This document shows positions 1-64,000 of a DNA stretch of 64,000 nucleotides, piece by piece (position 1 is the stretch's first letter; each line of letters opens with the position of its first letter). The notes under the pieces are model-generated. The model was not told the DNA's origin and did not search any database. It saw only the letters and a program-made list of their open reading frames with translations. The translations under genes and the position numbers were made by a program. The stretch spans positions 809,501 to 873,500 of the forward strand of contig CANLCX010000001.1 of NCBI GenBank assembly GCA_947489315.1, read 5' to 3'. The stretch is from an uncultured Sphingomonadaceae bacterium (GTDB lineage Bacteria; Pseudomonadota; Alphaproteobacteria; Sphingomonadales; Sphingomonadaceae).

Positions 1-215
1 AGGCTTGGGCATCGACCGCCGAACAGGTTCAACCTGCATTCGGAGCGGTGCTCTCGCGGACGGCCAGCAGCCAGGAAGCGGTACCAGCGCCGCCGTCCGG
101 ATATGAGATGGTCAAATTCCGGACCAGCTTCGAAAACAAGCCCGATGCCACCGAGACCTTGACGCTGGTTCGGGAGGATTCGACCTGGAAGGTGGTAGGT
201 TATTGGATTGAGTGA
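1..215 (+). CDS. DUF4019 domain protein (3' end only)
   Basis: The window opens inside a gene read in the frame whose first full codon begins at base 3. About 70 residues are visible, ending WKVVGYWIE before TGA. The pattern of a Gln/Phe-rich helix, an Arg, a PPSGYEMVKF strand, a FRTSFENK-like strand and a closing LVREDSTWKVVGYWIE strand is typical of the DUF4019 family, small exported proteins of unknown function. The amino end, including any signal peptide, is outside the window. Family assignment rests on pattern recognition only. Confidence 0.7.
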   Translation, partial: AWASTAEQVQPAFGAVLSRTASSQEAVPAPPSGYEMVKFRTSFENKPDATETLTLVREDSTWKVVGYWIE

Positions 216-305
216 TCGGGTGGGGAGTGGGATTATGCTCCCCGGCCAGTCAATGTCATGGCTTACTGGTTTCGAGATTTTATGCAGCGGCAGCGAGCAC
301 CCATC

Positions 306-893
306 CTATCCAGCCAACTGGCTCAAAGCGAAGCTCTGCGCCGCATCTCGAACTTCTTCGGCCAATTCTGAATCGGGTAGCGACTTGGCAATAACCATGC
401 CGCCCACGCATAATGCCGCCATCGACAAGGCTTGCTGCCGTGCTTCGCGACCTCTCTTGCCAATGCCGTTCTCAAACAATCCGACCATTGCTTGCAGCAG
501 CTCGGAATAGGATGTCTGCACCTGCGGATTGGACCGGGCAATGTCTGAAGGCAGCGCGATCATCGGACATTGTCCATCGATATCGCCCAGATGTTCCGAA
601 GACAGATATCCCAATATCATTTGGCGGACCATGTCTTCCCCGGGCGAACCTGGATCGACGCCAGCATCTTTCCGCCATTCAGCACCACGGCCATGCAAAA
701 AGCTGGATACGGCAGCGTGGTGGAGCTGTTCTTTCGTCTTGAAATGATTGTAGAATCCCCCGCGAGTGAGCCCCGCATTCTCCATCACCATGTCGATGGT
801 GACATCCTGAAAGCCGTGCCGGTTAAATAGAATTCTGGCAGATTCAACGATCTTCGCACGTGTCTGCTGCTTATGCTCAGCACTATAAGGCAT
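306..893 (-). CDS. TetR/AcrR family transcriptional regulator
   Basis: This 195-residue protein has an N-terminal helix-turn-helix at about residues 10-55 (ARILFNRHGFQDVTIDMVMENAG followed by GGFYNHFKTKEQL), the signature of TetR regulators. The C-terminal ligand-binding half is variable and gives no ligand. The gene is divergent from the YciI/membrane/DHFR-like operon that starts at 1011. A perfect inverted repeat lies directly upstream of its own ribosome binding site (GGGAGA, about 902-907). Repression of both its own gene and the divergent operon is therefore the likely role (inference). The ATG at 893 follows that ribosome binding site at good spacing. Confidence 0.9.
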   Translation of the reverse strand: MPYSAEHKQQTRAKIVESARILFNRHGFQDVTIDMVMENAGLTRGGFYNHFKTKEQLHHAAVSSFLHGRGAEWRKDAGVDPGSPGEDMVRQMILGYLSSEHLGDIDGQCPMIALPSDIARSNPQVQTSYSELLQAMVGLFENGIGKRGREARQQALSMAALCVGGMVIAKSLPDSELAEEVRDAAQSFALSQLAG

Positions 894-906
894 CGGTATG
901 TTCTCC

Positions 907-926
907 CTTTTATGGTGTCATAAAAG
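907..926. promoter_or_regulatory. Inverted repeat, probable TetR operator
   Basis: CTTTTATG-GTGT-CATAAAAG is a perfect 8+8 inverted repeat with a 4-base spacer. It lies 13 bases upstream of the tetR start and about 85 bases upstream of the divergent operon. Size and symmetry fit a TetR dimer site. A function as operator is inferred from position. Confidence 0.6.
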
Positions 927-1010
927 ATTTCTAAAAATGTTCTTTAACATATTTAGATCGGCGCAATAAAGGCGGTTCGAAAGACACCAAACCCTCAGAG
1001 GAGAATGAAA

Positions 1011-1328
1011 ATGCAAAAATTCATCTTGGCCTATCATGGCGGAAAAACTTCAATGACACCCGAAGAAGGGCAGCAACATATGAAAAAATGGATGGCATGG
1101 ATGGATGGCCTTGGCGACGCGGTGGTGGATCGCGGTCTTCCTGTTGGCCAATCGATAACGGTCAGTTCTGATGGCGTGACGGAAGACGGCGGCTCCAACC
1201 CGTTATCCGGTATCACGATCATTCAAGCGGAAAATCAGGATGCGGCAATCGCCATGACGAAAAAATCACCGCATCTCGACATTGGCGGGACTATTGAATT
1301 GGCCCCGGCGATGGATATGCCAATGTAG
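1011..1328 (+). CDS. YciI-like (DGPF-type) small protein
   Basis: A protein of about 105 residues with the YciI/DGPF fold pattern: MQKFILAYHGG opening strand, a helix EEGQQHMKKWMAWMDGLGDAV, a G-LPVGQS strand and a closing GG-IELAP strand. YciI-like proteins are ferredoxin-like alpha+beta dimers, and their substrate is usually unknown. Two ATGs are available, at 1005 and 1011. GAGGAG at 998-1003 is 7 bases from the second and only 1 base from the first, so 1011 is chosen. It is the first gene of an operon with the membrane protein at 1338 and the DHFR-like gene at 1742. YciI genes next to TetR regulators and RibD-C proteins are common in soil and water bacteria. Confidence 0.85.
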   Translation: MQKFILAYHGGKTSMTPEEGQQHMKKWMAWMDGLGDAVVDRGLPVGQSITVSSDGVTEDGGSNPLSGITIIQAENQDAAIAMTKKSPHLDIGGTIELAPAMDMPM

Positions 1329-1337
1329 GAGGCGATT

Positions 1338-1745
1338 GTGAAACATATATTGTCGGTGATAGCCTTCATGATCGTCTCGTTCGCCGTTCAAGGGCTGAAC
1401 CACTTTGTGATCAATATAGAATATTATGCCAATATTGATTTTGCACGACCGGAGCCTGTTATGGCTCTGGGTTTCCTGACGATGATCATTCAGGGAAGCA
1501 TTTTGACTCTCGCGCTGGCCCATATCGCTCCGATCAACGCGAGGGTAAAAGATGGTCTGAAGGTGTCGCTCAGTTTTGGATTGTTTCTGGGTTTCTATAT
1601 CGCCTTTGCAGAACCGGCCAAATATACGGCACCATCTATTCCGGGCTGGATATTCACAGAGGGCCTCGCCAGCACGATCCAGTTTGTTGTGTTCGGTTTT
1701 GTCCTCGGTTTCATCCACGAGCGTTTCACGAAGGCATCCACATGA
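1338..1745 (+). CDS. Small integral membrane protein, unknown function
   Basis: A protein of 135 residues with four predicted hydrophobic segments at about 4-22, 42-62, 76-92 and 108-126. It ends with a short cytoplasmic tail HERFTKAST. I do not recognise a named family. The start is a GTG placed 5 bases after a very strong ribosome binding site (AGGAGG, 1327-1332), and the preceding YciI gene stops only 9 bases upstream. The stop overlaps the next start by 4 bases (ATGA), so it is translated together with the DHFR-like gene. Its role probably concerns the same stress or compound sensed by the divergent TetR protein (inference). Confidence 0.8.
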   Translation: MKHILSVIAFMIVSFAVQGLNHFVINIEYYANIDFARPEPVMALGFLTMIIQGSILTLALAHIAPINARVKDGLKVSLSFGLFLGFYIAFAEPAKYTAPSIPGWIFTEGLASTIQFVVFGFVLGFIHERFTKAST

Positions 1746-2299
1746 GAGAAATTGCGGCACTGACATTCGTAACTGTTGATGGTGTTATGCAGGCGGTTCG
1801 TTCGCCCGATGAAGATCGCTCTGGCGGTTTTACTTCGGGCGGCTGGGCCACCGCATATTGGGATCCGGTAATGGAGCAGGTCCAGAAGGAGGCGATGGCC
1901 GAACCTTATGATATGCTGCTGGGCCGCAAAACCTATGAGATGTTTTCTAGTCATCAGGACACCAGCATGAATGATGGCCATGTTTATGTCGTGTCGTCCG
2001 GTAAACTGGATCCCAAATGGGCGAACACTACGTTCCTTTCGGGCGATGCTGTGGCCGAAGTGGCCAAACTCAAAAATCGGGATGGACCATTATTGCAGAT
2101 CCATGGCAGCTGGCAATTGATCCAAACGCTTTTGGCTGCAGACCTGATCGATGAATTTCGTCTCTGGATATTTCCTGTGATTATTGGGTCCGGTAAGCGC
2201 CTATTTGACAGCGAGGTCGAAATAACGGCGCTCAAACTGGTAAAGTCCGCTCCGACCGGCAACGGAGCCGTCATGAGTATTTATCGAAAGCCAAATTAG
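1742..2299 (+). CDS. Dihydrofolate reductase family protein (RibD C-terminal type)
   Basis: This 185-residue protein matches the RibD C-terminal/DHFR-like family. It opens with TFVTVDGVMQA, then has a GRKTYEMF motif, a strand-turn YVVSSGKLDP, LLQIHGSWQLIQTLLAADLIDE near residue 120-140 and PVIIGSGKRLF. These proteins bind NADPH and reduce pyrimidine- or folate-like substrates, but single-domain members of this kind are mostly uncharacterised and usually not the essential FolA. It overlaps the upstream membrane protein gene by 4 bases and closes the TetR-controlled operon. Confidence 0.88.
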   Translation: MREIAALTFVTVDGVMQAVRSPDEDRSGGFTSGGWATAYWDPVMEQVQKEAMAEPYDMLLGRKTYEMFSSHQDTSMNDGHVYVVSSGKLDPKWANTTFLSGDAVAEVAKLKNRDGPLLQIHGSWQLIQTLLAADLIDEFRLWIFPVIIGSGKRLFDSEVEITALKLVKSAPTGNGAVMSIYRKPN

Positions 2300-2302
2300 G
2301 TT

Positions 2303-2421
2303 TCGGTCCAGCACGGTGAATTCGGCCTTCTTGCGGCTCGCAATGGAGCCGACCATCGCGTCTTGCCCGATCACCTTCATGATTATAGCGCGCAGGGCTT
2401 CGTTGAACGCCTTAATGAAAC
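2303..2421 (-). pseudogene. Relic of an amidohydrolase gene (C-terminal fragment)
   Basis: On the minus strand this stretch reads EALRAIIMKVIGQDAMVGS followed by IASRKKAEFTVLDRN. The intact amidohydrolase at 4673-6415 carries KALRAITIEAAQVIGMDALVGS and IATGKKADFTVLDRN at its C-terminal end. The DNA is visibly alike over about 105 bases, with an internal gap of about 9 bases. No start, no catalytic part and no upstream gene body remain, so this is a decayed duplicate or the leftover of a deletion. It lies just downstream of the DHFR-like gene, separated from the full copy by the S9 peptidase gene. Confidence 0.75.
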
Positions 2422-2531
2422 TGTTGCAGCTTTAAGACTAATCCCGCCAAGAATATGATGGTTTTTTTCATTTATTGATAATCAGCAATTGATTCTCTTG
2501 AATTAATAGCGCGATTTTGAAATAGTCTCGT

Positions 2532-2537
2532 TATAAT
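2532..2537 (+). promoter_or_regulatory. Possible -10 element (TATAAT) for the S9 peptidase gene
   Basis: A consensus TATAAT lies in the AT-rich stretch 2455-2540, but no good -35 box is found 16-18 bases upstream. If it is used, transcription would start near 2544. That would exclude the TTG at 2540 as start codon and favour the in-frame TTG at 2555. Confidence 0.35.
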
Positions 2538-2539
2538 AT

Positions 2540-4606
2540 TTGGGGCAGACTATTTTGCGATTTAGATCATGGATAGGTTTTCAGGGAGCGGTTTTTATCC
2601 GTTTCCTGATATTGGTTTCATCGATCGCGGGACTTTCCGCCGTGGCAAGGGCGGATGCTGTGCCAAGCCCGCCCGCATCTGGTTTGATCCCGATTGAGAG
2701 TTTCTCGTCACTACCATTTCTGCATTCTCCCGCTTTGTCGCCCAATGGCAAAAAGGTCGCCGTATTGGTGAATAAGGGCGAGAAAAAGTTCATCGGCATT
2801 ATCAACCTTTCTGCTCCAGCTGGTAGTGATATCAAATATTATTCAATCGGCAAAACCGGTATCAATTGGTTCCGCTGGGCGGGCGATAAAAAACTGCTGC
2901 TGAGCTTTGGCCGCGTCCATAATCTCATTTTTATGGCGTTTTCGTCCAATGCGCTCAAAAGCCTCGATCTGGAAACTTCCAAAGTGACGAAGTTGAATGA
3001 GAAATCGCAACTGGAAAAAGATGGTATGATATTTACCGACCCCGCCGGCCGTTACGTCATTGTTTATCAGTATCGACGCGGAAAACCATTTGCCGTCAGG
3101 ATTAACCTGATAGATGGCGAGGAGACGGTGCTCGAAAAACCACAGCATCAGATTGACCAATGGCTCGCGGATTCTGAAGGAAATATCCGAGCCGGAATAA
3201 ACTATAGTAAGAAGCGGTGGCGGCTTTATTATCGCAGCGCGCCTGGAGAGAAGTTGGTCAAGATTGAGAACCGCCGCTACGATTCTTTTGAAGATGATGT
3301 TGTCGATGATCTGCAATTTTTGCCTGAAACCGGGCAGGCGGTTATTCTGGCCAATGGTAAAACCGGAAGATTCGGTGTCTATCAGTATAATTTTCAAGAG
3401 GATCTTTTTGGAAAGACAATTTTTGAACATCCAGATGCCGACGTCACGGAACTCGTGCTGGATAGCCAGCAAAGGCTGATTGGCGTAAAATTTGACGCGG
3501 AGAAACCGGGTCAAAAATGGCTGGTCCCGGAGCTGGAAGATCTACAGCAGCGGATTGATCGGGTCTTCAAATCCAAGCATAATAGCATTTTGAGTACCAG
3601 CAGAGATCGTCGGGTCGCTCTATTCTGGTCGGGTTCCGGATCTGACCCCGGATCCTATTACCTCTACTATCCAAAGCAGCAGAAAATCGAGCAGATATTA
3701 ATCCCCTATAACCAAATAGAGCCCGGGAAGATGGCGGCCGTGGAGCCGGTCCGGTATCCGTCGCGGGAAGGGGGATCGATACCGGCTTATCTGACCCTAC
3801 CGAAAGCATCGGGTGGCAAAAATCTGCCAGCGATCATTCTACCCCATGGTGGTCCCTTTGCCCGTACGAGTTGGAGATTTGATCCTTTGGTGCAGATGCT
3901 GGCCAGTCGTGGATATGCCGTGCTGCAACCGAATTTTCGTGGCTCCACGGGTTATGGCCGTGCTTATGTTGAAAAGGGTTATGACCAGTGGGGCACAGGG
4001 ATGATTGATGACATTGATGATGGCACACAATGGTTGATTGAGCAGGGCATTGCTGACGAGAACCGTATCTGCATCATGGGAGGCAGCTATGGCGGATATG
4101 CAGCCTTGTGGGGTGTGATTCGAAATCCGGATATGTATCAATGTGCGATTAGCCTGAATGGAGTTACCGACGTTCGGGCGATGCTTAAATATGATCGCAA
4201 GCAATTTGCCGCCCGGCGTTACGCTCGAAAATGGGAAGAGAAAGTGGCTGGCGTAGAGAAAAAAGACCTTGAGGCCATTTCACCCGTCCAACAGGCGGCC
4301 CTTTTGCGGGTGCCCGTATTAGTTGCCCAAGGTGAAAAAGATAATAATGTCCCGCGGCGACATGCTGATGATTTTATTGCGGCCTTGAAAAAATCGGGGT
4401 TTGAAAAGTTGGAAACAATCTACTTTCCCAAGTCAAGTCATAATTTTGATACGAGCGAGGACTTCACCAATTACATGAAGAAATCTCTCCAATTTTTAGC
4501 CAAGCACAACCCGACAACTGCGAATGATAATAGTGATGCGGCTGAGCTAAAGATCGAAATCAAAGCGCCGAGCGGAGATGAAGGCAAAGGCAAAGACGAG
4601 GGTTAG
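2540..4606 (+). CDS. Secreted S9 family peptidase (prolyl oligopeptidase type)
   Basis: A protein of up to 688 residues. A hydrophobic signal segment (FIRFLILVSSIAGLSAVARADA) precedes a beta-propeller-like region at about 50-400 and an alpha/beta-hydrolase domain at about 410-660. The nucleophile is Ser516 in GGSYGGYAALW. The acid is the Asp in AQGEKDNNVP and the base the His in FPKSSHNFD. Family members cleave short peptides after Pro, Ala or other residues in the periplasm. No ATG lies before the signal segment, so the start must be a TTG: 2540 or, better placed behind GGGGCAG and a possible -10 box, 2555. The tail of about 30 residues is Asn/Asp/Lys-rich and probably disordered. Confidence 0.92.
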   Translation: MGQTILRFRSWIGFQGAVFIRFLILVSSIAGLSAVARADAVPSPPASGLIPIESFSSLPFLHSPALSPNGKKVAVLVNKGEKKFIGIINLSAPAGSDIKYYSIGKTGINWFRWAGDKKLLLSFGRVHNLIFMAFSSNALKSLDLETSKVTKLNEKSQLEKDGMIFTDPAGRYVIVYQYRRGKPFAVRINLIDGEETVLEKPQHQIDQWLADSEGNIRAGINYSKKRWRLYYRSAPGEKLVKIENRRYDSFEDDVVDDLQFLPETGQAVILANGKTGRFGVYQYNFQEDLFGKTIFEHPDADVTELVLDSQQRLIGVKFDAEKPGQKWLVPELEDLQQRIDRVFKSKHNSILSTSRDRRVALFWSGSGSDPGSYYLYYPKQQKIEQILIPYNQIEPGKMAAVEPVRYPSREGGSIPAYLTLPKASGGKNLPAIILPHGGPFARTSWRFDPLVQMLASRGYAVLQPNFRGSTGYGRAYVEKGYDQWGTGMIDDIDDGTQWLIEQGIADENRICIMGGSYGGYAALWGVIRNPDMYQCAISLNGVTDVRAMLKYDRKQFAARRYARKWEEKVAGVEKKDLEAISPVQQAALLRVPVLVAQGEKDNNVPRRHADDFIAALKKSGFEKLETIYFPKSSHNFDTSEDFTNYMKKSLQFLAKHNPTTANDNSDAAELKIEIKAPSGDEGKGKDEG

Positions 4607-4638
4607 CTAAGTTGTAGTTTTCCAGATTGTTTGCTGAA

Positions 4639-4665
4639 CACAGGACCATGTGTCGCTGTCCTGTG
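4639..4665. terminator. Hairpin between convergent genes
   Basis: CACAGGAC and GTCCTGTG form a perfect 8-bp stem with an 11-base loop in the 66-bp gap between the ends of the S9 peptidase and the amidohydrolase. There is no clear T-run on either side, so a two-way terminator is likely from position but not proven. Confidence 0.5.
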
Positions 4666-4672
4666 CTAGGCT

Positions 4673-6415
4673 CTATTCCGCCGGAAACCACTGGCCCTCA
4701 AACACCACACCTTGGACCTGCACCTGCTGCAAGTTGGCCGCACCGCCATCATAGGGATTGCGGTCCAGCACGGTGAAATCGGCTTTCTTACCTGTGGCGA
4801 TGGAGCCGACCAACGCGTCCATACCGATGACCTGCGCTGCCTCTATGGTGATGGCGCGCAGGGCCTTGTCGAGGGACAGGCGCTCTTGCGGAGCCTTTAC
4901 ATTGCCGTCGAGCGTAATCCGGTTGCTCGCGACCCAAGCGAGATAGAGCGGATTAATTGGCGCCATGTTAAAGTCGCTGTGCAGGCCGAGCGGTACGCCC
5001 TTGCGCTCCAGCGAACCGAGCCGGTTCATTTGGGCGGCCCGGTCGGGGCCTAGGCCGGTTTTGGCATAGGCATCACCAAGGATGCGGATATAATTGGGCT
5101 GGGCGGAGACATAGATACCCATTTCACCAATCCGGCGGTTTTGCGCTTCGGTCGAATAGCCGAGATGCTCCATGATGATCTTCTGGCCGTTTTTGGGTGC
5201 CAGCTTTTCGGATATATCGAGCACGACATCCAGTCCTTTGTCGCCGTTGACATGGGTATGGAGGTTCCAGCCAGCCTCCCAGAAGCGATTGGTCTGCTTT
5301 AGCAATTCCTCTGGCTCGGTTAGCCATTTGCCTTCGTGACCATCGGAATATCCTGGCGGGTTCATCTGCATATATTGCGCGAAAAACGCGCCATCGGCGA
5401 ACAGCTTTACCCGGTTGGAGAAGAAGAATTTATCGCTGTCATATTTGGCTTTCATATCTCTCAGCCAGACATTCGGGTCGCCCGTAACCAGCGGTGCAAC
5501 CGGTATCGCGAGGATACGAGACGGCATAGTGGGCTGGTCATAGAGGCTCTTGAACAGCTTCGCTTCCATCTCTGGTCCGCCAAAACCGCCAAAGGCCAGG
5601 TCGGCACTGGTGGTTACGCCATTTTCCAGCATCATTTGCCGCATCTGGCTCAGGCCGATCTGGATTTTTTCGGGCGAGAAAAGATAGGGGCGGAGTTTGC
5701 CTATGCCGTTGAAGAGAGCGGTTTCATGGATGATGCCACTGTCATAATCCGCATGGCCCGGGGTTATGTCGGGCTTGTCAAATTGCTTCTCGAACGCCTC
5801 CTTTGTACCGATGTCCAGTAAATCGAGGGCTTTGCTGTTGGCGATAATCTCGTGAAAACTGCGTTGCCAGATGACCACCGGCCGGTCGGGCGCAATTCGG
5901 TCGAGCAAGGCGCGATCCATATCTCCGTGGAACAAGCGGTGATGGCCCCAGGTGATGAATAGCTTATCATCGCTTTTCGCTAGCTCTTCTTTGAGGCGCT
6001 TTTCATAAGCTTCTTTGCTCCGCGCGGCGGGATAGGTCTTGCCGGGCAGCTCCCATGCCTCTGGACTGATGAAGGGCAGGGGGAGCATCATGATTGTCTG
6101 CATTGGGTGGACATGCGGCTCGATAAAGCCAGGCATCAGAACGTTCTTGGCAAACCGTTGGTCAATATTGACATCGCGTCCCTCGGTCCACGCGCTGAGA
6201 TCCTCTAGTGATTGACCTAGGCCAAGGATGATCCCTTCTGAAGTGGCAACAAAACGGGCCTCGGGATAGCCTGGTTCCATGGTGATAATCTTGGCGGCTT
6301 CATAGACCGTGACTTCGGGATAGCTGACCGTTTCTGAGGGCCCTGATGCGCTAACCGATATGCTGAATCCGATAGCCGCTGCGATGGCGATGACGCCACG
6401 AAAAAACATCTTCAC
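4673..6415 (-). CDS. Secreted amidohydrolase (YtcJ-like, amidohydro_3 family)
   Basis: About 580 residues with a signal peptide (FFRGVIAIAAAIGFSISVSA). The metal-binding HxH of the amidohydrolase superfamily is seen in GFIEPHVHP. Further motifs are THVNGDKG, IIMEHLGY and GLHSDFNM, and a C-terminal strand domain TGKKADFTVLDRNP. YtcJ-like enzymes hydrolyse C-N bonds of unknown small substrates; export makes this one periplasmic. GTG at 6415 is 5 bases after GGGGAGG and is preferred over the upstream ATG at 6436, which would put charged residues ahead of the signal. A fragment of a second copy survives at 2303-2421. Confidence 0.9.
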   Translation of the reverse strand: MKMFFRGVIAIAAAIGFSISVSASGPSETVSYPEVTVYEAAKIITMEPGYPEARFVATSEGIILGLGQSLEDLSAWTEGRDVNIDQRFAKNVLMPGFIEPHVHPMQTIMMLPLPFISPEAWELPGKTYPAARSKEAYEKRLKEELAKSDDKLFITWGHHRLFHGDMDRALLDRIAPDRPVVIWQRSFHEIIANSKALDLLDIGTKEAFEKQFDKPDITPGHADYDSGIIHETALFNGIGKLRPYLFSPEKIQIGLSQMRQMMLENGVTTSADLAFGGFGGPEMEAKLFKSLYDQPTMPSRILAIPVAPLVTGDPNVWLRDMKAKYDSDKFFFSNRVKLFADGAFFAQYMQMNPPGYSDGHEGKWLTEPEELLKQTNRFWEAGWNLHTHVNGDKGLDVVLDISEKLAPKNGQKIIMEHLGYSTEAQNRRIGEMGIYVSAQPNYIRILGDAYAKTGLGPDRAAQMNRLGSLERKGVPLGLHSDFNMAPINPLYLAWVASNRITLDGNVKAPQERLSLDKALRAITIEAAQVIGMDALVGSIATGKKADFTVLDRNPYDGGAANLQQVQVQGVVFEGQWFPAE

Positions 6416-6509
6416 TAGAACCTCCCCTTTTTTCAAAGACTAAGCTCCTGATGACGGGTTGGGCAAGCGCTATTTGCATGCTAGTCACTTCGGATAGGGG
6501 GCCGATTTT

Positions 6510-6992
6510 ATGAAACATGCGCTGATGCAGCTGACTTTGGGATCACTCGCTATGGGGCTGTCGGCCGCCGGTCAGGCAGAACAAATGCAATATATATCCG
6601 AACCCTTCGTGATGCCGCAGAGCAGGGCGCAGCGCATTGTCTCGAAGCTGGGCAATATGACCCTGAAGAGCGGTGATCGGCCCTCGGCTGCGCAATTGGC
6701 GCGCGATTGCTTGAGTTCGGCATCTTTTATTATGCAAGACGGCGCTGGTGTTGGTGGCGTCAACCAATCCGCCATGCCGGCTATGCGTTTTTGGGGCTCG
6801 ATCAACGGCGCTGTTTATGTCCGCGCTGACAGAAACGGCCGGGCGATCAAGTTTGGTGAAGGCGATACGGACTACCGCCGCAGATTCATGAATGACGAAG
6901 ATGATGCGGCGATGGACAGGGGACAGGTGCCCAGTTTTGTGCGCGACCATTATGCCGAATGCGAGGATATCCGGAAACGTTTTGACGGTTAA
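6510..6992 (+). CDS. Small secreted protein of unknown function
   Basis: This 160-residue protein has a signal peptide (LTLGSLAMGLSAAGQAE) and two Cys residues in the mature part (ARDCLSS, YAECED) that could form a disulfide. I do not recognise a family. AGGGGG upstream of the ATG supports the start. It is convergent with the DMT transporter gene, and the two stop codons overlap (6989-6992). Confidence 0.75.
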   Translation: MKHALMQLTLGSLAMGLSAAGQAEQMQYISEPFVMPQSRAQRIVSKLGNMTLKSGDRPSAAQLARDCLSSASFIMQDGAGVGGVNQSAMPAMRFWGSINGAVYVRADRNGRAIKFGEGDTDYRRRFMNDEDDAAMDRGQVPSFVRDHYAECEDIRKRFDG

Positions 6993-7927
6993 AGCGCCTG
7001 GGCGGCCTCCCTGGCAGCCTTCACATGCTCTCGCCACGCAATGAATAGACCCGACCCAATGATAATCGGCGCCCCGAGCAGGATTGACAGGCCGGGCCAT
7101 TGGCTGAACACAACAATGCCGATGATGGTGGCCCAGACCAATGCGCTGTAATCCATCGGCATGACGGTGGAGACAGGCGCCAAACGTAGCGATTGGGTGA
7201 TGGTCAATTGCCCGATCGCACCGAAAATGCCGACGCCAAGCAGATAGCCCCAAGTCTTGGCTTCATGCCCGCCGCCATAGATGTAAGCACATATCGCGAG
7301 GGCCGGTAAGGTATAGACCGAGAACCAGAAGATTGTGACGATGCTGGTTTCTGTCCGACCAAGCATGCGAATGACCAAGGTCACCGATGCGGTCACCAAG
7401 GCTCCAATGAGTGCCACCGTAGCGCCAAAGGCCGGGATTAGGCTGCCACCCGGCTGGATGACGACCAATACGCCGATGAAACCTATCAATATGGCCGACC
7501 AGCGCCGGATACCAACTTTTTCACGAAGGATAACAGCGGCGAACAGCGTTGCAAAAATCGGTACGGTGAAGCTAATCGTCGTCGCATCGGCCAAGGGCAA
7601 GAGCGTCATCGCCCAAAAATTGAGGCCCATAGCAAAAATGCCCAATGTCGACCGCAATATGTGCAGCACATGCTTGTTCGATTTAATGGCGGGCCATCCC
7701 GCTTCGCTTCGCCAGATCAAGAAACATATCAGCGGCATCGCTGTCAGTTGCCTATAAAACAGGCTTTCGGTGACATGGACGCCATCCTGTCCCGCCAATT
7801 TCACAAAGGCGAACATGATCGCGAGCGACAGCATCGCCGCAAGCCGCGTCAGGATACCCGCCATAGGGCGGTTTTGCCCGAGAACCGGTTGTTCCGTCGG
7901 CACTTTATCTAAAACATCAGTTGTCAT
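6989..7927 (-). CDS. DMT superfamily transporter (EamA)
   Basis: Ten hydrophobic segments arranged as two EamA repeats: LAAMLSLAIMFAFVKLAG opens the first, and LIGALVTASVTLVIRML the second. EamA carriers usually export amino acids, nucleosides or other metabolites across the inner membrane; the substrate cannot be read here. The frame stays open back to 8062, but the added residues are polar and unlike this family, so ATG 7927 (MTTDVLDK) or 7936 is the likely start. The gene stands between unrelated neighbours. Confidence 0.9.
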   Translation of the reverse strand: MTTDVLDKVPTEQPVLGQNRPMAGILTRLAAMLSLAIMFAFVKLAGQDGVHVTESLFYRQLTAMPLICFLIWRSEAGWPAIKSNKHVLHILRSTLGIFAMGLNFWAMTLLPLADATTISFTVPIFATLFAAVILREKVGIRRWSAILIGFIGVLVVIQPGGSLIPAFGATVALIGALVTASVTLVIRMLGRTETSIVTIFWFSVYTLPALAICAYIYGGGHEAKTWGYLLGVGIFGAIGQLTITQSLRLAPVSTVMPMDYSALVWATIIGIVVFSQWPGLSILLGAPIIIGSGLFIAWREHVKAAREAAQAL

Positions 7928-8166
7928 GGGGCGCATAGAATGGTGGTAGACCCTTGTGATTGAGCCTGTGATAGGCGCAATGCGGCCAGCAATGCAATTG
8001 CGCATTGTGGCGTAGCTATATTGCTTTTGTAATTTAGTTGCGCCCATTTCATGGCTGGCCATTGCATGCTTATCGGCGGTGAATTATATAGAATGGTAAG
8101 AAAAATGCCGGTTCAACGAGTCTTTTCACGTTGATTTTCGGGTAGAACAAATCTCAGGAGCTTAAT

Positions 8167-9585
8167 ATGCTGGACACGACCACCAACCCACAGGATCCCA
8201 TCGTGGAAGAAGTTGCCGAATTGGTTGCGCGGTCGCGTGCAGCGCAGCAGCAGATTGAAAATTACACGCAGGAGCAGGTTGATGATCTGATCCGCGCAAT
8301 GGTCTGGGCGGTTGCCGAGGAATCCGTTGCCGAAAAAATTGCCCAACACACAGTCGAAGAGACGCAGCTTGGCAATTATGATGGCAAATATCTGAAGATT
8401 TTCCGCAAGACCCGGGCGACCCTGTTTGACATTATCGATGATAAATCCGTCGGCATTATCGAGGAAGACCTGGAACGCAATATCGTGAAAATTGCAAAGC
8501 CGGTTGGCGTGATCGGTGCCTTGTCACCGTCAACTAACCCTGAAGCAACGCCGGTGATTAAGGCGATTTCGGCGGTAAAGGGACGTAATTCGATTATTGT
8601 AGCTCCTCATCCACGGGCTAAGCTGACCAACAAACTGATTTGTGATCTGATGCGTGACGCGATCGTCAAAATGGGCGCGCCCGCTGATCTGGTTCTTAGC
8701 ATTGATGTGCCATCGGTTGAAAAAACCAATGAATTGATGCGGCAATGTGACCGGGTGCTTGCCACGGGCGGCGGCGCGATGGTCACCGCGGCTTATTCCA
8801 GCGGCACCCCCGCTTTGGGTGTGGGCGTCGGCAATGCTGTCATTACAGTGGATGAGAGCGCTGATTTGGAAGATGCTGCTGAAAAAATCCGTATCTCAAA
8901 AACGCTCGACCTTGCAGCGAGTTGTTCTTCGGACAATAGCGTGATCCTGGTCGATGCGATTTATGACGAGATGGTCGAAAAGCTGAAGCATCAGGGCGGC
9001 TATCTGTGCAACGAAGAAGAGAAACAAAAATTGCAGGATGCGTTGTGGCCAGATGGTCATTTCAACACCGCGATTGTTGCGCAACCGGCTGAGAAAATTG
9101 CAGGCATGGCAGGATTTAATCTGCCCGAAGGTCGCACTTTCTTCATGGTACCAGAAACCGGTTTCGGCCCTGACTTCCCCTTCTCTGGCGAGAAGTTGAC
9201 CGTTATCATGGCGCTCTATCGCGCTGCCGATATTGATGAAGCCATTGATCTGACCAACAACATCCAAGCTTATCAGGGACAAGGGCATAGCTGCGGTCTT
9301 TATTCGCAATCCGACGCGAATATCATGAAGCTCGCCAACGCGACGCGGACATCCCGGGTGATGGTCAACCAACCGCAATCGGCTTCCAACAGCGGCAACT
9401 TGTGGAACGGCATGCGCCAGACATTCTCGCTCGGCTGTGGCAGCTGGGGCGGCAACGGCACCAACAACAATATTACGTGGCGTGACCTGATCAACGAAAC
9501 CTGGGTTTCCAAGCCGCTGGCGGTTTCGAAAGAATTGCCTTCGGACGAGGATCTGTTCGGCGATGTGATGCGGAAACTGGCATAG
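8167..9585 (+). CDS. CoA-acylating aldehyde dehydrogenase (AdhE/EutE/SauS type)
   Basis: A protein of 472 residues of the acylating aldehyde dehydrogenase branch. Catalytic Cys253 lies in AASCSSDNSVIL; the cofactor loop LATGGGAMVTAAYSSG and PALGVGVGN come before it, and SLGCGSWGGN closes the protein. Such enzymes convert an aldehyde, NAD(P)+ and CoA to an acyl-CoA; known members act on acetaldehyde (AdhE, EutE) or sulfoacetaldehyde (SauS). A CAGGAG ribosome binding site precedes the ATG. It heads the gene run that degrades isobutyryl-CoA, where a methylmalonate-semialdehyde dehydrogenase (MmsA, also CoA-acylating) would be expected. It may take that step (inference); MmsA itself belongs to another subfamily. 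Confidence 0.85.
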   Translation: MLDTTTNPQDPIVEEVAELVARSRAAQQQIENYTQEQVDDLIRAMVWAVAEESVAEKIAQHTVEETQLGNYDGKYLKIFRKTRATLFDIIDDKSVGIIEEDLERNIVKIAKPVGVIGALSPSTNPEATPVIKAISAVKGRNSIIVAPHPRAKLTNKLICDLMRDAIVKMGAPADLVLSIDVPSVEKTNELMRQCDRVLATGGGAMVTAAYSSGTPALGVGVGNAVITVDESADLEDAAEKIRISKTLDLAASCSSDNSVILVDAIYDEMVEKLKHQGGYLCNEEEKQKLQDALWPDGHFNTAIVAQPAEKIAGMAGFNLPEGRTFFMVPETGFGPDFPFSGEKLTVIMALYRAADIDEAIDLTNNIQAYQGQGHSCGLYSQSDANIMKLANATRTSRVMVNQPQSASNSGNLWNGMRQTFSLGCGSWGGNGTNNNITWRDLINETWVSKPLAVSKELPSDEDLFGDVMRKLA

Positions 9586-9650
9586 CGCTGTCTTTGTCGA
9601 TATTTCTTAAGCAAAATCCTTCCTGACATAGAAGGGGCAATGGTCCTGCG

Positions 9651-10604
9651 ATGATGCGGTTTTTATTGATCCTGATAGCCAGCATCGGCTTGGCTCTTCA
9701 TCCCGCTGCTGCTGAGAAGCAGATAGCGATTAGCTTTGACGATATTCCGCGCCATGCTGGCGGCTTTTTTACCCCGGATGAGCGCGCGATAAAGCTGATC
9801 GCAGCGCTGGCCGAGGCAGGCGTTGAGCAAGCGGGTTTTTTCGTGACAACTGGTAACCTAGACAAAGACGCGGGCAAAGGCGGTGAAGACCGTATCCGTG
9901 CCTATGTGGCCGCTGGCCATGTGATTGGCAATCACACAAAGACTCATCCGTGGCTCTGGAAAACGGCGGTTGAAGATTATGTGGCGGAGATTGATGAGGC
10001 CGAAAAATGGCTGAAAGGCCGACCCGGCTATCGTCCGTGGTTCCGCTTCCCCTATCTGGACGAAGGCCGTCGTGATCTCGAAAAGCGCGACGCGGTGCGC
10101 AAGGCGCTTTCGCAGCGCGGTTTGATGAACGCCTATATTACGGTCGACAATTACGACTGGCATATCGACAGTCTCGCGTCACAGGCTGCCAAGCAGGGCA
10201 AGACTATGGATATGGAGGCTTTGCGCGATCTCTATGTGGAGACGATGGTGGATACGGCCAATTTCTATGATGATATCGCGGTGCAATCTTCGGGTCGTTC
10301 TCCGGCGCATGTGTTGTTGCTTCACGAAACCGACATTGCCGCGCTATTCATTGATGATCTGGTACGCGGACTAATCGCCGATGGTTGGACGATCATCACA
10401 ATGGACGAAGCTTATGCCGACCCCATTGCCCGGACAGAACCCGATACCTGGTTTCTGGGCAGTGGCAGGGTCGCCGCCATGGCGCATATAAAGGGCTCCA
10501 CGCCACGGGAACTTGTGTATGAGCGAACCGACGAAGAAGTTTTGAACCGGCTTTTCACAGAGCGGGTGTTGAAAGAAAAATGGAACGATGGAAAAAATGA
10601 CTGA
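9651..10604 (+). CDS. Secreted polysaccharide deacetylase family protein
   Basis: This 317-residue protein has a signal peptide (FLLILIASIGLALHPAAA) and a NodB-type deacetylase fold. The metal-binding SFDDIP motif is at about residue 27, GNHTKTHPW provides the two His ligands, and FRFPYLDEGR follows. Such enzymes remove acetyl groups from amino sugars in the cell wall or envelope polysaccharide. Its placement between the aldehyde dehydrogenase and the acyl-CoA dehydrogenase is odd for its function. The stop overlaps the next start by a few codons, so the genes are probably co-transcribed. ATGs at 9651 and 9654 are equivalent candidates. Confidence 0.88.
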   Translation: MMRFLLILIASIGLALHPAAAEKQIAISFDDIPRHAGGFFTPDERAIKLIAALAEAGVEQAGFFVTTGNLDKDAGKGGEDRIRAYVAAGHVIGNHTKTHPWLWKTAVEDYVAEIDEAEKWLKGRPGYRPWFRFPYLDEGRRDLEKRDAVRKALSQRGLMNAYITVDNYDWHIDSLASQAAKQGKTMDMEALRDLYVETMVDTANFYDDIAVQSSGRSPAHVLLLHETDIAALFIDDLVRGLIADGWTIITMDEAYADPIARTEPDTWFLGSGRVAAMAHIKGSTPRELVYERTDEEVLNRLFTERVLKEKWNDGKND

Positions 10605-11742
10605 TCAATTCTCCCTGACCGAGGACCAGCTAGCCATTCAGGATATGGCCCAGAAATTTACGGCTGACGCGATCACTCCGCATGCCGGTAAATGGGATGA
10701 AGAGCATATCTTTCCGCGCGATGTGATCAAGCAAAGCGCAGAATTGGGTTTTGGTGGGATTTATGTTTCCGAGGAATCCGGCGGCATTGGTCTCGGCCGG
10801 CTGGAAAGCGCGATCATCATGGAAGCCATGGCTTATGGTTGTCCCTCGACCAGCGCATTTATTTCGATCCACAATATGGCGGCCTGGATGATCGATACAT
10901 TCGGCGCACAGGCTGTGAAGGATAAATATCTGCCAGACCTGATCAGCATGGAGAAAATCTCTAGCTATTGTTTGACAGAACCGGGCGCAGGTTCCGACGC
11001 AGCATCGCTAAAGACGAAAGCGGTGCTGGATGGGGATCACTATGTCGTCAGCGGTTCCAAAGCCTTTATCTCCGGCGGCGGTGAGAACGAGCTTTATGTC
11101 ACGATGACGCGGACGTCGGATGACGGTGCCAGCGGCGTTACCTGTCTAGTGATCGAAAAAGATATGGACGGCGTCAGTTTTGGTGCGAACGAGAAAAAAC
11201 TCGGCTGGCATTCGCAACCGACGGCGCAGGTGAATTTCGACAATGTTCGCGTGCCAGTTGAAAACCGAGTGGGCGGTGAGGGCGAGGGCTTTCGCATCGC
11301 TATGGCCGGTCTCGATGGCGGGCGGCTGAATATCGGTGCCTGTTCGCTCGGCGGGGCGCAGCGTTGTCTCGACGAAGCGGTGGCCTATACCAAAGAGCGC
11401 AAGCAATTTGGCAAGAGCATCAGCGATTTCCAGAATACACAGTTCATGCTCGCTGACATGGCGACTGATCTCGAAGCATCGCGGGCTTTGCTTTATATGG
11501 CTGCGGTGAAGGTGACACAGGGGGCCCCTGACAAAACGAAATTTGCGGCCATGGCCAAGCGGTTGGCGACCGATAATGGCTCAAAAATCGTCAATGATGC
11601 GTTGCAGCTGTTTGGTGGCTATGGCTATTTGCAGGACTATCCCATCGAGCGCTTTTGGCGCGATCTGCGGGTGCATTCGATCCTCGAAGGCACTAACCAA
11701 GTCATGCGGATGATTGTTTCGCGTGAAATGTTGCGGCAATAA
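10588..11742 (+). CDS. Acyl-CoA dehydrogenase, probably isobutyryl-CoA dehydrogenase
   Basis: A 384-residue flavoenzyme with the acyl-CoA dehydrogenase signatures CLTEPGAGSDAASLKT and ERKQFGKSISDFQNTQFM. The C-terminal ILEGTNQVMR contains Glu367, in the position of the catalytic base of the short-chain branch. It would oxidise isobutyryl-CoA to methacrylyl-CoA, passing electrons to ETF. The substrate is inferred from its neighbours: HIB-CoA hydrolase, enoyl-CoA hydratase and MmsB follow in order. The start may be ATG 10588 or 10597 (MTDQFS); both overlap the end of the deacetylase gene. Confidence 0.92.
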   Translation: MEKMTDQFSLTEDQLAIQDMAQKFTADAITPHAGKWDEEHIFPRDVIKQSAELGFGGIYVSEESGGIGLGRLESAIIMEAMAYGCPSTSAFISIHNMAAWMIDTFGAQAVKDKYLPDLISMEKISSYCLTEPGAGSDAASLKTKAVLDGDHYVVSGSKAFISGGGENELYVTMTRTSDDGASGVTCLVIEKDMDGVSFGANEKKLGWHSQPTAQVNFDNVRVPVENRVGGEGEGFRIAMAGLDGGRLNIGACSLGGAQRCLDEAVAYTKERKQFGKSISDFQNTQFMLADMATDLEASRALLYMAAVKVTQGAPDKTKFAAMAKRLATDNGSKIVNDALQLFGGYGYLQDYPIERFWRDLRVHSILEGTNQVMRMIVSREMLRQ

Positions 11743-11778
11743 TCGCATCTCAATATTGTCCAAGACTAGAAAGATAAA

Positions 11779-12825
11779 ATGACCGAAGATCTCATCATCA
11801 AAAAAACCGGCCGTGTCGGGCATATCAGCCTGAACCGTCCGAAAGTCATCCACTCGCTGAATCTCGCGATGTGCGAAGCCATGCGTGACACACTGATTGA
11901 ATGGCGTGATGATGACAGCGTGGAAGCGGTGATTATCGACCATAGCGAAGGACGTGGCTTCTGTGCTGGCGGCGATATCGCGATGCTGCAAGCTTCCGGC
12001 AAAAAGGATGGCAAAGAGGGGCGCGAGTTTTTTTATAAGGAATATCAGCTCAACCATCTGCTGTTTGAATATTCAAAGCCAGTCGTCGCGTTCATGGACG
12101 GCATCACCATGGGCGGCGGTGTTGGCATTTCCCAGCCGGCCAAATATCGCGTTGCGACCGAAAATACGCGTTTTGCTATGCCGGAAACGGGTATCGGCCT
12201 ATTTCCTGATGTTGGTGGTGGCTGGTTTTTGTCCCGCTTGGCTGGGCGCTTGGGGCAATTTCTTGCGCTTACCGGCGCACGGCTAGACGGCGCGGAATGC
12301 AAAGAAGTGGGATTGGCGACCCATTATGTTCCATCCGAAAATCTCGACGAAGCCAAACAGCGGATCAGCGAAAATCCGGACCGGATTGACGGGATATTGG
12401 GCCAACTGTCCGACATTGTTCCAGCCGCGCGGATTGCTGATAACCTCGACAAGATCGACAAATTTTTTGCCTCGGATGTCTATGAGGAAATTCTTGCCGC
12501 ACTGGATGCGGACGGCAGCGATTGGGCGCTGAAAGAGCGCGACACATTGGGTACGAAAAGCCCGCAAACATGCAAAGTTGCGCTGCGTCAGTTGAAAGAA
12601 GGCGCGGCGATGGAAACATTTGCCGATGAAATGCGTAACGAATATCGCATCGGGTCGCGCGTGCTCGTTCGGCATGACTTTATCGAAGGTGTTCGCGCGC
12701 TAATTGTCGATAAGGACAACGATCCTAAATGGGATCCCGCGACACCGGAAGACACGAGTGATGAACTGATCGACGCCATCTTTGCGCCGCTGCCTGCGGA
12801 CGAAGAGTGGGTGCCACTGGCTTAA
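11779..12825 (+). CDS. 3-hydroxyisobutyryl-CoA hydrolase (HIBCH-like)
   Basis: This 348-residue member of the enoyl-CoA hydratase superfamily is of HIB-CoA hydrolase length rather than the usual 260. The oxyanion-hole segment GFCAGGDI, the [11 protein letters not shown] loop and [13 protein letters not shown] are diagnostic for HIBCH. It frees 3-hydroxyisobutyrate from its CoA ester in valine breakdown. The gene lies 36 bases after the acyl-CoA dehydrogenase and 13 bases before the enoyl-CoA hydratase, and so belongs to the same operon. Confidence 0.9.
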
Positions 12826-12838
12826 TAAGGAAATATAC

Positions 12839-13615
12839 ATGGCAGATTATGAAACAATATTGGTCGAACAGCGTGATGCGGTTACGCTGATTACGCTTAA
12901 CCGGCCAAAGGCGCTCAACGCGCTGAACAGTCAGGTGCTCGCAGATTTGAAAGCCGCTTTCGCCGCATATGATGCCGATGACAGTCAGCGCTGCGCAGTG
13001 ATTACGGGTTCGGAAAAAGCTTTTGCCGCTGGTGCTGATATCAAGGAAATGGCTGAGCAGAGCTTTGCCGATATGTATGGCGACAATTTCTTCGCGGGCT
13101 ATGACGATGTCGTCGCTACCCGCAAGCCATGGATTGCCGCGGTTGCAGGCTATGCGCTGGGCGGCGGTTGTGAACTGGCCATGATGGCAGATTTTATCAT
13201 TGCCGGCGACAATGCCAATTTCGGACAGCCAGAAATCAAACTCGCTGTAACTCCCGGAATGGGCGGATCACAGCGGATGACGCGGGCTGTTGGTAAAGCG
13301 AAATCGATGGAAATGTGCCTGACGGGTCGGATGATGAAAGCCGAGGAAGCAGAGCGTTCCGGCCTTGTTGCACGGGTTGTGCCTGCTGCAGATCTGATTG
13401 ACGAAGCTGTTAAATCGGCAACTGAGATTGCCGGCATGGCACCGCTAGCGACCATTGCCACCAAAGAAATGGTCAATGCCGCCTTTGAGATGAATCTGCA
13501 GCAAGGCGTCGTCTTTGAACGTCGCTTGTTCCACGGACTTTTCGGTAGTGAAGATCAAAAAGAGGGCATGAAAGCCTTCATTGAAAAACGCCCAGGCAAC
13601 TGGACGGGGAAATAA
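12839..13615 (+). CDS. Enoyl-CoA hydratase (crotonase family)
   Basis: The protein has 258 residues with the crotonase motifs [28 protein letters not shown] and [18 protein letters not shown], the latter with the catalytic Glu region. It would hydrate methacrylyl-CoA to 3-hydroxyisobutyryl-CoA in this operon, and possibly other short enoyl-CoAs. The frame is open further upstream, but AAGGA at 12827-12831, 7 bases from ATG 12839, and the family N-terminus ([10 protein letters not shown]) fix the start. MmsB starts 3 bases after its stop codon. Confidence 0.94.
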
Positions 13616-13617
13616 TC

Positions 13618-14499
13618 ATGAAAATCGGATTTATCGGTCTCGGCAATATGGGCGGCGGCATGGCCGCCAATCTGGCGAAAGCAGGCCATGAGGTACACGC
13701 CTTTGACTTGTCGGGTGAAGCGCTCGCCAAAGCCGGAGAGGCAGGATGCCATCCGGTCAGCGATGCGGCCGATGCTGTGCGCGGTATGGAAGCGGTCGTC
13801 ACCATGCTACCGGCTGGCAAACATGTGCGGTCCGTCTATGCCAATGACGTGGTGATCAACGCTGGACCTGGAATGCTGGTTCTGGATTGTTCTACCATAG
13901 ACGTTGATAGCGCGCGCGATGTGGCGGAAATGGCTAAAGCCAAGGGCATATTGCCCGTGGACGCGCCTGTTTCCGGTGGTATTGCCGCGGCCAATGGCGG
14001 CACGCTGACTTTCATGGTTGGGGGCAGCGAGGAAGCCTTCAAGCGTGCCGAACCGATTTTGTCCGATATGGGCAAGGCAGTGATCCATGCCGGTGACAAT
14101 GGTGCAGGGCAGGCGGCAAAAATCTGTAACAATATGCTACTTGGCGCATCAATGATTGCCACTTGCGAGACGTTTAAAATGGCCGAGAAATTGGGTCTTG
14201 ATCTTCAAAATTTTTACGACATTTCATCCAAGGCTTCGGGCCAGAACTGGTCGATGACCAGCTATTGTCCGGTTCCCGGTGTTGGACCGCAGAGCCCAGC
14301 AGATAATGGCTATGAAGGCGGTTTTGCAGCGGCTTTGATGCTCAAGGACTTGCGCCTGGCGATGGAAGCCGCAGAAAGCGCCGGCGCTCAGGTACCAATG
14401 GGTGAAAAGGCTGCCGCGCTTTATGAGCAATATGCCGAAGGCGAAGAACAAGGCGGCATGGACTTTTCCGGCATCATCAAGATGCTCGGCAAGGCCTAA
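13618..14499 (+). CDS. mmsB: 3-hydroxyisobutyrate dehydrogenase
   Basis: A 293-residue beta-hydroxyacid dehydrogenase. The NAD-binding GFIGLGNMGGGMAANL is at residues 4-19, the substrate-binding DAPVSGG at about 119-125, and GQAAKICNNMLLG carries the catalytic Lys. It oxidises 3-hydroxyisobutyrate to methylmalonate semialdehyde with NAD+. It follows the enoyl-CoA hydratase with 2 bases between stop and start and completes the usual valine set apart from a classical MmsA. Confidence 0.95.
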   Translation: MKIGFIGLGNMGGGMAANLAKAGHEVHAFDLSGEALAKAGEAGCHPVSDAADAVRGMEAVVTMLPAGKHVRSVYANDVVINAGPGMLVLDCSTIDVDSARDVAEMAKAKGILPVDAPVSGGIAAANGGTLTFMVGGSEEAFKRAEPILSDMGKAVIHAGDNGAGQAAKICNNMLLGASMIATCETFKMAEKLGLDLQNFYDISSKASGQNWSMTSYCPVPGVGPQSPADNGYEGGFAAALMLKDLRLAMEAAESAGAQVPMGEKAAALYEQYAEGEEQGGMDFSGIIKMLGKA

Positions 14500-14505
14500 G
14501 CCAAT

Positions 14506-14703
14506 ATGGTTCCGCAGTGGATGGTGGTGTGCGCTGTCGCGGCGACCATTACGGTCGTTTCCGAGGTCGCAAACAGGCGGCGCAGTAAGCGCAAGGATAT
14601 AGATAAAGTCGGTTTCATGCCGTGGCAGTTTATCTCTGCGGCATCCCTACTGACATTCGGTATTTCGGTGGCTTTCGGATTGGGCTTTATCTCAACCGAA
14701 TAG
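14506..14703 (+). CDS. Small membrane protein, unknown function
   Basis: A 65-residue protein with two hydrophobic stretches, about residues 4-19 and 42-61, joined by a strongly basic loop (NRRRSKRKD). The ATG is 6 bases after the mmsB stop, so it is probably the last gene of the valine operon. No family is recognised. It ends 8 bases before the convergent cpaF stop, and a weak CTTGT/ACAAG hairpin spans the junction. Confidence 0.6.
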   Translation: MVPQWMVVCAVAATITVVSEVANRRRSKRKDIDKVGFMPWQFISAASLLTFGISVAFGLGFISTE

Positions 14704-14711
14704 ACTTGTGT

Positions 14712-16244
14712 TTAGAGACAAGCCTCGAGCAACGGCTGCTCAAATCCATATTGCCGCGCTTTTTCAAGCGTATACGGACGCAGGCCGGATGACTGATATT
14801 CACCGATAATCTTGCCGTCGGCATCCTCGTCAAGATATTGATATTTGAACAGTTCTTGGGTCACAATCACATCGCCCTCCATCCCGATCACTTCGGTAAT
14901 GTTGGTGGTACGACGCGAACCATCGCGCAGACGTTTCACCTGAACAATCAGGTCAACCGATTCTGCAATCTGGCGTGAAATAGCCTCTTTCGGGATTTTG
15001 ATGTCACCCATCAAAATCATATTTTCCATACGACCAAGACATTCGCGAGGAGAGTTGGCGTGAAGCGTACACATGGAGCCATCATGGCCCGTGTTCATGG
15101 CAGCGAGAAGATCGAAACATTCCGCGCCACGAATCTCACCAAGGATGATCCGGTCAGGACGCATACGCAGAGCGTTTTTCACGAGGTCACCGATGGTGAT
15201 AGCACCTTCGCCTTCCAAGTTTGGTGGACGTGTTTCCAGCGGTAACCAGTGCGGTTGCTGCAAGCGAAGCTCGGCCGCATCCTCGATGGTCAGCACGCGC
15301 TCACCCGGATCGATCATTTTCGACATGGCATTGAGCATGGTCGTTTTACCAGAACCCGTACCGCCAGAAATAACGACGTTAAACCGGCATGCACCAGCAA
15401 TTTTAAGCGCAGTACACATATCATCCGACATGGAGCCAAAGCCCTTCATCATGTCGAGCGTAATCGGTTTCTCGGAGAATTTACGAATGGAAATTGCCGT
15501 GCCTTTGAGGCTCAGCGGTGGAACGATAACGTTCACACGAGAACCGTCGGCAAGACGGGCATCGGCAAGCGGTGTAGTTTGGTCGACACGACGGCCAACC
15601 TGGTTCACGATCCGCTGTGCAATCTGGAAGAGATGCTCTTCATCGCGAAACTTAATCTGCGCGATTTCAAGCTTACCCTTGATCTCGATGTAAGTCTGTT
15701 CTGGGCCGTTGACCATGATATCGGAAATATCCGGATTTCCCAGCAACTCCTCGAGCGGTCCAAAGCCAAGTAATTCGTCGACCAGAACTTTTTCCAGCGC
15801 AAATTGCTCACGCCGGTTCAGCGTCAATTTCAGCTCGGTCAGCACTTCCATGATGATCGGGCGGAATTCTTCGGTCAGCTCTTCCTTGTTGAGCGTCGCA
15901 GCGGCTTCGGGATCAACCCGTTCCAGCAAACGCGGAAGGACTTGTTCTTTAATCTTGTGGACGGAAGCACCAAAGCCTTCGTCTTTATTGGAATCTTCCG
16001 GTGCAGCATTCGAACGATCAGCAAGTCGTGACATCACGTCGTCCTGATCAGGCGCCTTAGCTGCGTCAATTTCCTCACCTGGCAGTGGCACTGCATCTAT
16101 AGCAGGAAATTGATCGCCACCGGCTGCTTTGTCGAGCTCTTCCTTTTCGGCAGGTCTACTCCCGCCGCCTCCCGACATAGGTTTCGCGACGCCAAATGAC
16201 GGTCTGCCGCCACCCAATCCATTTTTCTTACCAAATGCGCTCAT
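14712..16244 (-). CDS. cpaF: CpaF/TadA-type secretion ATPase
   Basis: A protein of about 510 residues of the type II/IV secretion ATPase family. A Gly/Pro-rich disordered N-terminal region of about 100 residues is followed by the CpaF N-terminal domain (FGPLEELLGNPDISDIMVNG), Walker A GGTGSGKTT, the Asp box with TIEDAAELRLQQPHW and Walker B-like DRIILGEIRG. It powers Flp/Tad pilus assembly. ATG 16244 (MSAFGKKN) has GGAGAG a few bases upstream and is preferred over 16295. None of the usual partners (cpaB, cpaC, cpaE, tadB, tadC) is beside it here. Confidence 0.93.
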   Translation of the reverse strand: MSAFGKKNGLGGGRPSFGVAKPMSGGGGSRPAEKEELDKAAGGDQFPAIDAVPLPGEEIDAAKAPDQDDVMSRLADRSNAAPEDSNKDEGFGASVHKIKEQVLPRLLERVDPEAAATLNKEELTEEFRPIIMEVLTELKLTLNRREQFALEKVLVDELLGFGPLEELLGNPDISDIMVNGPEQTYIEIKGKLEIAQIKFRDEEHLFQIAQRIVNQVGRRVDQTTPLADARLADGSRVNVIVPPLSLKGTAISIRKFSEKPITLDMMKGFGSMSDDMCTALKIAGACRFNVVISGGTGSGKTTMLNAMSKMIDPGERVLTIEDAAELRLQQPHWLPLETRPPNLEGEGAITIGDLVKNALRMRPDRIILGEIRGAECFDLLAAMNTGHDGSMCTLHANSPRECLGRMENMILMGDIKIPKEAISRQIAESVDLIVQVKRLRDGSRRTTNITEVIGMEGDVIVTQELFKYQYLDEDADGKIIGEYQSSGLRPYTLEKARQYGFEQPLLEACL

Positions 16245-16431
16245 GTCTCTCCGCCGGAAATAGTTTGTTTCCAAATCATCAAACATCTCTTTCAAGGAAA
16301 ATGGTTAATGTTTGGATAATGCTGTGAGACAGTTTCGGTTTCAGGAATGTAGTTTCTCAGCAAGATGAAGGTTGTTTCTTGCGGAATAGCCTGCAATCGA
16401 GGGTTTCGCGCTTCATGAGATCGGACGGGTT

Positions 16432-17352
16432 TTGCAGGCAGACAAAAATATCGGAAAGACAGTGGCAGGCAGCGGTATCTTGCTGGCGCTTATTGCTTTT
16501 TCCGGATTTCCGATCGGCGATGCGTTCATTAAATCCATGGCTGGTGACTGGCCAGCACCTGCGGTTGCGGCTTTGCGCTTCACTATTGGTGCGATTGCGC
16601 TGGCGGTCATTCTCTATTGGCGAGAGGGCAGGGCGGGTTTCCAAATCAGTCGTCCTTGGCTGCATGCCGCACGCGGCTTTGCTTTGACGGTCGGGACCAT
16701 AACGTTTTTTTCCGCCATCTACATCATGCCTTTGGCTGATGCGGTGGCAATTTCCTTTATCAATCCCATCCTGACGGCTTTGTTTTCCGGCTGGTTTTTG
16801 AAAGAAAAAATGCGGCCCGCGACATGGTTGGCAACGATTGTCGCTTTTGGCGGAGTGTTGATCATGCTGCGGCCCAATGTTGCTGCCTTTGGGTTGGTCG
16901 CAATTCTGCCCTTATTTTCGGCCGTTGCGATGGCAGCGATGCTGATCCTCAACCGCATGGTATCCAGCCAGCGATCGATATTTGCGGCGCAATTCTACAT
17001 AGCCTTCTGGGCAGCGATATTTCTTTCGATCGCGGCCGTGGCTGGGCATTTTCTGGTACCGGTCATGCACATCCCGGGCGCACCGGATTGGGATGTCATC
17101 CTACGTTGTGCGATTGTTGCCGTCACTGCGACAAGCTGTCACTTTCTGCTCTATATGGCGACGATGCGAACCACGGCTGCCGCCATTGCGCCGATTGTCT
17201 ATATACAGCTGATTATCGCATCGGCGATCAGCGTGTTTATATTCGGGGATGCCCTTGATCCGCTTGCGCTGGTGGGCGGCGGTCTGATCTTATTGAGCGG
17301 ATTGTTTCTGTGGCGCAGTGAGCGCAGAGCGACGACCGTGCTGGAGGCTTAG
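16432..17352 (+). CDS. DMT superfamily transporter (EamA)
   Basis: A 306-residue protein with ten membrane segments in two EamA repeats (IALAVILYW and GFALTVGTITFFSAIYIMP in the first half). The motif MPLADAVAISFINPILTALF is the usual EamA loop-helix. It differs clearly from the other DMT protein at 6989-7927. No ATG suits the frame, so the start is TTG 16432 or slightly later. It is convergent with atpC, and a double-hairpin repeat fills the gap between them. Confidence 0.88.
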   Translation: MQADKNIGKTVAGSGILLALIAFSGFPIGDAFIKSMAGDWPAPAVAALRFTIGAIALAVILYWREGRAGFQISRPWLHAARGFALTVGTITFFSAIYIMPLADAVAISFINPILTALFSGWFLKEKMRPATWLATIVAFGGVLIMLRPNVAAFGLVAILPLFSAVAMAAMLILNRMVSSQRSIFAAQFYIAFWAAIFLSIAAVAGHFLVPVMHIPGAPDWDVILRCAIVAVTATSCHFLLYMATMRTTAAAIAPIVYIQLIIASAISVFIFGDALDPLALVGGGLILLSGLFLWRSERRATTVLEA

Positions 17353-17366
17353 TTTTTGCGCGATGC

Positions 17367-17439
17367 GCTCCGCACTTGATGCGGAGCGGAGTGCTAGGGC
17401 GGCATTTTGCTACGCCTTGCTCCGCATCAAGTGCGGAGC
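17367..17439. repeat. Double-hairpin (REPIN-like) repeat, copy 1
   Basis: Two 21-base arms, 17367-17387 and 17419-17439, are exact reverse complements of each other. Each arm is itself a hairpin (GCTCCGCA, 5-base loop, TGCGGAGC). They are separated by 31 bases. It lies between the 3' ends of the convergent DMT transporter and atpC genes, where it could also end transcription. A second copy with the same layout is at 27109-27182. Confidence 0.85.
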
Positions 17440-17462
17440 ACAACTCCCTTAAAACAGATTGT

Positions 17463-17720
17463 TTAGGAAACGGCCTCAGCCAATACCGTAAGGCCTTTTT
17501 CATTCACTTCGGCAAAGCCACCCTGAACGGTGATGACTTCGGCTTCTGCGCCTTCGCTGGCGTAGATGGACAGCTCTGCATCACGGATGGTGGACATAAA
17601 CGGCGCATGGCCGGCCAGCACGCCAAAGTCGCCTTCTGCGCCGGGCACAACAACCATATAAACATCATCCGACCGGACGAGCTTTTCAGGGGTTACGAGT
17701 TCGAAATGTAGGTTTGCCAT
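17463..17720 (-). CDS. atpC: F1 ATP synthase subunit epsilon
   Basis: This 85-residue protein begins [37 protein letters not shown], the N-terminal beta-sandwich of the epsilon subunit. The C-terminal helical hairpin of the longer E. coli protein is largely missing, as in other alphaproteobacteria. It belongs to the central stalk and couples rotation to the catalytic head. It is the last gene of atpHAGDC, 44 bases after atpD, with a hairpin in that gap. Confidence 0.96.
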
Positions 17721-17737
17721 TAATCAATGTCCCTATT

Positions 17738-17757
17738 CCCCTCCCGTGAGGGAGGGG
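17738..17757. repeat. GC-rich palindrome between atpD and atpC
   Basis: CCCCTCCC-GTGA-GGGAGGGG is a perfect 8-bp stem with a 4-base loop in the 44-bp gap between atpD and atpC. In the transcript it would form a stable hairpin between two genes whose products are needed in a 3:1 ratio. It resembles short palindromic elements common between alphaproteobacterial genes. Confidence 0.7.
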
Positions 17758-17764
17758 GAATGGA

Positions 17765-22204
<4,440 letters not shown>

Positions 22205-22483
22205 GCGTTCGTTACTCCGTGCCTGTATTATTGACCTGATAACCGGATCAAAAAACTGGTAAGTGATTGGTGCCCGTTGGCAGGTGAAATACACTGTATC
22301 TCGCCTTTAGTTGGGCGGCGTCTAGCAACCATTTTGCTGCGATGCAAGATGGCACTCGACCGCTTTTTTAAGAATGCCAAAAAAGGCAGATTTTCAGGCT
22401 GTCTGATTATGTCTGAGGTAAGATTTTGCTTTGATCGCAAGATACGGGATGCAGGGGATCGGAAAGGCTGGCAAAAGAATGGC

Positions 22484-23521
22484 ATGAGCAAACCCGAATC
22501 CTTGATTGATGACAATATGGCGTGGCAGGCTGTGGCCAATCGCGACCGGTCTTTTGACGGCCAATTCGTGACCGGTGTGCTGACCACCGGCATATATTGC
22601 CGCCCATCCTGTGCCGCGCGCCACCCCAAGCGGGAGAATGTGCGCTTCTTCGCCAAGCCGGAGCAGGCGGAAGCCGCAGGACTGCGTGCCTGCTTGAGGT
22701 GTATGCCAAAGGATGTGGCTCGCGACGATGCCGCGGTAAAGACAGTGATTGACGCAATCCGCATGGCCGAGACAGCACCGACGCTGGACGAGCTGGGCGT
22801 GCTGACAAGCTATTCCCCGACGCATTTGCAGCGTATTTTTAAACGCGCAATGGGATTGTCGCCCGCTGCCTATGGCCGGGCGCTGCGGTCTGAACGCGTG
22901 AAAGAGGCGTTGGACGGGGGTGCTTCTGTCACTGAGGCCATTTATGATGCCGGCTATGGTTCGGCATCGCGTTTTTACGCAGACAATGAAAAGAGATTAG
23001 GCATGAAAGCAAGTGCATGGAAAAATGGCGGGGCCGGGGTCACCATCCAATGGGCCAATGTCGAAACGTCACTGGGCATGATGATGGTTGCGGCAACGGA
23101 CAAGGGCGTCTGCTGCCTGTCGTTCAACGAGGGCGAAGAAGAACTGCACGCTCGTTTCCCCAAAGCGGAGTTGCGGGCCGGTGATGATGCATTTCAGGAG
23201 CTGCTGTCAGAGGTCGCAGCCTCTGTCGAGAAACCCGGCGACTTTAGTCATATCCCGCTCGATGTGCAGGGCACGGCGTTTCAGGAAGCCGTGTGGAAAC
23301 AGCTTCAGAAAATCCCGCTCGGCGAAACGCGCAGCTATGCGGATATCGCGGCGGCCATCGGCAAGCCCAAGGCCGTGCGCGCTGTGGGTAGTGCCAATGG
23401 CGCGAATAATGTCGCGGTGCTGATACCCTGCCACCGGGTGGTGCGCAGCGATGGATCCATGGGCGGCTATGCCTATGGTTTAGAGATAAAAGAACGTTTG
23501 CTTAAAAAGGAAGCCCCATAA
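22484..23521 (+). CDS. ada: Bifunctional Ada regulator / O6-methylguanine-DNA methyltransferase
   Basis: A protein of about 345 residues in three parts. The N-terminal Ada zinc domain has Cys39, Cys43, Cys70 and Cys73 in the expected spacing, Cys39 being the phosphotriester acceptor in GIYCRPSC. An AraC-type helix-turn-helix follows (about 100-180), then the methyltransferase with Cys316 in PCHRVV. It repairs methylated DNA and, once methylated, activates its regulon. ATG 22484 gives the family N-terminus; the open frame further upstream is not family-like. The stop overlaps the next ATG by one base. Confidence 0.95.
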   Translation: MSKPESLIDDNMAWQAVANRDRSFDGQFVTGVLTTGIYCRPSCAARHPKRENVRFFAKPEQAEAAGLRACLRCMPKDVARDDAAVKTVIDAIRMAETAPTLDELGVLTSYSPTHLQRIFKRAMGLSPAAYGRALRSERVKEALDGGASVTEAIYDAGYGSASRFYADNEKRLGMKASAWKNGGAGVTIQWANVETSLGMMMVAATDKGVCCLSFNEGEEELHARFPKAELRAGDDAFQELLSEVAASVEKPGDFSHIPLDVQGTAFQEAVWKQLQKIPLGETRSYADIAAAIGKPKAVRAVGSANGANNVAVLIPCHRVVRSDGSMGGYAYGLEIKERLLKKEAP

Positions 23522-24270
23522 TGACGGATATGATCGCGCAATTTGCGAAACTGCATCAACCGGGCAATCCATTGGTCCTCTATAATATATGGGATGCTGG
23601 CAGCGCGCGGGTCGCTGTTCGGGCAGGAGCCCAAGCGGTCGCAACAGGCAGCCTGTCTGTCGCCGGCGCACAGGGGTTTGACGATGGCGAAAAATTACCG
23701 TTCGATTTTGCCCTGACCAATGCAAAGCATATCGTGGCGGCTGTCGATGTGCCGGTCAGCATTGATCTGGAAACGGGATATGGCGATGACGCCAGTGCTG
23801 TTGGAACCAACGCCCGACTGATGAAAGAAGCCGGAGTGGCAGGCCTGAACATAGAAGATCAGGACCTGTCTTCGGGCGGGCTACGCGATGTGGCAGCACA
23901 GGCGGATCGGATTAAGGCCGCAGCCGATACCGGAATATTCGTCAATGCCCGAACGGATATATTCATTCAAACGCCGGTTGAAAATCATGATGAAATTCGC
24001 GTTCAGGCCGTGCTCGAGCGATGTCAGGCTTACGCCGATATGGGCGCGGGCAGCTTTTTCATTCCTTTTGCCGTGGACGAAAAAATCATCGCGATGGTTT
24101 GCGAACATGCGCCTATACCGGTCAACGTCATGATAATGCCGAATAGTCCATCTCTAGAGCGGCTGGCTGAGCTTGGCGTCGCGCGTATAAGCTATGGTCC
24201 CGGTCCGTGGATGGCAGCGATGGCGGCTTTCGAAGCCGAAGCGTTGAAAATATTCAGCAATCGTGACTGA
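23521..24270 (+). CDS. Isocitrate lyase/PEP mutase superfamily protein
   Basis: This 249-residue TIM-barrel protein matches the isocitrate lyase/PEP mutase superfamily: YNIWDAGSARVAVRAGAQAV, ATGSLSVAGAQGF, SIDLETGYGDD with the Mg-binding acidic residues, and FVNARTDIF. Members of this short branch act on oxaloacetate- or 2-methylisocitrate-like C-C bonds; the substrate here is unknown. It shares one base with the ada stop codon and so is co-transcribed with it, a pairing that suggests a role under alkylation stress without proving it. Confidence 0.88.
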   Translation: MTDMIAQFAKLHQPGNPLVLYNIWDAGSARVAVRAGAQAVATGSLSVAGAQGFDDGEKLPFDFALTNAKHIVAAVDVPVSIDLETGYGDDASAVGTNARLMKEAGVAGLNIEDQDLSSGGLRDVAAQADRIKAAADTGIFVNARTDIFIQTPVENHDEIRVQAVLERCQAYADMGAGSFFIPFAVDEKIIAMVCEHAPIPVNVMIMPNSPSLERLAELGVARISYGPGPWMAAMAAFEAEALKIFSNRD

Positions 24271-24279
24271 GCTTTTGCG

Positions 24280-25506
24280 CTAGCCCTTATGGTCTGGCGC
24301 TGGTTTGATGATCATCAACAAAATCAGCGGGACCAGTCCGATAAATGCCGCAATAGCAAAAGGTGCGCCGACGAAGCGAAAAGGCGCGGCATCGCTGGTG
24401 AAATAGGATAGCGAGCCATTATAAAGCAGCGGCGCGATCATCGCGGCCAAGGCGGCCATGCTGCCGTTAAAGCCTTGCAACTCCCCTTGCATATTGCTGG
24501 GCGTCCGCCGGGACATCATCGCATTGATACTAGGCATTGCCATGCCTTGTATTCCAACGATAAGGCATAGGGATATCGCAACCCAGCTGGTATCGATGAG
24601 CACGTAAACTGCGCATATTATGATCGCCACGAATATCGCGAATATTGCGGTTTTTCGCTCACCCACCGCGCTTACGAAGCGGCCAATTAGAAAGACTTGT
24701 ACCAGTGCCATGGATAGGCCGACACAAGTGAGCGACAATCCTACCATCTTGCTATCCCAGCCATATTGCGCGGGCGCGAAAAAGGCCCAGCTCGTGGGAT
24801 AGATGGAACTGCTGAGCATCCACAGGAAATAGATCATGGCGACGCCGAGCAGGTTCGGCAATTTCCTCAAGTTGAGAAGGGCCCCCAGCGGATTGGCGCG
24901 TTTCCAATCGAAACTGCGTTTCTGCTCCGGCGCCATTGTTTCAGGGAAAGCAAACCAGCCGTAGAGGAAATTGAGAAAAGCCAGTCCGCCAGCAACGAAA
25001 AACGGAATGCGCGTTCCATAATCGCCTAAAAATCCTCCGAGTGCAGGGCCAACGACGAAGCCTATGCCAAAGGCCGCGCCGACCAGGCCAAAGCTTTTGG
25101 CCCGATCTTCATCACTCGACATATCGGCCATCGCGGCATTGGCCGGGCCAAATATCGCGCCAAGACCGCCAGCAATAGACCGGCCTATGAACAACCAGAT
25201 GATCGAGGTCGCGAAACCCATTAACGCAAAATCAATGCCGAAGGCGAGCAGGGAGACAAGAAACACCGGGCGGCGGCCATATCGATCGCCCAGATTGCCG
25301 ACTAACGGCCCCATGAGGAATTGGAACAGCGCATAAGAAGCGCTGATAAAGCCGCCTATCATAGTCGCTTCGGATAGGCTTACGCCCTCCAGTTCCTGAA
25401 TCAGCTCAGGCAGCACTGGCATGATGATACCGAAGCCGACGGAATAGATGAATACCGTAAACAGGACAAAGCGCATCGCTGATTTGCGCTGTTCTTCCCT
25501 GATCAT
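24280..25506 (-). CDS. MFS transporter (TetA/TCR-like)
   Basis: A 408-residue carrier with twelve membrane segments. The loop GNLGDRYGRRPVFLVSL matches MFS motif A, and GAAFGIGFVVGPALGGFLG is motif C of antiporters. N-terminal residues (FGIIMPVLPELIQEL) resemble TetA-type drug/H+ antiporters. Export of an antibiotic-like compound is possible, but resistance to tetracycline cannot be concluded from this. Convergent with the PEP-mutase-like gene, 9 bases apart. Confidence 0.9.
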   Translation of the reverse strand: MIREEQRKSAMRFVLFTVFIYSVGFGIIMPVLPELIQELEGVSLSEATMIGGFISASYALFQFLMGPLVGNLGDRYGRRPVFLVSLLAFGIDFALMGFATSIIWLFIGRSIAGGLGAIFGPANAAMADMSSDEDRAKSFGLVGAAFGIGFVVGPALGGFLGDYGTRIPFFVAGGLAFLNFLYGWFAFPETMAPEQKRSFDWKRANPLGALLNLRKLPNLLGVAMIYFLWMLSSSIYPTSWAFFAPAQYGWDSKMVGLSLTCVGLSMALVQVFLIGRFVSAVGERKTAIFAIFVAIIICAVYVLIDTSWVAISLCLIVGIQGMAMPSINAMMSRRTPSNMQGELQGFNGSMAALAAMIAPLLYNGSLSYFTSDAAPFRFVGAPFAIAAFIGLVPLILLMIIKPAPDHKG

Positions 25507-25536
25507 CGCGGGTTTTCGATCATAGACTTTTCAATA

Positions 25537-27087
25537 TCACGGGGCCGCTTTTTCGCACTCATAAACGAGCCGTTCATTGGGCTGCATCGGCAATTCTGAA
25601 CGAATGGCTTTGACCATATCCTCGATATCCGACAGCGCCTTTTCATCGGTAGTGCATGATCTGTTACCATATTTGCTGCGAATTTCCCGTGCCTTGGTCA
25701 TCGCCGCCAGTCCGACAAGATAGCGTTCGGTGGTAAATTCAGCTCGATCTGGGTCAAAGCTACTGATCGTCACCGTCTGTTCTTCGTTCGGCACAAAAAT
25801 ACGCGACCATTTGCCGCCGTCCCGGCCATATTGCGTGCGCCCGTTGACGCAGCCGCCTTCGGCCCATTTAATGGGCAGCATGTCGGTTTGCGACACGGTA
25901 ATCCGGCTGCGATCCGGATTGATATTGCATTGATAGTCGCCAGCGGCTGATACGGTGACTATTTCACCGCCATTGCCGTTGCCGCCGTTCTGCTCTGCCT
26001 TGAGGGCTGCCGCGACGCGGTCGTCAATTTCGGTGAAAGCCGGTCGCGTTAAAAAGATCAAGATGGCGGCGACAACCAGAAGGGCCGCTCCGCCCGCTGT
26101 CCCAATCGCTACGTTCCGATTGTCCTTCAATATGAAATAACCGGCAGCGCCGGCAGCAATCAATGACAACACAAGCATCAGGGCGGCAACGGCCATATGG
26201 TTCTCGCGCGCCGTGATAATATCCTGTGAGATTTGCGTCCGCAGTTGCGCTTCGGCTTGCTGGCGTTTCGCGGCTTCGGCTTTCTGCGCGGCTTCCACAC
26301 GCGCGCGCGCAGTCGCTTCGCGTTGCCGTTCTTGGCGGCTGATATCGGCGGAGGAACGGCATGGTGTTGCGGTGGAAGAAGTCTTTACGCCTGCTTTGCG
26401 CAGGAAGGACAGGATTTCGCGGCTGGAAACGGCAAAGCCAAATTCAGCATCATTACCATCGGATAGCGAACCAAAGCTGTTTGCACCCAAAATCCGGCCG
26501 CAATTATCGATCAGCGGCCCGCCACTATTTCCGCTCGCGATCGGAGCAGTATGGAGGATCGTATCAAATTGCTTGGTCGTGCGTCCGCCAGAAACAGAGC
26601 CGCGGGTTTTTACCGGCGACATCGGGTTGATCAGGTCATCAAGGTTTAGCCCCTGAGCCCGGTCCACGGAACCGGGATAGCCAATGGCGACAACATCTGC
26701 TCCGTCAGCCACCGGGCCGCCGAAAACGGTCATCGGCGGCAAGCGGCCGCCATCTTCTAATTGTATAAGTGCCAGATCATTGCCGGGCGAATAAGCGATG
26801 ACTCTGCCGCCATAGCTGGTGCCGCCCTGTGAGGGCACAATGCCGATGACAACCGATTTTTCCTGCCGGGCTATTTCGACCACATGGGCATTGGTAACAA
26901 TCTTGTCGGGTGCGACAGCAAAGCCACTGCCATGACCGACAAACGCCACTTTATCGCCATCAGTTGCCGCTAGCACCACGCGGACCACAGACCGGCTGGC
27001 CGCGCTAATGTCGGCGGGATCCGCTTGGGCAGGGCCAGCAAATAGGGCGGCAAGAGCCATGGCAAGAAGAACGAAAATGCGATTCAT
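25537..27087 (-). CDS. Membrane-anchored trypsin-like serine protease
   Basis: A 516-residue protein. A signal peptide (VLLAMALAALFAGPAQA) precedes an S1/HtrA-like protease domain with His68 (TNAHVVE), Asp104 (GNDLALIQL) and Ser188 (SGNSGGP). Then come an Ala/Gln/Arg-rich coiled coil (about 245-290), two membrane segments (about 292-345) and a C-terminal domain of about 165 residues with several Cys and no recognised family. No PDZ domain is seen. The frame runs upstream into a repeat element, so ATG 27087 is the start. The layout suggests a periplasmic stress or quality-control protease tied to the inner membrane (inference). Confidence 0.85.
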   Translation of the reverse strand: MNRIFVLLAMALAALFAGPAQADPADISAASRSVVRVVLAATDGDKVAFVGHGSGFAVAPDKIVTNAHVVEIARQEKSVVIGIVPSQGGTSYGGRVIAYSPGNDLALIQLEDGGRLPPMTVFGGPVADGADVVAIGYPGSVDRAQGLNLDDLINPMSPVKTRGSVSGGRTTKQFDTILHTAPIASGNSGGPLIDNCGRILGANSFGSLSDGNDAEFGFAVSSREILSFLRKAGVKTSSTATPCRSSADISRQERQREATARARVEAAQKAEAAKRQQAEAQLRTQISQDIITARENHMAVAALMLVLSLIAAGAAGYFILKDNRNVAIGTAGGAALLVVAAILIFLTRPAFTEIDDRVAAALKAEQNGGNGNGGEIVTVSAAGDYQCNINPDRSRITVSQTDMLPIKWAEGGCVNGRTQYGRDGGKWSRIFVPNEEQTVTISSFDPDRAEFTTERYLVGLAAMTKAREIRSKYGNRSCTTDEKALSDIEDMVKAIRSELPMQPNERLVYECEKAAP

Positions 27088-27108
27088 AGACGGGCCTTTA
27101 ATATTTGT

Positions 27109-27182
27109 GCTCTGCACTTGATGCGAAGCCCAGAGAGGACGTAGCGCTACCACTACCCGTAGCTCCGCATCAAGTGCGGAGC
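27109..27182. repeat. Double-hairpin (REPIN-like) repeat, copy 2
   Basis: The right arm 27162-27182 is identical to the right arm of the copy at 17419-17439. The left arm 27109-27129 differs from its counterpart by two bases. The arms are 32 bases apart. The element sits between the protease start and the priA stop. The spacer holds a second small palindrome GTAGCGCTAC that copy 1 does not share exactly. Confidence 0.8.
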
Positions 27183-27207
27183 ACACCCTAGTTGCATTTT
27201 CTGTGAA

Positions 27208-29406
27208 TCAAACAAAGCTATAGGGATCAACATCGACGCCGACCCGCACCGCTCTAGGCCACTCCAGCTTTTCGAGCCATTCATGCATGATTTCCTGTAT
27301 CTCAACCGAACGGTGCGCGTGCACCAATAAGCGGTGCCGATGCCGGCCGCGCAGCATAGCAAGCGGGGCAGGGGCAGGGCCATAGACTGCAAACCCCTCA
27401 AGCTTTGGGGCTGTCTGGCCGATCAGGCGTGCGGTCTCAATCGCTTCTGCATTATCTTCGGAAGATACGATAATGGCCGCGAGCCTTGAGAAAGGCGGTG
27501 CAGCAGCAGCGCGCCGGGATTCGGTTTCGGCATCATAAAATCCGTCGCGATCACCCTTGATCAAAGCCTGAATGACGGCCGCACCCGGCATGCGCGTCTG
27601 GACATAGACATGGCCGGGTTTTTCGGCACGACCAGCGCGACCCGCGACCTGTGAAATTTGCTGGAAGCTCCGTTCGGCGGCCCGCAGGTCGCCTCCTTCC
27701 AACCCGATATCCGCATCAACCACGCCCACCAGCGTCAGGTTGGGAAAATGATAGCCTTTGGTCACAAGCTGTGTGCCCACAACAATGTCAATCGCACCCG
27801 CTTCCATTTGGGCAACAAATTCACCGGCCTTTGCCGGCGACCAGATTGTATCGGACGTGACAATCGCTGTGCGGGCTTGCGGGAACAGCATTTTCACTTC
27901 GTCGCAGATACGCTCGACCCCCGGTCCGCAAGCGACAAGGGAATCCTCGTCACTGCATTCCGGACATTTTTCCGGTTGCGGCATGACATGGCCGCAATGA
28001 TGGCAAGCGAGGCGCTTGGTCAGCCGGTGTTCGACCATCCATGCTGTGCAATTGGGGCAGTTAATCCGGTGGCCGCAGGTCCGGCACAGAGTTAGCGGTG
28101 CAAAGCCCCTGCGATTCAGGAACAGCAGCGATTGTTCGCCTTTGTCGAGATTTTCTTCCAGCGCGTTGACCAGCGTCGGTGCCAGCCAAGACCCGCGCGC
28201 CGGAATATCCTGCGTCAGGTCAAGCGCTTCAATCTCTGGCAAGGTAGCTGCACCAAAACGGGCTGGGAGTTCCAGCAATTCATAATTGCCCTGTTCAACC
28301 TGATGACGGCTCTCAATCGCAGGCGTGGCAGATGCCAGAATGATAGGAATTTTCTCATATAGCCCGCGCATCACCGCAACATCGCGGGCATGATAGCGCA
28401 CGCCATCCTCTTGTTTGAAACTGGTTTCATGCGCTTCATCGACGATGATTAGCCCAAGATTTTTATAGGGCAGGAACAAGGCTGAACGCGCCCCGACCAC
28501 AACCTTGGCATCACCATCGGCAAGCGCGCGCCAATTTCTCTTGCGGTCGGATTGTTTCAGACCGCTATGCCAAGCCACTGGTTCGGTGCCAAAGCGCGCC
28601 TTGAACCTGTCCAGAAAAGGCTCGGTGAGCGCAATTTCAGGGAGCAGAACCAAGGTTTGTTTGTCCTGACGCAGGGCCTCGGCCACGGCTTCGAAATAGA
28701 CCTCTGTTTTGCCCGATCCCGTTACGCCGTCGAGCAGATAAGGCTGGAAGATCGAGTCCCGAACCGCTTGGATCAGTTTTTCACTAACCGCGTTCTGATT
28801 GTCGCTCAGATCGACTTTCGCAAAGTTCGGGTCCGGGCGCGCGATGTCTGCAAAAGGAGAGACTTGGCTGCTGTCAAACGCGCCCGCTTTTTCCAATCCT
28901 CTGATGACGGCGATGGAGACATCGGCCTTGAAAGCCAGTTCGCTCACCGTGCCTTGTACATCAGTGAGTTTCTCCAGTGCCTGTTCCCGCTGCGGTGTCA
29001 TGCGGGCGGGAACATTGCCATTGAGCCGATATTCTGTGATCGGGCGACTATCGGCAAATGCCGCGCCGCTCGACAAGACCATGCGCAATACCGAAGCAGG
29101 CGAAGAAAAATAATAACGTGCGGTCCATTCAATCAGCCGTCGCAGCGGAGCGGCCAGTGGCGGGACATCGCGGAGTTCGAGCAGTGGCCGCAATTTCTTC
29201 GCGTCAATTTCATCCACCGGAAAGCTGTCCGCATCCCAAACCACGCCCGGCACTTTACGGGGTCCCAGCGGAGCCATGACGATGGAACCGGGGAACACGT
29301 CCATGCCTTCGGGTACCCGATAGTCGAGCGGCCCCAGGGCGGCATTGAGCAAAATCACTCTTACTCTGTTTCTGATCGGGGCATCGATGCGATTCATATG
29401 GGCCAT
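27208..29406 (-). CDS. priA: Primosomal protein N' (PriA helicase)
   Basis: A 732-residue 3'-5' DNA helicase that restarts stalled forks. Visible are the N-terminal DNA-binding domain (RVILLNAALGPLDYRVPEG), Walker A GVTGSGKTEVY, the DEAH box IIVDEAHETSF, and eight zinc-ligand Cys arranged in CRTCGHRINCPNC and CHHCGH...CPEC. Motif GTQLVTKGYHFPNLTLVGVVDAD and the arginine finger region QVAGRAGRAE follow. Full length. ATG 29397 (MNRIDAP) is an alternative start. The opposite strand is open for 300 codons here but has no sign of being a gene. Confidence 0.97.
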   Translation of the reverse strand: MAHMNRIDAPIRNRVRVILLNAALGPLDYRVPEGMDVFPGSIVMAPLGPRKVPGVVWDADSFPVDEIDAKKLRPLLELRDVPPLAAPLRRLIEWTARYYFSSPASVLRMVLSSGAAFADSRPITEYRLNGNVPARMTPQREQALEKLTDVQGTVSELAFKADVSIAVIRGLEKAGAFDSSQVSPFADIARPDPNFAKVDLSDNQNAVSEKLIQAVRDSIFQPYLLDGVTGSGKTEVYFEAVAEALRQDKQTLVLLPEIALTEPFLDRFKARFGTEPVAWHSGLKQSDRKRNWRALADGDAKVVVGARSALFLPYKNLGLIIVDEAHETSFKQEDGVRYHARDVAVMRGLYEKIPIILASATPAIESRHQVEQGNYELLELPARFGAATLPEIEALDLTQDIPARGSWLAPTLVNALEENLDKGEQSLLFLNRRGFAPLTLCRTCGHRINCPNCTAWMVEHRLTKRLACHHCGHVMPQPEKCPECSDEDSLVACGPGVERICDEVKMLFPQARTAIVTSDTIWSPAKAGEFVAQMEAGAIDIVVGTQLVTKGYHFPNLTLVGVVDADIGLEGGDLRAAERSFQQISQVAGRAGRAEKPGHVYVQTRMPGAAVIQALIKGDRDGFYDAETESRRAAAAPPFSRLAAIIVSSEDNAEAIETARLIGQTAPKLEGFAVYGPAPAPLAMLRGRHRHRLLVHAHRSVEIQEIMHEWLEKLEWPRAVRVGVDVDPYSFV

Positions 29407-29471
29407 ATAAGCATCTTTGGGATTGCGTCACCAACTGCTATATGCGGAAGCGGGATTAGGGGATTGAGATC

Positions 29472-30146
29472 ATGACAAATATCGACCGTCGTAAATTTTT
29501 GGCCGCTGGTGCCGCCGCGACCATTCTCGCACTGCCAGGCTGCGCGAGCCTTCCAGCATTTAGCCTGACTGATGCGATCAAGCGGTTGCTGACCTTATCG
29601 TCACAAAATGCCTTTGCTCAATTGCTGCAGCCCAACGGGTTTTTTGAGAGTCAGGTTGCCCGCATATCCGTGCCAGAGAGACTGGGCGGGACGCGCGTGA
29701 CCAATATCGCGACGGCGGTGCTGCGGTCAAAGCCGATCCAGAAACGTCTGTTAAAGCAAGTGAATCGCGCGGCCGAAACTGGCGCAGATCTGGCGGCACC
29801 GATTATTGCCGATTCCATCCGGAGCATGAGTATCGCGGACGCCGCCGCGATCATCAAAGGCGGGGATCGCGCTGCGACGACATTGCTACAAAATCAAATG
29901 GGAACGTCGCTTGCCACCCGGATTCTGCCGGGGGTGAGCAAAGGGCTCAACCTGTTTGACAATGAAATCATCAATCTGGTGTTGGCCCAAGTCAGCGATA
30001 TCAACTTTGCCGATATTAGCGAAGATGTGACCGCAAAAGTCAGCGATGCGATCTACCGTTCAATCGGTGCAGAGGAAGCGAAAATAAGAGCCAATCCACA
30101 GGCGACTAATGATCCCGTCTTGATTGGGATATTTGGGCTGAGCTGA
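29472..30146 (+). CDS. DUF4197 lipoprotein-like protein
   Basis: This 224-residue protein has a twin-arginine-like start (DRRKFLAAGAAATILAL) and a lipobox LPGC. It is thus exported and probably lipid-anchored. The rest matches DUF4197: GFFESQVARISVPE, LRSKPIQKRLLKQVNRAAE and ITNLVLAQVSDINFADI-like helices. Function is unknown. It is divergent from priA with 65 bases between them. Confidence 0.85.
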   Translation: MTNIDRRKFLAAGAAATILALPGCASLPAFSLTDAIKRLLTLSSQNAFAQLLQPNGFFESQVARISVPERLGGTRVTNIATAVLRSKPIQKRLLKQVNRAAETGADLAAPIIADSIRSMSIADAAAIIKGGDRAATTLLQNQMGTSLATRILPGVSKGLNLFDNEIINLVLAQVSDINFADISEDVTAKVSDAIYRSIGAEEAKIRANPQATNDPVLIGIFGLS

Positions 30147-30287
30147 TTGGATTTTGACCACCAACAGCCCCCAAGCTATCCACAGCTTTTTGCACAGCCT
30201 ATTTTCGTGATCTGTTTCGTCTTTCGCCAAAAAAGGTTAGGCATTGCGCAACGTTCATCACCGCACCCGTTTTAGGAGCATAAGCCC

Positions 30288-30941
30288 ATGAAATTCTTTG
30301 TTGATACCGCCGACACTGCCGAAATTGCCGATCTCGCGGCAACGGGAATGGTTGATGGTGTGACCACCAATCCGTCGCTCATCAAGAAATCGGGCCGTGA
30401 CATTATGGAAGTCACCAAAGAGATTTGCGGGCTGACCGATGGCCCGGTTTCCGCCGAGGTGGTTGCGCTGGATCATGAGACCATGATGAAAGAGGCCGAA
30501 GTGCTGCGCAAAATTGCCGACAATGTCTGCATCAAGGTGCCATTGACGATTGATGGTCTGAAAACTTGCAAAGCGCTGACCAGCGAAGGCACGATGGTCA
30601 ATGTGACGCTTTGCTTCTCAGCCAATCAGGCGTTGCTCGCAGCCAAGGCAGGTGCCAGCTTTATCTCGCCCTTTGTCGGTCGCCATGACGACAATGGTTT
30701 TGATGGTATGAAGCTGATTGATGACATTCGCCTGATTTACGACAATTATGTCTTCGATACCGAAATTCTCGTGGCCTCTATCCGTCATCCCATCCATGTT
30801 CTGGAATCAGCGCGGATTGGCGCAGATGTCGGTACGATGCCGCCGAATGTTATTCGCGGGCTATTCAAGCATGTGTTGACCGACAAGGGTATTGAAGGAT
30901 TTTTGGCCGACTGGAAAGATACCGGTCAGCAGATTGGTTAA
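30288..30941 (+). CDS. Transaldolase (small fructose-6-phosphate aldolase type)
   Basis: A 217-residue transaldolase of the short subfamily 3. The N-terminus [16 protein letters not shown] and [13 protein letters not shown] are diagnostic. Lys83 in CIKVPLT forms the Schiff base, and [27 protein letters not shown] follows. It moves dihydroxyacetone units between sugar phosphates in the pentose phosphate pathway. TTAGGAG lies upstream of the ATG. Whether it is a true transaldolase or an FSA-like aldolase cannot be told from sequence alone. Confidence 0.94.
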
Positions 30942-30951
30942 TTGCTATATT

Positions 30952-30981
30952 GCGTCATCCTAGCGATCGCTGGGATGACGC
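30952..30981. terminator. Long palindrome between convergent genes (REP-like, probable terminator)
   Basis: GCGTCATCC and GGATGACGC form a perfect 9-bp stem, and inside it AGCGATCGCT is a further perfect palindrome. The whole 30 bases can fold as one hairpin with a single T/G mismatch. It fills the gap between the 3' ends of transaldolase and the LpoA-like gene. The TCATCC...GGATGA form resembles REP elements of Alphaproteobacteria. Confidence 0.7.
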
Positions 30982-30989
30982 TTAAGCCT

Positions 30990-32159
30990 TTAAAAGCCCT
31001 TTGGGGCTGGGTCGACGACAGTGAAGCTGCCGCTCTTGATCTCTTGTACTTCCAACGCGCGTTCGGAGACGCCATTGCGGCGGAAACGGAAGACGCCGTC
31101 CAGACCGATGAACCCGCCGGAATCGGTCAGCTGATTGATCGGGAAGGGTGTCCCGACTTTCCAGTTCTGTGCCACTTTGACGGTCAACAAGACTGAATCA
31201 TATCCCAGACTAGAGAGCCTGAAGGGTGCGCGGCCATAGCGGCTGCGATATTTGCCGGCATATTGACGGTACAGGCCATCCGAAACACTGGCAAACCAGG
31301 CACCGCGCATCGCGGGAGATCCGGCTAGATTGCTGCTGGTATTCCACAGGTCGGTGCCGAGAATTTTGGCGCTCTCGCTCGCATTTTTGCGAATATAGGG
31401 CGCAGCTTTGATGGCCATGGTGCCATTGTCAGCCACCAGCACAGCATCAAAATCACCATTTTGCGCAAGCTTCTTGGTAGCGGCTTCAACCGAGTTGGAG
31501 TCACGGCTGAAATTCTGGATTGATACTACGGTCCCGCCCACATCTTTAACCGAGCGCAGCAGTGTAGAGGAGGCTCGCTGGCCGTATACACCATTGGGTA
31601 CTAGGGCGGCAAAGCGGTTCATACCCTTTGACTTGGCATAGCCAACCACACGATCAATCGATTGCGAAGGAATGTGACCGAGCAGGAATACGTTATTGCC
31701 GGCAACACCGGCATCATTGGAAAAGCTGAGGATCGGGACGCCTGCCGGGCGGGCGATATTGGCCGTCGCAACAACATTATCGCTGAGCAATGGTCCGATG
31801 ATCAGTTTATTGCCATCGGCAACCGCTTTGCGCGCGGCGGCGGCGGCGCCTTTCGCTGTATCATAATTGGTCATGCGGATATTGCCCGCCTTGGTATCGA
31901 GCAGCGCCATCGTGGTCGCGTTGGCCAAGGATTGCCCGACGCCCGCATTTTTACCGGATAGCGGAACCAATAATGCAATACGATGGTGTGTCTGGTCTGT
32001 CGGCAAACCGCTGGTTACTGGTGGCGGTGTTGGCGTCGGTGTTGGTGTACGCTCGCCGCCGCGCGGCACTACTGTCTCACAACCAGCCAGAAAGATGATC
32101 GAAGCGAGACCGGCATATTTCAACAGGTTGCGCCGTCCGCTTTGAAGGGGTGATTCCAT
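30990..32159 (-). CDS. Penicillin-binding protein activator (LpoA-like lipoprotein)
   Basis: A lipoprotein of about 389 residues. RRNLLKYAGLASIIFLAGC gives a lipobox with Cys, followed by a Thr/Pro linker (TPTPTPTPPP) and a periplasmic-binding-protein fold of the amino-acid receptor type (HHRIALLVPLSGKNAGVGQSL). In gammaproteobacteria the related LpoA activates PBP1A; the alphaproteobacterial role is inferred. ATG 32159 gives a normal signal length and clears the divergent rsmI. ATG 32204 has a better ribosome binding site (GGGAG) but would overlap rsmI. Confidence 0.87.
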   Translation of the reverse strand: MESPLQSGRRNLLKYAGLASIIFLAGCETVVPRGGERTPTPTPTPPPVTSGLPTDQTHHRIALLVPLSGKNAGVGQSLANATTMALLDTKAGNIRMTNYDTAKGAAAAARKAVADGNKLIIGPLLSDNVVATANIARPAGVPILSFSNDAGVAGNNVFLLGHIPSQSIDRVVGYAKSKGMNRFAALVPNGVYGQRASSTLLRSVKDVGGTVVSIQNFSRDSNSVEAATKKLAQNGDFDAVLVADNGTMAIKAAPYIRKNASESAKILGTDLWNTSSNLAGSPAMRGAWFASVSDGLYRQYAGKYRSRYGRAPFRLSSLGYDSVLLTVKVAQNWKVGTPFPINQLTDSGGFIGLDGVFRFRRNGVSERALEVQEIKSGSFTVVDPAPKGF

Positions 32160-32193
32160 TGTTTCACTCTGTCCTACTCGCGATTTATCTGCC

Positions 32194-33051
32194 ATGGCCT
32201 TCATTATGTCTACTCCCATTGAACACGGCCTGTATATCGTCGCGACACCAATCGGCAACCTTGGAGATTTATCGCGCCGCGCCGAAGAAATTCTCGTTGC
32301 CGCCGATCTTGTTTTAGTAGAAGATTCAAGAGTTACCGGTAAGCTTCTGAACTACATCGGTAAAAAGAAGAAAATGGTGGTCTATAATGACCATAAGGGC
32401 TTGGCTGAGCGGCAGGAAATTTTAGCGGCCGTGGGATGTAAAATTGTCGCACTAGTGAGTGACGCGGGTACGCCGCTTATTTCTGATCCCGGTTACAAGC
32501 TAGTGCGCGATGCACAGGCGGCCGGCGCTTACGTTACGACTATCCCCGGACCAAGCGCCGTCATTGCTGCGTTGACCTTGTCAGGTTTGCCCAGCGACCG
32601 GTTTCTGTTCGAAGGCTTTTTGCCCAATAAAACAAAAGCGCGTGGTAAAGTTTTAGAAGAGTTGAAGACGGTGAAGGCGACGTTGATCTTTTATGAAAAT
32701 GGCTCGCGCCTCGGTGCCATGTTGGCGGATGCGCGAGAAAATTTGGGTGACCGGGAAGCCGCCGTGATTCGAGAAATCACCAAAAAATTTGAGGAAACCG
32801 TCACCGGCAGTCTGATCGATCTCGCAGATCGCTATGCGAGTGAGAAACCCAAGGGCGAGATTGTTGTCGTAATCGGTCCGCCCGGAGCCGCAGAACCGGC
32901 TAGCCAAGCTGACATTGAAGCGGCCCTGCATCTGGCGCTGGAAAGGCTACCGGCAGCCAAGGCGGCTGGAGAGGTTGCCCGCGCTTTTGGCGCTGACCGT
33001 AAAGAGCTCTACGATCTGGCCAACCGTTGGAAAGCGGAGGGGCAAAAATGA
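32194..33051 (+). CDS. rsmI: 16S rRNA (cytidine1402-2'-O)-methyltransferase
   Basis: A 285-residue SAM-dependent methylase of the tetrapyrrole-methylase fold. LYIVATPIGNLGDLSRRAEEIL is the RsmI signature, followed by VEDSRVTGKLL, VSDAGTPLISDPGY and PGPSAVIAALTLSGLP. It methylates the ribose of C1402 in 16S rRNA. ATG 32206 (MSTPIEHG) is an alternative start; neither has a clear ribosome binding site. The stop overlaps the yraN start (ATGA). Confidence 0.96.
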   Translation: MAFIMSTPIEHGLYIVATPIGNLGDLSRRAEEILVAADLVLVEDSRVTGKLLNYIGKKKKMVVYNDHKGLAERQEILAAVGCKIVALVSDAGTPLISDPGYKLVRDAQAAGAYVTTIPGPSAVIAALTLSGLPSDRFLFEGFLPNKTKARGKVLEELKTVKATLIFYENGSRLGAMLADARENLGDREAAVIREITKKFEETVTGSLIDLADRYASEKPKGEIVVVIGPPGAAEPASQADIEAALHLALERLPAAKAAGEVARAFGADRKELYDLANRWKAEGQK

Positions 33052-33416
33052 ATCGCCCTGCTGCGAAGAGGGAACGGGCCGAACAACAGGGACGGCGTGC
33101 AGAGAGCATTGCAGCGGGTTGGTTGCGACTCCACGGCTGGCGCATATTGGCACAGCGGGCGCGCACCCCGCGCGGCGAAGTGGATGTTATCGCCAAGCGC
33201 GCGGGCCTGGTCGCTTTTGTCGAAGTGAAAGCGCGAACGAAAATGGAGGATCTGGAAACGGCGATCGACCACCACCGGCTAAAACGCGTCGCGGCTGCGG
33301 TTGAAATTCTCTATCCGGAATATTGTAAAAATGGCGAAGATGCGCGGATTGATGTAATATTGGTTGCGCCGCGCCGCTTGCCGACCCATTTAACCAATGT
33401 CTGGCACGGGTTTTAA
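33048..33416 (+). CDS. yraN: YraN family (UPF0102) endonuclease-like protein
   Basis: This 122-residue protein has the YraN pattern: ERAEQQGRRAESIAAGWLRLHGWRIL, then RGEVDVIAKRAGLVAFVEVKART with the Asp and Glu-x-Lys of an endonuclease-like fold. Biochemical function is unknown. ATG 33048 overlaps the rsmI stop and lies behind GGAGGGG, so it is preferred to the in-frame ATG 33027. rsmI-yraN-gshB is a common alphaproteobacterial order. Confidence 0.93.
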   Translation: MNRPAAKRERAEQQGRRAESIAAGWLRLHGWRILAQRARTPRGEVDVIAKRAGLVAFVEVKARTKMEDLETAIDHHRLKRVAAAVEILYPEYCKNGEDARIDVILVAPRRLPTHLTNVWHGF

Positions 33417-33451
33417 TCCTGCCAATCCCAACCACGTGAGAAAGCGCCTCT

Positions 33452-34399
33452 ATGACCCTGAAAATTGCCATGCAAATGGACCCTATGGAAACAGTCAATA
33501 TTGGCGGCGACAGTAGCTTCGCGCTGATGATCGCGGCGCAGAAGCGCGGCCACCGGCTTTATCATTATGATGTCAAAGACCTGACCTATCTGGCCGGCCG
33601 CCTTACCACGCTCGCGCATCCGGTGCATGTGCAGCAGGTCGAAGGCGATCATTATGAATTTGGCGAACAGGTGCGGTTGGACCTCGGCAGCGATATAGAT
33701 GTCGTGCTGATGCGGCAGGACCCGCCCTTTGATGTTGGCTACATTACGGCCACCCATTTGCTCGAACGGATTGAGGGCGAGACGCTGGTGGTCAACAATC
33801 CGGTATCTGTGCGTAATGCGCCAGAGAAAGTCTATGTGCTCGATTACGCCAAATATATGCCGCCGACATTGGTCAGTCGAAACATCGATGAAATCCGTGC
33901 GTTTCAAGCCGAACATGGCGGCATTGTCGTCAAACCTCTGCACGGCAATGGCGGCAAAGCAATCTTTCTGGTGCCAGAAGATGGCAGCAATCTGAGCGCT
34001 TTAATCGAAGTTTTTAACCAGACTTGGCCAGAGCCGCATATGGTTCAACCCTTTCTTCCTGAGGTGCAAGAAGGCGACAAACGTATCGTCTTGGTGGACG
34101 GCGAGGTGGCTGGCGCGATCAACCGCAAGCCCGGCAAAGGCGAGTTTCGCTCCAACCTGGCGCAAGGCGGCTATGCCGAGGCGGCAGGACTAACCGACCG
34201 CGAAAAAGAAATTTGCGCGGCTATGGGGCCGGATCTGAAACGGCTGGGATTGCTGTTTGTCGGTATAGACGTGATCGGCGGCAAATGGCTGACCGAGATT
34301 AATGTGACCTCGCCGACGGGGATTGTGGCGATTGATAAGTTTAATGGCACCGATACGTCGGGGATGATCTGGGATGCTATTGAGGGGCGGCTGGCGTGA
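33452..34399 (+). CDS. gshB: Glutathione synthetase
   Basis: A 315-residue ATP-grasp ligase that joins gamma-glutamylcysteine and glycine. Visible are the N-terminal LKIAMQMDPMETVNIGGDSSFALM, DVVLMRQDPPFDVGYI, the ATP-binding GGIVVKPLHGNGGKAIF, and the metal/ATP motif LTEINVTSPTGI. Length is normal. It is 35 bases downstream of yraN. Confidence 0.97.
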   Translation: MTLKIAMQMDPMETVNIGGDSSFALMIAAQKRGHRLYHYDVKDLTYLAGRLTTLAHPVHVQQVEGDHYEFGEQVRLDLGSDIDVVLMRQDPPFDVGYITATHLLERIEGETLVVNNPVSVRNAPEKVYVLDYAKYMPPTLVSRNIDEIRAFQAEHGGIVVKPLHGNGGKAIFLVPEDGSNLSALIEVFNQTWPEPHMVQPFLPEVQEGDKRIVLVDGEVAGAINRKPGKGEFRSNLAQGGYAEAAGLTDREKEICAAMGPDLKRLGLLFVGIDVIGGKWLTEINVTSPTGIVAIDKFNGTDTSGMIWDAIEGRLA

Positions 34400-34498
34400 A
34401 TTAGAAATACCTGCTTTGTCCCGAAACGGACATTAACTTGCTTTCTTGCTTCGCGTCGGAAATGGCCTCAACGTTGACCTATCGTGGCCATAACTGAC

Positions 34499-36298
34499 TC
34501 AAAGTTCATCACATAGCGTATAAGTTGGCTCTGTCGCTGCTCGCCCTTTGACCTGAATATCGGCTACTTTCCTGAAAGCCAAAGACGGTGCCGCGCTGAC
34601 AGTAGCCTGACCAACCAAGATGTCGACGGCCTGTTCTTCACACTGGCCTTCTAGGCGCGAGGCCAGGTTGACGGCATCGCCCAGAACCGAATAATCGAAC
34701 CGACGATCCGATCCCATATTTCCGACCACGCAGGTTCCGGTGTTGATGCCGATGCCCATCCGGATGACCGGAACATTGGCTCCCGCGGGCAGCATCGTCT
34801 GGATTTTGCGATTAATATTCTCCATTTCCGCTAGCATCTCGCGCGCCGCTTCCAGCGCGTGCAAGGCATGGTCGGGATCATCAAGCGGTGCGTTCCAGAA
34901 GGCCATTACGCAATCGCCTATATATTTGTCGATCGTGCCGCCATGCCGAAGGATGATGTTGGACAGCGGAGTAAGGATCGCATTGATCATCCGCGTCAAC
35001 CCTTGTGGATCGTTCTGCATCGCTTCTGAAATGGAGGTGAAGCCACGAATGTCGGAGAACAGGATTGTTAGCTCGCGGCTGACCCCGCCCAGATTAAGCA
35101 GGCTTGGATCATCAGCAATTTTCTGGACCATTTCCGGCGCGAGATACTGACCGAAGGCAGTTTGTACTTCGCGGCCGCGTTTCTGTTCGCCAGCAAAATC
35201 GCGTGTGGCAATCGCAGCCACACCCAGTATCAGCGCGGCTGACGGGGCCACCGGGCCAATCCAGAAACGCCCATATTGGAGCAATAGCCAGCAACTGCCA
35301 ATGATAGCGAGTAGCGCCAATGCCAGCAGCAATGCCTTCTTCACAGGCTCTTTGGGTCCGGAAACCAGCAGCGCGAGCGCGGCGGCGAGGGCAACAAACA
35401 CAAGCGACAGCCAGCGCGACGATTGCTCGATCGAAAGCCCTGTGCGCAGATTGTCAAAAATCGTCGCCTGGACTTCAATCCCCGGGGTCAACTGGAGCGA
35501 GCGTAATGTATAGGCGGTTTCAAACGCATCAATCCCGCCTGCCGCGACATCGGCATTGGTCTGCAATGCAAAGCCGATCACCACGATCTGATCCTTAAGA
35601 TAGTCAGGCGGCAGATAGGCCGCAGGGTCGAGCGCCTGATAATAGGAGATCGTCGGATAGCTCCCTGCTGGACCAAAATGCTGGATCCGGCGGCGGTTTT
35701 GGTTCTCCGGCACATCCTCCCCGGTTGTCATCTCGAGCAGCTCGACCATGAAACCATCCCGATAGAGCGGCATGTTGCGCAGCACACCGTCGCCATCCAT
35801 CGACAGGCTTGCGACACCGGAGCGCGCGCCTGCTTCGATCAGTTCAGGCAAAGGTTCTGTTCGCACCAACGTAGTGCCATAGGGCCGTTCGATCAGACTT
35901 TCATCGGCGGCAAGAACTATATCGGGGCCCATCGCATCCACCAGCGCTTGATCCTGCGCATCATCGGCCGGTTCGGCAAAGACCACGTCAAAGGCAATGG
36001 CTTTTGTCCCTGCCTTGCGCAGTTGACGGATGAGCTCAGCATGTTGCGAACGCGGCCATGGCCATTGCTGCCCGATGGCATCCATGCTGGGTTCGTCAAT
36101 AGCGATCAGGGTGATGCCGGGTTGCGCTGGCAGTGCCGGCTTGGCCGTCGACAAATAGTCAAAGCTGCGTCCATCCAGATCGCGCATGATCGTGGTCAGG
36201 CTGAGCAAGCCGACCAATAAGGCGACTACCGCGACCACTATCACCCCAGACAGGCTGCGACGCGGCGAAAGCCTGTCCGTTATACCGGGCGCGGCCAT
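34499..36298 (-). CDS. CHASE2-domain adenylate cyclase
   Basis: A 599-residue membrane protein. One N-terminal membrane segment (GVIVVAVVALLVGLLSL) is followed by a periplasmic CHASE2 sensor domain (about 45-310), three membrane segments (about 315-385) and a class III cyclase domain. The metal Asp are in FSDIRGFTSI and YIGDCVMAFW. The Lys before YIGD and Ser in YSVLGDAVN fit ATP rather than GTP as substrate. Start and upstream stop overlap (TAATG at 36296-36300), so it is coupled to the FecR/TPR gene. It probably makes cAMP in response to an envelope signal passed by that partner. Confidence 0.92.
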   Translation of the reverse strand: MAAPGITDRLSPRRSLSGVIVVAVVALLVGLLSLTTIMRDLDGRSFDYLSTAKPALPAQPGITLIAIDEPSMDAIGQQWPWPRSQHAELIRQLRKAGTKAIAFDVVFAEPADDAQDQALVDAMGPDIVLAADESLIERPYGTTLVRTEPLPELIEAGARSGVASLSMDGDGVLRNMPLYRDGFMVELLEMTTGEDVPENQNRRRIQHFGPAGSYPTISYYQALDPAAYLPPDYLKDQIVVIGFALQTNADVAAGGIDAFETAYTLRSLQLTPGIEVQATIFDNLRTGLSIEQSSRWLSLVFVALAAALALLVSGPKEPVKKALLLALALLAIIGSCWLLLQYGRFWIGPVAPSAALILGVAAIATRDFAGEQKRGREVQTAFGQYLAPEMVQKIADDPSLLNLGGVSRELTILFSDIRGFTSISEAMQNDPQGLTRMINAILTPLSNIILRHGGTIDKYIGDCVMAFWNAPLDDPDHALHALEAAREMLAEMENINRKIQTMLPAGANVPVIRMGIGINTGTCVVGNMGSDRRFDYSVLGDAVNLASRLEGQCEEQAVDILVGQATVSAAPSLAFRKVADIQVKGRAATEPTYTLCDEL

Positions 36299-39200
36299 TA
36301 AAAACGGACCTTTGCGCCAGCGACTACGGTGAATCGCGGTGCAGCGACATCCGTGGCTGAATCATAGCGCTTGTCGAGCAAGTTGAGCAGCGAAAGATTC
36401 AGCGCCAATCGCCGATCCAGTGGCTCCCACTCCAACCGTGCATCCACCAGCGCTACATTTTCGGTCGGCAGGCCCAGATCATCGTCCTGACCGCCGATGT
36501 AACTGCCGGACAATGTTGCTTTGAGCCGGATGGGTGCTGGCAGGCTCCACACTAGCGAAGCCCGCGCAAAATGGCCCGGGACGAAGGGCAGCTGGTCACC
36601 CACTTCATATGTGCAACCGAAGGTGAATCCCAAATCTGCCGTAGCGCAACCAAAGCTTGGCCCAATCGCTTGGTTGACGTTGTCGCCAGATACGAAACTG
36701 CCCTCAATCGCGCTGTCGGTATAGGCATAGGAGGCTCGCAGCCCGATATTGCCACTCAGCCATAAATTGGCTTCGCCGCTAATGCGTTTAACCGATACCG
36801 GGAACCCGGTAATGTCTACTGGCAGGTCGGGAATGGCATATAGCACCGCTTCTAATTGCTGGTCCTGATATTCGACACTCGTGAACAGGCGATCAGACCA
36901 TTCGGCATCCCAGCGAACAATCAGACTGTCATTGCGGCTTTCCCGAAAGCTGGGTACTGAATTGGCCTGCAACCCGACCACGGCAGCCGGGCGGAAGCTA
37001 AAATCGAACAACCCCCGGCTTTGACGCAAGAAAGCGGCGCGGAGCCAATGGCCTTCTATCGGCTCATAGGAAGCCCCAAACCGAAAGTTGAGCGGATAGC
37101 GGGTATCACCGCCAATCGTGCGAGCAATCACTTCGAGCTGCCCCTGCAGAACCAGAGGCTCTATCGGATGGTAGCGCAAATCAATATAGCCGCGCCCTTC
37201 GGTTGTTCGCAAATCAAAGCGGGCTGGCGTAACGCCGGGGTCGGCAATGCCCTGTTCGAAATCAAAGGCTGTGTTCAATTCCTGCGTCCGCACGTCGCTC
37301 CACTCCCCGCCGATCCGCATATCCAACGGGCCAAAGCCTTTGGCATAATTGACGCTAAGATAACTGAAGGTGCCGCGGCTTTGCGACAATTGGTCAGCAA
37401 AAGGCCGCGTGCTGGAGATGTCGAGCGTTATAACGTTTAGCTGTGACCTGCCGAAGCCGCCTCCAATGGTCAACTGATCGCGATAGCCAAATTCGTGATT
37501 ATACAATCCGAACAGGAAATTCCTTTCGGTTTCGCGGTCTTCTTCGAGGTCAAATCTGCCATCTTGAATGCCAATGATATTGGATTCCGACAAGCTGCTG
37601 TCGCGGTTCAACTCACCATTCAGAACCAGGCTATCAGACGGGGTGAGTTCCAGCCCGACATAGCTGCTGAAAAACCAATTATCCGCGCCGCGCCGCCGTG
37701 AGAACGGACTAAGATCAGGCCGCCGGCGACTATCCGAAATATCGGTATAATTACCGCGTATCCAGATCGCTGTTGGAATGGGCGCATCAAAAATTGTGTC
37801 GAGACCACCGTTTAATGTTTGTTCGTTGCGCAGACTTTCATCGAGAATGTCAACGCCAACAAAGGGCTCGATGAAATTACCATTGTCGAACCGCAAGCGC
37901 CGCTTGGAACTGGCGACGCTGAGAGGGTCGAGCGCCACGCCTTGCAGGAAGCTCGAGAGCGCTTCAAAGCTTTCGCCTTGCTCACTGCCATTCTCCGCCT
38001 CTTGGGCATTGTAGCTACCATCGGCATTGCGGATCAGGAACGGGCCAGGAGTCTGGTTGATCGCCTGATCGAAATAGCTGGATGGCGTGAAGCTATCGAA
38101 TACACGGTCGGCATAATAGCGGCCCCAGCCTTCCAGATCGAGGAAGCGGAAGGCTTGGGAAACAAGGCTGCCGGTTTCGCGATTTTCCGACAGATTGACA
38201 TATTCGCCGCCGCGCGCGCGATAGCGGTTCAAAGCCTCGCGCGCATTCAGGATCGCATCGTCGGCCGCGAAATCTTGCAAAGCGACGCCGGTACGAGCCA
38301 GCGCGATGGCGGGATTAAACGGGTCAAGCCGGTCGGCGGCATCAAATTGCTGCCCGGCCAGATCCGTCTCACCCATTTCATGATGAACCTGTGCAAGCCC
38401 GAGAAAACCCTCTCCATAGTCGGGATTATGCGCCGAGGCGGCGAGAGATGCCGCCAAAGCCTCATCCAGCCGGTCCTTGCGGCGCCAATATTGGGCTAGC
38501 GCATTGCCCGCCAGCGCATTGCCCAGGTCCATCTCCAGCGCTTTGTCAATTTCCGCCTTTGCAGCCGATAATCTATTCTGCTTGAGCAATATTTCTGCGC
38601 GCAGGCTGACCAGTTCGGCATCATAGGGTCGCGCTGCCAGCGCGCTTTCCACAAGGGCGCCGGCTTCTTTCAAACCGCCAATCGCCATCCAGTTTCTCGC
38701 CTGCGATTTCTGGGCAAGGAAATTCTCCGGATCGGCCAGAAGGATCGGCTGGACAAGATCGCGTGCCGCCTTTGGTCTGCCACCATAATCGCGCAGCAAA
38801 TTGGCTTCGCCGATCGCCAGCATATCATCGTCAGGAAAGGCGGCGCGTGCGGCAGCCATGGTCGCGATGGCCGCGTCGGGTTCGCCCAGCAAAGCTTCCA
38901 CATCCGCCTTAGCCTGATAAAGCGGCGCTGCGTCCGGAAAATTCTTGAGACCTTTGTCCGCACTGGCTTTCGCGGCACGCAGATCACCTTCATATGCGGC
39001 AATCAGGGTGAGCGCGAGATAGCTCTCAGCGGTTTGGTCGAGCATGGGCGGAGCAGGTTCTTCTCCCTGCTGCATAGCAGCGACATATCCACCATATACA
39101 CCCGCCGCACTATCAGCCGGATTGTCGGATCGCGCCAGCTCGCCAAAAAGGCGAGACGCGGTTTGCCAGTTGCCGCCTGCGGCAGACCGCCGCGCGCTAA

Positions 39201-39864
39201 CGAAGGTATCGCTATCACTATCCAGCAAATCCAGCCCGCTGGCCAGATTAACAAAATAGAGCATCTGTTCGCGTCCGGTTGGGTTTACCAGCACGGTCCG
39301 TGTCGGTGCCTGACCGAGCAAGACCGTTGCTGCCTGACCGGATTGAACAGTCAGCGAACCAGCTTCATTCGACAGTTCGACCGTGCCTGAAAAAACTTGC
39401 AACTGGCTGGAATTCTGATCGGCATCAATTGCCCATTCCGTCCCCCGGATAGCAGCCGTTGCAGACGGCGTTTCAATCGAGAGGTTGCTGCGCTTGCGCG
39501 GACTACGACCCCATGCCCGTCCCCGTTGAAGAGATAAGGTGGAGGGCCCGCTTTTGCTGACCTGGCGCACGACCATGACCGAGTTCCGGCCCAACCGCAC
39601 TTGAGTGCCGTCGGTAAAAACGATGGCCAGAGTACCCGCGGCTCTGGTCCGCAAAACATCTCCTGCTTTTAGATCCTGTTGGACCACCGCCCTTTGCCAA
39701 ATTTTGCGCGGACGTAAGGTCGCCTGCTCGCCGCCCTTGGTCGCCGTGATCTTTCCGGACAGTGGAGCTGCGCGCTTTAATGGCTGCGCGTCGATTGCTT
39801 CTGGGAAGACAATTTGCGCGAACAGCACGATCAGAAAAATGGACGAAGTTTTCGGCAGTTTCAC
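36298..39864 (-). CDS. FecR-TPR-outer membrane beta-barrel protein
   Basis: A protein of 1188 residues with a signal peptide (FLIVLFAQIVFPEAIDA) and a FecR domain at about 35-195 (DVLRTRAAGTLAIVFTDG, ATAAIRGTEWAID). A TPR-rich helical region runs from about 225 to 560. The last 500-600 residues alternate strands and end ...TVVAGAKVRF, the terminal Phe typical of outer-membrane barrels. The layout suggests one protein spanning outer membrane and periplasm, with the periplasmic part able to touch the CHASE2 domain of the coupled cyclase. Ligand unknown. A perfect 14-bp palindrome lies 155 bases upstream. Confidence 0.85.
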   Translation of the reverse strand: MKLPKTSSIFLIVLFAQIVFPEAIDAQPLKRAAPLSGKITATKGGEQATLRPRKIWQRAVVQQDLKAGDVLRTRAAGTLAIVFTDGTQVRLGRNSVMVVRQVSKSGPSTLSLQRGRAWGRSPRKRSNLSIETPSATAAIRGTEWAIDADQNSSQLQVFSGTVELSNEAGSLTVQSGQAATVLLGQAPTRTVLVNPTGREQMLYFVNLASGLDLLDSDSDTFVSARRSAAGGNWQTASRLFGELARSDNPADSAAGVYGGYVAAMQQGEEPAPPMLDQTAESYLALTLIAAYEGDLRAAKASADKGLKNFPDAAPLYQAKADVEALLGEPDAAIATMAAARAAFPDDDMLAIGEANLLRDYGGRPKAARDLVQPILLADPENFLAQKSQARNWMAIGGLKEAGALVESALAARPYDAELVSLRAEILLKQNRLSAAKAEIDKALEMDLGNALAGNALAQYWRRKDRLDEALAASLAASAHNPDYGEGFLGLAQVHHEMGETDLAGQQFDAADRLDPFNPAIALARTGVALQDFAADDAILNAREALNRYRARGGEYVNLSENRETGSLVSQAFRFLDLEGWGRYYADRVFDSFTPSSYFDQAINQTPGPFLIRNADGSYNAQEAENGSEQGESFEALSSFLQGVALDPLSVASSKRRLRFDNGNFIEPFVGVDILDESLRNEQTLNGGLDTIFDAPIPTAIWIRGNYTDISDSRRRPDLSPFSRRRGADNWFFSSYVGLELTPSDSLVLNGELNRDSSLSESNIIGIQDGRFDLEEDRETERNFLFGLYNHEFGYRDQLTIGGGFGRSQLNVITLDISSTRPFADQLSQSRGTFSYLSVNYAKGFGPLDMRIGGEWSDVRTQELNTAFDFEQGIADPGVTPARFDLRTTEGRGYIDLRYHPIEPLVLQGQLEVIARTIGGDTRYPLNFRFGASYEPIEGHWLRAAFLRQSRGLFDFSFRPAAVVGLQANSVPSFRESRNDSLIVRWDAEWSDRLFTSVEYQDQQLEAVLYAIPDLPVDITGFPVSVKRISGEANLWLSGNIGLRASYAYTDSAIEGSFVSGDNVNQAIGPSFGCATADLGFTFGCTYEVGDQLPFVPGHFARASLVWSLPAPIRLKATLSGSYIGGQDDDLGLPTENVALVDARLEWEPLDRRLALNLSLLNLLDKRYDSATDVAAPRFTVVAGAKVRF

Positions 39865-40000
39865 GATCTTTTATTGCCCCTAGATCCAGTGAATTCCCTC
39901 TGTGCTTGGCGGCATTGCGCGCATTTTGCAATGACCGATGTTCGGCTCGGGAACGTTATTTGTCACCAAAGCAATAATGTGTTGAAAAATCGTATCTTTT

Positions 40001-40144
40001 TTAGGCATCGCAATTTAGCAACGCTAGCGTTGGGGCGACTTTATGCCAATAGCACAGACATGCCTCCCCACTCAGAACATCGCTTGGATATAAGTAGATA
40101 ACGGCAATAGTAGGACTGATGATTAAGCTGTGCCGAACGAGCAT
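40001..40144 (-). CDS. Candidate small protein or leader (47 aa)
   Basis: ATG 40144 lies 6 bases after a perfect AGGAG (40151-40155). It opens a 47-codon frame beginning MLVRHSLIISPTIAVIYLY and ending LLNCDA. It stands 136 bases upstream of the FecR/TPR gene on the same strand. Codon use is not clearly that of a gene and no family is recognised. The rest of the 405-bp gap (39865-40269) holds the palindrome at 40019-40032 and nothing else I can name. Confidence 0.3.
   Translation of the reverse strand: MLVRHSLIISPTIAVIYLYPSDVLSGEACLCYWHKVAPTLALLNCDA
40019..40032. promoter_or_regulatory. Perfect 14-bp palindrome upstream of the FecR/TPR gene
   Basis: CAACGCTAGCGTTG equals its own reverse complement. 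It lies in the long gap ahead of the FecR/TPR/cyclase operon, and also inside the candidate small frame. It may be an operator; no protein can be assigned. Confidence 0.4.
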
Positions 40145-40269
40145 AGAATTCTCCTAGCCTGATCCTGAAGAGTCCTTTGCTATTTGTCTGTGGTTTGTAT
40201 GATAGAGATTTCATATCCTCCGATGGTCACAAAGACTATGATAGCAGTTCTTTCAGCGAGAACCTTTGC

Positions 40270-41343
40270 CTATAATGCAATTTTATCGGCATATCCTGTC
40301 ATCTCCAAATAACCGCGCCCTCCCGGCGTACTCACAGCACCTTCCCAGTAGGTTGGTGTAAAAGGACCAGTAAGCTCCTGAGCATCAAACATAGGTTTTA
40401 GAGGATAGCGCTTCAGTTTACCGCCTATTCGAACGACGAATTCTGCTTCAACGGGGTATTCGGCACCCGTCTTGGGTGATGTCCAAATCCGCTTTGGTTT
40501 AAGCTGTACATCATCGGGTGATAGAATCGTTTTCTTGCCATCGGCTGAGCGAAAACTGCCACCAGCATAAACAGCTTCGCCGTTGGCGCCGCGCACCTGA
40601 AACGCCATTAATGCGCTGCCATCATCAAAATTAAGCCCGGTCCAGTCCCAGCCTACCGCATTTTCAGGCAGGACATCAGATGACCATTCACGGTCAAGCC
40701 AGGCGCGGCCGGTGACAGCAATTGCCTTGCCACCGCTCACAACTGAGCCAGTGACTTGCAGCTGCGGTACAGAATAATAGTAGCTCGCCTGGGACGGTTT
40801 GGGTCCTTTGCGGCTATATCCCCTGTCACCATTGAGCATCGGAACCTGACTTGGTTTCATTTTCAGATCCAGTTGGAAATCTTTGCCCGCAACTTTGCTT
40901 GCAAAAACGCCTTCGGCAGTTCTCTTAAGCTGCCAATCCAAGAGTTTCACCTCTGCATCTTCCTGCGAAGCATCAATTATACCAAAGCCTACCCGGCCGA
41001 TCCTTTGATCGTGAAGAAGTTTACCTGTTTTCGGATCAGAGAGAGCCGCATGGGCAAAGATAATTTGCTCAGGTGCAAATTTACTGGGGTTGCCTGTTTC
41101 AATCTCTGGCCGCGTTCTGAAAAACGTTATCTGAAAGCTCAAGGGATCACCACTGGCCGTCTCGAGCCAGCCGGTAAAATACCACCACTCTGTTCGATAC
41201 GCATCATGGGACCCATAATCTCTGGGAAATGTAATTTTCTTTCCACTGGTGACTTCAGGATATGTTGGCACGCTGGAATATGCCCAGGTCGCCGCTGAAA
41301 ATAATATCATGAAAAACAAGATGATGACCGCAAATCTGTTCAT
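40270..41343 (-). CDS. AttH-like secreted protein (lipocalin/carotenoid 1,2-hydratase family)
   Basis: This 357-residue protein has a signal peptide (VIILFFMILFSAATWA) and the AttH/COG5621 pattern: FPRDYGSHDAYRTEWWYFTGWL, SFQITFFRTRPE, FAHAALSD, GRAWLDREWSS and GWDWTGLNFDDG. AttH proteins have two lipocalin-like domains, are related to the CrtC hydratase and are often annotated as predicted secreted hydrolases. They accompany an ABC transporter of the LolCDE/MacB kind, as here. ATG 41343 overlaps the permease stop (TAATG), which decides the start. Substrate unknown, probably a lipid-like molecule. Confidence 0.88.
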   Translation of the reverse strand: MNRFAVIILFFMILFSAATWAYSSVPTYPEVTSGKKITFPRDYGSHDAYRTEWWYFTGWLETASGDPLSFQITFFRTRPEIETGNPSKFAPEQIIFAHAALSDPKTGKLLHDQRIGRVGFGIIDASQEDAEVKLLDWQLKRTAEGVFASKVAGKDFQLDLKMKPSQVPMLNGDRGYSRKGPKPSQASYYYSVPQLQVTGSVVSGGKAIAVTGRAWLDREWSSDVLPENAVGWDWTGLNFDDGSALMAFQVRGANGEAVYAGGSFRSADGKKTILSPDDVQLKPKRIWTSPKTGAEYPVEAEFVVRIGGKLKRYPLKPMFDAQELTGPFTPTYWEGAVSTPGGRGYLEMTGYADKIAL

Positions 41344-43901
41344 TACCAATCCTCGTTCACAGCGCGCAACGCGTCCGCCGCAGCCGCGCGCCGTCCAGCG
41401 AAAATTGCTGTCAATCCAGAGGTGATAAGCAACGCGGCAGAAATTCCCAACAAAAGCATATACGGAACCGATGTTTTCATGGTTAGGTTGAACGATTGGG
41501 GGTTTATGACATGAACCAAAATCTGACTTATCGCCAAGCCAGACATCACCCCGGCGGCAAGTCCGACCAGTCCTAGCAATATGCCTTCATAGGCCAGCAT
41601 CATAATGATCTCGCGTCTGCCAAATCCAATATGTCGGAGCATGCCGAATTCCTTGATCCGGGTACCGACTTGCGCCGCAAATGTAGCGCCCACGCCCACC
41701 ATGCCAATCAATATTGCGACAGCTTCAAGACCGTAGGTGATTGCGAAACTGCGATCAAATAATCCCAGTGCGATATTTCTTATCCCCGCAGCGTTGGAAA
41801 TCTCGGGCTCGGTTCCTGCAATATTGCTTATCTGCGCCTTTAGCCGCTCAGTTTCTGCATCGATATTTTGCGGGTTTTGCAAAGAAATAGCCAGTTCACT
41901 GCGCTCCAAATTTCCGGTCAATTGGGTATAATCGTCACTCTCCATGACAATCGCGCCTTGCTGACGCGCATAATCGCTCCAAATGCCGGCGACATAGACG
42001 GGCGTACCACCCGCACCGATCGGCAGGCGGATATTTTGATCAATCTCCAAATCGTAGATGCGTGCTGCAGGTTCAGATATCCATATAGGAATGCCGGCCC
42101 TTTCCTCGTCCACCGTGGCGATAAGCGACAGAGGATATTGCGACGATTGTACCGGTCTAATGATCAAATTAACCGGTGGCCGTGTTGGGTCGAGGCTGAC
42201 ATTTATTGTTTCACTGAACTCGGCAACAGCGATTCCCGATAATTTCGATATTTCCTCTTGTTGATCGGCATTAAAACTGGCTTCAACCAGACCTCCCGAA
42301 ACATATAGATCAGCGCTTAATATGGATTCCAGCCAGTTATCGACCGACGTTCTAAAACTGGAAACCATGATAACCATTGCTATCATCAAGCCGACGCTAG
42401 CAACAATTCCACCAAGAGCAGCTGCCGCCTGTGTCGGCGAACGCAAAAGGTGATTGAGCGCCAAATCAAAAGCAACATCTCTGTTGGAAACACGCGTCAG
42501 CGGTGCAAGCAAAGTCCTTGCCAGCCATGGCGTCAGCCAAATGGCGCCGGCTAATATCGCGGCGACAGCCAGATATCCAAAAATAGGCAACCCGTCGATC
42601 GCTGGCAATATAACCAAAACCCCGGCAAGCAAGATGAGTAATGTGCCTGGCAACCAAACCGGCTGCTTTGCGCCGTCAAGATTATCGGCAGAGGTTTTAA
42701 TCGCTTGTGCCGGGTTTAATCCGGCCGCTCGTCGTCCCGGCGAAAAACTTCCTAAAATAGCGGTGACAATGCCAAAGCCCGAAAACACAAATATAGCGGA
42801 AGCCGTTACATCAATCGGTCCGGTCGACCCCGAGAAATATCCTCCACCCAGGTCTGATCCTATGATCGCTAAAACGAGATATGCAAAACCGTAACCCAAG
42901 AGGATGCCCAATACGGACCCGACGAGGCCCAGCGCGAGGCCCTCCAGTAATAATTGGCGCTGTAGGCTGCTCTTCTGAAGCCCCAATATTCTCAACAGCG
43001 CAAATTGCTGCTGGCGCGTTTGCGCTGACAATGACTGCGCGGAATAGACAAGAAATCCGCCAGTGACGAGCGCAACCAGAGCGAGCATTTCAAGATTGAC
43101 CCGGTAAGCGCGCGACAAGCTGGTTCGCTTTTCTATTTCATTTTCAGCACCGCTTAAGCGCGCGTCGCTAGGCAGCATTTTTCCCAATGCGCGGGCAAGC
43201 GAGGATTGGGTGCTGTTTTCAGCACGCTTTATGTCAAGCCTGTCAAGCACGCCCAGCCTGTTGAAGCGCCACTGTGCAGCGGCAATATCGATGACCGCAA
43301 CCGGTTGACCCGCTTCGATACCGGGCAAGTCTCCAGCAACCTGGAAATCATGGATTGCACCATTTGCGCGTATTTTTACGAAACTGCCAACCTTCGTTTT
43401 TGATAAATCAAGCGCCGCGTCGCTTAGGTAAACGGCATTGATATTGAACGACGGCTGCCCGCCTGTGCGGCCAGCCGACTGTTCATCAGAAATAACCTGC
43501 CGCCCTATAAGCACGGGCGTAATGGCGCCTGCCCGAAAAGGGTCAATGCCGATAAGCTTGATGCGCGCTTCTGTCTCACCGAGCACGGCTGACATCTCGA
43601 TAACCGGGCTTACATCTGCGGCCTCTGGAAGTTGGTAGATCCGCGTGTAGAGCTGCTCGTCAAAACCCAGGCTGGTTGCACCGGCCACTTGCGCATCTGA
43701 TGAGCCCGACAGATTGCGAACCGCATCACCAAAGGCATCGCTGGCTGATGCATTGATGAGGTGAACGGAAAAGCCAAGCGCAATGCCAATAGCGATTGAA
43801 AGAACCGCAAAAATATAGCGAAACGGAAAAGTTCGCAATTGTCCGATGAACAGCCAGCGCCAGATCGGGCCGGATTTATCGTTCTGCCTCAAGCTAGCCA
43901 T
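41343..43901 (-). CDS. ABC transporter permease (FtsX/AttFG type)
   Basis: An 852-residue permease with one N-terminal membrane segment (FAVLSIAIGIALGFSVHLI), a large periplasmic MacB-PCD-like domain, two sets of FtsX segments (about 270-400 and 690-845) and a second periplasmic domain between them (about 510-690). The two-module layout matches AttF-AttG-like permeases. It overlaps the ATPase gene by 8 bases and shares a base with attH. Such systems pull lipids or lipoproteins out of the inner membrane. Confidence 0.9.
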   Translation of the reverse strand: MASLRQNDKSGPIWRWLFIGQLRTFPFRYIFAVLSIAIGIALGFSVHLINASASDAFGDAVRNLSGSSDAQVAGATSLGFDEQLYTRIYQLPEAADVSPVIEMSAVLGETEARIKLIGIDPFRAGAITPVLIGRQVISDEQSAGRTGGQPSFNINAVYLSDAALDLSKTKVGSFVKIRANGAIHDFQVAGDLPGIEAGQPVAVIDIAAAQWRFNRLGVLDRLDIKRAENSTQSSLARALGKMLPSDARLSGAENEIEKRTSLSRAYRVNLEMLALVALVTGGFLVYSAQSLSAQTRQQQFALLRILGLQKSSLQRQLLLEGLALGLVGSVLGILLGYGFAYLVLAIIGSDLGGGYFSGSTGPIDVTASAIFVFSGFGIVTAILGSFSPGRRAAGLNPAQAIKTSADNLDGAKQPVWLPGTLLILLAGVLVILPAIDGLPIFGYLAVAAILAGAIWLTPWLARTLLAPLTRVSNRDVAFDLALNHLLRSPTQAAAALGGIVASVGLMIAMVIMVSSFRTSVDNWLESILSADLYVSGGLVEASFNADQQEEISKLSGIAVAEFSETINVSLDPTRPPVNLIIRPVQSSQYPLSLIATVDEERAGIPIWISEPAARIYDLEIDQNIRLPIGAGGTPVYVAGIWSDYARQQGAIVMESDDYTQLTGNLERSELAISLQNPQNIDAETERLKAQISNIAGTEPEISNAAGIRNIALGLFDRSFAITYGLEAVAILIGMVGVGATFAAQVGTRIKEFGMLRHIGFGRREIIMMLAYEGILLGLVGLAAGVMSGLAISQILVHVINPQSFNLTMKTSVPYMLLLGISAALLITSGLTAIFAGRRAAAADALRAVNEDW

Positions 43902-44574
43902 CTAGATCCCGCATTCCGGTAGCCGTCATGATCAGGCGTCGGTCTGCAGATGCTGCATCAATAGCTGAGTGGGTAACCAAAATCATCGCTGCGTCTGTAG
44001 ATTTCACGGTATTGGTCAACAGTTCCATCACTTCGGACGAAGTGGATGGATCAAGATTTCCTGTAGGCTCGTCGGCCAGAATGAGCGTTGGGGAATGGAC
44101 AAGTGCGCGCGCAATGGCCACGCGTTGGAGTTCTCCTCCAGAGAGTTCAGACACCAGGCTCTGTGTTCGGTCTCCCAAACCAACTTTGTTTAATAAATCG
44201 GCTGCCTTGTGAAGCGCAAGATCGCGAGTATTGCCGGTCAATATGGCGGGCAAGGATACGTTTTGTATTAAATTGAGAAAGGGCAGGACATGAAAAGCCT
44301 GAAAAACGAACCCTATATTCCGTCCGCGCACACCTGTTAGTTCTGTTTCTGATAATCCGGCCAAAGACTGCCCTGCAACAATCACTTCGCCTTTGCTGGA
44401 CGTATCCAGACCGGCTGCCAAATTGAGCAAAGTGGATTTCCCAATTCCGGATTCGCCTTGAATGGAAACAAACTCGCCAGATGATAAGGACAGACTAATA
44501 TCGGCAAATAGCTCTCTGCCATTTGGTAGCGTTTTGGAAATAGACTTAAGAATCAGAGGGTATTGGCTAGACAT
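43894..44574 (-). CDS. ABC transporter ATP-binding protein (LolD/AttE type)
   Basis: A 226-residue ATPase. Walker A is GESGIGKSTLLN, the signature LSGGELQRVAIARAL, and Walker B ILADEPTGNLD; the H-loop is VTHS. The length and LolD/MacB-like sequence fit a mechanotransmission transporter with the FtsX-type permease next to it. First gene of the att-type operon on the minus strand. Confidence 0.93.
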   Translation of the reverse strand: MSSQYPLILKSISKTLPNGRELFADISLSLSSGEFVSIQGESGIGKSTLLNLAAGLDTSSKGEVIVAGQSLAGLSETELTGVRGRNIGFVFQAFHVLPFLNLIQNVSLPAILTGNTRDLALHKAADLLNKVGLGDRTQSLVSELSGGELQRVAIARALVHSPTLILADEPTGNLDPSTSSEVMELLTNTVKSTDAAMILVTHSAIDAASADRRLIMTATGMRDLDG

Positions 44575-44625
44575 TTTAATTGTGTAGACGCGCTAGCTAG
44601 TCAATCCAAACACTTGTGCCGCCCA

Positions 44626-44778
44626 TCAATCAATGATCACGCGAATTTCAAACACACCTGCTGCCTTGAAGGCATAGGTATAATCTAAATATTGTTCTGG
44701 AATTTGAATAGCAGATATCAAATGTTGATTTTTACCGTCACAAAGAGAGGGTTTGAGACGGTCTACTTTCCGCGCCAA
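44626..44778 (-). CDS. Short coding-like frame (50 aa), possible gene remnant
   Basis: A TTG at 44778 just after the stop of the upstream gene opens a frame that ends IQIPEQYLDYTYAFKAAGV followed by FEIRVIID and TGA. The last 25 codons have the codon use of a real gene and a plausible strand pattern, while the first 20 do not. There is no good ribosome binding site. It may be a small protein or the tail of a larger decayed gene. The rest of the gap 44575-44781 holds nothing recognised. Confidence 0.3.
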   Translation of the reverse strand: MARKVDRLKPSLCDGKNQHLISAIQIPEQYLDYTYAFKAAGVFEIRVIID

Positions 44779-44781
44779 TCA

Positions 44782-45207
44782 TTACTCTGGATTGTCCAAA
44801 TTGCGTTCTGCAAACCATTGTCGCAACGCCGCCGCCTGACAACCAGTGAAGCCATTAGTACCTACGACCGAGCAGCTGTTGGGCCGTCCGAGACGAGCCT
44901 CGTCCTCATGATTTTGGAATTGGGCTGTCCAGGACATGGCATATTGCGCCTCTTCTTCCTTCTCTTTTTCACGCACGTCTTTTGGGATCCGGTACCGTTC
45001 TGCCTCGGGTTGGCGCGCGCAAACGACAATTTCGCCACTGGTCGCCTCTGGGCAACTGTCTTCACCATAGGTCACTAATATCGACCATCGCTCGACCTCG
45101 CCAGATGTGACATTTGAATCTTCGGCTTTTACAGGCGACAATGCCAGAAGCGATCCTGTCATCAAAAGTGCAAATTTTAACCAAGAAGACAAACGAGGGA
45201 TTTCCAA
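44782..45207 (-). CDS. Small secreted protein, Sphingomonadales type
   Basis: A 141-residue protein with a signal peptide (FALLMTGSLLALSPVKA) and four Cys in two pairs: CPEATSGEIVVCARQPE and NSCSVVGTNGFTGCQ. The motif with CARQPEAERYRIP recalls a family of periplasmic proteins seen mainly in Sphingomonadales; its function is unknown. This is from memory of the pattern, not a search. It stands alone, followed by the short frame at 44626. Confidence 0.75.
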   Translation of the reverse strand: MEIPRLSSWLKFALLMTGSLLALSPVKAEDSNVTSGEVERWSILVTYGEDSCPEATSGEIVVCARQPEAERYRIPKDVREKEKEEEAQYAMSWTAQFQNHEDEARLGRPNSCSVVGTNGFTGCQAAALRQWFAERNLDNPE

Positions 45208-45464
45208 AGGTCAGATCCTTTCCGCGGGCAGCGAGCGAATTTGCGTTCTATGAATTACCCTTCAAATGTGTATGTAATGTGGAGCTGTTAGTGGTCAAAT
45301 GCAGAAAGTGATCTGTGCGTGCCGCTTCGCTTTTGGCTCCTCAGTATATGCTAACCTTGTGATCGCAAGATCCCGAACGCGGCATTAGACTGACCAGCAC
45401 AGTCGCTGTTTATCCAAAAAGCAAAAGAGCTGGCACAAAATGCCTATGGAACGGGTCGTCGCGA

Positions 45465-46058
45465 TTATTTTTCGCTGTCCGCTAAGATTGTCCACTTCCT
45501 ATAACGCGGCGCGACAGCGGAACATTTTTCTAGTTTTAGATCGCGTGACATGAAGGGACCTGCTGCACGGCTCTTTCCAGACACCGTCATGCAAACGCTA
45601 GGGCTATTCTTGGGATGAAATTCCGAACTAGCCGCATCATAAACAAACTGCTGGGCGATGGATTCAGAATCGCAATCAACTAGACCAAACGGAATAGCCG
45701 GATTGTCGGGGGCGACAATGGCGGCGCATTTATTCTCATATGCGGCCGATCGGATTTGTCCTGTGATGGCGCTGTAGCTAAAGCGCACGTCATCGCCGAC
45801 AGGCTTACAGCTATGGGCGTGCAACTGTTCTGAAAAGCCCCGTCCCAGCGTATCAATGCACCATCCCAATTTATCTTTCTCATCCAAATTATCTATCAAA
45901 TGAACAATGGGTGGCTTGGATTCGATTGTGGGCGCTTCAAAGGTCGATGATACGATAGCCTTCGCCCCGGAGATTGGGTTCGAAGCCGGTGAGCAAGCGG
46001 ACATGAAAGTTAGCAGAGCCACTGAGGTGAGCGCGGATCTAACGGTTAGCATAATCAC
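45465..46058 (-). CDS. Putative lipoprotein with ricin B-like (beta-trefoil) domain
   Basis: A protein of up to 197 residues. The signal peptide SALTSVALLTFMSAC ends in a lipobox Cys. The mature part has WCIDTLG, HSCK, NKCAA, LVDCDS, SVCMTVSG and EKCS spaced like repeats of a ricin B lectin, which suggests carbohydrate binding (moderate certainty). GTG 46058 shares four bases (GTGA) with the stop of the upstream membrane protein; ATG 46052 is the other choice. It is the last gene of the sulfatase/DoxX operon. The 257 bases after it (45208-45464) hold no clear gene. Confidence 0.65.
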   Translation of the reverse strand: MIMLTVRSALTSVALLTFMSACSPASNPISGAKAIVSSTFEAPTIESKPPIVHLIDNLDEKDKLGWCIDTLGRGFSEQLHAHSCKPVGDDVRFSYSAITGQIRSAAYENKCAAIVAPDNPAIPFGLVDCDSESIAQQFVYDAASSEFHPKNSPSVCMTVSGKSRAAGPFMSRDLKLEKCSAVAPRYRKWTILADSEK

Positions 46059-46483
46059 GGTGTTTCATTTGAAATCTTGCGGTGGGTTTGCAAGGTCAAA
46101 AATATATCCGAATTTCGGCATAAGAACAGACAGATGCAGGCCGCGAGCATCGGAATCGAGCCGAAATAGAGTAGCTGATGGATTTCATAGGGAGGAAGCA
46201 AACGCCAACTCGATGCAACTGTCGTGACGGAATGGAACAATAAAATGCCGCCATATGTAAGGGTTTTAAACAGACCCAATAAAAACGCCGCAACGAAAAT
46301 TAGTTCAGCAATCCCTAGAGCCAATAAAACTGGCTGGCTGATCTCGATATGATAATAATGACCGATCATTTTGCTGTTGTGAGAATAGTTGACAATTTTG
46401 TCGATCGTCCAAACCAGAAAGACTGTTGCGATACCTATTCTCAATGCAAACAGACCAATCTTCAGGCGTTTCTCATCTGTCAT
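46055..46483 (-). CDS. DoxX-like four-helix membrane protein
   Basis: This 142-residue protein has four hydrophobic segments (ALRIGIATVFLVWTIDKIV, LALGIAELIFVAAFLLGLF, and two more) in DoxX order. DoxX-like proteins are often found with periplasmic redox or sulfur metabolism genes, but their job is unknown. ATG 46483 overlaps the sulfatase stop (ATGA at 46480-46483), which fixes the start and indicates coupled translation. It in turn overlaps the ricin-like gene. Confidence 0.75.
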   Translation of the reverse strand: MTDEKRLKIGLFALRIGIATVFLVWTIDKIVNYSHNSKMIGHYYHIEISQPVLLALGIAELIFVAAFLLGLFKTLTYGGILLFHSVTTVASSWRLLPPYEIHQLLYFGSIPMLAACICLFLCRNSDIFLTLQTHRKISNETP

Positions 46484-47940
46484 TTTGGATCTTTCTTGTC
46501 CGCTTCGATCCATGGCGCTCGCGTTTCCGGAAGCCGAATATTATAGTCATAACTGCCGTCTTCTTTCTGAAAAATACTCTCCGGGCGCGGACCTGATTCA
46601 GCCATTGATTCAATGCCATCATATTGTGCCAAATGTACTGCCAGCTGTTTTGCAATTTTCGGAAGTTTGGCCGTGATGTCCGTTTTTTCCGTGGGATCAT
46701 CCACGATATTATAAAGGGCTGTGGTTGTGGTTGTTTCGAACCTTGGGGTGTGACGAACATATTTATAGGGCCACAAGAACACAGCTTTGGATTGCGGCCC
46801 GGCAATCGCGATGAGTTGCGGCGTGTAATTTTGGGCATTATTTTTGATCAACGGCCAATGGCTGACGCCGTCAAATTGGGCATCGGCATTGTCAATTCCC
46901 GCAGCCTCCAAAAGGGTCGGAGCCCAATTTTGAATGAAGACGGGCTCGTCAAGGACCTGATTGGGTGCGATATGGCCGCGCCAAGATATCAATGCCGGTG
47001 TCCTCAATCCGCCATCAAACCCGGCGCCCTTTCCACCTTTTAATGGCATGTTGCTCGACCCCAGTGGTTTGGCACCGCCGTTGTCGCTCATCAGAACAAT
47101 GAGAGTGTTCTCCATTAGACCCTTCACTTCCAACTTACTCACAAGCTGGCCGATATGGGAATCCAGATCAGTCATCATTTCGGCATAGACCCTGCGGTCC
47201 ATATCCGCGATTTCCGGATATGATTTTGCAACGCCGTCAATAAACTGCAGCGGTGTGTGGGGGGCATCATAAGCCATATAGAGGAAGAACGGATTATCCC
47301 CGTCATGTCGATCGAGCAGACCTTCAGCCTCTCTGGTTAAAAGCGCTGTGGTGTGTCCCTCTTCCCGTACTGGTTTCCCATTGCGTTGCCAATCGAGACC
47401 GCCGTTAAACACATGGGTATAATGATCGACCCATCCGTTGAGCAGCCCATAGGAATGATCAAAGCCACGCGCATTTGGCCGAGATGCCGCTTCTTTGTGT
47501 CCCAGATGCCATTTGCCAACGAGCCAGGTATCATATCCAGCAGATTTCAAGTGCTCTGGCAGTAAAGTGAGATCGAGGGGCAGGGTGCCGTCCAGGGCCA
47601 TGGGACTGTCGATCCCATATTTAAGCGGATTTTGGCCGGTCATCAAAGCGGCCCGGGTGGGACTGCAAATCGGAAATACGTATGAGCGTTCCAGTTTTAC
47701 CCCACTCTCTGCCAAGGCATCAATATTTGGCGTTGCTATTTCCGAGCCATGATAACCGACATCATTCCAGCCCACATCGTCGACAAGAATGAACAGGATG
47801 TTCGGCGGGGATTGCGCTGGTTTTGCAGCGTCCGTCTGTGCCGTACAGCCGGTTAGCGAAGCTAGAGCAACCGCCGCGCATAGGACTATGGTTGCGCGTG
47901 CTGACTGAATAAATTTTTGCACGTCTGTTTTTCCAATCAT
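46480..47940 (-). CDS. Periplasmic lipoprotein arylsulfatase (type I, Cys type), sulfatase 1
   Basis: A 486-residue sulfatase. The signal peptide ends in lipobox LTGC with Cys32. The metal pair Asp54-Asp55 is in FILVDDVGWND. Cys92 in CSPTRAALMTG is the residue converted to formylglycine. Further motifs are VGKWHLGH and VLMSDNGG. It cleaves sulfate esters of an organic compound in the periplasm. The start 47940 is 4 bases past the stop of the membrane reductase gene, so it continues that operon. A formylglycine-generating enzyme is encoded at the right edge of the window. Confidence 0.93.
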   Translation of the reverse strand: MIGKTDVQKFIQSARATIVLCAAVALASLTGCTAQTDAAKPAQSPPNILFILVDDVGWNDVGYHGSEIATPNIDALAESGVKLERSYVFPICSPTRAALMTGQNPLKYGIDSPMALDGTLPLDLTLLPEHLKSAGYDTWLVGKWHLGHKEAASRPNARGFDHSYGLLNGWVDHYTHVFNGGLDWQRNGKPVREEGHTTALLTREAEGLLDRHDGDNPFFLYMAYDAPHTPLQFIDGVAKSYPEIADMDRRVYAEMMTDLDSHIGQLVSKLEVKGLMENTLIVLMSDNGGAKPLGSSNMPLKGGKGAGFDGGLRTPALISWRGHIAPNQVLDEPVFIQNWAPTLLEAAGIDNADAQFDGVSHWPLIKNNAQNYTPQLIAIAGPQSKAVFLWPYKYVRHTPRFETTTTTALYNIVDDPTEKTDITAKLPKIAKQLAVHLAQYDGIESMAESGPRPESIFQKEDGSYDYNIRLPETRAPWIEADKKDPK

Positions 47941-47944
47941 GAAA

Positions 47945-49315
47945 TCAGTCAAATGAAAGTTGTTCGAATAAAATCTGACTCTCTGGGACGCCAATTTTAC
48001 GAAGATTGTCGGCTACCGCATCAACCATGACAGGCGGGCCGCAGACATAGAATATCCAAGCCTCCCGCTGGGCGGGAGTAAATTGTTCTGCCAACAGTTC
48101 TTTAGAAATATATCCGGTTTTCGCTTCAACCTGATCGTCTGGCTCTTCCAGAACGAGCGTCTGCTTGAAATCGAGCAACTTCTTCTCTGTCAATGCGATC
48201 TCGTCCTGAAAGACCATCTGATCATAGCGCCGGTTGCCGTAGATCAATCTGACCGGTCGTGATTCACCGAGATCATCTATTTGCCGCAAGATACCGAGGA
48301 TGGGACCGATGCCTGCCCCACCTGCAATCAACGCGATACCGCTCGCACTGCGTCCATTGAGAGTGAAAACGCCATGCGGACCATCAACAAAGACCCGCTG
48401 CCCCGGTTTTAATTGATCCAGATTAGAAGTGAAATCACCGAGTTCGCGGATGATAAACGATATTTGCGGCAAACTGGTTGGGCTAGAAGCGATTGAGAAA
48501 GGATGCTCGGTGCGGTTGAAAGGATTGCCGCTGGTATTGATCCACAGGAATTGCCCGGCATCAAATTCAAACGGAAAATTTCCATCCTTTTCAATGGTCA
48601 GCGACCAATCGCTCGCGCCTATTTTTTTGGCCTCAACCAAATTGAACGGGCGGCGCTTCTGGATAATGGGTCGATAAAAATAGGTATAGGCGACAATCCC
48701 GACAGCGATTGTGCAAAGGATGATCCACATGGCGTCGAAATACGCATTATACCGGCCATGACGCCCCACAGACACTGCATGATCGGTTCCCAATATGGCG
48801 ACGGCGACCAGCGCGATGCCGTGCGATATACGCCAGGATTCATAGCTGATTTTTAGCTTGTCCTTATACATCGACATCAGCACAAAAACGGTCATCAGTG
48901 CCCAAGCATATACGCCGGTCGACACTTCACCTGTGATGATTGACGACCACATGTCGCCGAGCGCCTTTTGCGGCGCGATGAAGAGGCGGGGTGCAACAAT
49001 AAGAACGGGGTGCAACAGGAAAAACAGCCCGACAATTTCACCAGCCTTGCGGTGAAGCAGCATGCCGTTATCGACGCCGGTATATTTGGTCAGCTTGTCG
49101 ATACGGCCAGACAACGGATATTGCGCCAGCAATGCTGCAAACATAGAAATGTTGAGTACAGTCAATAGAGTCGCATAGATGCCACGATACTCAAGGCCCT
49201 GCGTTGCTGACCAGATATAGGGTATCAGCGCCAGCAATATGTAACCAATCAACAGGCGGCCGAAAGTCAGCGGCGGTTGCCGGGTTGGTGGGAGAAGTGT
49301 TGAAGGAGTTGTCAT
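47945..49315 (-). CDS. Membrane NAD(P)H reductase with bis-heme ferric reductase domain
   Basis: A 456-residue protein. Six or so membrane segments carry two His pairs, His88/His102 and His165/His179, each 14 residues apart as in NOX/FRE/ferric reductases, for two b hemes. The cytoplasmic part has the FAD motif RTEHPFSIASSP, the nucleotide motif GGAGIGPILGILR and YVCGPPVMVDAV. It would carry electrons from NAD(P)H across the inner membrane. In this operon the likely acceptor is the Tat-exported flavoprotein with its ferredoxin (inference). ATG 49315 is preferred; a GTG at 49339 is also possible. Confidence 0.88.
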   Translation of the reverse strand: MTTPSTLLPPTRQPPLTFGRLLIGYILLALIPYIWSATQGLEYRGIYATLLTVLNISMFAALLAQYPLSGRIDKLTKYTGVDNGMLLHRKAGEIVGLFFLLHPVLIVAPRLFIAPQKALGDMWSSIITGEVSTGVYAWALMTVFVLMSMYKDKLKISYESWRISHGIALVAVAILGTDHAVSVGRHGRYNAYFDAMWIILCTIAVGIVAYTYFYRPIIQKRRPFNLVEAKKIGASDWSLTIEKDGNFPFEFDAGQFLWINTSGNPFNRTEHPFSIASSPTSLPQISFIIRELGDFTSNLDQLKPGQRVFVDGPHGVFTLNGRSASGIALIAGGAGIGPILGILRQIDDLGESRPVRLIYGNRRYDQMVFQDEIALTEKKLLDFKQTLVLEEPDDQVEAKTGYISKELLAEQFTPAQREAWIFYVCGPPVMVDAVADNLRKIGVPESQILFEQLSFD

Positions 49316-49367
49316 ATAAATGGCATCCAATTCTTGCACGTACCGGCATTGGCTTGCATGTTGATTG

Positions 49368-49583
49368 CTAGCCCCAGGAGACAGTGGGCATGAGCGCCTT
49401 GTCAGGTGTCAACGTGATGGCATCAACCGGGCAGCTTAGGCGGCACAAATGGCAAATCTGGCAATCATCCTGATAAGCAATATATGCCTGCGCAGAATCC
49501 GGGTCCATGCGGATGACATCGGTCGGACAAGCCTTGACGCAATTTTCGCATCCGATGCAGCCATGAATTTTTTCGATAGGCAT
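49368..49583 (-). CDS. Two-cluster [4Fe-4S] ferredoxin
   Basis: This 71-residue protein has two cluster motifs, CIGCENCVKACP at residues 8-19 and CQICHLCRLSCP at 41-52. It has no signal peptide. It sits 17 bases after the flavoprotein gene and before the membrane reductase gene. The pairing recalls AprA/AprB and FrdA/FrdB partners. If it works with the Tat-exported flavoprotein it may be carried out with it as a folded complex (inference). Confidence 0.93.
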   Translation of the reverse strand: MPIEKIHGCIGCENCVKACPTDVIRMDPDSAQAYIAYQDDCQICHLCRLSCPVDAITLTPDKALMPTVSWG

Positions 49584-49600
49584 ATTCTCTCCTCTGTGTC

Positions 49601-51466
49601 CTAAGCTTTCCCGGCGAGAAACTCTTCTTCACCAGGATAAGGTCGTGGATATCTCTCTCGATAGGGAACAGCCGGATCGGGGTGCCATTCCTTGGGGAAC
49701 ATATGTTTGGACAGGGTCATCTGGTTTTCTTGATCCTTATTGATCAGAACCCAGCAAAGCCATTCCGCATCGTTGCGGGCGGGATAATCTTCGCGAAAAT
49801 GCGTGCCGCGACTTTCGGTGCGGAAAATGCCAGCACGCAGTTTCATCTCTGCATTGAGCAACATATTGTCGGTCTCATGCGCCAGCCGCAATTCGTGTCC
49901 GTCCCGCGCAATCATTTTTGGCACTACGCTTTTCCTGAGATATTCAATCGAGGCCAGCGCTCCTTCAAGCCGCCGGGGTTCCTTGATGTAGAGAATGTGG
50001 AACGGCGTCATTGTATTGCGCAGGGTGTTGGTCACCCAATCAGGAGAGAAGCCTTGCTCATTGGCTCGTGGCGCCCACATCTCTGCGACCTTAGAATCGA
50101 GATATGCTTTGTCGAATTTCGGCATAGGGGCATTTTTCGCATATTCCGACGCAAAGCGCGCGGCGCGGCGCCCCTGAATTGCCGAACCATAGGATGAAAA
50201 ACCACGGCCCGGATAACTGGAACCACAAAGCATCGAACCCAAAGCATCGCCAGCCGCAAACAGCCCATCAACGCCGTCAGCCCGGCAAGTATAGTCGGAA
50301 TTAAAGACCCCTTCGCCCTTATGGACGCCCATGCCCGCTGTCGATCCGCCAACGCGGAAGCCTTGATCTTCGCCCGTCGAGCCTTCTGGCGGCCCGCCAA
50401 AATCAAGAATCAAACCTTCGGTCTTGAGGAAGCCCTTACCGCGATATTTTTCATTTGCGATGGCGTCCGGTGGAGGTTTTCGTGGCCCTTTTGGAGGTGA
50501 TTCACCGCCCGGTCCCGCGCCCGGATCGCGGTTGATATTCCCTGTCGAAACGCGAAGGGCAGCTTCAACAGTTAGCCCGCCCACAACCGGATCAGGTGGA
50601 CCGACCATGATGTAAGCACCCGTAACGGTTTGCGCCCAGACCCATTGATCATAGGACGCCGCCGGAATTTTCGACAATGCAAGATGGGTGTCATGATATT
50701 CTTTGCCCGTGATCGTCGCCCCGGCCCGGTAGGCCATGGCATCCCCATCAAAGGTGTTGCCCCAGTTTGGAAAGCCTGGGCTTTTGTAGCCTCCAGCTCC
50801 CGAGCACATGATCACAGCCTTGCCCTTGCAGACAATCGCCTTGCTTGGCTCAATGCTATCATCAAAGGTGAAGCCGAGAACACCTCCAACCTTTCCTTTT
50901 GAGTCCTTCAAAAGACTGGTCACCATTGTGCGTTCGACCAAGGTAACTTCATTATCTTCCATTAATCCGCGAAACACGCCGGAACGCTCGAATGGCTTGG
51001 TTTTATGTGCGCCCCAATCTCTAAGTATTTGGTAGATTTCGAGCGACTCATCCAGGAAGATGTCGAGCCATTTGCGGTCATTGACCCATTCGGTATTGGT
51101 CGCCACATTATGATGCCACTCAGCGCGATCATAAATTTCCGGATCAAAAGGCCGACTGTCAGAGGCCCATGGGGAGAGGCCGGACCACCCCACCGTGCCT
51201 TTGTCCACCATCACCACGCTCAAGCCATTTTTTCGAGCCTCCATGGCTGCAAAAATGCCTGCAAACCCGGTTCCAATGATAACAAGATCAGCCTCATAGG
51301 CGTCCTTCATCGCCGTCTTCATTGTATTGACGCCGACATTGTTCAGGACCGTTGGGACTGCCAGCGTTGCAGCGGTGATGGCTCCAATTTTTGCTACATC
51401 ACGCCGGGTCACGCCAGATTTATGGCCTGGCTTGTCTTGTTGCCCTTTGTCCTGATCATCACTCAT
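49601..51466 (-). CDS. Tat-exported FAD-dependent oxidoreductase (fumarate reductase/AprA-like)
   Basis: A 621-residue flavoprotein. The N-terminus has a twin-arginine motif (TRRDVAK, Arg21-Arg22) and a hydrophobic stretch AITAATLAVPTV. FAD binding is seen in ADLVIIGTGFAGIFAAMEAR at about 59-78, TFDGDAMAYRAGA and DGLFAAGDALGS. It belongs to the FrdA/SdhA/AprA superfamily, but the substrate is unknown. A Pro/Gly-rich insert of about 30 residues (near residue 312-340) is unusual. ATG 51466 is inside the end of the small lipoprotein gene (8-bp overlap). With the ferredoxin and membrane reductase it forms a likely periplasmic reductase. Confidence 0.88.
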   Translation of the reverse strand: MSDDQDKGQQDKPGHKSGVTRRDVAKIGAITAATLAVPTVLNNVGVNTMKTAMKDAYEADLVIIGTGFAGIFAAMEARKNGLSVVMVDKGTVGWSGLSPWASDSRPFDPEIYDRAEWHHNVATNTEWVNDRKWLDIFLDESLEIYQILRDWGAHKTKPFERSGVFRGLMEDNEVTLVERTMVTSLLKDSKGKVGGVLGFTFDDSIEPSKAIVCKGKAVIMCSGAGGYKSPGFPNWGNTFDGDAMAYRAGATITGKEYHDTHLALSKIPAASYDQWVWAQTVTGAYIMVGPPDPVVGGLTVEAALRVSTGNINRDPGAGPGGESPPKGPRKPPPDAIANEKYRGKGFLKTEGLILDFGGPPEGSTGEDQGFRVGGSTAGMGVHKGEGVFNSDYTCRADGVDGLFAAGDALGSMLCGSSYPGRGFSSYGSAIQGRRAARFASEYAKNAPMPKFDKAYLDSKVAEMWAPRANEQGFSPDWVTNTLRNTMTPFHILYIKEPRRLEGALASIEYLRKSVVPKMIARDGHELRLAHETDNMLLNAEMKLRAGIFRTESRGTHFREDYPARNDAEWLCWVLINKDQENQMTLSKHMFPKEWHPDPAVPYRERYPRPYPGEEEFLAGKA

Positions 51467-51674
51467 GTTCACCGCCCGATTTATTCTGTTCAACTGGCTG
51501 CGTTGATTTAATCTGAGTTTCCGGGCCACCTGGCTCAGGGCTATTTTCCGGTTCCATTGGAGGCTCATATTCTAATGAAGAGCGACCATCATTTCCATCG
51601 AGCACGGGATATTCAGGCGTCATATCACATCCGCAAAGAGCGATGAAAAATAATGCCAGAACACTTGCTTTCAA
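51459..51674 (-). CDS. Small Pro/Glu-rich lipoprotein
   Basis: About 71 residues: a lipoprotein signal KASVLALFFIALCGC with the lipobox Cys, then a polar tail rich in Pro, Glu and Gly (EYEPPMEPENSPEPGGPE). No ATG is in frame. TTG 51674 lies 9 bases after GGGAG and is the best start. The end overlaps the flavoprotein start by 8 bases, which argues strongly that it is a real, coupled gene. It may anchor or dock the periplasmic flavoprotein (inference). Confidence 0.6.
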   Translation of the reverse strand: MKASVLALFFIALCGCDMTPEYPVLDGNDGRSSLEYEPPMEPENSPEPGGPETQIKSTQPVEQNKSGGEHE

Positions 51675-51703
51675 AACATCCAACTCCCGAACTTTTATTA
51701 CCC

Positions 51704-51733
51704 ATAATACGATACAATATGAGCATATTGCAA
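51704..51733 (-). promoter_or_regulatory. Promoter with embedded palindrome for the flavoprotein/ferredoxin/reductase operon
   Basis: On the minus strand, TTGCAA (51728-51733) and TATTAT (51704-51709) are 18 bases apart, a good sigma-70-like pair. The spacer is overlapped by CAATATG-AG-CATATTG (51715-51730), a perfect 7+7 inverted repeat. The sequence ATACAATA occurs at 51712 and again at 51733, 21 bases (two helical turns) apart. A repressor bound here would block the promoter. Confidence 0.5.
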
Positions 51734-51810
51734 TACAATAGCATGCCTCGGACAAGAGTCAATATGGCCTATGGTCCATATGCCTTCAACCATCACAAAT
51801 ACGCCTTATG

Positions 51811-53511
51811 TCATCGTTCCGGTGGAGTGCTGCCTAAAATAACGCCATTATCTTCGGTATAGGCTTGCCACTTTGCCACAAGGTTTGCCAGAATATCGGG
51901 ATGCTTTTTGGCAAGATCTTTTGTTTCGCCTGGGTCGATGGAAGTATCAAACAACTGCCACTCATCTGGCCCGAATGGCGCGTGAAGATGGAGGGCTTTC
52001 CATTTGCCGCTGCGATAGCCCTTCTTGTTAAAAAGCTCGAGGGCAATGCCGTCGCCCTTTGCCCTGACCTTTTCGGTCTTGCCTGTCAGCATGGATGCCC
52101 AGGAAAGGCCTTGTATTGGATGGACAGTCCGTCCCTTATATTCGCCCTTATGTTTCGGAACGCCTGCTAGCTCCAATATGGTTGGGGTAATATCCATAAC
52201 CGATGTGACGCTGGTATTTGTGTTGCGCTTGGTTTTGAGACCGCCAAAATTGACAATTGCTGGCACATGGACACCGCCATCGCTCGCCATGCCTTTGTAC
52301 AACCGAAATGGCGTCATGCTGACCTGTGCCCAACGTTCTTCATAATAAACGTAAGACCCGGCGGCTCCTATATTATCATAGCTGTTGTCGAAGCTATCCA
52401 TCCATTTCTTGAAGTTCGGTATCTTATGCAGCGGAGCGCCTTCCGCGCCATTGTCAGACATGAAGACAATCATCGTGTTTTCATACTGTCCGCTTTCTTT
52501 CAGATAATTGATCAATTTACCGATCTGCTGATCAAGATGGTCAATCATCGCTGCATAGATTTCCATCTTCTTGGCTTCGGTACGCCGTTCATCATCGGTC
52601 AAAGCAGACCAATCCGGGCTGTAGGTAAAAATCGGATGTGTAACGGTTGTTGCTGGCAACAGCTTGGCTGCAACCAATTTCGACCGGCGCTCTTCCTGGA
52701 CGGCTTCCCAGCCCTTGTCATAGACGCCTTTATATTTGACAATATCGGCTTTTGGCGCCTGAAGCGGCCAATGCGGTGCTGTGTAGGCAAGATAGGCGAA
52801 GAACGGTTTGCCGCTGTCCCGCTCTTCTTCCAGATAACTGATCATCTTGCGTGTGTAGAAATCGGTGGAATAGCCAAAGTCGGGCGGCAAATCGACGACC
52901 ACACCATTTTCCCGATAGCGCGCGGGGTCAGATCTGCCGTTTAATCCTCTCTGATCAAAATGACTCGCACCTCCATTTAACAACATGAAGGATTTCTCAA
53001 ATCCGCGAGCAGCAGGAGATGTCTCATCTGTCATGCCGAGGTGCCATTTTCCAGCCGCATAGGTGCGATAGCCTGCATCGCGCAACATTACCGGAAGCGT
53101 CACAACGCGATCATTTAGAAAACCTTCATAGCCGGGCTGATCGACTTGATTGGGCGCGATATGTTCAATCATATTGCCTAAGCCTGCCCGGTGGTGATCA
53201 ACACCTGTAAGGAGCATGGCTCTTGTGGGAGAGCAGGTTCCGCCAGAATAGAAATTGGTGAGTAGTAGCCCTTTGCGCGCAAGCTCATCAAGGTTGGGCG
53301 TTTCAATTTCGCTACCGGTTATCCCGAGATCGGAAAATCCAAGATCGTCAGCGACGATGATTAGGAAGTTGGGGCGTTCTTGCTCGGTTTGCGAAACTAC
53401 TTCAAGTTCTGGAGAGGCTTTATTGGTCGCGTTGCAACTCGAAAGGATCGTTGCCACTCCGATAAGCTGCAATGCAAGTCTTGATAAGGTAGAGTGCGAA
53501 CGAACCAACAA
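51811..53511 (-). CDS. Periplasmic lipoprotein arylsulfatase (type I, Cys type), sulfatase 2
   Basis: A 566-residue sulfatase with lipobox LSSC (Cys26), metal residues Asp55-Asp56 in IIVADDLGFSD, and Cys93 in CSPTRAMLLTG as the formylglycine precursor. AAGKWHLGM and VFMSDNGAEG are the other family motifs. It is larger than sulfatase 1, as in AtsA-like arylsulfatases with a C-terminal extension. The start is a TTG placed 5 bases after GGGGAGG, so initiation should be efficient. It follows the TonB receptor gene, with a hairpin between. Confidence 0.93.
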   Translation of the reverse strand: MLVRSHSTLSRLALQLIGVATILSSCNATNKASPELEVVSQTEQERPNFLIIVADDLGFSDLGITGSEIETPNLDELARKGLLLTNFYSGGTCSPTRAMLLTGVDHHRAGLGNMIEHIAPNQVDQPGYEGFLNDRVVTLPVMLRDAGYRTYAAGKWHLGMTDETSPAARGFEKSFMLLNGGASHFDQRGLNGRSDPARYRENGVVVDLPPDFGYSTDFYTRKMISYLEEERDSGKPFFAYLAYTAPHWPLQAPKADIVKYKGVYDKGWEAVQEERRSKLVAAKLLPATTVTHPIFTYSPDWSALTDDERRTEAKKMEIYAAMIDHLDQQIGKLINYLKESGQYENTMIVFMSDNGAEGAPLHKIPNFKKWMDSFDNSYDNIGAAGSYVYYEERWAQVSMTPFRLYKGMASDGGVHVPAIVNFGGLKTKRNTNTSVTSVMDITPTILELAGVPKHKGEYKGRTVHPIQGLSWASMLTGKTEKVRAKGDGIALELFNKKGYRSGKWKALHLHAPFGPDEWQLFDTSIDPGETKDLAKKHPDILANLVAKWQAYTEDNGVILGSTPPER

Positions 53512-53535
53512 AACTACCTCCCCAAATATAGTACA

Positions 53536-53572
53536 ATCGCGCTCCGGGACTGGGAGAGTACAGGAGCGCGAT
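53536..53572. terminator. Hairpin between TonB receptor and sulfatase 2
   Basis: ATCGCGCTCC and GGAGCGCGAT form a perfect 10-bp stem around a 17-base loop, 13 bases after the receptor stop codon. On the minus strand TTGTACTATATTT follows. It may partly end transcription, so that the receptor is made in excess of the sulfatase, or protect the receptor mRNA 3' end. Confidence 0.55.
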
Positions 53573-53584
53573 CGCTAATAAATG

Positions 53585-55927
53585 CTAGAATTTTGCGCCA
53601 AAAGTGACTCCATATGTAGCCGGCGCTCCAACATTTATGGTTCTGCAACCACAACTAAATGGCGGATTGATCAATTGCCCGGTGACATATTCCTTGTCGA
53701 AAATATTCCGACCGAACAGATCCACATACCACTCCTCGGCATCAAACCGGAGACGAGCGTTCACTAAGCTATAGGCTTCTTGTGTGTCCAAATCTGTATT
53801 GGCTCGATCAAAGAATGTATCGGATTTATAAGACCAATCGACGCGCGCGACGAGGTTGTTGTCACCCACCGGAGCTGTATATTCAGCACCAATATGAGCG
53901 GTCCATTTCGGCGCATAATTTAAGCGGTTTCCGGAGAAATCAGTCGGTGGGATATCGATCGTATATTCATCATATGTCGCATCAAGATAACCAAATGATG
54001 CATCCAGATTAAATCTGTCGGATGGAGAAAAAACAAACTCCCCTTCAATGCCCCAAATGGTCGATTGTGCCGCATTGTCGGTCAATGGGCCAAAGGCAGT
54101 CAATCTGAATACCTGAAGATCCTTATAGTCATAATGGAATCCAGTCAGATTGAGCAGCACCGCTCCATCGAAAAATTTGTTTTTCGATCCAACTTCAATC
54201 GCGTTGACAAATTCCGGGTTGTACGCGACCTGTTCACCCGCAGAATCAATCTGCCCACCGTTAAAGTCAAATCCGCCGGACTTATAACCTCTCGAATAAC
54301 TCGCAAAAAGCAGATTATCATCGGTAATTTTATAGTCGGCAGTCAACCTGTAGGTAAATTCTGAGAAGCTGGTCGAACCGCTATCCGGGGCAAGGGGACC
54401 CGTGGCACCGCCGCCCCTAAACCGAAAATTATTGGTCAAATCCACAAGCCCACCGGTCGCCCGTGATTGGGATTTATCATCCCAAGTGTGGCGGATACCA
54501 CCGGTAATGGTGAAGCGATCGGTAATTTCATATGAGAGCTGTGCAAATAATGCATAGGAATCAACGGTGTGGCTCGTGCTTCTAAACTGTCTAGTGCCAC
54601 CGCCGCCGGGCACCGCTCCGGGAGGAAGCGGAAAGGTTACAGGCAACAAGCCTGCGGGCGTCAAGGTTTCGAATTCTTCGGTTAGCTCTTCATGATAATA
54701 ATAGGCACCCAAGATCCACTGAAAAGGAGATTCGGACTGCGAAATCAGGTTAAATTCTTGGCTAAACTGTTTCGCTCGATTTTCCCGCTGCCGTGTTTCA
54801 ATCGGTAGCTCCGAACCATCTGCGTCAACGAGAATTTCGTTGTTGTTGGTTTGATAAGAGCTAAGTGATTTAAAGAGGATGTCATCGGACAAACTAAAGC
54901 TCGCGTCGAGATCAACTCCCTTGATCACCTGATCCAGAAATTCGGGCGCATCTTTTCTTACTTGATGAAGATCGGTAGGAAGCGGCAATACTGATGCACC
55001 AGCTGTGGTTGTGACATTATTGTACAAATCGGTAACAATAGGCGCCCCAGCCGGAGGGGCTGGTCCCCCAGAAATTCCTACAAGATAACCGGGCGCATAG
55101 CCGTTCGCCGTCGAAATATCTCTACCCAGGTATCGGCTACCCGGTCCGACACCTCCATATTTGTTTATATATCCGCGTAGCAATATTTCATTTCCGGAAT
55201 CGGACTTCCACAATAGTTGCAGTCGCGCGCCCTGCGTATCTTTATCATCGGGGTCGCGGGCATTTTCGACAAGATTGTCGATATAACCGTCGTGAGAGTC
55301 GGAATACATTGTGAGGCGCGCGCTAATATTGTCGCTTACCGGTACGTTTATCGCGCCGCGCAAGCGCAGGGCGTTGTAATTGCCATAGGTAGCATCCACA
55401 AAACCTTCAAATTCATCCTGTGGCTTTTTCGTGATAATATTTATCGAACCACCCGTCGCATTCCGGCCATAAAGGGTGCCCTGCGGTCCACGTAGAACTT
55501 CCAGCCGTTCAACATCAAATATGTCACCGGCAGCAGCTGAGTTACGACCAACATATACCCCGTCAATGTGGAGTGCCACACCCGGATCACCCCCGCCAAC
55601 AAGAGTTTCTGTTCCGACACCACGTAATGTTACTCGCGCAACATTTTGACCTGCCGACTGTACTGAGAAGTTCAGGTTGGGAGTCGATTCCTGTGCCCCG
55701 GCTACGTTAGAATAGCCTTTCTTATCCAAATCATCCTGAGAAAATGCGGTCACCGAACCCGCTACATCTTGCAAATCTTGTTCGCGCTTGTTCGCGGTGA
55801 CGACAATTACATTGTCATCCCTCTGGTTCGCTTGCTCGCCAGCACCGTCCTGTGCATGCGCAGCAACCCCCGGCAATGCCGAAGTAGTGGCCAATAGACT
55901 CAATAATATCTTTTTTGAATTTAGCAT
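53585..55927 (-). CDS. TonB-dependent outer membrane receptor
   Basis: A 780-residue receptor. After a signal peptide (LLSLLATTSALPGVAAHA) come a TonB box-like DNVIVVTA, the plug domain (about 50-165, VTLRGVG, LEVLRGPQGTLYGRNATGG), and a 22-strand barrel ending TFGAKF with the terminal Phe. Such receptors in Sphingomonadales import bulky organic compounds as well as iron chelates. Its neighbours (sulfatases and a catabolic operon) point to a sulfated organic substrate rather than iron. The gene has its own upstream region with a candidate operator. Confidence 0.93.
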   Translation of the reverse strand: MLNSKKILLSLLATTSALPGVAAHAQDGAGEQANQRDDNVIVVTANKREQDLQDVAGSVTAFSQDDLDKKGYSNVAGAQESTPNLNFSVQSAGQNVARVTLRGVGTETLVGGGDPGVALHIDGVYVGRNSAAAGDIFDVERLEVLRGPQGTLYGRNATGGSINIITKKPQDEFEGFVDATYGNYNALRLRGAINVPVSDNISARLTMYSDSHDGYIDNLVENARDPDDKDTQGARLQLLWKSDSGNEILLRGYINKYGGVGPGSRYLGRDISTANGYAPGYLVGISGGPAPPAGAPIVTDLYNNVTTTAGASVLPLPTDLHQVRKDAPEFLDQVIKGVDLDASFSLSDDILFKSLSSYQTNNNEILVDADGSELPIETRQRENRAKQFSQEFNLISQSESPFQWILGAYYYHEELTEEFETLTPAGLLPVTFPLPPGAVPGGGGTRQFRSTSHTVDSYALFAQLSYEITDRFTITGGIRHTWDDKSQSRATGGLVDLTNNFRFRGGGATGPLAPDSGSTSFSEFTYRLTADYKITDDNLLFASYSRGYKSGGFDFNGGQIDSAGEQVAYNPEFVNAIEVGSKNKFFDGAVLLNLTGFHYDYKDLQVFRLTAFGPLTDNAAQSTIWGIEGEFVFSPSDRFNLDASFGYLDATYDEYTIDIPPTDFSGNRLNYAPKWTAHIGAEYTAPVGDNNLVARVDWSYKSDTFFDRANTDLDTQEAYSLVNARLRFDAEEWYVDLFGRNIFDKEYVTGQLINPPFSCGCRTINVGAPATYGVTFGAKF

Positions 55928-55987
55928 TTAATCCTCCCTCAAGCGCCCCAGGACACAAAGTCCAACGCCATATTCATTTTGCTACTG

Positions 55988-56002
55988 TACCGCTATACGG
56001 TT
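55988..56002. promoter_or_regulatory. Candidate IclR operator upstream of the TonB receptor gene
   Basis: TACCGCTATACGGTT is an imperfect palindrome with ACCG/CGGT arms, similar in length and edge bases to AACCACATTGTGGTT (62788) and TACCGCATTGTGGTA (62945). A possible minus-strand promoter lies just upstream (TTGACT 56045-56050, AATAAC 56022-56027, spacer 17), which would place this site at about +13 to +27. Confidence 0.45.
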
Positions 56003-56291
56003 ATCTTGTAGTACAATGTAGGTTATTGCTAAAATCTGATCTCTAGTCAAGCTTTTCGTGGACCGCAGGCTATCAACCTGATTTTCATGGACATATCGTC
56101 GATATGAAACAATCCAATAGAACGGATGAGGTGACTCATCCAATAGACTGGAAGTAACTGAAAATAAACAATAACTGTTATTATGTGAGAGTTACTAGTT
56201 GATGCCGTGCCGGGCTATCAAACAACATCGGCCTGTTCGCTTACGAAGCAATTTTAAGCGTGTACCCAATATAGCTGCAAAGCTGCTTAGG
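56003..56291. other. Gap between CoA-transferase end and receptor operator
   Basis: No gene is seen in these 289 bases. They hold the possible receptor promoter (56022-56050). A 7-bp hairpin GGATGAG-GTGA-CTCATCC lies at 56124-56141, and a CCAATAG repeat lies on both sides of it. The hairpin could end the CoA-transferase transcript, but no T-run follows. Confidence 0.4.
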
Positions 56292-56942
56292 TCATGTTGT
56301 GTAGTTTGCAGGTGTGCAGGCGGCGATATCGGCTTCGGAAACATCTGGCGCGCGTTCAATCAATTGGAACGGACTATCATGATCAATGCGCTGGAACACA
56401 CACAGATTTGTAATGATCATATCGACGCTATTAGCACCAGTTAAAGGCAATGTGCATTCGGGAATGAATTTCGGTTCGCCGCTTTTGCTAGTGTGGTCCA
56501 TTACAACGATGATTTTCTTCACGCCGGCAACCAAGTCCATGGCGCCGCCCATGCCCTTGATCATCTTGCCCGGGATCATCCAGTTTGCAATGTCGCCATT
56601 TTCGCTAATCTCCATCGCGCCGAGCACGGAGAGATCAATATGACCGCCGCGTATCATGGCGAAGCTTTGATCGGAACCAAAATAAGCTGATTGTGGCAAC
56701 TCACTGATCGTCTGCTTTCCAGCATTGATGAGGTCTGCATCTACTTGATCATCATAGGGAAAGGGACCAATTCCCAGCATCCCATTTTCCGATTGCAAAG
56801 TGACTTCCACACCATCCGGAATATGATTGGCAACCAGCGTTGGAATACCAATGCCGAGATTCACATAAAAACCGTCTTGCAATTCCTGTGCTGCCCGGGC
56901 CGCCATCTGATTGCGATCCCAGCCCTTTGGTGCATCCGTCAT
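56292..56942 (-). CDS. 3-oxoacid CoA-transferase subunit B
   Basis: A 216-residue subunit with the active-site Glu in [13 protein letters not shown] and the family opening [22 protein letters not shown]. With subunit A it moves CoA from succinyl-CoA or a similar donor to a 3-oxoacid such as acetoacetate. Start and the subunit A stop share a base (TAATG at 56940-56944). Last gene of the pathway operon. Acetoacetate is exactly the product expected from the BKACE enzyme encoded upstream. Confidence 0.93.
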
Positions 56943-57649
56943 TATGCGCTCTCCCGTTCCCGCGTCATGCGAAACTCAATGTGCTTTTCATACGGCGCGC
57001 CGCAGATGAGGCGTTTTACATAGATGCTAGGAATATGGATCTGGTCGGGATCAATGCTTCCTACCGGCACAATTTCTTCCACTTCTGCAACCGTCATATA
57101 GCTGGAAGTAGCCATGGGCTCATTAAAGTTTCGAGCGGTTTTTCGGAAAATCAGGTTGCCAGCCTCATCGGCTTTCCAGCCTTTGATGATAGAAAGATCA
57201 GCAAATATGGCGCGTTCCAAAATATAGTCTTCACCGTCGAAATTTTTGGTTTCCTTGCCATCGGCAACCTGCGTGCCAACGCCCGTCTTGGTGTAGAAAC
57301 CGGGGATGCCCGCACCGCCTGCTCGGCAGCGTTCGGCAAGCGTACCCTGCGGACAAAACTCGACTTCCAATTCACCGCTTAGATATTGCCGCTCGAACTC
57401 CTTGTTCTCGCCAACATAGGAGGAGATCATTTTCTTCACCTGTCGACTGCGCAATAGTTTCCCAAGGCCAACACCATCGATGCCGGCATTGTTGGATGCA
57501 ATGGTGAGGTCTTTAACGCCCGAAGCTTCTATCGCGTCAATCAATCTTTCGGGCATGCCGGACAAGCCAAAGCCGCCGCAGCAAATTGTCATGCCATCAT
57601 GCAAAACGCCGTCCAACGCAGCAACGGCGTCAGTGAATGTCTTTTTCAC
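56942..57649 (-). CDS. 3-oxoacid CoA-transferase subunit A
   Basis: This 235-residue protein matches subunit A of succinyl-CoA:3-ketoacid or related CoA-transferases: [60 protein letters not shown] and [17 protein letters not shown]. The start is a GTG at 57649, 28 bases after the BKACE stop. It forms a heteromer with the subunit B encoded next. Confidence 0.93.
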
Positions 57650-57677
57650 CTGTGTAATCTCCTAGATTTTGCTGGTG

Positions 57678-58604
57678 TCAAAAATTGACCCGGTCACCGC
57701 CTTTAAGGGCAAGAAGCTCGCGTGCTTCTGTTGGCGTTGCTGGTTCAAGGTTCATTTCCGCAAGAATCCTGACAATCTTGGCGACCTGTTCCGCATTTGA
57801 ACTGGCAAGCTTGCCCGGCCCAATCGAAAGGCTGTCTTCCAAGCCAACCCGGACATTGCCGCCTAACATTGCTGCTTGTGTGATAACGGGCATTTGGTGA
57901 CGGCCTGCTCCCAGTGCAGACCAGATATAGTCCTTGCCAAACAGGCGGTCAGCAGTTCGGCGCATGAACACCACATTGTCGAGATCAGGACCGATGCCTC
58001 CCAACAGACCAAAAATACTCTGAATGAAGAAAGGCGGTTTAGCGATCCCTTTGTCTACGAAATGGGCGAGATTATAAAGATGCCCGATGTCATAACATTC
58101 ATGTTCAAACCGCGTCCCATGATCGGCGAGCAATTCATAATTGCGGGCGATGTCGGCAAATGTATTGCGGAAAATGAACTTTTCGCTGTCCGCTATATAT
58201 TGCTTTTCCCACGGGAATTTCCATTCGGTGACTTTTCCGCCCATGCCGTGAAAAGCGAAGTTCATGCTACCCATATTCAGGGAACACATTTCGGGTGAGA
58301 ATGCCAGCGCAGCGGCAAGGCGATCTTCAGGCTCCATATCGGGGCTGCCACCCGTCGTGATATTCACCACGGCATCGGTGCTTTGTTTGATGACAGGCAA
58401 AAACTGGTTGTAAACGTCGGGGCTGCCAGTGGGAGCGCCTGTTTCAGGATCGCGCGCATGCAAATGAAGGATGGAAGCACCCGCTTCAGCAGCTTCAATG
58501 GCTTGATGCGCTATATCGGCCGGCTTATATGGCAGTGCATCGGAGAGCGTTGGCGTATGTATACCCCCGGTAATGGCGCATGTGATGACGACTTTGTTTT
58601 TCAT
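57678..58604 (-). CDS. Beta-keto acid cleavage enzyme (BKACE, DUF849)
   Basis: A 308-residue zinc-dependent TIM barrel. KVVITCAITGGIHTPTLSD is the family opening, and His47 and His49 in ILHLHARDPETGAPTG are the zinc ligands. BKACE enzymes react a beta-keto acid with acetyl-CoA to give acetoacetate and a new acyl-CoA; known members act on 3-keto-5-aminohexanoate or dehydrocarnitine. The substrate here is unknown. ATG 58604 overlaps the MFS stop (ATGA) and has GGAAAGG upstream, so the longer frame to 58646 is not used. The adjoining CoA-transferase can use the acetoacetate. Confidence 0.93.
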   Translation of the reverse strand: MKNKVVITCAITGGIHTPTLSDALPYKPADIAHQAIEAAEAGASILHLHARDPETGAPTGSPDVYNQFLPVIKQSTDAVVNITTGGSPDMEPEDRLAAALAFSPEMCSLNMGSMNFAFHGMGGKVTEWKFPWEKQYIADSEKFIFRNTFADIARNYELLADHGTRFEHECYDIGHLYNLAHFVDKGIAKPPFFIQSIFGLLGGIGPDLDNVVFMRRTADRLFGKDYIWSALGAGRHQMPVITQAAMLGGNVRVGLEDSLSIGPGKLASSNAEQVAKIVRILAEMNLEPATPTEARELLALKGGDRVNF

Positions 58605-59803
58605 GAAGATACCTTTCCAGGATGAGTTTCTTTGAGCCCCAAACAAAGAACAACGCCGACGGCCATCATGATGATCGGCATCCAGAGAATTTGATCAATT
58701 CCAAAATTTTGGGCAATCTGACCGCCGATAATGGGGGCCAATCCTCCGCCCAGTATTTCGCCTGCCGCGATAACCATTCCCGATGCAGTGGTCATAAGTG
58801 CCACGGGAACAGTCTCGGTGGCGATTGGACCGACAGTCATTGTGATAAGCGCGTTATTACAAAAATGGATGAGGAAAAGCACGGCGAACAATGCTGGCAC
58901 GCTGGGTCCAATTGAACCCAGCATCATCAATCCGATAAGTGCTCCAACCGAGCCGATTAGCATCACGGGTTTTCTGCCTATCTTGTCCGATAATGTAGCC
59001 AAGATGATCGTGCCGGTCATGGCACCAAAGCCAATCGACGACATAATGCCTCCCATCTCAAGGTCGCTCATTTTTAGATGATCAACAAGATAGCTTGGCA
59101 TAAAAGCGCTGGTGATGATCAGGCAGGTTAGCCAGCAGAACATTCCGCCCATCAAAATCCAGATGTTGCGATGTTGCAAGACGGCCTTCCAGTCATCCAT
59201 GCTAGTTGTTTCTTTTACCCTTTTGGTTGCTTCCGGGATGATACGCCATGTTGCCCAGGCAATAAGCAGCCCGGGGATAGTGAAGATCAGGAAAATATAG
59301 CGCCAATCGACGCCTTCACGCAGCAGAAAGCCAACCAGCAATGGCGAAAGACCAAGTCCGAAAAGCACCAACATTGTTTGCTGGAATCCCACGTTGCGAC
59401 CATGTCGTTCTGGCGGCGATGCATTGACGGTGGCGGCTATACTGGCGGGCGTGAATGCTCCATCAGCGAACCCCATAACCACCCTAACGAGCAGCAATCC
59501 GCCAAGACCCGCAGCGAGGCCGCTGCCACCAATTAGCAGTGAAAATACAATCAAAGAACCCACCAATACGCGCCGCTGACCGATGCGATCAGAGAGGTTC
59601 CCCATGATCAACGCGGCGACGCCCCAGGCAAGCGCCAAAGCTCCCGTTATCGTTCCAATATCACCATAATCCAGTCCGAGATCCTTCGCTATCGTCGGAT
59701 ACATGGTGGAAATGAGAAAACGGTCTATGCCCACAAGGCCAAAACCAAGTGACAATATGGTGACTGCTTTTATTTCTTTCGACGTCACAGGATTTTTGCT
59801 CAT
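58601..59803 (-). CDS. MFS transporter of the catabolic operon
   Basis: A 400-residue carrier with twelve membrane segments. GNLSDRIGQRRVLVGSL is MFS motif A and LSDKIGRKPVMLIGS its repeat in the second half. It resembles carriers for carboxylates and aromatic acids. It overlaps its neighbours by 4 bases on both sides (ATGA), so it is firmly part of the pathway operon and is the likely importer of the desulfated acid into the cytoplasm (inference). Confidence 0.9.
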   Translation of the reverse strand: MSKNPVTSKEIKAVTILSLGFGLVGIDRFLISTMYPTIAKDLGLDYGDIGTITGALALAWGVAALIMGNLSDRIGQRRVLVGSLIVFSLLIGGSGLAAGLGGLLLVRVVMGFADGAFTPASIAATVNASPPERHGRNVGFQQTMLVLFGLGLSPLLVGFLLREGVDWRYIFLIFTIPGLLIAWATWRIIPEATKRVKETTSMDDWKAVLQHRNIWILMGGMFCWLTCLIITSAFMPSYLVDHLKMSDLEMGGIMSSIGFGAMTGTIILATLSDKIGRKPVMLIGSVGALIGLMMLGSIGPSVPALFAVLFLIHFCNNALITMTVGPIATETVPVALMTTASGMVIAAGEILGGGLAPIIGGQIAQNFGIDQILWMPIIMMAVGVVLCLGLKETHPGKVSS

Positions 59804-60714
59804 GCCTTCGCCCTCTCATTTTGCGCTTTGACGAGATGCTCAAAAAGATCACCGCGAAGAGTCGCCATTTCACCTTCCGACCATGACCTGAAGCCTTCTC
59901 CGGATTTAAAGCCCAGTTTTCCAGCGTTGATTTGTTCTTCAAGGAACGGGTTCGGCCCGCTGCTGGTATCAAGTTCCGGCATAATCGTGCGATGGATATC
60001 CAGCGTTAAATCCAGTCCCACTAAATCTGCATTTTCAAGCGGGCCCAAAACCGGAAGGCGCAATCCGAAGCTGTTTTTGACACAATCGTCGAGCGTTTGT
60101 GCATCACAGACTCCTTCCGCAACCATGGCAATGGCTTCCCGCCATAGGGCATGTTGCAAGCGGTTTGCCACGAAACCGGGTACATCCTTTTTCACATGTG
60201 CTGGTTTTTTACCGATGTCGGTGAGGATTGACATTGTAGTGCTGATTGTATCGTCGGACGTTTGCTCGCCTTGAATAACCTCCACAAGAGGAATAAGCAC
60301 GGCCGGATTCCACCAATGGGTTCCAACGATACGATCAGCAGTTTCGAGCCCTTCGGCAATACTGCCAATGGGCATGACCGATGAGTTGCTGGCCAAAATG
60401 CATGAACGCGGCGCTTTGGCAACCAGATCGGCAAACATGTTTCGCTTAAGGTCAAGACGCTCGGGAATGGCCTCGGTCACGAAATCGGCTTGTCCAATCG
60501 CTTCGGCCAAGTCCGCCGTAGCAGTAATATTGGCCGACGCAGATGCGTCTGCTCCAATCCGCACCAAGTCTGCTTCTATTCGCTCAACTAGGGTCTTTCG
60601 AACTTCGTCAAATGGTTCAAAAACGCAAACTTCGTAGTTAGCAGCAGCAAATGTCTGAGCAATTCCGGCACCCATCAGGCCTCCGCCAATTACCGAGATG
60701 CGTTCATTACCCAT
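59800..60714 (-). CDS. 3-hydroxyacyl-CoA / hydroxy-acid dehydrogenase
   Basis: A 304-residue enzyme of the 3-hydroxyacyl-CoA dehydrogenase family. The NAD-binding motif is VIGGGLMGAGIAQTF; THWWNPAVLIPLVEV carries the catalytic His region, and DVPGFVANRLQHALWREA starts the C-terminal domain. The WWNP form, in place of FFNP, is found in lambda-crystallin-like branches acting on free hydroxy acids as well as CoA esters. It probably makes the beta-keto acid for BKACE. ATG 60714 has AGGA 7 bases upstream and is preferred over 60741. Confidence 0.9.
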   Translation of the reverse strand: MGNERISVIGGGLMGAGIAQTFAAANYEVCVFEPFDEVRKTLVERIEADLVRIGADASASANITATADLAEAIGQADFVTEAIPERLDLKRNMFADLVAKAPRSCILASNSSVMPIGSIAEGLETADRIVGTHWWNPAVLIPLVEVIQGEQTSDDTISTTMSILTDIGKKPAHVKKDVPGFVANRLQHALWREAIAMVAEGVCDAQTLDDCVKNSFGLRLPVLGPLENADLVGLDLTLDIHRTIMPELDTSSGPNPFLEEQINAGKLGFKSGEGFRSWSEGEMATLRGDLFEHLVKAQNERAKA

Positions 60715-60718
60715 GATC

Positions 60719-61519
60719 TTATCCTGCTGTGTATCCGCCATCGGCGTAGATGATGTGACCAGTATGGAAGTCTGACGCCCGGGAGCACAGGAACAGCAAA
60801 GGACCAGCCAGATCTTCCGGCTCCCCTAAGCGGCCAATTGGAACACGCGATAAAAACCCAGCGCGCACAGCTTTGGCGTCATCATTATCCTCAAACATCC
60901 AAGCGGTAACGGGTGATCGGAAGACCGTCGGAGCGATTGCATTGACTGTGATATCATATTTGCCCCATTCACAGCCCAATGCCTTAGTCATCCCATCTAC
61001 CGCCGATTTTGATGTGCAATAAGCGGAATAGCCAGCAGGATGCCCGAGTTTGCCTCGCGCTGAAGACGTGAAAACGACTTTACCGCCCGTAGCCTGCTTG
61101 ATCATCTGCGCTCCTGCCGCACGGGCAATCAGCCATGCGCCATCAACATTGGCAAGCATCACTTTGCTAAAGCGCTCCGGCGACATTTCCGTGATTGGGG
61201 AAACATCGTTGGTTCCAGATGCGACAACCAAAATATCAACACTGCCATAGGCTTCCAAAGCCGCAGCAATAATCGCGTTACAATCTTCTTCGGAATTTGG
61301 CCTCTTATTAACGGACACAGCTGAAACTCCCGCCGCCTCCAGTTCGGCCTGCAACGTGGCAAGACTTTCTGCATTGCCCGCTGTAACGGTTAACTTCGCT
61401 CCGGCATTGCCGAGTGTTGCACACACCACTTGCCCAAAAGCACCGGTTGCACCGATCACAACAGCGGACTTTCCGGCTATGTCAAACAAGCCCATCGGAT
61501 TAATTGCAGGTAAGGTCAT
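60719..61519 (-). CDS. Short-chain dehydrogenase/reductase (SDR)
   Basis: This 266-residue classical SDR has the cofactor motif GATGAFGQVVCATLG, catalytic Ser in VFTSSARG and Tyr/Lys in YSAYCTSK. It would oxidise or reduce an alcohol/ketone of the pathway substrate with NAD(P). Its start overlaps the cupin stop (ATGA at 61516-61519), and the next gene starts 4 bases after it ends. Substrate unknown. Confidence 0.92.
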   Translation of the reverse strand: MTLPAINPMGLFDIAGKSAVVIGATGAFGQVVCATLGNAGAKLTVTAGNAESLATLQAELEAAGVSAVSVNKRPNSEEDCNAIIAAALEAYGSVDILVVASGTNDVSPITEMSPERFSKVMLANVDGAWLIARAAGAQMIKQATGGKVVFTSSARGKLGHPAGYSAYCTSKSAVDGMTKALGCEWGKYDITVNAIAPTVFRSPVTAWMFEDNDDAKAVRAGFLSRVPIGRLGEPEDLAGPLLFLCSRASDFHTGHIIYADGGYTAG

Positions 61520-61866
61520 TTCGCTGGCTCCGGATAGGGCATCACCACCAGCATCGTTGCGACGGCATTGCTTTCGTTGCGAATTTCACGGGCTTCGTCT
61601 CCTGGAATGAAACAACTGTCGAGTTTGTTCAGCACGTGTTTTGTGCCGTCACCCAATTCGATTGTGATCTCGCCTTCCAGAACGACATATATTTTTTCCA
61701 GTGGACTAGTATCCATCGAAGCCCCGCCGCCCGGAAGAAAGTGGGAGAGGCCAGTCCAGGCGAATGATGCGGAACTGGCATCAAATCCCTGCAAACGGAG
61801 CCCGCGCATATCAAAATGCTTGGGCGCCTCATAAGGCTTAGCCTCGGCAAAGCGTGTAATCTCCAT
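61516..61866 (-). CDS. Cupin domain protein
   Basis: A 116-residue single cupin. The motif LPGGGASMDTSPLEKIYVVLEGEITIEL takes the place of cupin motif 1, but the usual metal His pair is replaced by Ser/Leu-Glu. FIPGDEAREIRNES stands for motif 2, also without a His. Metal binding is therefore doubtful, and it may be a ligand-binding or isomerase-like protein. A GGGAGGGG box lies before the ATG. It lies between the cyclase-family gene and the SDR in the same operon. Confidence 0.85.
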   Translation of the reverse strand: MEITRFAEAKPYEAPKHFDMRGLRLQGFDASSASFAWTGLSHFLPGGGASMDTSPLEKIYVVLEGEITIELGDGTKHVLNKLDSCFIPGDEAREIRNESNAVATMLVVMPYPEPAK

Positions 61867-61890
61867 TAGGCCCCTCCCAACTCTAACAAG

Positions 61891-62760
61891 CTATTCGTCT
61901 TTGCCGGTTTCGATCCGGAAATTGCCGGTCGGATCAACAATTGCGACCAGACGAACGATACACCCATCGCCTTTTTTCCAGCGCCATGGGAATGCCGCGA
62001 ATGTCACACGTTTACCGGTGACCTTATCGATGTCACCGCCCACATTCTCAAAACCAAGAATGCCGTTTGACAAGATCGCGTTGTGACAAGGCTCCCAATG
62101 TGGGAAATCCTCAATAACCTTGCGGCCGGTTTCCTGCTCATATTCCAGATTGAGCGCGGGCAGCAGACCATTTGGCGCTCCTGGCCCGTGTGGGCCAATG
62201 GCAGTTCCCAATGGATGATCAAGCGCTTGGGTATCATTCCCAACCATCTTGACTTTCTTCTCGACAAACCAGTCACCAGCGCTTTTGTAAAAGCCCGGCG
62301 AATATCCATAATATTGCTGATTATCGCCGTAATATTTATGCCAGCCGGTATTCACGATGACGATATCGCCCTCACGAATTTGCGGGCGCGCATTTTCCAG
62401 ATCTTCCGCAGTAATGACTTCCCATTTTTTCTTAGGGATAGAAACTACGACGCCGGTTCCAAAGAAATATGGCAGAGGAACTTCATCCATAAATGGCGTG
62501 CCAGGAACAACATGCGCAGGCGCATCAATATGGGTTCCCGAATGCATCACGGTCGTGATTTTTTGAGTCAGGACCCCTGATTTGGACATGCCATGCAGAC
62601 GTTCGATTTTGACGTCCTCAAAATAGGGCCAGCATGGTTGGCCAAGCCCCCATGGATGGCTCAGGTCATAAAACTCCAAACCCATGCTGTTGAGCAAGTT
62701 TGATTCTTTAAATTGGCAAAGACTTTCATCACGCCAGTCGCCTTCTTCCCATCCGGGCAT
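61891..62760 (-). CDS. Cyclase family protein (putative metal-dependent hydrolase)
   Basis: A 289-residue protein of the cyclase/kynurenine formamidase-like family. HSGTHIDAPAHVVPG carries the metal-binding HxGTHxD motif, and GDIVIVNTGWHKYYG is typical. Family members hydrolyse amides or lactones or cyclise/dehydrate acids. First gene of the pathway operon; GGAGAG precedes the ATG. Its promoter and a perfect 15-bp palindrome lie in the gap shared with the IclR gene. Likely acts on the imported acid or lactone (inference). Confidence 0.88.
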   Translation of the reverse strand: MPGWEEGDWRDESLCQFKESNLLNSMGLEFYDLSHPWGLGQPCWPYFEDVKIERLHGMSKSGVLTQKITTVMHSGTHIDAPAHVVPGTPFMDEVPLPYFFGTGVVVSIPKKKWEVITAEDLENARPQIREGDIVIVNTGWHKYYGDNQQYYGYSPGFYKSAGDWFVEKKVKMVGNDTQALDHPLGTAIGPHGPGAPNGLLPALNLEYEQETGRKVIEDFPHWEPCHNAILSNGILGFENVGGDIDKVTGKRVTFAAFPWRWKKGDGCIVRLVAIVDPTGNFRIETGKDE

Positions 62761-62787
62761 AGCTTTCTCTCCATGCTATATTTATTG

Positions 62788-62802
62788 AACCACATTGTGG
62801 TT
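62788..62802. promoter_or_regulatory. Candidate IclR operator at the pathway operon
   Basis: AACCACA-T-TGTGGTT is a perfect 7+7 inverted repeat. It lies 28 bases upstream of the cyclase-family start and just downstream of the predicted transcription start (about 62811), a position that blocks RNA polymerase when occupied. Confidence 0.6.
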
Positions 62803-62817
62803 TATATGAATTGCATG

Positions 62818-62846
62818 GTGATATGGTCTGATATTCTTATTGTCAA
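62818..62846 (-). promoter_or_regulatory. Promoter of the pathway operon
   Basis: On the minus strand a perfect TTGACA (62841-62846) is followed after 17 bases by TATCAC (62818-62823). Transcription would start near 62811 and run into the palindrome at 62788-62802. A second TTGACA on the plus strand (62864-62869) may serve iclR, with an AACCACA half-site at 62871-62877 in its spacer region; its -10 box is weak. Confidence 0.55.
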
Positions 62847-62944
62847 TGGTGGTTGGTTACAATTTGACAAAACCACACTGACTAAAATGATGATGGGGAA
62901 AATTGTTCGTTCCCCGTTTAGATGGGTTGACTATCAATCAGGTG

Positions 62945-62959
62945 TACCGCATTGTGGTA
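62945..62959. promoter_or_regulatory. Candidate IclR operator at its own gene
   Basis: TACCGCA-T-TGTGGTA is a 7+7 inverted repeat with one mismatch, sharing CATTGTGGT with the site at 62788. It lies 31 bases ahead of the chosen iclR start and suggests that the regulator controls its own synthesis. Confidence 0.55.
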
Positions 62960-62989
62960 TAAATAAACATATTAATGAGACAAGTGAAC

Positions 62990-63790
62990 ATGAGCAACGA
63001 CGAATCGTCAAACAATAAGGCTGGCACTCCAAGCAAGCGCGGCGGTATTCAGGTCATCGCGAGAGCGGCGATGATCCTTAGGACGTTGGAAGATGAAGCA
63101 GATGGACTGAGCCTGGGTGAAATTGCGGCCCGCGTAGATCTAGCCCGATCTACTGTTCAACGCATAGTCGCCGCTTTGGCCGATGAACAAATGCTCATCG
63201 CCGCCTCACCAAAATCGCGGGTAAAGCTCGGTCCTGCTCTGATCAGGCTGGCGCGGGCGACAAACATAGAAATCGAACAAATTGTCCATCCAATCATGGA
63301 AGCAATCAGCCGAGAAATAAACGAGACTATCGATCTCTCTGTCGTTCAAGGAAAGTCGGCAGTCTTTATCGATCAGGTGCTGGGTACACATAGGTTGCGG
63401 GCTGTGTCTGCTGTTGGGGAACGGTTCCCGCTTCATTGCACAGCATGCGGAAAAGCCCTCCTGTCCGCCATACCCGCAAAGAATCTCGATAAAATCCTCG
63501 CTTCTGATCTCCAGCAGTTTACAGAAAATACCATCACCGATCCGGATCGACTTCGAGAGCAAATCGCGAAAATGAAAAATGGCGATCCTGCGATAGATAA
63601 TGAAGAACATACCGAAGGTATTTGCGCGATCGGCATGGCCTTTACAGATCCGTTGGACCGCATTTTCGCAATCTCTATCCCTGTTCCAACCAATCGATTC
63701 AAACGCAATAAAGACATACTACAAGAAGCACTGCTCGATTGTCGTAGTCAGATTGTAGCGACGTTGGGAGAGATGCGAGGAGCAGACTAG
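62990..63790 (+). CDS. IclR family transcriptional regulator
   Basis: A regulator of about 266 residues. The N-terminal winged helix is seen in VIARAAMILRTLEDE and LSLGEIAARVDLARSTVQRIVAAL; the C-terminal IclR effector domain has RLRAVSAVGERFPLHCTACGKALLS and GICAIGMAF. It is divergent from the pathway operon, and palindromes flank both starts. An intermediate of the pathway is the expected effector. ATG 62975 is an alternative start; neither has a strong ribosome binding site. Confidence 0.92.
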   Translation: MSNDESSNNKAGTPSKRGGIQVIARAAMILRTLEDEADGLSLGEIAARVDLARSTVQRIVAALADEQMLIAASPKSRVKLGPALIRLARATNIEIEQIVHPIMEAISREINETIDLSVVQGKSAVFIDQVLGTHRLRAVSAVGERFPLHCTACGKALLSAIPAKNLDKILASDLQQFTENTITDPDRLREQIAKMKNGDPAIDNEEHTEGICAIGMAFTDPLDRIFAISIPVPTNRFKRNKDILQEALLDCRSQIVATLGEMRGAD

Positions 63791-63872
63791 CACCTCGCCG
63801 CACCGTCTAGCCTTAACCCGGCGCTTTTATATGCGACAGCCAACCTATGCCTTCGCATCTCAAAAAAGTTAT

Positions 63873-64000
63873 TCAGTCCGTGGGTGGCGGCCGTAGATTG
63901 TCGACCAACCGGAAACCGATATGATCGGTGCCAAGCCCACGTTCCTGAAACTGACGGGCAGAAGGCCGGTAGCGCGCGCAATAATTCTCTGCACAGAGGA
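63873..64000 (-). CDS. Formylglycine-generating enzyme (C-terminal end only)
   Basis: The last 42 residues are visible and read LCAENYCARYRPSARQF, then ERGLGTDHIGFRLVDN, before TGA. This is the C-terminal signature of FGE/SUMF1 proteins. The two Cys, four residues apart as in the copper-binding active site of known FGEs, are both present. FGE oxidises the Cys of CxPxR in sulfatases to formylglycine. Two such sulfatases are encoded in this window. The gene is convergent with iclR; most of it is outside the window. Confidence 0.85.
   Translation of the reverse strand, partial: LCAENYCARYRPSARQFQERGLGTDHIGFRLVDNLRPPPTD

What the first reader, a model, noticed from the sequence alone, without database searches (positions are those of the whole stretch)
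49368..51733. Periplasmic reductase module: Tat flavoprotein, ferredoxin, small lipoprotein and bis-heme NAD(P)H reductase beside sulfatases
Four consecutive minus-strand genes encode a small lipoprotein (51459), a twin-arginine FrdA/AprA-like flavoprotein (49601), a two-cluster ferredoxin (49368) and a membrane reductase (47945). The reductase has two His-x13-His pairs plus FAD and NAD(P)H motifs. Seen: the Tat motif, cluster Cys, heme His and the gene overlaps. Known: ferric-reductase-like proteins move electrons from cytoplasmic NAD(P)H through hemes to the outside. Inferred: the set is a self-contained electron path feeding an exported flavoenzyme that reduces the desulfated or sulfated substrate. 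I know of no described system with this composition beside sulfatases.
Basis: partly seen in the sequence, partly recalled or inferred. Interest (0 to 1): 0.8.

Follow-up and report, generated by a model that had tools for sequence, protein, structure and literature searches.

The report
Periplasmic reductase for sulfated phloroglucinol polyphenols
A bacterium carries a gene set that appears to take up sulfated plant or algal polyphenols, strip the sulfate, reduce them outside the cytoplasm with electrons from inside the cell, and feed the product into a known phloroglucinol-degrading pathway; the reducing part looks undescribed.

Summary
In detail: a Tat flavoprotein, two-cluster ferredoxin and bis-heme NAD(P)H reductase, with a small lipoprotein, lie between the genome's only two strong sulfatases. 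Flavoprotein, ferredoxin and heme protein form a family spread over many phyla, for which I found no description. The window's clade is monophyletic (100/100) and mixes alpha- and gammaproteobacteria. The pathway's cyclase is in 12 of 14 of its genomes, against 4 of 396 in the order; strong sulfatases are in 13 of 14, but also in 188 of 366 of the order, so the phloroglucinol link is the more specific. A cytoplasmic version with another NAD(P)H donor sits beside the same kind of pathway in a Vibrio. Best reading: NAD(P)H electrons cross two hemes and a hitch-hiking ferredoxin to a flavoenzyme that reduces a phloroglucinol-type polyphenol in the periplasm. Substrate and reaction are inferred. 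The lipoprotein is not a conserved part.

The parts
49601..51466 (-). Tat-exported AprA/FrdA-fold FAD protein (catalytic subunit, inferred)
49368..49583 (-). 2x[4Fe-4S] ferredoxin without a signal peptide (inferred Tat hitch-hiker)
47945..49339 (-). bis-heme ferric-reductase-like membrane protein fused to FAD/NAD(P)H domains (GTG start at 49339 or ATG at 49315)
51459..51677 (-). small acidic lipoprotein (lipobox by eye); no homologue found by phmmer, a similar frame in place in G293 by eye
46480..47940 (-). sulfatase A, CSPTR formylglycine motif and lipoprotein signal by eye
51811..53511 (-). sulfatase B, CSPTR motif and lipoprotein signal by eye
53585..55927 (-). TonB-dependent receptor
46055..46513 (-). 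DoxX/MauE-like membrane protein (Pfam scores below cut-off); in 5 genomes of the clade
45465..46058 (-). ricin-B-lectin-domain protein (also in G293)
56292..56942 (-). CoA transferase subunit
56942..57649 (-). CoA transferase subunit
57678..58646 (-). beta-keto acid cleavage enzyme (triacetate acetoacetate-lyase by context)
58601..59803 (-). MFS transporter
59800..60741 (-). 3HCDH-family dehydrogenase (3-hydroxy-5-oxohexanoate dehydrogenase by context)
60719..61519 (-). SDR, phloroglucinol reductase candidate; best PDB chain 5g4k
61519..61863 (-). cupin, conserved with the pathway
61891..62760 (-). PF04199 cyclase, dihydrophloroglucinol cyclohydrolase (DPGC) candidate; Trp-x-Tyr motif
62975..63790 (+). 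IclR regulator
63903..64000 (-). 3' end of FGE-type sulfatase maturase (match continues past the window to about 64685)

Best explanation
The locus is a utilisation locus for sulfated phloroglucinol-type polyphenols, for example phloroglucinol or phlorotannin sulfates of brown algae. A TonB receptor brings the compound to the periplasm, and two exported sulfatases, matured by the nearby FGE, remove sulfate. NAD(P)H electrons enter the FAD/NAD domain of the membrane protein on the cytoplasmic side, cross by two hemes, pass to the ferredoxin (exported in complex with the Tat flavoprotein) and reach FAD. The flavoprotein reduces the polyphenol, so that the MFS carrier and the cytoplasmic pathway (phloroglucinol reductase, DPGC, dehydrogenase, lyase, CoA transferase) can use it. 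My guess at the chemistry is loss of an aryloxy, hydroxyl or halogen group alpha to a carbonyl in the keto tautomer of the ring, or enone reduction. Shown by sequence: the parts, their order, conservation and co-occurrence. Inferred: place of the ferredoxin, direction of electron flow, substrate and reaction.
For: The adjacent operon matches the published phloroglucinol gene set (PMC10470551, abstract and passages). The window cyclase holds the Trp-x-Tyr pair (CWPYF) that the paper gives for DPGC. In the order the flavoprotein is in 3 of 396 genomes and DPGC in 4 of 396, all 3 included. DPGC is in 12 of 14 genomes of the window's clade, and in all 12 the cyclase, SDR, 3HCDH and BKACE lie together, against 3 of 16 hand-picked genomes of other clades. 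Three class-level core clusters without the flavoprotein show no sulfatase, TonB or flavoprotein match in the stretches fetched. In a Vibrio (L048) a separate, Tat-less lineage of the flavoprotein, with ferredoxin motifs fused to a GltD-like NAD(P)H reductase, lies beside cyclase, SDR, 3HCDH and CoA transferases, with no sulfatase match in the locus. Donors vary while flavoprotein and ferredoxin stay, which suits a reductase. TatA/TatC genes sit beside the Ilyobacter version. Phloroglucinol and phlorotannin sulfates are reported in brown seaweeds (PMC12432060, passages).
Against: No substrate or activity is known. Cohaesibacter G401 and the Lysobacterales MAG G407 gave no DPGC match. In G397, G398, G399, G403 and G404 the pathway lies apart from the module, on another contig; in G397 and G404 it has a TonB gene of its own. 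In the Vibrio-like Reinekea genome flavoprotein and pathway are also apart. Most of the wider family has no window-type cyclase near it, so the family chemistry may be broader. The three order genomes are one family and may reflect one transfer. Sulfatases are common in the order (188 of 366), so that they are near is weaker evidence than it looks, although direct flanking on both sides is not explained by frequency alone.
Confidence: 0.57

Rival explanations
1. The module is a general extracytoplasmic quinone or oxidised-polyphenol reductase that protects the cell or keeps substrates reduced, and not a catabolic step.
For: Bis-heme donors resemble MsrQ-like proteins; the wider family mostly occurs without the window's pathway genes nearby.
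Against: In the window's clade it is inherited with TonB, sulfatase and often the pathway in one run of genes.
Confidence: 0.15
2. The flavoenzyme acts on sulfur: it reduces a sulfate ester, sulfite or an APS-like compound linked to the sulfatases.
For: AprA-like C-terminal half, hhalign probability 99.6; a sulfatase near in 11 of 16 clade genomes; 13 of 14 clade genomes hold a strong sulfatase somewhere; in G398 one lies about 13.5 kb from DPGC.
Against: Sulfatases are in half of the order while DPGC is rare. No sulfatase match near the Vibrio L048 version. AprA segments MENRFTPARF and GSHSG are not kept in the family; 52 bits against an AprA cut-off of 641.75.
Confidence: 0.11
3. The module is a respiratory terminal reductase for an external acceptor, and the neighbouring pathway is a coincidence.
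For: Secreted FrdA-like flavoproteins are known to respire external acceptors (PMC8238504, passages); many relatives are from groups with anaerobic life styles (names; life styles from general knowledge).
Against: Linkage to a catabolic operon; direct NAD(P)H feeding in the fused form would conserve little energy (general knowledge).
Confidence: 0.11
4. The module works in the oxidative direction, as a periplasmic dehydrogenase that returns electrons to quinone or NAD(P)+.
For: Heme-only relatives could pass electrons to quinone.
Against: The fused NAD(P)H domain and the GltD-like donor in Vibrio are normally electron inputs.
Confidence: 0.05

Closest known systems
Anaerobic phloroglucinol pathway of Clostridium scatologenes (PMC10470551; abstract and passages seen)
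   Same: SDR reductase, PF04199 cyclase, 3HCDH, BKACE, CoA transferase, transporter and regulator; Trp/Tyr pair of DPGC; the paper already reports the cluster in marine alpha- and gammaproteobacteria
   Different: The words sulfatase, TonB, flavoprotein and periplasm do not occur in its main text
Cgr1/Cgr2 cardiac glycoside reductase of Eggerthella lenta (PMC5953540; passages seen)
   Same: Tat-predicted FrdA-like flavoprotein that needs FAD and [4Fe-4S], with a membrane heme protein proposed as donor, reducing a plant compound
   Different: Cluster lies within Cgr2 and the donor is NapC/NrfH-like; here a separate two-cluster ferredoxin and a ferric-reductase-type protein fused to an NAD(P)H domain
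MsrQ-like transmembrane systems (PMC8238504; passages seen)
   Same: PF01794 membrane protein, often with a C-terminal NAD domain, serving extracytoplasmic redox
   Different: [quoted passage not shown] here a ferredoxin and a Tat flavoprotein
Signal-less ferredoxin exported with a Tat-dependent hydrogenase, and ferredoxin plus b-type cytochrome pairs (PMC10924467; passages seen)
   Same: Precedent for a ferredoxin without a signal carried by a Tat partner
   Different: Those ferredoxins are tail-anchored; the one here is not
AprAB APS reductase
   Same: Flavoprotein plus two-cluster ferredoxin subunit; shared C-terminal region
   Different: AprA segments absent, far below cut-offs; AprAB is cytoplasmic (general knowledge)

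Membership tests
Phloroglucinol degradation pathway | Co-located SDR, PF04199 cyclase, 3HCDH and BKACE | tested here: met
Phloroglucinol degradation pathway | DPGC Trp20/Tyr22 pair | tested here: met
   met in the window and in the 12 of 20 listed cyclase frames where the DLSH anchor was found (some are the same gene twice); the other 8 were not read
Phloroglucinol degradation pathway | Activities on phloroglucinol and its products | not testable with these tools
   needs assays
AprA APS reductase | NCBIfam aprA cut-off | tested here: not met
   52 bits against 641.75
AprA APS reductase | AprA active-site segments (residue roles recalled) | tested here: not met
   alignment with three usable AprA rows; a fourth (L116) was a wrong frame
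FrdA/SdhA | Pocket His and capping-domain Arg (roles recalled) | tested here: not met
   H261 lines up with the SdhA His, but no Arg between 260 and 540 is invariant or nearly so; the place of the second His depends on the alignment
FrdA/SdhA/AprA fold | Fold | tested here: met
   AlphaFold2 pLDDT 84.6; the 50 Foldseek rows shown are SdhA, FrdA, AprA, PAPS reductase or L-aspartate oxidase entries at 14-20% identity
Ferric-reductase-domain NAD(P)H oxidoreductase | Two conserved His pairs plus FAD and NAD domains | tested here: met
Tat-exported protein | Conserved RR signal | tested here: met
   export itself not tested
Cgr2-type reductase | Reduction of a plant compound | not testable with these tools
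   no assay

The most novel reading that the evidence does not exclude
A family of extracytoplasmic flavoprotein-ferredoxin reductases with exchangeable electron donors, spread over many phyla, whose window clade performs a new periplasmic reductive unlocking of sulfated phlorotannin-type polyphenols (ether cleavage, dehydroxylation or dehalogenation): a polyphenol counterpart of a polysaccharide utilisation locus with its own transmembrane power supply.
Probability: 0.3. Interest if true: 0.87.

Novelty: new variant of a known kind. Interest (0 to 1): 0.72.

Why it matters
Brown-algal polyphenols are a large carbon pool (general knowledge), and my searches found no account of how bacteria open the sulfated ones. 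This locus names testable genes for uptake, desulfation, reduction and ring cleavage in one run. The flavoprotein-ferredoxin-heme family is widespread and I found no description of it, so solving one member would help assign function in many genomes.

Tried and rejected
Lipoprotein as a module part: rejected. Fumarate or APS as substrate: judged unlikely on cut-offs and alignment; residue roles are recalled. Flavonoid entry through phloretin hydrolase: PF18089 matched 0 of 14 genomes, but it rang in no control either, so this shows nothing. Recurrent neighbours of the wider family (CotH, Lcl_C, EF-hand, GGDEF, histidine kinase) gave no substrate clue. That 5g4k is a phloroglucinol reductase is recalled; one search did not confirm it. 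I first meant to argue that the module follows the phloroglucinol pathway more than sulfatases by comparing genome counts with neighbour counts; that was not like with like, so I measured the sulfatase background. Like with like: at genome level sulfatase 13 of 14 against 188 of 366, DPGC 12 of 14 against 4 of 396; as neighbours, sulfatase in 11 of 16 genomes, DPGC on the same contig in 7 of 14. Literature listings: no paper with 5 of 6 terms, none with all six, and in the listings no title or abstract start that describes the module; these do not prove absence. VIA-align was not available. hhalign in Python printed nothing and was replaced by protein comparison. The second structure job was not used.
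Full report
OBSERVATION. The flavoprotein has an N-terminal FAD motif and a FrdA-type C-terminal domain, the ferredoxin two 4Fe-4S motifs, the reductase a ferric-reductase membrane domain with FAD and NAD domains. Both His-x13-His pairs are present and kept in 57, 58, 58 and 58 of 58 relatives. Lipoprotein and flavoprotein genes overlap by 8 nt. Of 61 NCBIfam models matched by the flavoprotein, none of the 25 shown reaches its cut-off; the best has 143.3 bits against 587.

SURROUNDINGS. A minus-strand run goes from a cyclase at 62760 down to a ricin-lectin protein at 45465: cyclase, cupin, SDR, 3HCDH, MFS, BKACE, two CoA-transferase subunits, TonB receptor, sulfatase B, lipoprotein, flavoprotein, ferredoxin, reductase, sulfatase A, DoxX-like protein, lectin; an IclR gene faces it. 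An FGE-type sulfatase maturase lies across the window's end (E 1.8e-68). The genome has six PF00884 matches; only two are strong (1.2e-64, 4.8e-57; the next 3.3e-16) and both flank the module. In G293 the two matches at E 1e-40 or better also flank it.

PATHWAY. SDR, PF04199 cyclase, 3HCDH and BKACE form the gene set shown for phloroglucinol degradation in Clostridium scatologenes (PMC10470551; abstract and passages seen). That paper already notes the cluster in marine alpha- and gammaproteobacteria. The window cyclase reads DLSHPWGLGQPCWPYF, which fits the Trp/Tyr pair that the paper gives for DPGC. The SDR's best solved chain is 5g4k, E 9.4e-54; I recall it as a phloroglucinol reductase, but the listing calls it only an SDR and one search did not confirm it.

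FAMILY. A scan of genome contigs with seven aligned flavoproteins gave 193 relatives, of which the best 80 were kept. Ferredoxin is within 2 kb in 74 of 84; of the other ten, L012 has it further off and L048 has it fused. A heme protein is within 2.5 kb in 57 of 84, long enough for an NAD domain in 20; both partners are near in 54 of 84. An RR Tat signal was scored in 70 of 89 flavoprotein ORFs, at least two of them spurious. Other donors occur: in Ilyobacter an FMN-binding protein that looks NapH-like to me, with TatA and TatC genes; in Vibrio L048 a GltD-like NAD(P)H reductase fused to ferredoxin motifs, next to a flavoprotein without Tat signal. Paracoccus L013 has a heme-only protein and sulfatases nearby.

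CLADE OF THE WINDOW. It is monophyletic (100/100) and mixes alpha- and gammaproteobacteria; window and G293 group with SAR92 and Robiginitomaculum sequences, though that fork is weaker (95/64). This suggests transfer. A sulfatase is near in 11 of 16 genomes: window, G293, L014, L015, L019, L021, L023, L024, L025, L026, L027, against 6 of 68 loci outside the clade. Not seen near in L016, L017, L018, L020, L022; several loci, L018 and L026 among them, are cut by contig ends.

CO-OCCURRENCE. In the order the flavoprotein is in 3 of 396 genomes (E 1e-30) and DPGC in 4 of 396 (E 1e-60), all three flavoprotein genomes included. Leaving out the own genome, the chance that both other carriers fall among three DPGC genomes of 395 is about 4e-5 (hand arithmetic, kinship ignored). 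In the class it is 1 of 385 (E 1e-80) and 4 of 385 (E 1e-50), so the pathway also lives without the module. Of 14 clade genomes searched 12 hold DPGC at 63-100% identity; G401 and G407 do not; L016 was not held and L026 not asked. In all 12 the cyclase, SDR, 3HCDH and BKACE are together. Of 16 genomes picked by hand from the other clades, 3 hold DPGC. The comparison with sulfatases: 13 of the same 14 genomes hold one at E 1e-40 (not G401), but so do 188 of 366 genomes of the order. DPGC is thus the more specific companion, while sulfatases are the more frequent neighbour. Module and DPGC share a contig in 7 genomes (window, G293, G144, L014, L021, L024, L025) and not in G397, G398, G399, G403, G404. 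In G397 and G404 the pathway has a TonB gene beside it; in G398 a sulfatase lies about 13.5 kb from it. Three class-level core clusters from genomes without the flavoprotein (L121, L122, L123; L122 cut by its contig end) show no match to the window's sulfatases, TonB or flavoprotein. The DPGC genome G014 of the order, without the flavoprotein, was not inspected.

SECOND LINEAGE. In Vibrio L048 the Tat-less flavoprotein, of another branch than the window's, lies beside cyclase, SDR, 3HCDH, two CoA-transferase genes, a thiolase and a BKACE fragment at the locus edge, with no sulfatase match. In Reinekea the same flavoprotein type and the same kind of pathway cluster are on different contigs. This is independent support for a tie to phloroglucinol-type compounds.

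STRUCTURE AND ACTIVE SITE. AlphaFold2 gave pLDDT 84.6 and pTM 0.86; the first 50 residues are of low confidence. Foldseek places the model near SdhA, AprA and FrdA at 14-20% identity. Profile comparison gives probability 99.6 to AprA and 98.9 to SdhA. H261 (57 of 57) lines up with the SdhA pocket His. K228, K255, D259, K383 and Y418 are invariant; H382 is in 52 of 57; R421 in 14 of 57. The capping region is Gly/Pro-rich and variable, without a conserved Arg. Fumarate or APS chemistry is therefore unlikely; the roles of the known residues are recalled.

MECHANISM. Electrons most likely go NAD(P)H, FAD, heme, heme, ferredoxin, FAD, substrate. The ferredoxin has no signal, so I infer export in complex with the Tat flavoprotein; a signal-less ferredoxin exported with a Tat-dependent hydrogenase is proposed in PMC10924467 (passages). 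The substrate is inferred from the neighbouring pathway; phloroglucinol and phlorotannin sulfates are reported in brown seaweeds (PMC12432060, passages). A secreted FrdA-like reductase of a plant compound with FAD, [4Fe-4S] and a heme donor has a precedent in Cgr1/Cgr2 (PMC5953540, passages). The reaction itself is a guess.

VERDICT. Pathway, sulfatases and TonB are known kinds; the periplasmic flavoprotein-ferredoxin-heme reductase joined to them is a new variant that I did not find described in the listings.

Noticed in passing
L012 (Ilyobacter polytropus plasmid) 6443-14738: TatA/TatC/TatA genes beside ferredoxin, three flavoproteins of this family and an FMN-binding protein; only the third flavoprotein has an RR signal.
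   Followed up: partly
L048 8328-9989 (similar frame at L062 8290-9954): Ferredoxin motifs at both ends of a GltD-like NAD(P)H oxidoreductase next to a Tat-less flavoprotein of this family; in L048 beside a phloroglucinol-type cluster. L062 was judged by length, place and the neighbour clustering, not scanned itself.
   Followed up: partly
L046, L049, L060, L061, L064, L076, L084, L092 and others: In Bacteroidota and some other loci the heme-only version recurs near CotH kinase, Lcl_C, EF-hand and small Gly/Pro-rich proteins (one representative of each scanned); function unknown.
   Followed up: partly
L013 11002-22467: Paracoccus plasmid: ferredoxin, heme-only membrane protein and Tat flavoprotein with a patatin and two sulfatases nearby, outside the window's clade.
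   Followed up: no
window 45465-46513: DoxX-like membrane protein and ricin-lectin protein at the sulfatase A end of the run; both recur in G293, and DoxX in 5 genomes of the clade.
   Followed up: partly
window 40270-44574: CrtC/lipocalin-type protein with a MacB/FtsX permease and an ABC ATPase-like frame: an export-like operon.
   Followed up: no
L128 9848-11507: Two adjacent DPGC-like cyclase frames in the Desulfopila genome, which also carries a family flavoprotein; one match has a stop inside.
   Followed up: no
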